NCBI GenBank assembly: GCA_017887445.1 | Contig: JAGHIA010000156.1 | Coordinates: 1-33,216, forward strand | Direction of reading: 5' to 3' | Length of the DNA stretch: 33,216 nucleotides | DNA from: Fusicatenibacter sp. | GTDB lineage: Bacteria > Bacillota > Clostridia > Lachnospirales > Lachnospiraceae | Shown: piece after piece, positions 1 through 33,216 of the stretch | Position numbering within the stretch: position 1 is the stretch's first letter | Layout of the letters: each line of letters begins with the position of its first letter | Translations under genes and position numbers: made by a program | Notes under the pieces: generated by a model | Seen by the model: the letters and a program-made list of their open reading frames with translations, nothing else | What the model was told of the DNA's origin: nothing | The model's database searches: none

Positions 1-543
1 GTACTGTGTGGGATTTTGAAAAATCAAAAAGGCTGCGTCTATATGGATGAAACTGCCGCCCCACCGAAGAAAAGACTGGCTGCAAGTTATATGGTTATGC
101 AGGAGGTAAACCATCAACTATTTACCGACAGCGTAGAGGAAGAAATCGTTCTCGGTGTCAGGGAGCCGTCCGAAGAACGCTTAAAGCAAGTGCTTCTTCA
201 AATGGATATAGCCACGTTGAAAGAACGCCACCCCATGACCCTATCCGGGGGCCAGAAACAGCGTGTGGCGATTGGAGCGGCTGTATTTTGCGGTAAAACC
301 ATCCTTGTATTCGATGAACCCACCAGCGGGCTGGATTTTAGCCATATGATGCAGACAGTGGGATTGCTGGAGCAACTGAAAAGCCCGGATATTTATATTT
401 TTGTTATTACACATGATTATGAATTTATCATATCGGCTTGTGATGAAGTTATTGAAATCTCATCAGGAGATTTGAAATGCAATTATTTCTTGGATGATGA
501 AGGAATTCAGAAGTTAAAAAAATTTTATCAACTAAATAACTAA
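1..543 (+). CDS. ABC transporter ATP-binding protein, 5' end cut by the window
   Basis: This is the C-terminal part of an ABC ATPase that would power import or export at the membrane. The reading frame is open from base 1, so the start codon and Walker A lie to the left of the window. Visible in order are a Q-loop (VMQEV), the signature LSGGQKQR, Walker B followed by the D-loop (ILVFDEPTSGLD) and the switch histidine (THD). The overall look is of the energy-coupling-factor (EcfA/YkoD-like) group, which often carries two such domains, but the substrate cannot be told from this fragment. No membrane partner is visible. The next gene is on the opposite strand, so this is the last gene of its operon. 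The family call is firm; the ECF assignment is inference. Confidence 0.85.
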   Translation, partial: VLCGILKNQKGCVYMDETAAPPKKRLAASYMVMQEVNHQLFTDSVEEEIVLGVREPSEERLKQVLLQMDIATLKERHPMTLSGGQKQRVAIGAAVFCGKTILVFDEPTSGLDFSHMMQTVGLLEQLKSPDIYIFVITHDYEFIISACDEVIEISSGDLKCNYFLDDEGIQKLKKFYQLNN

Positions 544-765
544 TAATATGATTTGGATGAGAATGGATAAGCCTACTATCTTGATCCGGTAGAGATTTTC
601 TGCGAAGAAATGTAGGATTTTGTCGAAACATTGCGAAAAATTCTTCTCAAATTATGTCGAAATTAAAGCCGTTTTAGGCTAGTAGGACACAAGTTCTCAT
701 TATAATTTGCTTTATGGGTTGAGGCAGACACTAAAAAATTCATGTAGTTTATAGCCTTATTCAGA
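544..765. other. AT-rich intergenic stretch between convergent genes
   Basis: I see no gene here. The stretch is AT-rich, and the only clear structure lies at its right end, where the terminator of the divergently coded XRE gene begins. Confidence 0.5.
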
Positions 766-810
766 AGAAAAAAATAAAACCAGTAAGAGGAATCCTCATT
801 TTACTGGTTT
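766..810 (-). terminator. Intrinsic terminator of the XRE regulator gene
   Basis: A 10-bp stem (AAACCAGTAA at 777-786 with TTACTGGTTT at 801-810) has an inner GAGGA/TCCTC extension. Read on the minus strand it is followed by a T-rich run at 776-766. It begins at the stop codon of the XRE gene, which it would terminate. Confidence 0.75.
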
Positions 811-1181
811 CATTTGGAATCGTTATTCTCAGATACTGAAACCTCGTCAAAGATGGATAGCTTTTGTGAGAGGAAGTCTACGGTATCAGAGATTACAATT
901 TTCTCTTTTGGACTGGCTTGGTTGTATTGGGCATTCATCCGTTTCAGCCGCTCATCTGATTCAGAAGCCTCCGGATAAAACAGAATATCAGCGGAGATAC
1001 CTAACCGCCGTATGATTGGAAACAAGACTTCATAGGACGGATTCATCAATCCCTTTTCGATATTTTGTATTGTTTTAATGGCTACACATGAATCATCAGC
1101 AAGCTGTTGTTGTGTCAATTTGCAAGATTTCCTAGCAATACGGAGACAATTGCCCAAGTAGCTTAAACGATCTTTCGGCAT
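810..1181 (-). CDS. XRE-family transcriptional regulator
   Basis: This small DNA-binding protein has about 123 residues. An N-terminal Cro/C1-type helix-turn-helix spans about residues 8-65 (LTQQQLADDSCVAIKTIQN is the recognition region, followed by IEKGLMNPS). The charged C-terminal half is probably for oligomerisation. ATG at 1181 is preferred because GAGGTG lies at proper spacing; ATG at 1187 sits too close to it. Upstream is a palindrome containing AAAATCGG/CCGATTTT that may be its operator, suggesting autoregulation. It is convergent with the ABC ATPase. Regulators of this kind are typical cargo or control genes of mobile elements; its target here is unknown. Confidence 0.8.
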   Translation of the reverse strand: MPKDRLSYLGNCLRIARKSCKLTQQQLADDSCVAIKTIQNIEKGLMNPSYEVLFPIIRRLGISADILFYPEASESDERLKRMNAQYNQASPKEKIVISDTVDFLSQKLSIFDEVSVSENNDSK

Positions 1182-1247
1182 AATCATTCACCTCATATAC
1201 ATTGTATCGTGCCGATTATAAAAATAGAATTACATAGTTATGCCTAT

Positions 1248-1273
1248 AAAATCGGTATTATTATGCCGATTTT
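1248..1273. promoter_or_regulatory. Candidate operator upstream of the XRE gene
   Basis: Perfect 8-bp inverted repeat AAAATCGG (1248-1255) and CCGATTTT (1266-1273), 10 bases apart. A further GCCGATT half-site lies at 1210-1217. A TATAAT on the minus strand (1215-1220) could be the -10 box of the XRE gene. The arrangement fits autorepression; binding is inferred only. Confidence 0.4.
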
Positions 1274-1516
1274 TAAATTGAATATACTCAGCCCTGTCTA
1301 AACAGTTCAAAACGGCTTGTTGCAGCAGGGTATACCGCAAAACCGTCTGTGATAGCCGAAGGAGGCATCATGGATGGTTTTATTTATAGGATATGAATTC
1401 AAAGTAGGTGATTATTTAAAAAAATCTCAGGATTAAGTAAGAATCCTTATACTCTCACATGTGCAAGATTTTGCACAAATAAAAAGCAGTATCATTCCAA
1501 ACAATGTTTTTCTTCT
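1274..1516. other. Intergenic stretch with no gene seen
   Basis: No convincing reading frame is visible. There is one small hairpin (TGTGCAA/TTGCACA, about 1460-1477) followed by an A/T-rich run. Because a terminator follows at 1517-1556 without an upstream plus-strand gene, a short untranslated transcript ending there is possible, but I see no clear promoter for it. Confidence 0.4.
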
Positions 1517-1556
1517 AAAAAAGTCAGGAAGCATCAAAAACTCCCTGACTTTTTTA
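1517..1556. terminator. Rho-independent terminator, usable in both directions
   Basis: A 12-bp stem AAAAAAGTCAGG (1517-1528) pairs with CCTGACTTTTTT (1544-1555). The T-run follows on both strands. No plus-strand gene precedes it, so it either insulates the sigma-like gene downstream or ends an unannotated short RNA. Confidence 0.75.
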
Positions 1557-1638
1557 TTTGTCGATTTTTAGCGATATATGACGAATACCACTTTAAATCG
1601 AATTATCTTCTCTTACATAAAATCCTTCCTAAGAAGGG

Positions 1639-1831
1639 TTATCCCGGACAGTGAATGTCCGGATAAGAGGGGATTTAGTAAAAACTGTCCGGCAGTGGCA
1701 GGACGATAAAGAAAAAGTCATAGGTTGTGGGAAAGGCAGATGTTACAACGGTATCTGCAGAAAAGCCAGTCGGTGTCGTTCACCGCCACCTTCGATCTGA
1801 TTTCAAAAAATTTCAGATTGGAGGAAAAAAC
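1639..1831 (+). other. Hairpin-rich leader of the sigma-like gene
   Basis: Three hairpins lie just before the gene: CCGGACA/TGTCCGG (1644-1650 with 1656-1662, extended by TTAT/ATAA), CGGTG/CACCG (about 1771-1785) and ATCTGA/TCAGAT (1796-1801 with 1813-1818). The last ends directly before the GGAGG ribosome binding site. The leader may be regulatory; no known riboswitch class was recognised. Confidence 0.35.
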
Positions 1832-2257
1832 ATGGCTTATAACAAAGCAAGAGAAGAATATAGATGGAAACTTTGGAAGAAACACGAAGAAGATATATTA
1901 AGAAAACTGGGCATGGATGAGGACGCTATCCTGAAGCTTAGAGAAAGTGATTGGGAGGATTTTAACGCAGATAGAAGATTTCAGGAACACCAGACACCCG
2001 TGGATTATATGGAATCTCTGTTGGAAGAAAAAAAGGAACAGGAACCAGAAATTCAGAAAGTAGATGATTTGTTGAATTCCATAGGAGATGAGCGCCTGCT
2101 ACATATCTTACTGGAAACCGATAAAAAAACGCTTCAGATTATTATTATGAAGATGGTTGGGTATACGCCGAAAGAGATTAGTCGGTATATGAACATACCA
2201 GAGCAAACTGTATATACGAAACTTAGAAGGCTGCGGGAAAAAATTAAAAAAATTTAA
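1832..2257 (+). CDS. Small sigma-70 region-4-like HTH protein
   Basis: The protein has 141 residues. The N-terminal half is highly charged and unrecognised. The C-terminal 60 residues form a sigma-region-4-like helix-turn-helix: YTPKEISRYMNIPEQTVYTK then LRRLREKIKKI. There is no region 2, so it is not a full sigma factor; proteins of this shape are common in conjugative and phage-like elements of Clostridia, where they act as regulators or anti-repressors. ATG 1832 is chosen because GGAGG at 1820-1824 is well spaced; a longer frame upstream lacks a site. It is followed by a long structured non-coding stretch. The fold is likely; the role is inference. Confidence 0.7.
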   Translation: MAYNKAREEYRWKLWKKHEEDILRKLGMDEDAILKLRESDWEDFNADRRFQEHQTPVDYMESLLEEKKEQEPEIQKVDDLLNSIGDERLLHILLETDKKTLQIIIMKMVGYTPKEISRYMNIPEQTVYTKLRRLREKIKKI

Positions 2258-2357
2258 AAGCTGAATAAAAAACGGGAATCTCATCGGCTAATTAGTGTAA
2301 GGGGAGAACTGCCCTTTTGGAACCTTGACAACTACATATCAACATTACTGGTACGTT

Positions 2358-2790
2358 CCCATGGATAGTAGCGTAGTAGGATGAGCGCCATGACGGAAGA
2401 AGCCGAGGCAGGTATCAACTCAGGGAAAATGAAAATGCACAGCCGTGCAATTCTGATATGTTTAGATCCCTGCTCGGTTTCTTCTTGAGCGATAGATCAG
2501 ACCTATCAGGGAGCCTTGGCAAGTTTCCCGCCAAGATCATCCATGGGGGATAATGATACGTGTATCTGCCAAAATGCAGAGGATGGACTCCGGGTTGTAA
2601 TCAGCAAGACCCCTAGAATATTTGCGAACGGCATAGCCAATGCCTGCCAGTGATGTTCCCACTGTCTTAAATTAAGGCAGAAGATGTCAGGGGTGCGAGG
2701 TCAAATGTGACATCTGAATAATTTACAGAAATCAATCGAAGTGTGTCGTTGATATCAGATATATGCGGCTGTGGGAATACTCACAGCCGT
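2358..2790 (+). ncRNA. Candidate large structured RNA, unnamed
   Basis: No gene fits this stretch, but it is full of pairings on the plus strand. A long-range stem joins CCCATGGAT (2359-2367) to ATCCATGGG (2539-2547). Inside it, 2396-2412 pairs with 2469-2484 (about 16 bp with a bulge) and TGCAC/GTGCA forms at 2436-2449. CTTGGC/GCCAAG forms at 2515-2535. Further hairpins are GATAC/GTATC at 2555-2566 (mutually exclusive with the next), TCTGC/GCAGA at 2565-2580, GGCAT/ATGCC at 2630-2644, an 8-bp stem at 2662-2680, GATGTCA/TGACATC at 2683-2714 and an 11-bp stem around CGGCTGTG/CACAGCCG up to about 2790. It ends about 40 bases before the DUF3846 gene. I do not recognise tmRNA, RNase P, 6S, a riboswitch or a group I/II intron in it. 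Confidence 0.4.
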
Positions 2791-2829
2791 ATCCTTGTGA
2801 TATTAACGTCACCCAGAAAGGAAATGTTT

Positions 2830-3336
2830 ATGGAACAGGAAAAAATGTTGAAGGAAGATACGCTTGAAGATGAATTTATAACCGTTTTGGTTGTAGAGCC
2901 TATGAAACCCGCTTATGTAAAGAAGATTTCTATTGATTATCAAGCAATGCAAAAAGAAGTTGGAGGGGACATAGAATCTCTTGCTCCATTTAAAGATCAG
3001 GTTGAACTTGTTATGAATGCAGAAGGAAAACTGTGTCATTTGCCCTTAAACAGAGAAATTTATGATGAGGAAGGAAAACTTTGGGATGTAATCGCAGGAA
3101 CATTTTTAGTGGTAGGGGTCACAGAATACGATTTTGGTTCACTAACTCCTGATCAGGTTGAAAAATACATGGAAAAATTTCGAGTACCACAGATTTTTGC
3201 ATATCTCAATGGAAGAATGGTTGCAGTTCCGGCCACATTCCCAGACAAGCCGTCTGAAAAGGAAGAAAAACCTAAAGTAGAACAAAAACGGAAAGGAAAG
3301 AAAATAAGGAAGGAGAAAACAGGATATGAACGATGA
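2830..3336 (+). CDS. DUF3846-like protein of a mobile element
   Basis: The protein has 168 residues. Residues about 18-100 resemble the DUF3846 domain of phage and conjugative-element proteins (ITVLVVEPMKPAYVKKI, then CHLPLNREIYDE and IAGTFLVVG). The C-terminal tail of about 30 residues is very rich in Lys and Glu and is likely disordered. ATG 2830 is preferred over 2824 because AGAAAGG is better spaced from it. The gene overlaps the start of the helicase gene by 11 bases, so the two are probably translationally coupled. The molecular function of DUF3846 is unknown to me; association with a helicase suggests a role in element DNA metabolism, which is inference. Confidence 0.7.
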   Translation: MEQEKMLKEDTLEDEFITVLVVEPMKPAYVKKISIDYQAMQKEVGGDIESLAPFKDQVELVMNAEGKLCHLPLNREIYDEEGKLWDVIAGTFLVVGVTEYDFGSLTPDQVEKYMEKFRVPQIFAYLNGRMVAVPATFPDKPSEKEEKPKVEQKRKGKKIRKEKTGYER

Positions 3337-5311
3337 AAGAAAGTGGAACTGCAGAACCAATTATCAAAGAAAAGCACATCAGGAGATTGATTATATTTTC
3401 CTTACTCTCCTTCCGCGGGAGGGATTAAGCATACGTGAGGAACAAGTCAAACTTTCCCACGAAATGTTAAATGCTCTAATGGATGGGAAAATTGCACTCT
3501 GCGATGCTGGTGTAGGTATTGGGAAAACTTATGCCTATTTAGTTGCTTGCATCTTAATGCGCCGTTATTCAGCTGCTCTGCATCAGTCATATTTCTGTGA
3601 TCATCGACCAATTGTAATCTCAACTTCTAGCATTGCTTTACAAGAAGCAATACTAAAAGAATATCTTCCTTTTTTATCCAATGTGTTTTTAAAAGCGGGC
3701 TTGATTGAATCCTCTTTAAAGGCTGTTGTCCGGAAGGGAAAGGAGCATTTTGTATGTGATTACCGATTAGATATACGGTTAGAGGCTATCCGTGAGAAAG
3801 CCAAAAACGAAAAGCAAAAGGCTGCTTTGATGTCTCTGCGTAACATTTATGATATGGATGAGGTAGCTAATTTGAGCAATTTTGACCGGAGGTTGGTATG
3901 TGTACCTAAATTCTGTCCAAAGGAATGCCCTGGAAGGAATAGTTGCCGGTACCAAACATATTTAAGACAATCGAAGGATCCAGAGATCCTTTTTCAAATA
4001 TGTAATCATAATTATCTCTTGGCAGATGCATCTCACCGAGCAAAGGGATACCGACCGCTTCTCTCCACTTATCGTGCGCTGATTGTGGATGAAGCACATA
4101 AGCTCCCGGAGGCGGCAAGACAAATGTACGGGAAGTGCCTTTCTTTTGATGATATACAAGAAATCTGCTTTTTTCTGGAGCAGGAACATCTAGCAAAAGA
4201 AGCCAGACAGCTCAATGCGGTATTTCATAACCTGTTTCATGTAATCTATGAAAATCATGTGACAAGGGCAGGTCTTTCCCAAGAATTTCGCCGGACAGAA
4301 GAATGTGTACTTGTGTTGGAAGAAGGGAAAAGAAGCCTGCTGGATTTTTCAGAAAGACTAAAAAACGCTATGCCGGGATGGGTCAAAAACCGGCTGGAAG
4401 AAGCCATGGAAGTCTTATGCTTATTCCAAAATCCCGGTAAGTGGGATGTATTGCACCTAGAACATGAGAAGGGCAAGCTGCCACAGCTCTGTGTGACGAG
4501 CCGAAAAATTCCTGATTTACTCTCCAGTATGTTGTGGAGCCAAGGGTTTCCAGCCATCCTTACTAGCGGAACTCTTAAGGCTGGAAATGGATTTGGACGT
4601 ACAAAACAGGAAACCGGGCTGGAAACGGACCAGCGGGTCCAAGAATATGTGGCTTATTCCCCATTTAATTATAAGCAGAACTGTCTGCTGTACTTACCTC
4701 GGACATTAAAACGGACCAGACATGGCAGTCCGGAGGAAGCAGAAATACTTGCAAAACATATCCAGCGCCTGATCTGTTCTACTTATGGGCATACATTGGT
4801 GTTATTCACCTCTTATTCACTTATGGGAAATGTGTATCAAATTCTGCGGAACCATTTACCTTTTCCGATGGTGGAAGTTTGGAGAAATGCCCAAGAGGAA
4901 ATTTTACGCTTTAAGACTTTAGATAATGCGGTACTGTTCGCTGCCGGGTCTTGCTGGGAAGGTGTGGATTTTCCGGGGGATATTGTTTCCTCACTGATTA
5001 TTGTTAGGCTCCCTTTTGCTGTTCCTAATCCGCTCAGTGAAGCCGAAAAGGAGAATTATGAAAGCCTGAATGATTATATCAGGGGCAGTATTGTTCCAGA
5101 TATGCAGAGGAAACTGCGTCAAGGTTTTGGCAGAGCAATCCGGACGGAAAGCGACACCTGTGTAGTGTCTATTCTTGATCATAGGGCGATAGCTGGTGGC
5201 CGTTATCATGATGATGTGCTGTGTGCGCTTCCGAACTGTCAGATGGCAGAGCGGATTGAAGATGTTGAGGCATTTATCCGGCGCCAGAAAGAAGAAGGAT
5301 ACTATATGTAA
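3326..5311 (+). CDS. DinG/XPD-type ATP-dependent DNA helicase
   Basis: The protein has 661 residues, the length of DinG-family superfamily-2 helicases that unwind DNA 5' to 3'. Motifs in order are Walker A GVGIGKT (about residue 65), the DEAH box in LIVDEAHKL (about 254), SGTL (about 413), EGVDFPGD (about 545) and motif VI QGFGRAIRT (about 598). Between Walker A and the DEAH box are Cys about 143 and the cluster CVPKFCPKECPGRNSC (about 191-206), which fits the 4Fe-4S domain of the Rad3/XPD/DinG group. The start overlaps the DUF3846 gene. DinG proteins resolve R-loops and replication conflicts; in a mobile element it may serve replication or transfer of the element. The family call is firm. 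Confidence 0.88.
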   Translation: MNDERKWNCRTNYQRKAHQEIDYIFLTLLPREGLSIREEQVKLSHEMLNALMDGKIALCDAGVGIGKTYAYLVACILMRRYSAALHQSYFCDHRPIVISTSSIALQEAILKEYLPFLSNVFLKAGLIESSLKAVVRKGKEHFVCDYRLDIRLEAIREKAKNEKQKAALMSLRNIYDMDEVANLSNFDRRLVCVPKFCPKECPGRNSCRYQTYLRQSKDPEILFQICNHNYLLADASHRAKGYRPLLSTYRALIVDEAHKLPEAARQMYGKCLSFDDIQEICFFLEQEHLAKEARQLNAVFHNLFHVIYENHVTRAGLSQEFRRTEECVLVLEEGKRSLLDFSERLKNAMPGWVKNRLEEAMEVLCLFQNPGKWDVLHLEHEKGKLPQLCVTSRKIPDLLSSMLWSQGFPAILTSGTLKAGNGFGRTKQETGLETDQRVQEYVAYSPFNYKQNCLLYLPRTLKRTRHGSPEEAEILAKHIQRLICSTYGHTLVLFTSYSLMGNVYQILRNHLPFPMVEVWRNAQEEILRFKTLDNAVLFAAGSCWEGVDFPGDIVSSLIIVRLPFAVPNPLSEAEKENYESLNDYIRGSIVPDMQRKLRQGFGRAIRTESDTCVVSILDHRAIAGGRYHDDVLCALPNCQMAERIEDVEAFIRRQKEEGYYM

Positions 5312-5340
5312 GTATTTTATGAGGGGAAGGAGGATGATGA

Positions 5341-5613
5341 ATGGAGAATATAAATGACCGGAAAAGATTTTTGCCGATAAGGATTGTACAGCAGTTGAAA
5401 GAATATTCAGTTCAATTTGAACAGATAGATGAGGACGTAAAAAATATTTACAAAGAATTAAATGCTTCTGTTGATACTTTAAGAAAAAATCATGGTAAAG
5501 AAGATCCGGAATTCCTTATGGAAATGGTAAATCATCTTCCTTTATGTGAGACCCGAATAAATATAGAATCCAGACTGGAGATTTTATTTATAGGAAGATT
5601 TTGTTGGTTCTGA
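5341..5613 (+). CDS. Small hypothetical protein, likely helical
   Basis: The protein has 90 residues and no recognised domain. The middle (about 15-60) is charged and helix-forming, possibly a coiled coil (QLKEYSVQFEQIDEDVKNIY). It has a good AAGGAGG site and follows the helicase gene by 29 bases, so it is probably cotranscribed. The end runs into an aromatic-rich tail (FIGRFCWF) that could reflect truncation by a frameshift. Confidence 0.5.
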   Translation: MENINDRKRFLPIRIVQQLKEYSVQFEQIDEDVKNIYKELNASVDTLRKNHGKEDPEFLMEMVNHLPLCETRINIESRLEILFIGRFCWF

Positions 5614-5755
5614 TCTAAATAGAAGGCTTATGGGAAGCGAAAATTTGTTGGTATTTATGGAGCGGTTTGAAAGGAATTGGTGGTATTGGTGATAGCTTTA
5701 TTGGCATGGAGTGGGTATACTGTGTATAGCGTTAGAAAGTGAGGAAGTGATCAAA

Positions 5756-6877
5756 ATGGCACAATATGTAGTAGAAATGCAGGAAGAAAAACATGAAAAA
5801 TTTTATTTCATAAGAGAAACAGAAAGTATGGATATTGTCCTTTTGCCTTCCAAATATCTGATGCATAAAAAACGATCTCATTTGTCACCAAATACCTTGA
5901 AGGAAAAAGCGTTTGCACTCTCCTATTATCTGAATTATATGGCGCAGGGTGAACTACAGCTGGAAAATGTTTATGGAATGACTTATTCAAAACAACATGA
6001 GCATTTTACCGATTTCCTTCTATGGCTGAAAACAGGTAGCCAACATACAAGAAAGAAATACAAAAAACTTCCTTCCAATGAAACGTGCAATACCTATCTT
6101 AAGGAAGTGTTTCAATTTTACAGATTTCTGGAACAGGAATATAGTCAGGCGCAAAGTCTTAAAGTTTTATCGGACCAGCAAATTGTTGTCCGGAATTCTG
6201 TAGGAGTGCGGAGGATCTTAAACCGAAAAGGTTTCCATGGATACCTTCAGGAAAAAGGGCATCAAGGAAAAACAATTGAGCAGGACGAGATCTTGGTATT
6301 ACTGCAAGCATGCACAAACTGTCGGGATCAAGTTCTGCTTTTATTATTAGCTGAAACAGGATTTCGGATTGGAGAATTATTAGGTATCCGTTACCAAAGC
6401 GATATCGACTTCGGGGGGCACATACTTTATGTAAATTTCCGAGAGGACAATGAAAATAATGCGCGGGCCAAAAACGCAGAGTTTCGTAAGGCAAAAATCA
6501 GTGATGCCACCTTTGACATCCTGATGTTTTATATCGAAGAATTTAAGGATTTGATCTTTAAACAAGAATATCTGTTTGTCAATATTGCCGGAGACTTTGC
6601 GGGACAGCCATTTAAGATCAGCGGAGTTTACTCAATGTTGAAGAAACTGGAAGAAAAGACTGGGATCAAGGCAACCCCTCATATGCTGCGGCATTATTTC
6701 GCTAACGCCAGAAGAAAAGGTGGATGGCGGCTGGAACTCATCAGCCATGCACTTGGACATAGACAGATAGAGACGACCATACGCTACCTGAATTATACAG
6801 AAGATGAGTTGATTGAAGTCAGTGATGAATTTTATAGCAGGCATCAGGCCCTGTATAATATCCAAGAACTGCTATAA
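5756..6877 (+). CDS. Tyrosine recombinase 1 of a Tn554-like module (TnpA-like)
   Basis: The protein has 373 residues, close to the 361 of Tn554 TnpA. It would cut and rejoin DNA at the transposon ends through a covalent phosphotyrosine. The N-terminal half looks like a SAM-like core-binding domain; the catalytic domain shows Arg in TGFRIGE (about 203), the HxxRH box in TPHMLRH (about 308), LGH (about 333) and the nucleophile Tyr in TTIRYLNY (about 343). ATG 5756 is chosen for the GAGGAAG site; the frame is open 45 bases further up. It is the first of three consecutive recombinase genes, 17 bases before the second. The recombinase call is firm; the TnpA equivalence rests on order and size. Confidence 0.87.
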   Translation: MAQYVVEMQEEKHEKFYFIRETESMDIVLLPSKYLMHKKRSHLSPNTLKEKAFALSYYLNYMAQGELQLENVYGMTYSKQHEHFTDFLLWLKTGSQHTRKKYKKLPSNETCNTYLKEVFQFYRFLEQEYSQAQSLKVLSDQQIVVRNSVGVRRILNRKGFHGYLQEKGHQGKTIEQDEILVLLQACTNCRDQVLLLLLAETGFRIGELLGIRYQSDIDFGGHILYVNFREDNENNARAKNAEFRKAKISDATFDILMFYIEEFKDLIFKQEYLFVNIAGDFAGQPFKISGVYSMLKKLEEKTGIKATPHMLRHYFANARRKGGWRLELISHALGHRQIETTIRYLNYTEDELIEVSDEFYSRHQALYNIQELL

Positions 6878-6894
6878 AAGGAGGAGGCGATAAC

Positions 6895-8889
6895 GTGTCT
6901 GCAATCGTATTACGACAGACAGAACAGGCAAATATACAAAACTTGCATGATCAGTTGATGTCAGGAGAGGTATTGCAGAGAGAATTGTGGGAAGAAGCAG
7001 AGGAATATTTAATACATAGGGGTATTTACGATGTTACCCTGATCGAAGAAAACGACTTCCAAGAGTATAAAAAAATCCTGATTAATGACAAAGGATATGT
7101 AAGGCAACGAGCCATCGAAAGAACGGCTGCACTTCGAGATATCCAGAAATATTGGTTAACAAAAGAATTTGGAGAACTACTTGGGGAAATTGATGGTTGT
7201 AATGTTTCTGAGCCGAAATTAAAGGGAAATGTAAGACGGTTCCTTATTCGACAGGGCATCCATCATATCCGTGAGATTAATTATCTGGTACGGGAAAAAT
7301 ATGAAACTGAACTGCTGGAAACCAGAAGCTATACTCAGGCTTTAAGATATCTGAAAGTATTCGATCATATCAAACAGCAGGACATCCGAAAAGAAATGGA
7401 AAGCCTTGCTGGTCTGGCACGGAACCGGATGCAATATAAAAACCAGATTCTATTTTTACCTTATCTACCGGACCAGAAGCTGGCTAAAGATTTTGAATAT
7501 ATACAAGATAAACAGGAACTGGTATGGGATTTTATGACAACGGCACCAGAGCTGCTGAAGCATCAGGTTTTCTATCTCCTGACTTATACCCTTGAGCATT
7601 TATATCGGGATAATCCAAAAGAACGGCGTGTAAGGTACCTGCTTCCATTACATTGGCTATACGATTTTTGCATAGAAGAAAACATACCTGATTTGGAGTG
7701 CATGGAAATAAAACAGATTCAGAAATTTGAAAAAAATGTAGAAAAAAAGGTGGCTAATGTAAAAAATGCCATGCAGATTGTGGATAACAGCCGCAGAATC
7801 CTGTTCCTTGCAGCATCGGAAATCCATTGGTATGCAAATGTATGGTATATGGAACGGTTCCATTTAGCAGAGGATCGGCTTAACCCAAGCAATCCAGTGC
7901 TGCGGCTGACCTTTATCGATGTGGAGAATAGAAAGAACCGGGAGATCCTGCAGAAATATGCGCAATACCATGTAGGAATCGGAAACCTTACTATAGGTAA
8001 TATCCGCCAGCAGCTGTACGAGATTAAAAGGCTAATGCAATATTTTGATGCCGAAGAATCTATCTGCGAAGTGGATACAAAAAAACTGGATAGTTATTTT
8101 AAAGTATTGGATGAAAAAGAGACGAAAGATGCCACCTTTAATACACGTATCGCACATATACAGAAATTTTATGAGTTTCTGAAAGTAAGAGGCTATATCA
8201 AAGAAATTCCTTTTCAAGATAGTTATTACTATAAAAAGACATTCCCGGAGCATCATGACAGGACGGTTGAGGAAAGCATATTTATGGAAATACTGTCCAA
8301 ATTATATACTTTTCCATTAGAATTACGGCTGATCTTCCTGCATTTATGGTGTACTGGCTTGAGGATTAGCGAAGTGTGTACCCTGAAAGGTGACGCCTAC
8401 TCTTGGGATGGAGAAGATGCTTGGCTGAAGATATACCAGATTAAGATGAAGGCCGATAAAATGATACCGATTCCCCTAGTGCTTTATAAAATTATGCAGA
8501 CTTATATCAGTAAACGCCATATCCGCTCAAAAGAATATATTTTTAAAGCACAAGACGGAAAAGCCTACAGGTATGGCACATTTGTGAAAAATTTCAAAGC
8601 ACAATGTGAAAATCTTGGAATTGCCAATAGTGAATATGTGTTCAAGAGCCATGATTATAGGCATACCCTGGCAACGCGGTTTTATGACAACGAAGTTTCG
8701 CTGCAGACAATCCGTGATTACCTTGGACATTATTCGGAAGAGATGACGAAGCAATATGTTGATTATATGCCCAAGAAAGTTGCAAAAGCAAATGAAGAGT
8801 TTTATGCAAAGCCTGAAAATAACTTGGGAGCTATGATTACGGTAAAGAAACGTGGTGAGAAGTATGCTGACAAGAATTTACCTAAATGA
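6895..8889 (+). CDS. Tyrosine recombinase 2 of the module (TnpB-like)
   Basis: The protein has 664 residues, similar to the 630 of Tn554 TnpB, with a long unrecognised N-terminal region of about 400 residues before the recombinase core. Catalytic residues are present: Arg in CTGLRISE (about 489), HDYRH (about 585), LGH (about 610) and a Tyr in KQYVDY (about 620). The start is GTG 6895, directly behind a strong AAAGGAGGAGG site, which decides against later ATGs. It overlaps the third recombinase gene by about 26 bases. In Tn554 TnpA and TnpB are both needed for transposition; here they probably act with the third recombinase at the same ends. Confidence 0.87.
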   Translation: MSAIVLRQTEQANIQNLHDQLMSGEVLQRELWEEAEEYLIHRGIYDVTLIEENDFQEYKKILINDKGYVRQRAIERTAALRDIQKYWLTKEFGELLGEIDGCNVSEPKLKGNVRRFLIRQGIHHIREINYLVREKYETELLETRSYTQALRYLKVFDHIKQQDIRKEMESLAGLARNRMQYKNQILFLPYLPDQKLAKDFEYIQDKQELVWDFMTTAPELLKHQVFYLLTYTLEHLYRDNPKERRVRYLLPLHWLYDFCIEENIPDLECMEIKQIQKFEKNVEKKVANVKNAMQIVDNSRRILFLAASEIHWYANVWYMERFHLAEDRLNPSNPVLRLTFIDVENRKNREILQKYAQYHVGIGNLTIGNIRQQLYEIKRLMQYFDAEESICEVDTKKLDSYFKVLDEKETKDATFNTRIAHIQKFYEFLKVRGYIKEIPFQDSYYYKKTFPEHHDRTVEESIFMEILSKLYTFPLELRLIFLHLWCTGLRISEVCTLKGDAYSWDGEDAWLKIYQIKMKADKMIPIPLVLYKIMQTYISKRHIRSKEYIFKAQDGKAYRYGTFVKNFKAQCENLGIANSEYVFKSHDYRHTLATRFYDNEVSLQTIRDYLGHYSEEMTKQYVDYMPKKVAKANEEFYAKPENNLGAMITVKKRGEKYADKNLPK

Positions 8890-10357
8890 ACTTGACTGCT
8901 ATCGGCAGGCAAACGAAGAACAGCGCAAAAGGATGCGTGTGCGGGCAGATAGGTATTTTAGTCTTGAAGGTCTTCCGTCAGACAACATTAGAAAATTATT
9001 GGAAGAATTTATATTGGACAGGGGAAAGAGGCTTGCTCCTTCCAGCCTATCAAGTGAACTCCTTTATTACAACAACATCCGGCAGTTTCTGATTGACAAA
9101 AATATCCAGAATCTAATACCAGATGATGAAGAACAGATCCTTCTGAGTTTAAAAAGCTGGATGTTAGAAAATGGGTATGCACTGACCAGCAAGAAGTATC
9201 GCCCCTCTTACGATAAAGTCGGAATCGAAACGCCTGGGATCGTCCGGCATATGAAAAAAATTCTGGAATTTGCTAAAGAGGGTGACAATCGGGATGAGCA
9301 GGAAAAAGATATATGGGATTTAAGCAATTTTGATTTTCCTGTTTTAAAAAATCCCATCAAAAATGCGAGAACACTTAATTTCAGGAAAATTATACAGCCG
9401 GATATCCGTGAAGAAATCAAGAAAGTGATGTTCCTCCATCTTAAAAATAAGCCACTGGGAACGATCCAAAGTGAGATGGTCGCCATTAATCGCTTCACTG
9501 GATATGCCCAGAAAGCATTTCCTCAATTACACTCTTTACTTGAACTGGAGAGAAAGCATATAGAGAAATATCTGATATACCTACATACTGAAGCGACAGA
9601 AAGAAAAAATTATCGTTCAGACCTTTATGCGTTACGGAGGACACTGGAGGATGTCGGAAATTTATATGATGACAAGCATATGGGAGAATTGTTCTTAAGC
9701 AATGACTTTCCAAGCACACCAAGGTATTTATTTAAGGTATACTCGGATGCAGAGATCAAAAGGCTAAATAAATACATATTTTTGATGGATGAACAAATCT
9801 GCAGGGCATTGATTATTCATCAAATGCTTGGAACCCGGATTTCAGATACCTTGACCTTAAAACCAGACTGCCTGACGATAAAAAAAGAACGCTATTTTAT
9901 CCGAATTGACCAAGTGAAATCAGTGACCTATGAAAAAGCAATCAGTGATGAATTGGCTCAACTGATCCTAAAAGCGATTGACTATACGAGGGAAAGGTAT
10001 GGGGAGACGAAATATATATTTGTCAACAAAAACGATCCCTCTAAGCCGTATCAATATGGCATGATTCAAAGCCAGATTATGACCATGATCCGGAAAAAAG
10101 ATATACGGGATGACCATGGGGAATTACTGAAATTTGGGACCCATATATTCCGGCATTGCTATGGAAAAAAGCTGACAGAAATGCATGTGGATGATTGGTT
10201 AATCGCAAAGCTGCTGGGACATAAAACTACACAATCAGTACCGTATTACCGCAAGATTGGAAATAAAATGATGGCTGATGAAACCAGAAATGTTAGAAAA
10301 GAAATGGATAAGATTTTATTAGATATTCTGGAAGGGTGGGCTGACTTTGAAATATGA
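8864..10357 (+). CDS. Tyrosine recombinase 3 of the module
   Basis: The protein has 497 residues from ATG 8864 (GGTGAG site; an in-frame start at 8852 is weaker). The catalytic domain has Arg in GTRISD (about 324), THIFRH (about 426), LGH (about 452) and Tyr in PYYRK (about 460), so all key residues are kept. It starts inside the end of recombinase 2 and its own last bases overlap the first TnpC-like gene, an arrangement of tight translational coupling. Tn554 itself has only two recombinases; three in a row is known from recombinase-in-trio (RIT) elements, but this one lies together with TnpC-like genes. Family call firm, exact role unknown. Confidence 0.87.
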   Translation: MLTRIYLNELDCYRQANEEQRKRMRVRADRYFSLEGLPSDNIRKLLEEFILDRGKRLAPSSLSSELLYYNNIRQFLIDKNIQNLIPDDEEQILLSLKSWMLENGYALTSKKYRPSYDKVGIETPGIVRHMKKILEFAKEGDNRDEQEKDIWDLSNFDFPVLKNPIKNARTLNFRKIIQPDIREEIKKVMFLHLKNKPLGTIQSEMVAINRFTGYAQKAFPQLHSLLELERKHIEKYLIYLHTEATERKNYRSDLYALRRTLEDVGNLYDDKHMGELFLSNDFPSTPRYLFKVYSDAEIKRLNKYIFLMDEQICRALIIHQMLGTRISDTLTLKPDCLTIKKERYFIRIDQVKSVTYEKAISDELAQLILKAIDYTRERYGETKYIFVNKNDPSKPYQYGMIQSQIMTMIRKKDIRDDHGELLKFGTHIFRHCYGKKLTEMHVDDWLIAKLLGHKTTQSVPYYRKIGNKMMADETRNVRKEMDKILLDILEGWADFEI

Positions 10358-10733
10358 TAAAATGGTTGAAATTAACCGCGAAAAAAATCTTAAAAAGGTA
10401 AGGATTGCGCAGAGGCAGATACGGACGATGCTGGAAAAAGGAGAAAAAATAACACTTTCCAAATTGTCGAAATCTACAGGATTTTCCAAAAGCTTTTTCT
10501 ACAGAAATCAAACGTTACGTCCGCTTTTAGATGAGGCACGTAGAAAACAGGAAATACCATGTAATAGTATGGACAAAATAGAGGCTATGGAGTTAAGAGA
10601 AAAGTTGGCCGATTTAAACATTACTATTACAAGGTTGGAATTGAAAATCGAAAAGCTGCAGATAAGAGAAAAAGAGTTAATTTCAGAAAATAACATGCTG
10701 AAACAGAAGTTAAAGGAAACACAGATAAATTAG
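10347..10733 (+). CDS. TnpC-like HTH/coiled-coil protein, copy 1
   Basis: The protein has 128 residues. An N-terminal helix-turn-helix is followed by a short turn motif (ITLSKLSKSTGFSKSFFYRN) of the kind seen in Tn554 TnpC and the DUF6262 family. The rest (about 70-128) is a Glu/Lys-rich coiled coil. The start is TTG 10347, supported by the conserved beginning MKYDKMVEI shared with the two following paralogues; it overlaps the recombinase stop by 11 bases. In Tn554, TnpC influences the orientation and efficiency of transposition; a similar accessory role is inferred. Confidence 0.78.
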   Translation: MKYDKMVEINREKNLKKVRIAQRQIRTMLEKGEKITLSKLSKSTGFSKSFFYRNQTLRPLLDEARRKQEIPCNSMDKIEAMELREKLADLNITITRLELKIEKLQIREKELISENNMLKQKLKETQIN

Positions 10734-10777
10734 GCTTACTGATTTGAACCTCTGGAATTTTAGAAAAGGGGATGGAT

Positions 10778-11203
10778 ATGAAATACGATAGGATGGTAGA
10801 GATAACCAGAGAACAAAGCCAAAAGAAAATAGCTTTGGCGGAAAAGGCAATTTCTGAGATGTTAAACCATGGAGAGAAGATTACGGTAGCAAAACTGGTG
10901 AGACAGACAGGGCTTTCAAGAGGCTTCTTTTATAAAAATGCTACCATACGCCCACAATTGGATCAGGCTATATATTTACAGCGCTCAGGTACTTTGGGAC
11001 AGAAATTTTTTGAACAAGATGATATTAATAATGATGTCATACATCAATTACGAAAACAGTTGATAAAGGAAAAGTCGGTGAATGCACAATTACTAGAACA
11101 AAATGACCAATACCTTAAAGAAAATAAGGCATTGCGCCAGAAGATTGAGAGGATGGAAAAGCAGCTAAGGAAAAAGGAAGTTTCTTTTTTAAAGAAATTA
11201 TAG
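10778..11203 (+). CDS. TnpC-like HTH/coiled-coil protein, copy 2
   Basis: The protein has 141 residues. It shares the layout of copy 1: start MKYDRMVEITRE, HTH with LVRQTGLSRGFFYKN, then a coiled coil rich in Leu, Glu, Lys and Gln (about 85-140). ATG 10778 is chosen over 10772 because the conserved MKYD start and the AAGGGG site both favour it. Identity with copy 1 is only moderate outside the HTH, so this is an old duplication. It differs most in the linker (about 70-85), which may change the partner it binds. Confidence 0.77.
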   Translation: MKYDRMVEITREQSQKKIALAEKAISEMLNHGEKITVAKLVRQTGLSRGFFYKNATIRPQLDQAIYLQRSGTLGQKFFEQDDINNDVIHQLRKQLIKEKSVNAQLLEQNDQYLKENKALRQKIERMEKQLRKKEVSFLKKL

Positions 11204-11235
11204 GAAATTGTGGTTTATGGGAGGTTATACTGCAT

Positions 11236-11640
11236 ATGAAATACGATAAGATAGTTGCACTTAGCAAAGAGAACAGTAAGAAAAAGGCTGAGATTGTGAT
11301 AGCTGAGATTGAAAAGATGCTGCTGAGAAAGGAACGTGTGACGGTAACCGGTTTAGAAAAGATAACAGGATTTTCAAATAGCTTTTTTTACCGTAACCAA
11401 GAAGTTAAAGATGCCATAAAAAGCGCCCAACTTCAACAGGGAGAATGCTATAATCCCAAAAAAGTCATCAGTGATATTGCTTTAGAACGTAAAACAGAGG
11501 CACTGAAAGAGAAAGTGTCACAGATGAAAAGGGAAATGCTGAAATTAGAACGAGATAATGAATATTTGGAAAAAAAGAATACCGAATTGAAAAAGACTAT
11601 AGAAGAACTCAGTGCAGAACTTCGAAGAATAAACGAATAG
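11236..11640 (+). CDS. TnpC-like HTH/coiled-coil protein, copy 3
   Basis: The protein has 134 residues with start MKYDKIVALSKEN, HTH core LEKITGFSNSFFYRNQ and a long C-terminal coiled coil. GGGAGG lies 11 bases before the ATG. It is the last gene of the recombinase operon and is followed, 8 bases after its stop, by a 24-bp inverted repeat. The three paralogues have one HTH each and one coiled coil each, so they could form mixed dimers or trimers; that is inference. Confidence 0.77.
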   Translation: MKYDKIVALSKENSKKKAEIVIAEIEKMLLRKERVTVTGLEKITGFSNSFFYRNQEVKDAIKSAQLQQGECYNPKKVISDIALERKTEALKEKVSQMKREMLKLERDNEYLEKKNTELKKTIEELSAELRRINE

Positions 11641-11648
11641 TAATTAGA

Positions 11649-11712
11649 GATATGTATAAAGCAAACGAGCAGACAACAATTTTATGGACTGCTCGTTTGC
11701 TTTGTACATATC
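11649..11712. repeat. 24-bp inverted repeat at the end of the recombinase operon
   Basis: Bases 11649-11672 pair with 11689-11712 over 24 bp with a single G-T wobble; the core is AAAGCAAACGAGCAG and its exact complement. The loop is 16 bases. There is no T-run after it on either strand, so it is not a standard terminator, although it could stabilise the mRNA end. Its place at the outer edge of the recombinase module suggests a recombinase binding site or element end. Confidence 0.65.
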
Positions 11713-12136
11713 GGAAAATTTAACTAACGTAAAACACACTTTTTAGAGTGGACATCTACTAGAAAAGTCACGCAAGAAGGAAATACCTGCGGGCAATACA
11801 CCTAGAGTTTATGCGGGGTTCCAGAGGTAGGGCTAAACTTTTTGTGGTACTTATCGGACTTGTCATTATCTTTAAAGATCAGCTGGTAAGCCTCGTCAAC
11901 GACATTCTGGATAAGATCACGAGCCAAAGCAATTCGATCTAGCCAAGAAGACGGGTTCCTCACAGAGAAAAAGTATTTCTGATAAAAGGCCGGCAAAGGC
12001 AAAGACGTAAAATGTAGCGACAGGTTGTTACTATTCACAGCAGCTGCAAACACTTGCTGTTTGCGGCGTGAAAAAGTGACAGTAACGACAGGTTATCTTC
12101 CAAAAGCGGAGGATAGCCGGAAAGGAGCTGTATGCC
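11713..12136. other. Junction region between the mobile module and the Tad locus
   Basis: No gene can be supported. Base composition changes within it from AT-rich to the GC-richer style of the Tad genes, so the right boundary of region A is probably here. A hairpin TATCTTCC/GGAGGATA (about 12094-12115) lies just before the first Tad gene. An 83-codon minus-strand frame (11802-12053) is present but has no good start signal or recognised motif. Confidence 0.45.
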
Positions 12137-13633
12137 ATGAGAGTAAAGGGAAGTATCACAATTTATATCAGTCTGATCTTCAGCGTAATCCTTGCGCTGA
12201 TTGCAGGAAGCCTCCAGTCGGTCCGGACGGCATATGCACGTGTCCTCACGGCGGCTGCGGCGGAGCAGGGAATGTATTCCGTATTCTCGCGGTTTGACAG
12301 GAAACTTCTGGAAGAATATGAATTGTTTTTTCTGGACGGCGGCTGTGGAACAGGAGAGTGGAATCCTGGAAACCTGTATCAGACGGCGGAAGATACGGCA
12401 GCCTGGATCCTGGGAGAAGGAAATCAGATATTGGACGGATTTTCTTCCGGACTGACGCTGGAAAGCGGCAGTATAACGTCCTATACGCTTGCCACAGACA
12501 ACGACGGAGAAGCTTTTTTCCGTGAAGTCTGTGAAGCGATGAAACAGAATCTGGGAACTTATGGCATACAGCAGCTTTCTGAAAAACTGAAAGATCAGGA
12601 GAATGTCTGGGATGCCCAGAAAGAGCAAAATGAAATCGGTGATTCCGGACAGTCTGTGGAATCTTACGAACAGGCCCTCGAAGAGGCGGAAAAGCAAAAG
12701 GAGCAGGAAACGGAGAACTCCGGCGAAGAAGCCGCCGATACGGAGACTCCGGATGCACCGCAGGAAGAAACGGAAAACTTCGTAAACCCTATTGAAGTAA
12801 TCCGCAAGGTTCAGAAAATGGGTATTTTAAGTCTTGTACTCCCTTCCGGTGGATCGCTGCCTAATCAGGCGGCGGATCTGTCGAAGTTTGCTTCACAGCG
12901 CAGTCTTCAGGAAGGTCTGCAGGTGATATACACAGACTGGGAAGTGGAGTTTGTGGATAAGCTTCTTCAAAACGAGTACCTGCTGTGGAAATTTCCCTGC
13001 TATACCGATCATCAGGACACAAAGGGCCTGCAGTGTCAGGTTGAGTATGCCATCGGGGGAAAAGAAAGCGATATGGAAAATCTGAAAGCTGTAGCCGGAC
13101 AGTTGTTGGCGGCGCGGGAGGCTGCCAACGTGGTACATATTCTGTCCAATGCCGAAAAGCGTTCCCAGGTGAACGCCATGGCCGCCGCCATTGCGTCAGC
13201 GGTGGCGCTGCCCATTGCCGCAGGAGTTATCTCAGCGGCATTGATCGCCTGCTGGGCATTTGCGGAAAGTGTTCTTGATGTGAGAGAACTGCTGGACGGC
13301 GGAAAGATCGCTTTGGTGAAAAATGCTTCTTCCTGGCAGCTCTCGCTTGAAAATCTGCCGAAAATCCTGGATGGACTGGATTCCCTGAGAAAAAGCAGTG
13401 ACCATGGACTTTCCTATAAGGATTACCTGAGAATCCTTCTTCTTAAGGAGAATTCTTCACAGATCAACGGCAGGACCATAGATCTGGTGGAGCATAATAT
13501 GAGGACCAGACTGGAAGTTCCGGGGTTTCGTATGGACCAGTGCATTTCTTCTATGGAAATAGCGTTCAGCCTGGATTACGGAAAACAGTCATTTGAAATC
13601 GTGCGGGAATACGGCTACGGAACGGAGGTGTAA
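12137..13633 (+). CDS. DUF5702-like protein of the Tad pilus locus
   Basis: The protein has 498 residues. It begins with a positively charged stretch and one membrane helix (SITIYISLIFSVILALIAGS), as in TadE/TadG-type pseudopilins, followed by a large outer part with a Glu-rich low-complexity segment (about 175-215) and a second hydrophobic segment near 350-375 (AMAAAIASAVALPIAAG). The layout matches the DUF5702 proteins found in Tad loci of Lachnospiraceae. ATG 12137 has AAAGGAG at good spacing. It is the first gene of a five-gene run; tadA/B/C and flp, normally upstream, are missing here. Confidence 0.75.
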   Translation: MRVKGSITIYISLIFSVILALIAGSLQSVRTAYARVLTAAAAEQGMYSVFSRFDRKLLEEYELFFLDGGCGTGEWNPGNLYQTAEDTAAWILGEGNQILDGFSSGLTLESGSITSYTLATDNDGEAFFREVCEAMKQNLGTYGIQQLSEKLKDQENVWDAQKEQNEIGDSGQSVESYEQALEEAEKQKEQETENSGEEAADTETPDAPQEETENFVNPIEVIRKVQKMGILSLVLPSGGSLPNQAADLSKFASQRSLQEGLQVIYTDWEVEFVDKLLQNEYLLWKFPCYTDHQDTKGLQCQVEYAIGGKESDMENLKAVAGQLLAAREAANVVHILSNAEKRSQVNAMAAAIASAVALPIAAGVISAALIACWAFAESVLDVRELLDGGKIALVKNASSWQLSLENLPKILDGLDSLRKSSDHGLSYKDYLRILLLKENSSQINGRTIDLVEHNMRTRLEVPGFRMDQCISSMEIAFSLDYGKQSFEIVREYGYGTEV

Positions 13634-13637
13634 AAGG

Positions 13638-14570
13638 GTGCTCTCTTATCGAAAATATCGCGTGTGTGAAAAGTGTAAAAGCTCATTAAAATATTTGCGT
13701 CTTCCCGCTCTGTTGAGATTTTTTAATAGTTTTCGCTTGTTTTTTCAAAAAAGGATCTTCGGATATCATATACAGGTTTCCGGTAAGAGAGCGCCCTTCT
13801 GCGCCTCGGGAAAAGGAAGCCTTACCGTGGAGGCGGCGCTGGTCCTTCCGATTTTCTTTTTCGCGGTATTGACCTTATTAAATTTAATGGAAGTATGCAG
13901 GATGCAGGGAATCATCAATGTGTCACTGCAGAATAGCGCGCAGACACTGGGAACTTACGGATATATACTTTCCGGAGAGGAAGACAACACAGAGCTGCTT
14001 CTGGGAACAGGAGCATGTATTGCATATGCGCAAAGCCAGATGCCGGAAGAAGCGGGTGTCCAGGGAAGTGTTTCTCTGTTGAGAAGCAGATATGAGGACC
14101 ATACGGTGAAGCTTCAGGCAGAATACAGGAAAAAAGTGGGGTATCTGTTTTTTCTGCCGGAAGTAAAAGTAACCTGCCGCGGCCGGGTCCGGGCCTGGGA
14201 AGGAGATACGGAGCAGGAACGGCAAAACGGAACCTATGAGGAGATGGTTTTTCTTACGGAACATGGGGAAGTTTATCATACGTCAGCGTCATGCAGACAT
14301 TTAAGCGTTTCCATAACAGCGGCATCTATTGGAAAAATAAGTACAATGCGAAATGAAAGCGGGGAAAAATATCATGCCTGTGAAAAATGCGTGGGATCGG
14401 GAGCGGCCAATGAACTGCTGTACGTTACCGAAACAGGGAACCGGTATCATAATTCTCTGGAATGCAGCGGACTGAAAAGAAGCGTCCGGCTGGTGAAAAA
14501 GTCAGAAGCTTCCGGTTATCCCATGTGCAGTACCTGTCAGGCGTCGGAAGCGAAAGGAGAAGGACAATGA
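13638..14570 (+). CDS. TadE-like pseudopilin with a Cys/His-repeat C-terminus
   Basis: The protein has 310 residues from GTG 13638, 4 bases after the previous stop, with GGAGG upstream. A TadE-type pilin signal and helix lie at about 60-90 (GSLTVEAALVLPIFFFAVLT). The C-terminal third holds two copies of a short Cys/His unit: YHTSASCRHL then YHACEKC, and YHNSLECSGL then YPMCSTC. Each has three Cys and one His in positions that could bind zinc; similar YHxxxxCxxL motifs end several secreted Firmicutes nucleases and adhesins. The combination with a TadE helix is unusual. It overlaps tadV by four bases (ATGA). Confidence 0.72.
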   Translation: MLSYRKYRVCEKCKSSLKYLRLPALLRFFNSFRLFFQKRIFGYHIQVSGKRAPFCASGKGSLTVEAALVLPIFFFAVLTLLNLMEVCRMQGIINVSLQNSAQTLGTYGYILSGEEDNTELLLGTGACIAYAQSQMPEEAGVQGSVSLLRSRYEDHTVKLQAEYRKKVGYLFFLPEVKVTCRGRVRAWEGDTEQERQNGTYEEMVFLTEHGEVYHTSASCRHLSVSITAASIGKISTMRNESGEKYHACEKCVGSGAANELLYVTETGNRYHNSLECSGLKRSVRLVKKSEASGYPMCSTCQASEAKGEGQ

Positions 14571-14986
14571 CGGTGGGTTTGGGAGCAGCTCTTGGGATTC
14601 TGGGGGTTCACGCGGTGATGGATGTTCAAAAAAAGCGCGTCAATCTGATTCTTATGGGAATATGTCTGGCAGCCGGGGTGATATGGCAGGTGTTTGGACA
14701 GAAAACCGATGTTGGAGAGATTCTCCTGTCCTGTCTTCCGGGAGCGCTGCTTTTGGCTATGGCATACCTGACGGAGCAGAAAATCGGATATGGAGATGGA
14801 TGGATCGTAGTGACGGCCGGTGTCTGGACAGGAACCTGGGATGTATTTCTGATCCTTACCGGCGGAATGCTTGTTTGTGCGGTGTGCAGCGGTGTGCTTC
14901 TGGCGTTGAAGAAGGTTCGCAGGGAAGATTCGCTTCCGTTTATTCCGTTCCTTTTTGTGGGGTGTATTGGAAGAATCTTATTATAA
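14567..14986 (+). CDS. Prepilin peptidase, A24 family (TadV/CpaA-like)
   Basis: The protein has 139 residues, the short form without the methylase domain. It is an integral membrane aspartyl protease that removes the leader of Flp and TadE-type pilins. Several hydrophobic helices are visible, with the first catalytic Asp near residue 18 (HAVMDVQKKRVN) and the second in the conserved KIGYGDGW (about 77). ATG 14567 overlaps the previous stop and has AAGGAGAAGG. It lies between two TadE-like genes that are its likely substrates. Call firm. Confidence 0.85.
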   Translation: MTVGLGAALGILGVHAVMDVQKKRVNLILMGICLAAGVIWQVFGQKTDVGEILLSCLPGALLLAMAYLTEQKIGYGDGWIVVTAGVWTGTWDVFLILTGGMLVCAVCSGVLLALKKVRREDSLPFIPFLFVGCIGRILL

Positions 14987-15029
14987 CGGCTTTGGGCGGG
15001 GCGGTTTCCTGCGTATCACATAGAGCGTA

Positions 15030-15659
15030 ATGATCTGGGTAATGATTGCGATGAAAGGAAGACATGGGATATTGAAGAAAATGTCAAAGAAAGTGATAAA
15101 AACAGAAAGAAAAGAAATAATAGAAGAAACAGCAAAAGAAACAGCAAAAGAAACAGCAAAAGAAACAGGTAAACAGGCAGTGACAGCGAAAAAAGCACTG
15201 GTAAGAAAAATATCAGACACGGATAAATGGACCCTGTCCGGGAGCTTGACGGTGGAAGCGGCTGTGGTCGTACCGCTGACGCTGATGGTGATTTTCTTGC
15301 TGGTTTCCCTGGATTTTTATGTTCATGATAAAGCTTATTATACTCTCTGCGCGCTTGAAACGGCCCTGACAGGTTCCAGTTATGCCAGACTGGAGCCGGA
15401 GCGCGGAGAGAACCAGGCAAAAGAAAAGCTGGGCAGTCTGACAAAAGCGCATCGGATGCCGACAGAGATTCCAAGTGGAAACGTTGAAACAAGCATAAAC
15501 GAAACGAAAGTATCGTTCGAGGGAGCTGTTTACCGGCTCTGGGGATATGGAGCATGGGAATATAAGATCAGCGAAACAGTAAAAACGGTAAATCCTAAAA
15601 AAAGAATCCGTCAGATCCGGATGCTTCAAAATGGACTGCAATTTTCAAACACATTCTAA
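15030..15659 (+). CDS. TadE-like pseudopilin with an N-terminal repeat
   Basis: The protein has up to 209 residues. A TadE-type hydrophobic segment with the pilin-like Glu lies at about 70-95 (LSGSLTVEAAVVVPLTLM). Before it is a basic segment containing a tandem repeat (ETAKETAKETAKETG) encoded by a 12-base DNA repeat at 15126-15170. No start has a strong ribosome site; ATG 15030, 15051 and 15081 are all possible and coupling to tadV is likely. The remaining 110 residues are the exposed part, unrecognised. It probably is a minor pilin of the same apparatus. Confidence 0.7.
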   Translation: MIWVMIAMKGRHGILKKMSKKVIKTERKEIIEETAKETAKETAKETGKQAVTAKKALVRKISDTDKWTLSGSLTVEAAVVVPLTLMVIFLLVSLDFYVHDKAYYTLCALETALTGSSYARLEPERGENQAKEKLGSLTKAHRMPTEIPSGNVETSINETKVSFEGAVYRLWGYGAWEYKISETVKTVNPKKRIRQIRMLQNGLQFSNTF

Positions 15660-15689
15660 GAGAATCCAGGGGGAAAGAGAGGGAAAACA

Positions 15690-17324
15690 ATGCAGATAGA
15701 TTATAAAAGGGATTTGAACCATAATTACATGATCATCCGGGAGGAAGGGGAGCCTGACGCGGCATCCTATCAGATACGGATGCTCCAGGCAAATTCTATT
15801 TCGGGGATTCTGGAATGCCGGATACATAAAATGGATAACTGTACATTGTTCTACTATGATGTCACTTCAAGACAGGCCCTGCAGACATTGTATGACCATC
15901 AGCAGGTAGGGGCCAGTCTGCTGCGGATGCTGTTCCATCAGCTGGTGAAGGTCCTGGAGGAACTGGGCAGTTATCTTCTGGAACCGGAAGGGATTGTGCT
16001 CACGCCCAATACAATCTATCTGACAGCGGAGCCGCTGGAGTTCAGCTTCTGTTATTTGCCGGGCGAAAAGTGCTCGGTGAATGAACAGATGAGAGATCTG
16101 ATGGAATACTTTCTGCCAAGGCTGAATCATCAGGAACCGGAGACGGTTGTTCTGGGATATGGCCTGTATAAGGCGCTCTCAGATTCAGAGTGCTCACTGG
16201 AACAGTTGAAAAGCCTTCTGTCCCGTGAGATAGAGGTCCCGGTACAGCAGGAGCCGTTTGCGGAGCAAAAACGGGAAGCGAAGGAGGAACAGGAAGAAAT
16301 GCGTCAAAAAGCCATGGAAGCTTTCTTTGAAGAAGATGAGGAAGAGGAAAAAGAGGGAGTTTTTTGGACGGCAGCGATAATTGTCGGTGGAGTAGCAATC
16401 CTTGCGCTGGTCGTTTATCTGATGTATGCGGTGGGAGTTCCGGCGTTTATGTATCTGCTGCTCCTGGGCACGGCGGGAATCAGTATTATTGCAGTGTTTC
16501 TTTGGCTCAAAAGAAAAGAACAGGCGGAAGAACGGGAGGCAGATAAAGAGAGAAAAACAGTGCGGAAAGATGCTGAAATGCCGGAACCTGCGGAAATCGA
16601 AGATATAAGTGAGGAAGATGAAGAACTGGAAGGAAAAATCAGAAGTGGTGCTGGTAATGCAAACGGTATAGAAGGCTTTCCGGACTTCCATGCAAAGCAT
16701 ATACGGGAAGATGGATTTCGATCTTCGAAGGCCCAGCCGGGCACTAAACTGTTAAATGAGAAAAAGTCCAAGGCATATGGTGGTCAGGCAGAACAATACC
16801 AAAGGCAGAGCGGATCATACAAAAGTCAAGGCGGGTTATACAGAAGCCAAAACGAATTGTACAGAAGTCCAAATCAATTATCCGGAAGTCAGACCGAACC
16901 ATATCAGACAGGGATCATGTCAAACGCGGCAAGTTCTACGGCAGAGAATATGGCAGAGGAAAGAAAACTGGCATCGCGCCTTCTTTATCAGAAAACGGAA
17001 CCTCTTTTCATACGCGCGCCCCGAAAAGAAAATTTCCGGCTGGTACCTGTATCGCATGCAGAGGTTCCGGAAATTGTGATCACGAAGGAAGAGACGTTGA
17101 TAGGAAAACTGGGAACTGCCGTCGATGCAGTGATTCCCTTTCCTACGGTCAGCAGGCTCCACGCAAAGCTGCACTGCGCGCAGGGCATCTGCCTTCTGAC
17201 CGATCTCAATTCCTGCAACGGTACATATGTCAATGAAGTACAGCTGGAAGGTGATATTCCAAGAAAGCTGGAAGACGGGGATGAGGTTGCGTTTGCCAAT
17301 ATTAAATATCAATTTCACGGATAA
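15690..17324 (+). CDS. FHA-domain membrane protein with DUF6382-like N-terminus
   Basis: The protein has 544 residues. The N-terminal 190 residues resemble DUF6382, a domain common in Tad-associated FHA proteins. A Glu-rich linker, two or three membrane helices (about 224-275), a long Gln/Ser/Tyr-rich disordered segment with a YxSQxx-type repeat (about 360-410) and a C-terminal FHA domain (about 455-540) follow. The FHA domain keeps the phosphothreonine-binding signatures SRLHAKLH and NGTYVN. It probably reads a Ser/Thr-kinase signal at the membrane and links it to pilus assembly. The site GAGAGGG precedes ATG 15690. It closes the Tad operon here. Confidence 0.82.
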   Translation: MQIDYKRDLNHNYMIIREEGEPDAASYQIRMLQANSISGILECRIHKMDNCTLFYYDVTSRQALQTLYDHQQVGASLLRMLFHQLVKVLEELGSYLLEPEGIVLTPNTIYLTAEPLEFSFCYLPGEKCSVNEQMRDLMEYFLPRLNHQEPETVVLGYGLYKALSDSECSLEQLKSLLSREIEVPVQQEPFAEQKREAKEEQEEMRQKAMEAFFEEDEEEEKEGVFWTAAIIVGGVAILALVVYLMYAVGVPAFMYLLLLGTAGISIIAVFLWLKRKEQAEEREADKERKTVRKDAEMPEPAEIEDISEEDEELEGKIRSGAGNANGIEGFPDFHAKHIREDGFRSSKAQPGTKLLNEKKSKAYGGQAEQYQRQSGSYKSQGGLYRSQNELYRSPNQLSGSQTEPYQTGIMSNAASSTAENMAEERKLASRLLYQKTEPLFIRAPRKENFRLVPVSHAEVPEIVITKEETLIGKLGTAVDAVIPFPTVSRLHAKLHCAQGICLLTDLNSCNGTYVNEVQLEGDIPRKLEDGDEVAFANIKYQFHG

Positions 17325-17623
17325 GAGAATCTTGCAGGACCGCTGCGCGGAAGGGTACAGGTAACAGTTCAGCCAGATCCGCGCATTTACTGCGCAGACC
17401 GTATGAAAGCGCAGCGCCTGCGGTTACAGATTACAAATTTTGTAAGGTTGGTGTCAAAAGGCAATTTTTATGTTATACTTGCGCTGTAAAGATGCCGGAT
17501 GCAGAGTATTCAGAGAGAATTCCGTCTGGAATGTGTATAGACCATTTTGGAAAGAGGCTTTCAAACGGACCGCTGAGTTCTGGTATCTTATAAAATGGCA
17601 TCGGAAAGCGGGAGTGATATAAA
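17325..17623. other. Intergenic region upstream of the rhomboid gene
   Basis: No gene is seen. The stretch holds one copy of the 39-bp hairpin repeat (17361-17399) and a possible -10 box TATACT near 17472-17477 for the rhomboid gene; its -35 box is not clear. Confidence 0.45.
17361..17399 (-). repeat. 39-bp hairpin repeat, copy 1
   Basis: On the minus strand this reads as a near copy (33 of 39 identical) of 18300-18338. It forms a GCGC/GCGC-type hairpin with loop AGTAAAT, followed by CTGGCTGAACTGTTAC. Several of the differences from copy 2 fall in the stem and keep pairing, which points to selection for structure. Confidence 0.75.
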
Positions 17624-18271
17624 ATGAGTCAACAGGAGTATTACAATGCCAACGAAGATTTTCTCGAACGCATGTGGAGGAATCCCAAGAATGTGCTGAA
17701 TCTTGTGGTGATTGCTGTAAATATCGTAATCTTTATACTGGTATCTCTGACAGGAGGCAGCGGCGACATGGAAAATATGATACGGTGGGGAGCGGCATAC
17801 ACGCCGCTGATCCGGGAGGGTGAAACCTATCGCCTGTTTACCAGCATGTTTCTTCATTTTGGCATCGAGCATCTGCTCAGCAACATGCTTCTGCTCTTGT
17901 TTATGGGAGATTATCTGGAGAAGATAGCCGGAAAAGTAATTTATTTTGCTGTGTATTTCCTGGGGGGAATGACCGGAAGCGTGTGTTCCTTTGGGTATGA
18001 AATGAGAAACGGACAGGAAATCGTTTCTGCGGGCGCCTCAGGTGCGATTTTTGCCACACTTGGCGCGATCGTAATACTTATGATATTGAACAAAGGGCAT
18101 CTGGAAGACCTTTCGCTGAAGCGTCTCGGTATTATGGTCGTTCTCACGTTGATTGTAGGGTTTCAGGCGGGAGACGTGGATAATTTCGCGCATATCGGAG
18201 GATTTATTGGCGGAGCTGTGATCATGCTTCTGTTTTCACCGGTTTACCTGATGAGAAAGCAGAGAAAATAA
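17624..18271 (+). CDS. Rhomboid-family intramembrane serine protease
   Basis: The protein has 215 residues with about six membrane helices. It would cleave membrane proteins within the bilayer. The catalytic Ser is in AGASGAIFA (about 137), the His in FAHIGGFIGG (about 189), and the conserved HxxxN segment is FGIEHLLSNM (about 80-88). GGGAG precedes ATG 17624. It stands alone between two inverted repeat copies. In Lachnospiraceae such enzymes are core genes; a role next to Tad pilins is possible but nothing in the sequence proves it. Confidence 0.9.
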   Translation: MSQQEYYNANEDFLERMWRNPKNVLNLVVIAVNIVIFILVSLTGGSGDMENMIRWGAAYTPLIREGETYRLFTSMFLHFGIEHLLSNMLLLLFMGDYLEKIAGKVIYFAVYFLGGMTGSVCSFGYEMRNGQEIVSAGASGAIFATLGAIVILMILNKGHLEDLSLKRLGIMVVLTLIVGFQAGDVDNFAHIGGFIGGAVIMLLFSPVYLMRKQRK

Positions 18272-18299
18272 ACAGAAACATATGTTACGTTTTCCTGTG

Positions 18300-18338
18300 G
18301 TCTGTGCGGTAAATGCACAGACCTGGCTGAACGGTTAC
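18300..18338 (+). repeat. 39-bp hairpin repeat, copy 2
   Basis: This is the inverted partner of copy 1 across the rhomboid gene. Here the stem is GGTCTGTGC/GCACAGACC (18299-18307 with 18315-18323) with loop GGTAAAT, followed by TGGCTGAACGGTTAC. It could act as a transcript-end structure or belong to a dispersed repeat family. Confidence 0.75.
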
Positions 18339-18367
18339 TAAAAGCACAAAAAGCATAGAAAGCATAG

Positions 18368-18429
18368 AAAAGAAAGGGCGTTTCCAACAGCGCGTTAAGC
18401 GCAGACGGTTTGGAAACGCCCTTTCTTTT
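18368..18429. terminator. Strong bidirectional terminator
   Basis: A 20-bp stem joins 18368-18387 to 18410-18429 (core GAAAGGGCGTTTCCAA), with an inner GCGC/GCGC pairing and T-runs on both strands. It lies between the convergent rhomboid and histidine-kinase genes and would end both. Confidence 0.88.
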
Positions 18430-18463
18430 TCATGCTCTTGGTGGAAACACCGCTTGATACTTC

Positions 18464-19141
18464 TTATGCTACCGGAAAGGTGACAGTGAATGTGGAGCCT
18501 TCTCCGGAAACGGATTCTGCCGTAATGGTACCGCCGTGAGCGGCTGCAATCTCGCGGCAGATCGCCAGGCCCAGTCCGGTACCGTTTTTCTTGTGAGTGA
18601 CAAATAGATCGAACAGAGTCGGCAGATATTCCTCAGGAATTCCGGAGCCGGTATCCTGAACCTTGATGGTTACCGCATCACCGTCGCAGGAAATCGAGAC
18701 GCGGATTGTGCCGCCATCCGGCATTGCCTCCGCCGCGTTGCGGATAAGATTGGTAAACAGCTGCTGAAACTTTACCTTGTCGATGGGGATCCTGGGAATC
18801 GCTGAGTCCTTGGATAACTGAAGGTCGATCCCCTGGGCTTCCAGCAGCGTACCGGCGGAAGCGGTGATACTCTGCAGCAGAAGATAAGGGTTCAGGTCCT
18901 CTGTATTCGCAGCGTGTGAATGGTTATAGGTGGACAGCTCGTCCAGCAGAGCCTTCAGATAATCCATGTTTTCTTCGATTTTCAGATAGCAGTTGTCTTC
19001 TTTCAGCTCCGGGTGGTTGGACACCAACAGCTGAAGAAAACTGTTGATCAGCGCAACAGGATTGCGTATTTCGTGAGATACTTTTGAGAGCAGCAGGTAA
19101 CTTTCGTTTTGGCCTGCGTCTGTATGTGACTGTTTAGACAT
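18464..19141 (-). CDS. Stand-alone sensor histidine kinase without membrane segment
   Basis: The protein has 225 residues. It has only a HisKA phosphoacceptor domain with SHEIRNPVALI (His about 22) and a HATPase_c domain with N box NLIRNAAEAM, G1 DTGSGIPEE and G2 GTGLGLAICREI. There is no membrane helix, PAS or other sensor part, so input must come from a partner protein. ATG 19141 is chosen for AAGGGAGGG at good spacing. No response regulator is adjacent. It belongs to the NtrB/KinB-like simple kinases; its target is unknown. Confidence 0.86.
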   Translation of the reverse strand: MSKQSHTDAGQNESYLLLSKVSHEIRNPVALINSFLQLLVSNHPELKEDNCYLKIEENMDYLKALLDELSTYNHSHAANTEDLNPYLLLQSITASAGTLLEAQGIDLQLSKDSAIPRIPIDKVKFQQLFTNLIRNAAEAMPDGGTIRVSISCDGDAVTIKVQDTGSGIPEEYLPTLFDLFVTHKKNGTGLGLAICREIAAAHGGTITAESVSGEGSTFTVTFPVA

Positions 19142-19558
19142 TTGAAACCCTCCCTTGAAAAAATATTTGAAAAATATTTGGCAATCCCCTGGTTTGGAGC
19201 GTGCTTGGACATGCATTCCAGCAGCCTGACCACCACAACTACGGCGCCTATATTGCGGAACTCAATGTTCAGACATGCTCCAGATTTTTTTCAGTTTAAC
19301 ACTTTTGGAAGAATATGGCAATGAAAAGATGCCGGGGTAAAAGCCGGCGCCGCAGATGAGTTCTGAAAATTCACACAGTTTCGGAAACCAAGAACCTCTA
19401 AGCTTTTAAAAATTAGTTAATTCGGAACATGTTTTTGTAAGTCCTTTGTTTATGCGGAAAAACGCCAGAAACCTTGTATTTACGCTGAAAAACAAGGTTT
19501 CTGTTACACTGTGAGATACGGTTGAGAAATGAGAAAATTCGTACCGGTTAGTAACAAA
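19142..19558. other. Intergenic region with probable left edge of the second element
   Basis: No gene is seen. It carries the upstream region of the kinase gene, a small GCCGG/CCGGC hairpin near 19331-19348, near-direct repeats TTTATGCGGAAAAA and TTTACGCTGAAAAA (about 19449 and 19479), a strong hairpin at 19466-19503 and a doubled TTAGTAACA (19538-19557) abutting the integrase stop. The integration junction should lie here, but without the right end the att core cannot be defined. Confidence 0.5.
19456..19503 (-). terminator. Terminator downstream of the integrase gene
   Basis: A perfect 12-bp stem (CAGAAACCTTGT at 19466-19477 with ACAAGGTTTCTG at 19492-19503) is followed on the minus strand by GGCGTTTTT. 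It fits termination of integrase transcription; being next to the junction it could also be part of the attachment site. Confidence 0.6.
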
Positions 19559-20707
19559 TTAGTAACAGGCTTTTATTTTCTCTATCTCTGTCCGTAGATC
19601 CTCCAATTCGCGGTGCCCGTAAATATCGTTTGTGATATCTTTAAAAGCATGTCCCAACATCCTTTTGCGGTCATTGTCTCTTATACCGTATTTTTCACAC
19701 AGACGCGAAAACGTATGACGGCAATCGTGTGGTGTGTGATTAGGTATTTTGTGTATGACAAGAAATTCGCCCATCTGATTTCGGAAAGTGCCTGAAGTGA
19801 CGGAGAGGAGTTTTTTGTCACGCTGCAATCTTTCTTTTACCAGGGACCGGATAGCGGAATGTATCGGGACGATTCGATTTTTTCCGGCTGCCGTTTTAGA
19901 ACCGCCGCGGAAATACCCGTCTTTGAGATTTACTTCAAGATTCCGGTACTCATTGATCCGGAAGCCGCTATAGCACATAATCAGCAACATCTCTGCAGTC
20001 GGATCAGCCTTGCTGTTCCAGATTACTTTTAGATTATCATCGCTAAAAGGTACGCCATGTTCGTCATCATCCGGGATTTTGATTTTAACGTGCGCAGAAT
20101 AATCTTTATCGCATAAGCTAATGATTTCCGCGTACGCATACATCTGGTGCATCAGGCTGAGTATCAGTTCCTGACTTGCATGCTTCAGAGTGCAGCTGTC
20201 AAGCACACCTTGCAGATCCTCGTAGCGGAGAGCCGTAAAAACTTTATCATGTAGCACAGAACAATTCTTGAAAGCGGCGCGGGTAGAATTTTTTGCTGCT
20301 TTGGAATAATTGCGGCTTTTGTCCTGCTCATACTTCCAGACGTAAAAATCTTCGTACACTTCACGAAAGGTTTTCAGCGTTTCGGCTTGCTGCGCGTCGG
20401 ATCTGGTCAACTGATTGTAGTCTGCCAGGATCCGGCGGACAAGATCGCCACTAGACTGAGCTTCTGCGAGGTTGAGCGTATTTTCCATTCCTGGTGTGTA
20501 TGTCCCGGCCTTGTAAGCAGTAAGAACCGCAAAGCCTTTCATCCAGTCGTCAACGTAGCAAATCGCCTTGGGTGTCTGAGGGATACCGTTAAGGTCAAAC
20601 TCTTTCGTTGGCGGATGTACGGCATAGGGATTCCGGCGGCCGGCGCCAAGGTACTTGATGCTTCCATAACCGTTGGGGAGCTTGGGGTACTTTTTGCGTT
20701 TTGCCAT
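19559..20707 (-). CDS. Tyrosine integrase of the second mobile element
   Basis: The protein has 382 residues. It would insert and, with an excisionase, excise the element. Catalytic residues are Arg in YSGFRINE, HDCRH, LGH and Tyr in NDIYGHRE near the C-terminus. The N-terminal 70 residues (KRKKYPKLPNGYGSIKYLG) match the arm-binding part of prophage and ICE integrases of Clostridia. ATG 20707 has AAAGGAG at good spacing. It reads toward the element edge, as usual. It is unrelated in order and sequence to the three recombinases of region A. Confidence 0.9.
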   Translation of the reverse strand: MAKRKKYPKLPNGYGSIKYLGAGRRNPYAVHPPTKEFDLNGIPQTPKAICYVDDWMKGFAVLTAYKAGTYTPGMENTLNLAEAQSSGDLVRRILADYNQLTRSDAQQAETLKTFREVYEDFYVWKYEQDKSRNYSKAAKNSTRAAFKNCSVLHDKVFTALRYEDLQGVLDSCTLKHASQELILSLMHQMYAYAEIISLCDKDYSAHVKIKIPDDDEHGVPFSDDNLKVIWNSKADPTAEMLLIMCYSGFRINEYRNLEVNLKDGYFRGGSKTAAGKNRIVPIHSAIRSLVKERLQRDKKLLSVTSGTFRNQMGEFLVIHKIPNHTPHDCRHTFSRLCEKYGIRDNDRKRMLGHAFKDITNDIYGHRELEDLRTEIEKIKACY

Positions 20708-20762
20708 CAAATCATCTCCTTTTGAGTATAAAAATAACAGTTAGCACGAACTTGTGTTCTGC

Positions 20763-20791
20763 TTGCGTAGCTGTCACGAAGATGATACAAT
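20763..20791 (+). promoter_or_regulatory. Candidate promoter of a small RNA
   Basis: TTGCGT (20763-20768) and TACAAT (20786-20791) are 17 bases apart on the plus strand. The -10 box is good, the -35 box weak. No plus-strand gene follows, but a terminator does at 20891-20921. Confidence 0.35.
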
Positions 20792-20797
20792 ATTATT

Positions 20798-20921
20798 GTT
20801 GGTACTGCGGCATCTTCGGAGCCGTGATTTTATGAGATACCCGTATTGATTGCGGGGGTGGGGCGCTTTGGCGAGTGTCCTGTGATTGAGCCGGTTCCTG
20901 TTGGCGCAGGGGCCGGTTTTT
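20798..20921 (+). ncRNA. Candidate small RNA between integrase and Uma2 genes
   Basis: About 125 bases run from a plausible promoter to a clear terminator, with no reading frame. Internal hairpins include CGGC/GCCG (about 20811-20827) and ACCCG/CGGGG. It reads against the flanking minus-strand genes and its end touches the stop of the Uma2 gene. Its position beside the integrase suggests a role in controlling integration; this is inference. Confidence 0.35.
20891..20921 (+). terminator. Plus-strand terminator near the Uma2 gene end
   Basis: CCGGTTCCTG (20891-20900) pairs with CAGGGGCCGG (20907-20916), including two G-T pairs, and is followed by TTTTTATTT. The T-run is on the plus strand only, where no protein gene ends. 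Confidence 0.65.
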
Positions 20922-21465
20922 ATTTCAATAAATCCGCAATACAGATTTCAAGACCGTTGTAAATACCGCATTTGACTGACTGGATAAAAGGGAATACCAT
21001 AGGGGCGGCATCTTCTTCGAAATAGTAAACGGTTGTGCGCTCCCTGGCAGGGTCTATAATCCAATATTCGCGGACCCCAGCATCGGCGTATAAAGTATTT
21101 TTACGGTTATAGTCCATCTTGCGGCTGGATGGAGATACAATTTCAACGATCCAGTCTGGTGCACCTTCACAGCCTCGGTCTGAGAGTTTGTTCTTATCAC
21201 ATATGATGCTTATGTCGGGTTCGACATATGTTTTATCATCTTTGTTCAGAAATACGGCGAATGGAGCAGAATAAACGTCACAGGAGCCACCTTTTGACTT
21301 GATATAACTCATCAATGTGTGGTGCAGTTCGGCAGATATTTTTTGGTGCATCCGGCTCGGTGGAGCCATATCATAAATTACGCCGTCAATCAGCTCGGCG
21401 CGCTGGCCGTCGGGAAGTTTATAAATGTCTTCGACAGTGTAAAAATTTTCTTTCAGTAATGGCAT
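20920..21465 (-). CDS. Uma2-family (DUF820) putative endonuclease
   Basis: The protein has 181 residues, the usual length of the family. Residues matching the PD-(D/E)XK-like core are VEPDISIIC, then APDWIVEIVSPSS and YADAGVREYWIIDP. ATG 21465 has AAAGGA at good spacing; an in-frame GTG at 21483 is less likely. The family is abundant in cyanobacteria and mobile elements and its true substrate is not established. Here it is placed between the integrase and the repressor pair, the usual place for cargo in such elements. Confidence 0.85.
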   Translation of the reverse strand: MPLLKENFYTVEDIYKLPDGQRAELIDGVIYDMAPPSRMHQKISAELHHTLMSYIKSKGGSCDVYSAPFAVFLNKDDKTYVEPDISIICDKNKLSDRGCEGAPDWIVEIVSPSSRKMDYNRKNTLYADAGVREYWIIDPARERTTVYYFEEDAAPMVFPFIQSVKCGIYNGLEICIADLLK

Positions 21466-21537
21466 GGTAACACATCCTTTCACTTTTTTTATTGATGCAG
21501 CGACTCTTGCAAATATATTATCAATCAGCGAAAGTTT

Positions 21538-22005
21538 TCACAAAGAACTTAAAGTCCTGTAAACCGCCAACGTAGGTTCGAAGTATATGATATAGTTATC
21601 AATTATAGTATAGATACCGAATTTTTTTCGATAGCATTCAATGGCATCCAGAAAGTAGTCTTCCGGAATATTTAGAAATTCAGCCGCTTCGCATGAACTG
21701 CGGCAGCCATGCTCAAATGCGCGGATAATACCGATCAGGCCGATCTGCAGGTTGTATCCCCACAAACGTGCCTTATATTCCTGTTTTCTGCAGGTGACGT
21801 CGGATTGATCTAAAACGTCTCCAAAATTGGTATAGTAGTGACCTAATTCTTCCGCCAACACGCAGGATTTTTCCGCCTGGGTGTCTATATCTTTATGAAT
21901 GGCTATACGATTATCATATATCCGTCCACTATAGCCAGGTATATTCTTTTCACGCACAATCAAATTCTGCTCGTCAGCGTGTTCCAACAATTCTTCGTAA
22001 GTCAA
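21538..22005 (-). CDS. ImmA/IrrE-like protein, variant active site
   Basis: The protein has 155 residues from TTG 22005, which has GGGAG at good spacing (the stop codon of the repressor gene lies within this spacing) and gives the typical beginning MTYEELLEHA. ImmA proteins are metallopeptidases that cleave the partner phage-type repressor, releasing the element on damage. The usual HExxH box reads AEELGHYYT here, so the first His is Glu; I have the impression that this variant is common in the Clostridia branch, but it may lack peptidase activity or bind metal differently. It sits 4 bases behind the repressor gene, as in the ICEBs1 ImmR/ImmA pair. Confidence 0.75.
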   Translation of the reverse strand: MTYEELLEHADEQNLIVREKNIPGYSGRIYDNRIAIHKDIDTQAEKSCVLAEELGHYYTNFGDVLDQSDVTCRKQEYKARLWGYNLQIGLIGIIRAFEHGCRSSCEAAEFLNIPEDYFLDAIECYRKKFGIYTIIDNYIIYFEPTLAVYRTLSSL

Positions 22006-22009
22006 ATAA

Positions 22010-22516
22010 TCACTCCCATTCGCTGTCATCCATCATAATATTGTCGGCGGCTTGCTTTTGTTCGTCCGTTGCTCCATTATCATGTGCAGCGTTCAAGATT
22101 GTAGAAGGGGGTGAAACAAAAGTTTCTTTTTTTTTAGAACTGTCAGAACACTTTTTTGAAAAATCAATCGCTTTTTTCATTAAAGAATGTAGTGCGGAAA
22201 TATCTGCATCATCTAATTCCAGCATAAGTTTAAAAAGATTTTTCCGGTCTTCATCTTCGCCAGCCATGATCCGGTCAATTTTGGCCATAAATTCATCATC
22301 GCTTTCAAGGAACATTTCCCCTTTACCAGTTGTTAGCCATTTATATTCAACGCCAAATTCACGGCAGATGGATTTTGCCATATGCTCGGTGAGAGTTCTA
22401 CGATTGTTTTCAATATCAGAAATCGTAGATTTACCAACACCAATGCGAGCACCGAATTTTTCCAAAGTGAGCACAAGCTCTTTTCTTAATTTTTTCACGC
22501 GTTCTCCCTGTGTCAT
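22010..22516 (-). CDS. XRE-family repressor of the second element
   Basis: The protein has 168 residues. An N-terminal Cro/C1 helix-turn-helix (about 5-65) contains LEKFGARIGVGKSTISDIEN and ends with the WLTTGKGEMF segment typical of Clostridia phage repressors. The rest is an acidic to Ser/Lys-rich tail. ATG 22516 has GAGGAGG. It faces the early operon across a shared control region with dyads, and it lies directly before an ImmA-like gene. This is the layout of a lysogeny-style switch controlling excision. Confidence 0.87.
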   Translation of the reverse strand: MTQGERVKKLRKELVLTLEKFGARIGVGKSTISDIENNRRTLTEHMAKSICREFGVEYKWLTTGKGEMFLESDDEFMAKIDRIMAGEDEDRKNLFKLMLELDDADISALHSLMKKAIDFSKKCSDSSKKKETFVSPPSTILNAAHDNGATDEQKQAADNIMMDDSEWE

Positions 22517-22586
22517 AAGAACACCTCCTCGTAGCATGTCTTTAATTATTACAATACCACTATCATGCGAAAAAATCAATGAAAAA

Positions 22587-22639
22587 AGTTCGCAAATAGG
22601 AACTATAATATTGACAAAGTTCTGTTAAAGGAATATAAT
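22587..22639 (+). promoter_or_regulatory. Early promoter with overlapping operator dyads
   Basis: TTGACA (22611-22616) and TATAAT (22634-22639) match consensus and are 17 bases apart. A perfect 5-bp dyad AGTTC/GAACT spans 22587-22604 just upstream and a second, imperfect one (AGTTCTGTTAAAGGAAT) covers the spacer. A related sequence CGCAGATAGGA follows the -10 box. The repressor coded on the minus strand is the likely ligand. Confidence 0.7.
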
Positions 22640-22669
22640 GTACGCAGATAGGAAAAGGAGGTGGAATGA

Positions 22670-22852
22670 ATGGTCACAAGAAATGAGAAGAAAGAAATTA
22701 TTGAACAGATGGCCGAAGAATATATGGACACAGCCAATTTAGAGGAAAAATCCATGGCGATTATGGTCATGTATGCGTATATCGAAGGAAAAGCTGCCGG
22801 AAAAGCAGAGGAAAGAAGCAAGTGGGAGAAAAAGGAATTGACCACAACATAA
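22670..22852 (+). CDS. Small early protein, hypothetical
   Basis: The protein has 60 residues with a strong AAAGGAGG site. It is helical and charged (KKEIIEQMAEEYMDTA, then EGKAAGKAEERSKWEKK) with no known domain. It is the first gene of the early operon, where elements of this type carry anti-repressors or excision helpers. Confidence 0.6.
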   Translation: MVTRNEKKEIIEQMAEEYMDTANLEEKSMAIMVMYAYIEGKAAGKAEERSKWEKKELTTT

Positions 22853-22874
22853 TGATTCTGAAGGGAAAGAAATA

Positions 22875-22964
22875 ATGAAAAAATTGGAGGAACGTTTGCT
22901 GATTTCGCAGAACACGAGTTGCTTCAAACCAAAGAGAAGCCAGCGTAAAGGAGGAAGACCATGA
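22875..22964 (+). CDS. Very small protein (29 residues) in the early operon
   Basis: ATG 22875 has GAAGGGA upstream and the frame ends in TGA overlapping the next start (ATGA). The product is basic at its end (KPKRSQRKGGRP). Coupling to the next gene supports translation; the overlapped GGAGG of the next gene codes for part of it, so it could also be only a leader peptide. Confidence 0.45.
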   Translation: MKKLEERLLISQNTSCFKPKRSQRKGGRP

Positions 22965-23167
22965 CAGACTTAATCAAATTGTCGCAGCTTAACACGCAAA
23001 AGCTGTTCGGCTGCACACTCAACGCAGCCAGAGAGCGGGCGAAGGCCGGGATTATCCCCGGGGTGAAAATCGTCCAGATGAAGAATAGAAAGAACTACTT
23101 TGTCTGGAAGGCCAAGCTGGAAGAAACCATCGGGAGAAAACTGACAGAGGATGACTTGGCGAAATGA
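22961..23167 (+). CDS. Small DNA-binding-like protein, possible excisionase
   Basis: The protein has 68 residues with an AAAGGAGGAAG site. The pattern LSQLNTQKLFGCTLNAARER, then IPGVKIVQMKNRKNYFVWKAKLEE resembles winged-helix excisionase/MerR-like domains (helix, recognition helix with charged end, strand, strand). Place and size fit an Xis for the integrase on the other strand. The similarity is weak, so this is a suggestion only. Confidence 0.6.
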   Translation: MTDLIKLSQLNTQKLFGCTLNAARERAKAGIIPGVKIVQMKNRKNYFVWKAKLEETIGRKLTEDDLAK

Positions 23168-23247
23168 AAAACGCTGGTATGGCTGCTGAGATGGCAGGAG
23201 TGTTTACCTTTTGTATGTCGGTAGCCTCAGAGCCGGTGGCGATCTGA
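23164..23247 (+). CDS. Possible 27-residue coupled protein
   Basis: ATG 23164 overlaps the stop of the previous gene (ATGA) and the frame runs 27 codons. GAGG lies about 12 bases upstream. No motif is recognised. Overlap coupling is the only support. Confidence 0.3.
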   Translation: MKNAGMAAEMAGVFTFCMSVASEPVAI

Positions 23248-23401
23248 GAGTAAACTTGTTTGCACTGATCGATACGATAAATACCGCAAACAGTTGGCCG
23301 ACAGAAATGCGCGTAAAGCAGTACCAGAGTTTTCGGCGGTTGAAATTTCGATCGAAACTCTGTGGCAGAGAAAGTGATTATGATTGGAGATGAATAAGAC
23401 T

Positions 23402-23593
23402 ATGGTGATCAAAAACGCGAACACGATTGCACAGTATAAAATCCTGCGCTGGATGGACGAGAACTTCTTTCCTAGCAGCGTCACAGCAGAGTTTACAGAA
23501 CGAGATACCGCGATCATTACTGACCGAACCGGAGACTCTATGGAAGTAGCTTATGACACTGTGGCCGACCAGGTTATCGAAGTGAAGGAGTAA
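23402..23593 (+). CDS. Small hypothetical protein
   Basis: The protein has 63 residues from ATG 23402 (GGAG 12 bases upstream); ATG 23390 and TTG 23384 are in-frame alternatives with poorer spacing. The sequence alternates polar and hydrophobic residues (TAIITDRTGDSMEVAYD), suggesting a small beta-rich protein. No family recognised. Confidence 0.5.
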   Translation: MVIKNANTIAQYKILRWMDENFFPSSVTAEFTERDTAIITDRTGDSMEVAYDTVADQVIEVKE

Positions 23594-23606
23594 GAAGGCA
23601 ACGTGT

Positions 23607-23623
23607 GTGTCAGAGTCTGACAC
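23607..23623. promoter_or_regulatory. 17-bp palindrome, site 1 (candidate parS)
   Basis: GTGTCAGAGTCTGACAC, a perfect 8+1+8 palindrome that extends by one more pair on each side. It lies in the leader of the first cell-wall-binding gene, 17 bases before the start codon. Confidence 0.6.
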
Positions 23624-23640
23624 AGAAAGGCAGGATAAGT

Positions 23641-24099
23641 ATGCAGAAAAACAAGATTGCGGCAGCATTATTAGGCATGGGACTGATGGCAGGAGCACTT
23701 GCATTACCTGTAACTGTATCGACGACCATGACATATGCGGCGACAGAAATAATCGGTCATGGGGAATGGCTGAAGAAAGGGGATCACTGGTACTACTACC
23801 AGAACGGAAAGTTGCTGAAGGATTGCTGGTTAAAGGATGGCATTGATTGGTATTATCTCAATGCGGACGGAACCATGAAAGCAGATGAGTTTGCCAGGAT
23901 TGATAATGACTGGTATTACTTCCGCAGTTGGGGTGGACGCTGCTATAACCAGAAGATGACAATTAGCGGTGAAGTTTATGTTTTCGACGAAAATGGTCAT
24001 GTTAATGATGCGCCAGAATCGATAGAGACCACAGATTCTTTCTTCTGGATTTTAATTATTGTTTATCTTATATTGATTTGGTTGTTTTGGAAAGATTGA
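23641..24099 (+). CDS. Secreted protein with cell-wall-binding repeats and C-terminal membrane helix
   Basis: The protein has 152 residues. A signal peptide (MQKNKIAAALLGMG to about residue 31, TYAAT) is followed by three choline/glucan-binding-type repeats rich in Trp and Tyr (WYYYQNGKLLKDCW, WYYLNADGTMK, WYYFRSWGG). It ends in a hydrophobic helix (FFWILIIVYLILIWLFW). The repeats would bind cell-wall or exopolysaccharide. The first 100 residues closely match the gene at 32496, including the leader with the palindrome, so the two are duplicates within one element. ATG 23641 has GGCAGGAT; the frame upstream is not part of the gene. Confidence 0.82.
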   Translation: MQKNKIAAALLGMGLMAGALALPVTVSTTMTYAATEIIGHGEWLKKGDHWYYYQNGKLLKDCWLKDGIDWYYLNADGTMKADEFARIDNDWYYFRSWGGRCYNQKMTISGEVYVFDENGHVNDAPESIETTDSFFWILIIVYLILIWLFWKD

Positions 24100-24325
24100 T
24101 AATAATCGGTATTTGTTGTTTTGGTTGTTGATATGCTAGTCAAGATGCAGAAGAAAAGCAAAAAAAGAGAATACCGTCAACTTTGGGGGTGCTACGGTAT
24201 TCTCTGAGAGACGATGAAGTGGACTATATAAGGAACAGTATTATCACTATCATCATCACTGCTGTTATTACTATTACACCATAGCAAATACTCGACAAAA
24301 AGTCAAGGGTGTAAGGGTGAAAAAA
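24100..24325. other. Intergenic stretch before the sigma-like gene
   Basis: No gene is seen. It contains the hairpin at 24166-24205 and a short ATC/ATT-rich tract (about 24240-24275). No strong promoter was found. Confidence 0.45.
24166..24205 (-). terminator. Hairpin with terminator features on the minus strand
   Basis: AGAGAATACCGT (24166-24177) pairs perfectly with ACGGTATTCTCT (24194-24205). The T-run (from AAAAAAA at 24160-24166) is on the minus strand; on the plus strand none follows. It may block antisense transcription or end the first cell-wall-binding transcript in a factor-dependent way. Confidence 0.5.
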
Positions 24326-24871
24326 ATGCCGACAACAAACGTAATAGTAGATGTGATACAAAATTATTCGGATATGCTCCAACAACTTGATCAGAGCATA
24401 CAGCGCATAGGTCGGGAGTGGATCGAACTGGACGAAAACATATATCAGTATATGAGCTTAAAGGGAATGATATACGGTGATCGTGGACAGGGAGGAAGTA
24501 ATTACAATTCAAGGGATTTGCTGGATCTATTAAGCGCGGTCAAAAAGAAGGAGACAGAATACGAAGCAGAACTGAAAGAGTCATTGCTTGATTTGATAAA
24601 GCAGCGGGATGACATACGCAGGATACACTTATGCTACATGGTATTGCCTTATATCGAGCATGAAGTGCTGAGACTCTTATATGAGGAAAACCTGACATGG
24701 GGGAGGGTGTCAGAAAAATTGGATATAAGTATCAGCACCCTATCGCGTAAACGTGATAAGGCGTTAAACATGATACATACAGCTTATTCTTCTGATCTGA
24801 GCACTACGGAGGTATTGCAGCTGCAAAAGGTCAGAAAAGGTATTGATTGGAAATATCTATTAAAAAAGTAA
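24326..24871 (+). CDS. Sigma-region-4-like / ArpU-like regulator
   Basis: The protein has 181 residues. The N-terminal 100 residues are helical and unrecognised. At the C-terminus IEHEVLRLLYEENLTWGRVSEKLDISISTLSRKRDKAL is a sigma-70 region-4-type HTH, as in phage late regulators (ArpU, DUF1492 type). ATG 24326 is preferred over GTG 24317 since AAGGG fits it better. It lies 28 bases before the parA start and is probably a regulator of the replication and partition operon. Confidence 0.68.
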   Translation: MPTTNVIVDVIQNYSDMLQQLDQSIQRIGREWIELDENIYQYMSLKGMIYGDRGQGGSNYNSRDLLDLLSAVKKKETEYEAELKESLLDLIKQRDDIRRIHLCYMVLPYIEHEVLRLLYEENLTWGRVSEKLDISISTLSRKRDKALNMIHTAYSSDLSTTEVLQLQKVRKGIDWKYLLKK

Positions 24872-24899
24872 TGAAAAAATGAGAAACGAGGAGAAAGTT

Positions 24900-25640
24900 A
24901 TGAGAGTATTTGCGATTGGAAGCTACAAAGGCGGCGTTGGGAAGACAACTACAACAGTAAATCTGGCTTATGATCTGTCAGTCAAAGGATACCGTGTCCT
25001 TGTCATCGACACGGATCCACAGGCCAATACCACATATATGTATGCGCGTGTCAATGATAATACATATACGCTGGCGGATCTTTTTGCGGGATCAAAAGCA
25101 GAACGATGTATCTACCGGACGAAATATAAAAACCTGGACCTGATCAAAGGATCCTCCCGGATGGAAGAAGCGACCGGAGATGCGGAAGTGCTGAAAGATG
25201 CCCTGCAGACAGTCAAAGAGAGATACGATTATGTCCTGATCGACTGTCATCCTTCCATGCAACTGCCGACGATTGCAGCGATGATCGCAGCGGATGAACT
25301 GCTGATTCCTTTCGAGCCAGATGGCTATGGACGAAACGGGTTGATCATCCTGGACGATTATATCCGACAGATCCGGGAACAGTATAATCCACGCCTGAGA
25401 TATCATATTTTTATCAGTAAGTTTGCAGGCAGGGCGTCCCAGCTCCGGTTGTTCCAGAATCTGATTGAAAAATACGATTACCCGATTATGGATAAATGTA
25501 TTCGTTACCGGGAGGCGGTCAACACGGCGATTGAAAACCGGAAACCACTTCTCAGACACCGCCGATTTGATGCGGTGACAAGAGATTATCTGGAACTGAC
25601 GGATGCGCTGCTGGAACTGGAAAAGCTGGAGGAGGTGTAA
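24900..25640 (+). CDS. parA: ParA/Soj-type partition ATPase
   Basis: The protein has 246 residues, typical of the small ParA without an N-terminal HTH. Deviant Walker A YKGGVGKTTTT is at 9-19, Walker A' in VLIDCHPS and the TDPQANTT segment near 41-50 are present. It would bind the nucleoid in the ATP form and move the ParB-bound element. GAGGAG precedes ATG 24900. It is followed by parB after 4 bases, so both are coupled. Presence of ParA and ParB suggests that the excised element replicates and is partitioned like a plasmid. Confidence 0.92.
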   Translation: MRVFAIGSYKGGVGKTTTTVNLAYDLSVKGYRVLVIDTDPQANTTYMYARVNDNTYTLADLFAGSKAERCIYRTKYKNLDLIKGSSRMEEATGDAEVLKDALQTVKERYDYVLIDCHPSMQLPTIAAMIAADELLIPFEPDGYGRNGLIILDDYIRQIREQYNPRLRYHIFISKFAGRASQLRLFQNLIEKYDYPIMDKCIRYREAVNTAIENRKPLLRHRRFDAVTRDYLELTDALLELEKLEEV

Positions 25641-25644
25641 TACG

Positions 25645-27111
25645 ATGGCTGATATCAGTGCGATTTTGAAAAATAAAGGCGTAAGCGGTGTGAAAAAGGG
25701 AACGGCGGCGCATTATGAAGTTACCATGATCCATTACAGCCAGATCTATCCTAGCAAAATGCAATTTTACGCCCAGGCAGATATCGAAGAACAGGCAGAC
25801 AATATTGAGTTGGCGGGCGGAATCATGCAGCCGCTGGTAGTAAGGAAAAAGGATGCGGATCAGTATGAGTTGCTTGCGGGACACCGCCGTCTGGAGTCGA
25901 TTAAGCTGCTTGTGGAAGAAAGAGGCTGCGGAAAATATGCTATGGTTCCGTGCCATATCGAGCAGGCAAATGACTGGAGAGCAGAATACCTTCTGATCAC
26001 AACAAACAGTTATCGCGAGAAAAGCGGCTATGAAAAAATGATGGAAGTGCAGCGTCTCTCTGAGATCATCCCGCACCTGTCTGGAAATGAGCAGTTGAAG
26101 GGACGGGCCTTAAGAGCGCAGGTGGCAAAAGAGTTGAAAACAGGGGAGACGTCAATCCAAAATTACAATTACATTTATAGCCATCTGTGTCCGGAAGGGA
26201 TGGAAGCATTTAAAAATGGAGTTATCAAGACATCCGTTGCAAATGACCTGGCTCATTTGGAAGAGGAAGAGCAGAAAGAGCTTTTAAAGGCAAATGTACT
26301 TACGAGCGCGTCCATTGCCGAGTACATGGAACGAAAAGCGTGTCAAAGTCTGACACAGACTCCGGAGCCGGAATGTGTCCTTAGAAAACCGACGATGGAA
26401 GAACGTACATATCTGGAGCGGTATGCGAAACATTTTATCCGGCGGGAAAAAGACTGGTTGTTGAAGGACTTTGATAAACGGGTTATGGATGTCACAAATT
26501 CTCCGCTGGAAATCTATCAAAGATTTGGTGAGCATGACGATTATTTCCAGATTTGGGAAAAGGAGGTCGGACACATTCATTTTCATGAGAACGCGATCAG
26601 TTTGTTTGCTTCCCGGCAGCTGCTTGGGAAATTTGAATGGTTTTATTTGGCTGCCGCGATACAGGCCATGTGGAACGTAGTGTCCTTAGAAGATGCGCAG
26701 AAAGAATCTGTGTCAAAGTTTGACACCACGAAAGATAAATCACATGAGAACAGTCTGCCCGAATACGGCAAAGAGGACATTGCGATTGATAAAACAAAAG
26801 AGAGTAGTCCGACGTACCAGGCAGAAGCCAAAGATGCAGATGTTGAACCTGAATCAGATGAATCATGCCAAACAAAAGGTCAGGAAGAGCCTGGAGAAAA
26901 TGGTTTGGAACATGACTCGCAAGAGAAACTGCCTACCAAGAAGGAACTGCAGGAAATCCTGCAGGAACTTATCGACGAAAACAAAAGGACTCTGAAAACA
27001 ATGGAAGACTATTGGAAAAGCTGTATGCCGAAGGTGTTATGGAAGCATCAGTTAATCATCCGAGCGGCGGAGAACTACCTGGAATTGCTCTCAGAGGATG
27101 CAACGGAGTGA
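25645..27111 (+). CDS. parB: ParB-family partition protein
   Basis: The protein has 488 residues, longer than usual. The ParB/sulfiredoxin-like N-terminal domain (about 35-110) shows the CTPase-type boxes near GGIMQPLVV and LLAGHRRLESIKLL. A central helix-turn-helix region follows (about 150-200: KGRALRAQVAKELKTGETS). About 370-440 is acidic and disordered; a C-terminal helix is probably for dimer formation. ATG 25645 has GGAGGAGG. Two of the six 17-bp palindromes (26340 and 26710) lie inside this gene, which is usual for parS sites near parB. Downstream genes follow with short gaps. Confidence 0.87.
   Translation: MADISAILKNKGVSGVKKGTAAHYEVTMIHYSQIYPSKMQFYAQADIEEQADNIELAGGIMQPLVVRKKDADQYELLAGHRRLESIKLLVEERGCGKYAMVPCHIEQANDWRAEYLLITTNSYREKSGYEKMMEVQRLSEIIPHLSGNEQLKGRALRAQVAKELKTGETSIQNYNYIYSHLCPEGMEAFKNGVIKTSVANDLAHLEEEEQKELLKANVLTSASIAEYMERKACQSLTQTPEPECVLRKPTMEERTYLERYAKHFIRREKDWLLKDFDKRVMDVTNSPLEIYQRFGEHDDYFQIWEKEVGHIHFHENAISLFASRQLLGKFEWFYLAAAIQAMWNVVSLEDAQKESVSKFDTTKDKSHENSLPEYGKEDIAIDKTKESSPTYQAEAKDADVEPESDESCQTKGQEEPGENGLEHDSQEKLPTKKELQEILQELIDENKRTLKTMEDYWKSCMPKVLWKHQLIIRAAENYLELLSEDATE
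26340..26356. promoter_or_regulatory. 17-bp palindrome, site 2 (candidate parS)
   Basis: GTGTCAAAGTCTGACAC inside parB; one mismatch from perfect symmetry. Confidence 0.55.
26710..26726. promoter_or_regulatory. 17-bp palindrome, site 3 (candidate parS)
   Basis: GTGTCAAAGTTTGACAC inside parB, in the part coding for the disordered segment; perfect palindrome. Confidence 0.6.
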
Positions 27112-27127
27112 AAGTGAGGTGAGGAAG

Positions 27128-27568
27128 ATGAAATCCTGTTGTATTGAACTGATAGATAAGAAGAAAGAGAAACTGGAAAAACTGGCAGCATCCTTTGGTG
27201 TAGATGCTCCAATGCTCCTTACAATCTTTGCGGAAGATCTTCTGGATGGGCATGAGTTGTTGGAACAATGGTCACATGAAACTTTCAAAAAGCCAGATGG
27301 TGCGGCAACAGAGGCGTTGCGGGAGCTGTATCATAAGTGGTCGCTCACGCAGTCATCGATAGATTCGATCTGCGATGCGATGGAAGAGCAGCTGCCGGAG
27401 AAAACATGGAAGGCTGTCGAAGTGGAATTTTTGAGCAGTCTGTCAAGATTGCAGGAGAAAAGTTTTTGGGCAGGAGCAAAGGAAGTTTCCGAACTGCAGA
27501 AACGATTGAAGAATCTGCCGGACATTGCAGAATTGACAAGAGAAAAAGGTGAAATGGAGGAATATTAG
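27128..27568 (+). CDS. Hypothetical protein of the partition operon
   Basis: The protein has 146 residues and no recognised domain. It starts with CCIELIDKKKEKLEKLAASFG and is mostly helical with two conserved-looking Trp. GTGAGG precedes ATG 27128, 17 bases after parB, and the gene ends 1 base before ssb, so it is part of the operon. A role in replication is suggested by place only. Confidence 0.62.
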   Translation: MKSCCIELIDKKKEKLEKLAASFGVDAPMLLTIFAEDLLDGHELLEQWSHETFKKPDGAATEALRELYHKWSLTQSSIDSICDAMEEQLPEKTWKAVEVEFLSSLSRLQEKSFWAGAKEVSELQKRLKNLPDIAELTREKGEMEEY

Positions 27569-27569
27569 A

Positions 27570-27986
27570 ATGAACAAAGTTATCTTGATGGGAAGACTTA
27601 CCCGCGATCCGGACATAAGATATACATCCGGTGAAAACGCAATGGCAGTAGCGCACTATACCCTCGCTGTGGATCGGCGGTACAAGAAAGAGGGTGAGAC
27701 GTCTGCAGATTTTATCCGCTGCGTTGCGTTCGGAAAATCAGCTGAATTTGCGGAAAAATATTTTTATCAGGGTATCCGTATTTGTATCGCGGGGAGGATA
27801 CAGACAGGAAGTTATACAAACCATGATAGGCAGAAGGTTTATACAACAGAGGTTTTTGTGGAGGAACAGCAGTTTGCGGACAGTCGCAAAGCTGGGGAAA
27901 CACCTCCGGTGTCAAATTCTGACACGGATGCGGACGGATTCATGAACATTCCGGAGGGAATCGATGAAGAACTGCCGTTTCACTGA
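27570..27986 (+). CDS. ssb: Single-stranded-DNA-binding protein
   Basis: The protein has 138 residues. The OB-fold N-terminus has the classical NKVILMGRLTRDPDIRYT, then FIRCVAFGKSAEFAEKY and GRIQTGSYTN. A short linker (about 105-130) and the acidic tip DEELPFH, which recruits replication proteins, follow. The linker DNA holds palindrome site 4. GAGG precedes ATG 27570. Elements with their own SSB usually replicate or transfer as single strands. Confidence 0.93.
   Translation: MNKVILMGRLTRDPDIRYTSGENAMAVAHYTLAVDRRYKKEGETSADFIRCVAFGKSAEFAEKYFYQGIRICIAGRIQTGSYTNHDRQKVYTTEVFVEEQQFADSRKAGETPPVSNSDTDADGFMNIPEGIDEELPFH
27909..27925. promoter_or_regulatory. 17-bp palindrome, site 4 (candidate parS)
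   Basis: GTGTCAAATTCTGACAC inside the ssb linker; one position off symmetry. Its codons read VSNSDT. Confidence 0.55.
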
Positions 27987-28007
27987 GCGGAAAGATAGTC
28001 AATAACT

Positions 28008-28049
28008 TTTGGGGTGCCTGGTAGCTTAACTGGCAGAGCGGTGTACAGC
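28008..28049 (+). other. Degenerate tRNA-like 5' half
   Basis: The stretch GGTAGCTTAACTGGCAGAGC looks like a tRNA D-arm and is preceded by a G-rich acceptor-like start. No anticodon arm with a 7-base loop and no T-arm follow. It could be a remnant or a coincidental structure in the leader of the rep gene. Confidence 0.25.
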
Positions 28050-28146
28050 TGGATAGCTGGCGCGGTGAAGGTTAATAAAGAGAGGTGGTAATAATCATCG
28101 AAGATGAAGGAAACGTTGAAGTCTATTGATTGAACCGAGGGAAGCT

Positions 28147-29424
28147 ATGGCAGAAATTTACAGACGTATTAAGAACAAGAATTATACAGTGATGTGTAAT
28201 CATCATCTGCAAAACGAAAGACTGTCTTTAAAGGCGATGGGACTAATGAGTAAAATACTCAGTCTGCCGGACGACTGGAATTACAGTGTCCGGGGTATCG
28301 CAGCCATTTGCAAAGATGGTTATGAGAGTGTCCGGACAGCCTTCCTGGAATTGGAACAGGAAGGATACATCGTCCGGCAGCGGATCCGGGATGCACGGGG
28401 ACACATTGTCCGGACAGAATACTTCATCCTGGAAACACCGGACACAAAAATTCCGGAAGAATATCTGGTCGAAAAGGTCGAAAAAAAGAAAACCCTCCCA
28501 GAGTCTGAGAAAGTGGAGGCTTCAGGACAGAAGACGGCAGACTCAAAGTCATCAGATCAGTGTAACGGCCAGATAGAGCTGACAGATATTTTACCAGGAT
28601 CGGATTTTCCGACCTTGGTAAATCCGACAGGAAAATCACCAGGATCGGATTTTCCAACCCTGGTAAATCCGACAGAAAAATCACCAGGATCGGATTTTCC
28701 AACCCTGGTAAATCCGACGGAAAAATCACCAGGATCGGGTTTTCCAACCACGGAAAATCGCCACCAACAAAATACTAATATAACAAATTATAAAGATATA
28801 GACGATATAAATAATAATAATATATATAATATATCATCATCTTCTTCTTTATCGTCTTCTTCTACTGTGCAAAATAATAAATATATGTCATCTTCGAATG
28901 TAAAAAATAATAAAAGGTCATCTTCAGCGGCAGTAGATAAAACATATGCTCCGGTATCACTCGGTCAATTATGGGAGGATGAAGAAGATATAAAGCGCCG
29001 GATCGGTTATCAGCAGTTACTTGACGATGGACACGATCCGCAGCTGCTGGTGGAAATCCTCTCGCTGATGTCTGATTACTGTTCGAGTCCCCGGGCAAAA
29101 GTGCGTCCATATTCGTACATAGGACAGGCTAAGATCCCGGCAAAAGAGATTGCCGTGCGGCTGCATCAGCTGCAGTATGAGCAGATCGCGGAGATCCTGC
29201 AGCATATCCGGCACGGACCGGAAATCCGCAATCTGAGAAATTATCTCTTAACGGCGCTTTATCAGGCGGATCTTACGTCAAGACTTAACAAGCAGCGCAA
29301 GCATTCTACTGTCAGATCCGGCAGCAAAAAGCAGAATGCCTTTAATAACTTCCGGCAAAGAGATTACGATTACGAGAAACTTGAGCGAGCGTTGTTGTGT
29401 ACGGAAGGAGGGAATGAAGGTTGA
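28147..29424 (+). CDS. Replication-initiator-like winged-helix protein with internal repeats
   Basis: The protein has 425 residues. The N-terminal 100 residues (CNHHLQNERLSLKAMGLM, then WNYSVRGIAAICKDG and LELEQEGYIVRQ) are a winged helix like that of replication initiators and DnaD/RepA_N-type proteins. The middle has 3.5 copies of a 15-residue repeat (PGSDFPTLVNPTEKS). Then come an Asn/Ser-rich run and a helical C-terminal domain (about 275-425) similar to replication-protein C-termini of ICEs (DUF6017-like). ATG 28147 has GAGGGA. It follows ssb in the same direction and is the likely Rep of the element; exact family uncertain. Confidence 0.7.
   Translation: MAEIYRRIKNKNYTVMCNHHLQNERLSLKAMGLMSKILSLPDDWNYSVRGIAAICKDGYESVRTAFLELEQEGYIVRQRIRDARGHIVRTEYFILETPDTKIPEEYLVEKVEKKKTLPESEKVEASGQKTADSKSSDQCNGQIELTDILPGSDFPTLVNPTGKSPGSDFPTLVNPTEKSPGSDFPTLVNPTEKSPGSGFPTTENRHQQNTNITNYKDIDDINNNNIYNISSSSSLSSSSTVQNNKYMSSSNVKNNKRSSSAAVDKTYAPVSLGQLWEDEEDIKRRIGYQQLLDDGHDPQLLVEILSLMSDYCSSPRAKVRPYSYIGQAKIPAKEIAVRLHQLQYEQIAEILQHIRHGPEIRNLRNYLLTALYQADLTSRLNKQRKHSTVRSGSKKQNAFNNFRQRDYDYEKLERALLCTEGGNEG
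28594..28757. repeat. Tandem 45-bp repeats in the rep-like gene
   Basis: Three full units (28594-28638, 28639-28683, 28684-28728) and a partial fourth, nearly identical. Each has inner inverted repeats: CGGATTT with AAATCCG and CCAGG with CCTGG. Iteron-like arrays inside rep genes are known origins in RepA_N-type plasmids; here it is a candidate origin. Confidence 0.8.
28770..28840. other. Very AT-rich run beside the repeats
   Basis: This run consists almost only of A and T (ATAATAATAATATATATAAT-like) and lies just right of the 45-bp array, still within the rep-like frame, where it codes Asn/Ile/Tyr. It could serve as DNA unwinding element of an origin. Confidence 0.4.
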
Positions 29425-29453
29425 ACGATCATGCTGGGCAAAAAGAGAGGACA

Positions 29454-29603
29454 ATGAACTATCTCGATTATTGGCAGATGCAGGAGGATATTGTGCAGGA
29501 ACGGTATCTGTCAAGATGGCAGACGTGTCATTCGCATAAAAAATATAAGACGAGAACAGAGAGAGGAGGTGAAAACACGCATGAAAGCGAAAAAGAAACA
29601 TAG
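29454..29603 (+). CDS. Small hypothetical protein
   Basis: The protein has 49 residues from ATG 29454 with AGAGAGG upstream; TTG 29421 with GGAGGG is an alternative giving 60 residues. It is polar and basic (YLDYWQMQEDIVQERYLSRW) with no known domain, and overlaps the next gene by 23 bases. Confidence 0.45.
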   Translation: MNYLDYWQMQEDIVQERYLSRWQTCHSHKKYKTRTERGGENTHESEKET

Positions 29604-30882
29604 TACGATGCCCTGGTTGATTGGCGGGGGAATCCTGGTTCTGGCGATCGCGATTGGTATTGTGGCATTCCTGTATACGCGCAAAAATGATGCGACGATA
29701 ACACAAAGAATTGTCAGCATATCGGCATCTGCCAGGGAGAGCTATGAGGCCGGTGAGGAACTTGATTCAGGTGATGTAAACGTGACTGCAGAGCTTGCCG
29801 AAAACGGGGGAACAGTCGAATTGGACCCGGGAACATACCGTGTAGAGCCAGAGCTGGTGCCGGCTCACGGACATGACTTTGAAATCACAGTCACCTTATC
29901 CCTTGAAGATCAGGATGAACTGGAGACATTTGCAACAGTCCTGATCGAACGGGAAGAGCTGCTGCGGTATGATATCGGACGCACGGAGCCGGAACAGGTG
30001 CAGGCGGTGCTATATGCCAACGGCGACATGGAAATTGTTGGCGAAGGAGAAGTAAAGCAATACAAAAGCAGTGATATCCCATGGCGCAGCGATGAAGTGA
30101 CGTACCTCACATGGATAGATCCGGCAGCGGAAGTAGAGAGTATGGATTACTGGTTTGCGGGCAGTCAGGTTTTTGGAGGAATGCTGTGTCCGGTACCGGA
30201 TACCGTGCAGAGCATGGTGCAGACATTTTACCAGTGTGTGGCAATGCAGTCTGTGCCGGACATGACCACAGGAATTAACCTGGAAGACATTACGGAATGT
30301 TACAGCGGCTCTGGTGTGAAAGATGGAGGTGTACTGCCAGGGAATCTGAAGACCGCCGAGGGAGCGTTTAGGGATTGTGTGGCTTTGATCCACGCTGCGG
30401 ACAGTGCTGCCTGTGTCAGATTGGCTAATATGAAAAACTGTTACAGCGGATGCAGTGCATTGGCTGATACCAGCACACCGGATTGTGCAGTCAATCTGGC
30501 AGGGGCATATCAAAATTGCCTGAACATAAAAACCGCTGTAATCCCGTCTTCCGCACAAGATCTGGATTCTACATTTTCCGGATGCTCTGGCCTTACTTCT
30601 GTGACTGGGGAAATACCAGCAACTTGCACCAATCTGGCAGGAACTTTCAGAGACTGTAAATTCCTGTCTGGAGATCTGCGGATCAACTGCAGCACGCAGT
30701 CACTATCAGGGACATTCAGCGGAGCTGCTAAAAATGGCACCGGCTTGATTATTGAACTTGTGTGGACCGGTGAGGCGAACAGCTATCAAACGCCGGAAGA
30801 GATCCTGCAGAATCTGAAGGAGTCGCTGGAACAGCAGGCAAAAGAGGAGGGATGCAGTATCACTGTCAAAATCTTAAAATAA
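29581..30882 (+). CDS. Membrane-anchored BspA-like surface protein
   Basis: The protein has 433 residues. A short basic N-terminus and one membrane helix (about 11-33, WLIGGGILVLAIAIGIVAF) anchor it facing outward. Residues about 40-115 look like a bacterial Ig-like domain. From about 130 on, Cys-containing units (MKNCYSGCSAL, FSGCSGLTSV, FRDCKFLSGD) are in the style of BspA/LRR_5 leucine-rich surface repeats. ATG 29581 has GAGAGGAGG. Such proteins mediate adhesion to cells or host proteins; here it is element cargo. A consensus promoter begins just after its stop. Confidence 0.72.
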   Translation: MKAKKKHSTMPWLIGGGILVLAIAIGIVAFLYTRKNDATITQRIVSISASARESYEAGEELDSGDVNVTAELAENGGTVELDPGTYRVEPELVPAHGHDFEITVTLSLEDQDELETFATVLIEREELLRYDIGRTEPEQVQAVLYANGDMEIVGEGEVKQYKSSDIPWRSDEVTYLTWIDPAAEVESMDYWFAGSQVFGGMLCPVPDTVQSMVQTFYQCVAMQSVPDMTTGINLEDITECYSGSGVKDGGVLPGNLKTAEGAFRDCVALIHAADSAACVRLANMKNCYSGCSALADTSTPDCAVNLAGAYQNCLNIKTAVIPSSAQDLDSTFSGCSGLTSVTGEIPATCTNLAGTFRDCKFLSGDLRINCSTQSLSGTFSGAAKNGTGLIIELVWTGEANSYQTPEEILQNLKESLEQQAKEEGCSITVKILK

Positions 30883-30924
30883 AAATTACCAAGAATTGAC
30901 AACGGTAATTTCTGGTGATATAAT
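30883..30924 (+). promoter_or_regulatory. Consensus promoter with dyad, upstream of the HipB/HipA-like pair
   Basis: TTGACA (30896-30901), 17 bases, TATAAT (30919-30924), both perfect. The -35 box lies inside the inverted repeat AAATTACC (30883-30890) and GGTAATTT (30904-30911), a plausible operator for the HipB-like protein. Confidence 0.75.
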
Positions 30925-30955
30925 TGAGCCAGAAGGACAGAAAGAAGGTGAAAGA

Positions 30956-31299
30956 ATGGGATAGCCGAAAAACTGAAAGCTGAGAAGTTAAAAGAAATCC
31001 GAAAGAAAAACGGATATAACCAGAAAGAGATGGCAGAGATCATTGGCGTAACGCCAGCGGCTATCTGCCGCTGGGAAAAAGGCGAGAGAGTGATTTCGGA
31101 CTGGGTGATCAAATCATACAGCAGGTACTTTGGCGTCCCGGAATCGTACTTTACCGGATCCGATGAACCGATCCTGAGTCCGCAGGAAAAGCGCCTGCTG
31201 AAATATTTCCGGTTGTTAGACGAGGCAGCGCAGGAAAAATATCTCGAAGCAATGTCCGGGAAAGGAGGGACGGTGTCAGAGTCTGACACCATAAGGTGA
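30956..31299 (+). pseudogene. HipB-like XRE protein with a frameshift at its start
   Basis: The domain is intact in one frame from 30961 to 31299: KLKEIRKKNGYNQKEMAEII, then VTPAAICRWEKGER, a Cro/C1 HTH of about 112 residues. The only start with a good site (AAGG, ATG 30956) is out of frame and stops at once (ATG GGA TAG); adding one base in GGGATAG would join it to the domain (MGIAEKL). The first in-frame ATG (31030) would lose the first helix of the HTH. This is either a recent frameshift, a sequencing error, or use of a rare start. Its stop overlaps the HipA-like gene, and palindrome site 5 lies in its last codons. In HipBA pairs, HipB binds the operator and neutralises HipA. Confidence 0.6.
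31273..31289. promoter_or_regulatory. 17-bp palindrome, site 5 (candidate parS)
   Basis: GTGTCAGAGTCTGACAC, perfect, extended by one G-C pair on each side, at the end of the hipB-like frame and 9 bases before the hipA-like start. Confidence 0.6.
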
Positions 31300-32456
31300 T
31301 GGAAAGCTTTTATCTCATGAACAAAGATACCCCTGTTTTGAAGTTCCAGATCACCCAGGGAGCTTTCGGAACTGTCGAATTGACAGAGACGGAACGTTAT
31401 ACAGAACCGCTGCCCATTGGTTTCCAGACGATCCAAAACTGGGTGGAAAACCGGCAGGCTCCAAAACACCGCGAGCATATCGCGGAACTGATGCGGATGT
31501 GCGGATGCTCCCGGCTGGATGGATTTGTGAGGATCACACATGCGTTAAGTCTTAACGATACCTTCTGGACAAAAGCGGAGGAGAGTCCTCTGCGGTGGGA
31601 TGATGTATCGCTTTACCAGAATGATTTTGATGAAACGATCGCGAGGATAGCTTTCGAAGGAGGAATGTACAGGGAACGTTTCTCAACGACTTCTCCGGAA
31701 TTTGAAACGAATGGTTCCTTTGCTAAATGCTGGACCCGCGATCCGGACGGGAAGATCTTTCTGATGAAGCGCGGTTCCAGAGGGGGAAGAAATGCCGGAC
31801 TGGAACCATTCTCGGAGGTTTACGCCTCACAGGTTGCTGCTCGGATATGTAAGGATTTTGTACCGTACTCTGCGGTTATGTATCACGGAAATCTAGCATC
31901 CAAATGCCCGCTGTTCACTAACGAGAAACAAGGCTTCATACCGTTGTATAAGTGTCTGAACGGCGAATTGACAGTGAGCAATGTCTTAAACTATATGACG
32001 CAGCATGGAACTGAAGAAGATTTCCGCAGGATGCTTGTACTGGATGCTCTGATCCTTAACACAGACCGTCATGCAGGCAACTATGGAATGATCTTTGACA
32101 CAGACAGTCTGCAGATCATAAAAATGGCGCCGGTTTTCGACCATAACCAAGCGTTGCTTCCATATGCGGAAGAAGATGATTTTGCGCATATGGAAGAATA
32201 CCTGGCGACACGTCCAACGAGGATCGGAGAAGATTTTAATGAAGTTGCTTATGAGGCACTTACGCCGGAAATCCGCTCAGACTTGATCCAGATGAAAGGC
32301 TTTCAGTTTCAAAGAGATTTAAAACCTGGACTGCCGGAAGAAAGGCTGAAATATCTTGAAAAGGTTGTAAACCAGCAGATTGATCGGGTATTAAAACGCA
32401 AACAATTATATTTGTCAGAACCAAAACCCAAAAGAAATGCAATAAACCATAAATAA
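31299..32456 (+). CDS. HipA-like Ser/Thr kinase
   Basis: The protein has 385 residues. HipA kinases phosphorylate a target (glutamyl-tRNA synthetase in E. coli HipA) and slow growth. Seen here are a basic glycine-rich nucleotide-binding segment (MKRGSRGGRNAG, about 155-168), the catalytic loop ILNTDRHAGNYG (about 255-266) and the metal-binding PVFDHNQAL (about 281). The N-terminal 150 residues do not look like the usual HipA N-lobe. ATG 31299 overlaps the hipB-like stop. Given the partner frameshift, the pair may be decaying or the kinase may no longer be toxic. Confidence 0.8.
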   Translation: MESFYLMNKDTPVLKFQITQGAFGTVELTETERYTEPLPIGFQTIQNWVENRQAPKHREHIAELMRMCGCSRLDGFVRITHALSLNDTFWTKAEESPLRWDDVSLYQNDFDETIARIAFEGGMYRERFSTTSPEFETNGSFAKCWTRDPDGKIFLMKRGSRGGRNAGLEPFSEVYASQVAARICKDFVPYSAVMYHGNLASKCPLFTNEKQGFIPLYKCLNGELTVSNVLNYMTQHGTEEDFRRMLVLDALILNTDRHAGNYGMIFDTDSLQIIKMAPVFDHNQALLPYAEEDDFAHMEEYLATRPTRIGEDFNEVAYEALTPEIRSDLIQMKGFQFQRDLKPGLPEERLKYLEKVVNQQIDRVLKRKQLYLSEPKPKRNAINHK

Positions 32457-32461
32457 TGTTC

Positions 32462-32478
32462 GTGTCAAAGTTTGACAC
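32462..32478. promoter_or_regulatory. 17-bp palindrome, site 6 (candidate parS)
   Basis: GTGTCAAAGTTTGACAC, perfect, in the leader of the second cell-wall-binding gene, 17 bases before the start. Same spacing as site 1, so the leader was duplicated with the gene. Confidence 0.6.
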
Positions 32479-32495
32479 AGAAAGGTAGGATAAGT

Positions 32496-33128
32496 ATGAA
32501 GAGAAACAAGATCGCGGCAGTATTATTAGGCATGGGACTGATGGCAGGAGCGCTTGCATTACCGGTAACTGTACCGACGACTACGACATATGCGGCGACA
32601 GCCACACAGGTGATCGGTCATGGTGAGTGGCAGAAACAAGGGGGTCACTGGTACTACTACCAGGACGGAAAAATGCTGAAAGACTGCTGGGTGAAGGATG
32701 GGATCGACTGGTATTACCTCAATGCGGATGGAACCATGAAAGCAGATGAGTTTGTCAAAATTGATAATGACTGGTATTATTTCCGCAGCTGGGGTGGAAT
32801 GCAGTATAACAACTGGTATCAGAATCCGAAAGATGGTAACTGGTATTACTTCCGCAGCTGGGGCGGAGCGCTGAACACCGGTTGGAATAAAATTGGGATT
32901 GATTGGTATTATTTTGATGCGGACGCAAAGATGCTCCATGATCAGTGGATACAGCAGGGAGATGACTGGTACTACTTAAGAAGCTGGGGCGGCCGGATGT
33001 ACAGCCAGTGGGGTAAGGTCGGAATCGACTGGTACCGCTTTGACGCCAACGGAAAAATGCTCAGTGACGAATGGTATAAGGAAGGAAATGACTGGTACTA
33101 TCTGAGAAGCTGGGGCGGACGGATGTAA
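32496..33128 (+). CDS. Secreted cell-wall-binding-repeat protein, cut by a nonsense codon
   Basis: The protein has 210 residues as read. A signal peptide (MKRNKIAAVLLGMG, cleavage near TYAAT) is followed by at least nine Trp/Tyr-rich repeats of the cell-wall-binding type, with unusual RSWGG insertions (DWYYLRSWGG). At 33126-33128 a TAA stands where the preceding repeat has TAC (RMYSQWGK becomes RM-stop). The frame after it goes on in the same repeat pattern (SQWGKVGIDWYRF) to the window end, so the intact protein was longer. ATG 32496 has AAAGGTAGG. It is a paralogue of 23641. The stop may be mutation or sequence error. Confidence 0.78.
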   Translation: MKRNKIAAVLLGMGLMAGALALPVTVPTTTTYAATATQVIGHGEWQKQGGHWYYYQDGKMLKDCWVKDGIDWYYLNADGTMKADEFVKIDNDWYYFRSWGGMQYNNWYQNPKDGNWYYFRSWGGALNTGWNKIGIDWYYFDADAKMLHDQWIQQGDDWYYLRSWGGRMYSQWGKVGIDWYRFDANGKMLSDEWYKEGNDWYYLRSWGGRM

Positions 33129-33216
33129 AGCCAGTGGGGCAAGGTAGGCATCGACTGGTACCGCTTCGAGGCCAACGGAAAGATGCTCAGCAATGAATGG
33201 TATCAGGAAGGAGATA
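32979..33216 (+). repeat. Tandem 126-bp repeats in the cell-wall-binding gene
   Basis: The units start at about 32979 and 33105 and code for 42 residues each. The second runs out of the window. Near identity suggests recent copying, and units can be gained or lost by recombination. Confidence 0.7.

What the first reader, a model, noticed from the sequence alone, without database searches (positions are those of the whole stretch)
23607..32478. Six copies of a 17-bp palindrome in the ParAB-carrying element: a likely new parS set
The palindrome GTGTCARAKTYTGACAC occurs at 23607, 26340, 26710, 27909, 31273 and 32462. By eye I found none in the first 23.6 kb. Copies are both between genes and within coding sequence (twice in parB, once in ssb, once at the end of hipB-like). 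Sites within genes speak against simple operators and for ParB binding sites. The motif does not look like the chromosomal parS of Bacillota (TGTTTCACGTGAAACA).
Basis: partly seen in the sequence, partly recalled or inferred. Interest (0 to 1): 0.8.

Follow-up and report, generated by a model that had tools for sequence, protein, structure and literature searches.

The report
ParB-binding centromere sites across a conjugative element
A gut bacterium's mobile DNA element carries a DNA-segregation protein (ParB) and at least 14 copies of a 17-letter palindrome scattered along it; comparison with dozens of relatives shows that the palindrome is very probably that protein's own docking site, with one amino acid predicting one letter of the site.

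Summary
Six copies lie at the stated places and no other place in the window matches within 3 mismatches. The 3.88-Mb genome assembly holds 14, all inside one ~49-kb integrative conjugative element (ICE): 6 here and 8 on contig C60.

158 ParB homologues found by protein searches fall into 82 clusters; palindromes with GTGTC arms lie within 500 bp of parB in 38 of 82, and no other of the 1,024 possible arms exceeds 2. One residue of the recognition helix, 173, predicts base 6 of the site: Arg goes with GTGTCC (37 of 37 clusters with a site), Gln with GTGTCA (21 of 21). Of ten window genes only ParA and ParB recur in most other site-bearing loci. Peptides made by intragenic sites keep the palindromic codons (22 of 24).

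So this is a ParABS system with a parS family that my ten literature searches did not find in print, on mobile elements of Lachnospiraceae and kin, including Flavonifractor phage Cormatin and ParB-DUF3850 fusions tentatively linked to RNA in 2025. The 14-18 dispersed sites resemble RK2's KorB operators. Whether ParB segregates the ICE, silences it, or both, is inferred. Nothing was tested at the bench.

The parts
19547..19567 (+). probable attL: 21-bp direct repeat whose second copy is at C60 35142-35162
   Evidence: longest repeat between window 17301-23700 and C60 28001-40000; overlaps the 3' end of the recombinase gene
19559..20710 (-). tyrosine recombinase (integrase)
   Evidence: Pfam Phage_integrase, E 2e-8
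23607..23623 (.). predicted parS 1, between genes, upstream of a choline-binding protein gene
24900..25640 (+). ParA ATPase (an in-frame ATG lies at 24879 too)
   Evidence: Pfam AAA_31 1.9e-43; PHROG 164 ParA-like 5.6e-61
25645..27111 (+). ParB, 488 aa: ParB_N CTPase-fold domain, helix-turn-helix (helices 153-164 and 168-180), long C-terminal region
   Evidence: Pfam ParB_N 7.8e-8, PHROG 4715 1e-39, model of residues 1-240 with mean pLDDT 90.2, best fold matches Noc, ParB, KorB
26340..26356 (.). predicted parS 2, inside parB (off the frame used by the other intragenic sites)
26710..26726 (.). predicted parS 3, inside the C-terminal part of parB (peptide VSKFDT)
27570..27986 (+). single-strand DNA-binding protein gene carrying a site
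   Evidence: Pfam SSB 2e-28
27909..27925 (.). predicted parS 4, inside ssb
31030..31299 (+). HipB-like HTH gene carrying a site near its end
   Evidence: Pfam HTH_3 4.6e-6
31273..31289 (.). predicted parS 5, near the end of the HipB-like gene
32462..32478 (.). predicted parS 6, between the HipA-like gene and a second choline-binding protein gene

Best explanation
The palindromes are the nucleation sites (parS) of the ParB encoded at 25645-27111, which works with the ParA encoded just upstream. Each half-site is read by the recognition helix of one ParB monomer, and residue 173 contacts base pair 6/12. By analogy with ParB, Noc and KorB, ParB loads at a site with CTP, closes into a clamp and slides. 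With 14-18 sites over ~49 kb, clamps would cover most of the ICE, mark it as one body for ParA-driven segregation when it is excised and copied, and probably damp its transcription as well. Shown by sequence: confinement of the sites to the ICE; association with this ParB family; residue-base covariation; selection at the DNA level. Inferred: direct binding, CTP-dependent sliding, segregation, any silencing.
For: (1) 14 of 14 exact sites in the assembly lie in the ICE. (2) In 397 family genomes the motif occurs in 17 others than the window's: 10 carry a homologous ParB on the same contig as a site (18 sites in those genomes, 3 of them on contigs where no ParB was seen); 7 have one site each and no ParB in the DNA examined, against 9 genomes with a single hit each for the reversed control. 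(3) De novo, with no motif given, TGTC-armed palindromes are 51 of 191 odd 15-bp palindromes in 138 protein-found loci (0.75 expected; loci not deduplicated); the next class has 7. (4) GTGTC arms within 500 bp of parB in 38 of 82 clusters of ParBs found by protein, next best arm 2, mean 0.07 over 1,024 arms (40 of 85 with the window and four ParBs first reached through the motif). (5) Residue 173: Arg with GTGTCC in 37 of 37 clusters with a site, Gln with GTGTCA in 21 of 21; Asn (window) and Val (L091) with GTGTCA once each. Ten of ten later loci with a site (two on contigs used before) are Arg with GTGTCC. (6) Residue 173 lies in helix 168-180 of the model and aligns with an Asn of Noc that by the paper's numbering equals Caulobacter ParB N178, a parS-contacting residue (PMC7383237, passages). 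(7) 22 of 24 VSxxDT peptides in the cluster representatives use palindrome-forming codons; about 8% expected with even codon use. (8) Of ten window genes sought in 57 other site-bearing loci, ParA is found in 52 and ParB in 50; SSB in 13, seven others in 0.
Against: 24 of 82 ParB clusters have no recognisable site in the DNA fetched, 11 of them with Arg173 and 6 with Gln173; some contigs are short, and ParBs of the L063 type, mostly with Asp, Thr or Met at 173, must use another site if any. The A/C switch needs only 4 changes on the tree, 2 forced by well-supported branches, so a phylogeny-corrected sign test has no power (p 0.5). L283 has Asn173 but a palindrome with C at position 6 and altered arms, against Asn reading A. 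In 14 of 64 site copies of Gln loci only one half has A. Most intragenic ICE sites share one reading frame (9 of 10), which a peptide-level explanation would also predict. In 12 genomes the C-type pattern occurs 12 times in 4 genomes, 8 of these on contigs known to hold a ParB of the family and 4 on contigs not examined for one. No binding, CTPase or stability data exist.
Confidence: 0.88

Rival explanations
1. KorB-like reading: the ParB is chiefly a global regulator of the ICE. It loads at the dispersed sites and slides to silence promoters over kilobases; partition is secondary.
For: Sites are dispersed over transfer, cargo and maintenance genes. 8 of 18 sites with at least 9 of 10 arm bases lie between the genes I listed, six of them 16-65 bp before a predicted start. 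KorB structures are among the fold matches. RK2 KorB has 12 sites (title of a reference seen) and silences at long range by CTP-dependent sliding (PMC11790492, passages).
Against: The other ParB loci carry at most 4 sites in the DNA fetched, and in 50 of 82 clusters one lies within 600 bp of parB rather than at many promoters. An intact ParA lies beside the ParB. 10 of the 18 sites are inside genes.
Confidence: 0.3
2. The palindromes are operators of another DNA-binding protein of the ICE, such as the HipB-like repressor or the sigma-like protein before parA.
For: Sites lie near the HipB-like gene end and before two choline-binding protein genes.
Against: Neither protein was found in any of 57 other site-bearing loci (tblastn, E 1e-3, stretches of at most about 30 kb). 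The base change tracks a ParB residue. Many elements have the site inside or just before parB.
Confidence: 0.03
3. A protein-level motif (VSxxDT) is conserved and the DNA palindrome is a by-product.
For: 9 of 10 intragenic sites in the ICE share one frame.
Against: 8 of 18 ICE sites are between genes and one intragenic site is in another frame. In 24 clusters the best site lies 34-42 bp before the parB start. 22 of 24 peptides use the palindromic codons.
Confidence: 0.01
4. Repeats spread by copying (a transposon end, a REP-like element, an uptake or recombination signal) rather than a protein's target.
For: Two copies precede paralogous choline-binding genes with similar leaders (sequence).
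Against: The flanks of the other copies differ. The exact motif is absent from the rest of the assembly. Palindromes of the same build recur beside distant ParB homologues on phage and plasmid records.
Confidence: 0.01

Closest known systems
Chromosomal ParB-parS and Noc-NBS (Caulobacter, B. subtilis)
   Same: Fold, palindromic 16-17 bp sites, specificity set by recognition-helix residues; parS inside parB is known in B. subtilis (recalled).
   Different: Site GTGTC(A/C)N5(T/G)GACAC is odd-length and unlike TGTTTCACGTGAAACA (0 matches in the window). The specificity switch falls on the residue equal to Caulobacter N178, which is conserved in ParB and Noc, not on R173/G201 (PMC7383237, passages).
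KorB and its 12 operators on plasmid RK2
   Same: ParB-fold protein with a ParA partner (IncC) and many sites on a conjugative element of about 60 kb (size recalled).
   Different: Unrelated site sequence (recalled). Whether the ICE ParB represses transcription, or has a KorA-like partner, is unknown.
ParB-DUF3850 fusion proteins of prophages (PMC12704722, passages)
   Same: The L064, L068 and L074 ParBs are such fusions and, as reported there, ParB-DUF3850 fusions occur with parA.
   Different: That paper suggests an RNA-related role; here they have a specific DNA palindrome, inside parB in these three.
Dispersed centromeres of linear phage-plasmid N15 (recalled)
   Same: Several ParB-type sites spread over a mobile element.
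   Different: N15 has 4; different ParB family and site (recalled).
BisD of Pseudomonas putida ICEs (mentioned in PMC12704722, passages)
   Same: ParB-like protein on an ICE.
   Different: Described there as a CTP-dependent regulator of gene expression; the protein here has an adjacent ParA.

Membership tests
ParABS partition system | ParA-type Walker ATPase in one operon with ParB | tested here: met
   AAA_31 1.9e-43, directly upstream, same strand; PHROG 164. Co-transcription itself not tested
ParABS partition system | ParB N-terminal CTPase fold with its nucleotide-binding motifs | tested here: met
   ParB_N; invariant G58, G79, R82, N121 across 29 homologues (their reading as CTP motifs is recalled); fold matches Noc and ParB. 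Actual CTP binding not tested
ParABS partition system | Helix-turn-helix DNA-binding domain | tested here: met
   helices 153-164 and 168-180, block pLDDT 95-98
ParABS partition system | C-terminal dimerisation domain | tested here: inconclusive
   no Pfam domain beyond ParB_N in the protein; residues 241-488 not modelled
ParABS partition system | Palindromic sites confined to the same replicon or element | tested here: met
   14 of 14 exact sites in the ICE
ParABS partition system | ParB binds the sites | not testable with these tools
   only indirect: residue-base covariation
ParABS partition system | System stabilises inheritance of its element | not testable with these tools
   needs a plasmid stability assay
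Chromosomal Spo0J/parS | Site TGTTTCACGTGAAACA | tested here: not met
   0 matches in the window within 3 mismatches; the sites are of the GTGTC type
KorB-type global regulator | Many sites dispersed over a conjugative element | tested here: met
   18 sites with at least 9 of 10 arm bases and 2 of 3 inner pairs over 48.8 kb
KorB-type global regulator | Represses promoters, with a clamp-locking partner (KorA) | not testable with these tools
   no expression data; no KorA homologue was sought
HipB or other local operator | Sites confined to the promoter of the regulator's own operon | tested here: not met
   sites spread over the ICE; HipB homologue in 0 of 57 other site loci

The most novel reading that the evidence does not exclude
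The ICE is covered end to end by ParB: 14-18 parS sites, mostly 0.1-4 kb apart, make the 49-kb element one ParB domain, so that ParB is at once its centromere and its own silencing coat, self-addressed by sequence and ending near the ICE borders. Relatives with 1-4 sites would be plain partition systems, and this ICE a later step towards element-wide coating.
Probability: 0.3. Interest if true: 0.75.

Novelty: new variant of a known kind. Interest (0 to 1): 0.62.

Why it matters
It gives a predicted DNA target to a large ParB family of gut mobile elements, including ParB-DUF3850 fusions whose role was left open in 2025, so their function becomes directly testable with one oligonucleotide. It offers a natural protein-DNA recognition code (Gln with A:T, Arg with C:G) at a position different from the known ParB/Noc switch. 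It also suggests new orthogonal ParB-parS pairs for DNA labelling, and a way to recognise elements that maintain or silence themselves through ParB.

Tried and rejected
Operators of the HipB-like or sigma-like protein: rejected, no homologue found in 57 other site loci. Peptide motif VSxxDT: rejected by codon use and intergenic copies. ParBs that I take from recall for the Tn1549 kind (L077, L079, L080, L082-L085) are more distant and were left out as weak before the counts. Close ParB relatives were sought in genome contigs and viral contigs with the window protein alone: none. The mixed alignment A1 was too diverse to search with. tRNA genes near the ICE ends: ARAGORN found none in the window or in C60 20001-40000. 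In one search the sign test had no power. C60 40001-40905 was not read.

Rows dropped before counts: of 173 loci with a ParB hit, 7 weak ParBs and 3 under 150 aa (163 kept; 173). Five of the 163 were the window or were reached through the motif, not the protein (window, L091-L094); one search repeats the two main counts without them (158 ParBs, 82 clusters). Two of the 138 loci (L149, L235) matched only outside the ParB core. Some of the 138 are other copies of records already seen as G-handle stretches. The covariation table used 58 chosen ParBs; searches use all.

Literature: ten searches of an open-licence library only. No paper there holds any of six palindrome cores as text. Papers seen as passages only: PMC7383237, PMC12704722, PMC11790492, PMC10197239. 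Others as search listings with the start of the abstract. Statements on N15, on the sequence and size of RK2 and its sites, on the CTP motifs and on B. subtilis parS inside spo0J are recalled.
Full report
CHECK. GTGTCANANTNTGACAC occurs 14 times in the 3,880,909-base assembly: six in the window's contig C18 and eight in contig C60; the reversed control gives 0. About 0.014 would be expected for 14 fixed bases in even-composition DNA.

THE ELEMENT. C60 carries a TraG-type ATPase, an NlpC/P60 protein, a VirD4-type coupling protein, an ArdC-like protein and a MobA/VirD2-type relaxase, with a sortase and SpaA-type domains as likely cargo. A 21-bp direct repeat is found at window 19547, at the end of a tyrosine recombinase gene, and at C60 35142. 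C18 ends and C60 begins within choline-binding repeats in the same orientation, without an exact overlap of 16 bases or more, so I infer that they adjoin across a repeat. The ICE is then window 19547-33216 plus C60 1-35162, 48.8 kb without any gap. All 14 exact sites are inside. With one arm mismatch or other inner bases allowed there are 18 with at least two of three inner pairs (19 hits; the 19th has none): 10 inside genes and 8 between genes, by a gene list that I made from the ORF tables (its list set the ssb frame wrongly, and with the start at 27570 that site is in the common frame). Nine of the ten intragenic sites share one frame. The host's family carries the code f1; one f1 contig (G276:C53, 20,885 bases) has the same length and ParB as CAMWHJ010000053.1, labelled Lachnospiraceae.

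PROTEINS. The protein at 24900-25640 is a ParA. The one at 25645-27111 is a ParB: ParB_N at the N-terminus, PHROG 4715 'ParB-like partition protein', and an AlphaFold2 model of residues 1-240 with mean pLDDT 90.2 whose best fold matches are Noc, ParB/Spo0J and KorB (TM-scores by query length 0.33-0.62 for these). The columns invariant in 29 homologues (M1, G58, G79, R82, N121) fall, apart from M1, in what I take from recall to be the CTP-binding motifs.

SITE AND ParB TRAVEL TOGETHER. In 397 genomes of the family the motif occurs in 18, the window's own included. Of the other 17, ten have a homologous ParB on the same contig as a site (18 sites in those genomes) and seven have one site each with no ParB in the DNA examined, about 12-20 kb each and 53 kb in one case. 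Nine genomes have a single hit for the reversed control, so those seven are at background. A C-type pattern (GTGTCCNANTNGGACAC) in 12 genomes gave 12 sites in 4 genomes and 0 control hits; 8 of the 12 are on contigs known to hold a ParB of the family.

DE NOVO. Protein searches that used no site information gave 138 loci. Among all odd palindromes of 15 bp in these 1.75 Mb, arms TGTCAGA (24) and TGTCCGA (22) lead; TGTC-armed ones are 51 of 191 against 0.75 expected (loci not deduplicated). In all, 163 ParBs were clustered at 80% identity into 85 clusters: GTGTC arms lie within 500 bp of parB in 40 of 85, the best other arm in 2. Without the window and four ParBs that I first reached through the motif, it is 38 of 82 against 2. 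With at least 9 of 10 arm bases, 53 of 85 clusters have a site within 600 bp: 24 at -34 to -42 before the parB start, 22 inside parB, 5 downstream, and 2 farther upstream (L188 -182, L101 -435); 50 of 82 without the motif-led ones.

THE CODE. Bases 6 and 12 vary mainly between A:T and C:G. Residue 173 of the window ParB numbering follows: Arg with C in both halves in 37 of 37 clusters with a site, Gln with A in at least one half in 22 of 22, Asn (window) and Val (L091) with A once each; 24 clusters have no site; 37 of 37 and 21 of 21 without the motif-led loci. Among single site copies of Gln loci, 50 of 64 have A in both halves and 14 in one, one of these with C in the other half (L113). Position 170 also covaries (mostly Lys against Gln or Asn). 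On a tree built without the helix the class changes 4 times, at least 2 of them on strong branches, and Arg/non-Arg at 173 changes 4 times as well; there are too few independent switches for significance. Ten later loci with a site all have Arg and C; two are on contigs seen before, and three (L279, L280, L284) are distant homologues. L279 is Flavonifractor phage Cormatin, whose ParB is annotated as hypothetical protein WAK79880.1 beside a ParA-like protein. Against the code: L283 has Asn173 with a C-type palindrome of altered arms.

WHY 173. The profile aligns it with the Asn of 'TIANKL' in Noc. From the paper's Noc Q158 = ParB R173 and K164 = position 179, that Asn equals ParB N178, listed there as a parS-contacting residue conserved in ParB and Noc (PMC7383237, passages). 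The switch here is therefore at another position than the known ParB/Noc switch (R173, G201).

DNA-LEVEL SELECTION. In the cluster representatives, 22 of 24 VSxxDT peptides downstream of residue 215 are encoded by GTGTC...GACAC (about 8% expected for even codon use). Together with the intergenic copies this speaks against a purely protein-level motif.

OTHER BINDERS. Of ten window genes sought in 57 other site loci, ParA is found in 52 and ParB in 50; SSB in 13; the sigma-like, orf156, RepA-like, LRR, HipB-like, HipA-like and choline-binding genes in none (tblastn at E 1e-3 on partial elements). ParA was detected within 1.5 kb upstream of parB in 44 of 57.

COMPARISON. The family includes ParB-DUF3850 fusions (L064, L068, L074). 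A 2025 survey found such fusions consistently beside parA and tentatively linked them to RNA (PMC12704722, passages). Their palindromes point to ordinary DNA partition instead. Dispersed sites over a conjugative element recall RK2 KorB with its 12 sites (PMC11790492, passages). The other ParB loci carry at most 4 sites in the DNA fetched; their elements were seen only in part, so that this ICE stands out is likely but not proven.

VERDICT. A parS set, predicted with high confidence; a new variant of a known kind. Segregation is the likeliest role; element-wide coating and silencing is the most interesting open reading.

Noticed in passing
L254-L275 and L278 (except L273), and L063: A ParB subgroup with Asp, Thr or Met at the position of 173 has no GTGTC site in the DNA fetched; it may use another, unknown site.
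   Followed up: partly
L076 near 10466 and 10623: ParB with Lys at the position of 173 (read from alignment A1) beside two palindromes of type TGTTCGAnTCGAACA: a possible third specificity.
   Followed up: no
L058 8643-10142: The C-terminal half of the window ParB (228-474) matches a 503-aa protein with a different N-terminus.
   Followed up: no
L059 2808-4724: A ParB of this family carries an RNA polymerase alpha C-terminal domain, perhaps a link between partition and transcription.
   Followed up: no
L006 12076-12975: A second tyrosine recombinase gene inside the ICE near its right end.
   Followed up: no
window 23641-24099 and 32495-33216: Two paralogous choline-binding protein genes, each preceded by a copy of the palindrome.
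   Followed up: partly
L290 9982: A site (GTGTCAGAATGTGACAC) of the type found 3-6 kb from parB in several L064-type loci, but with no ParB in the ~20 kb examined: possible remnant of an element.
   Followed up: no
window 5711-11203: Three consecutive tyrosine recombinase genes followed by a DUF6262 gene: probably a separate mobile element outside this ICE.
   Followed up: no
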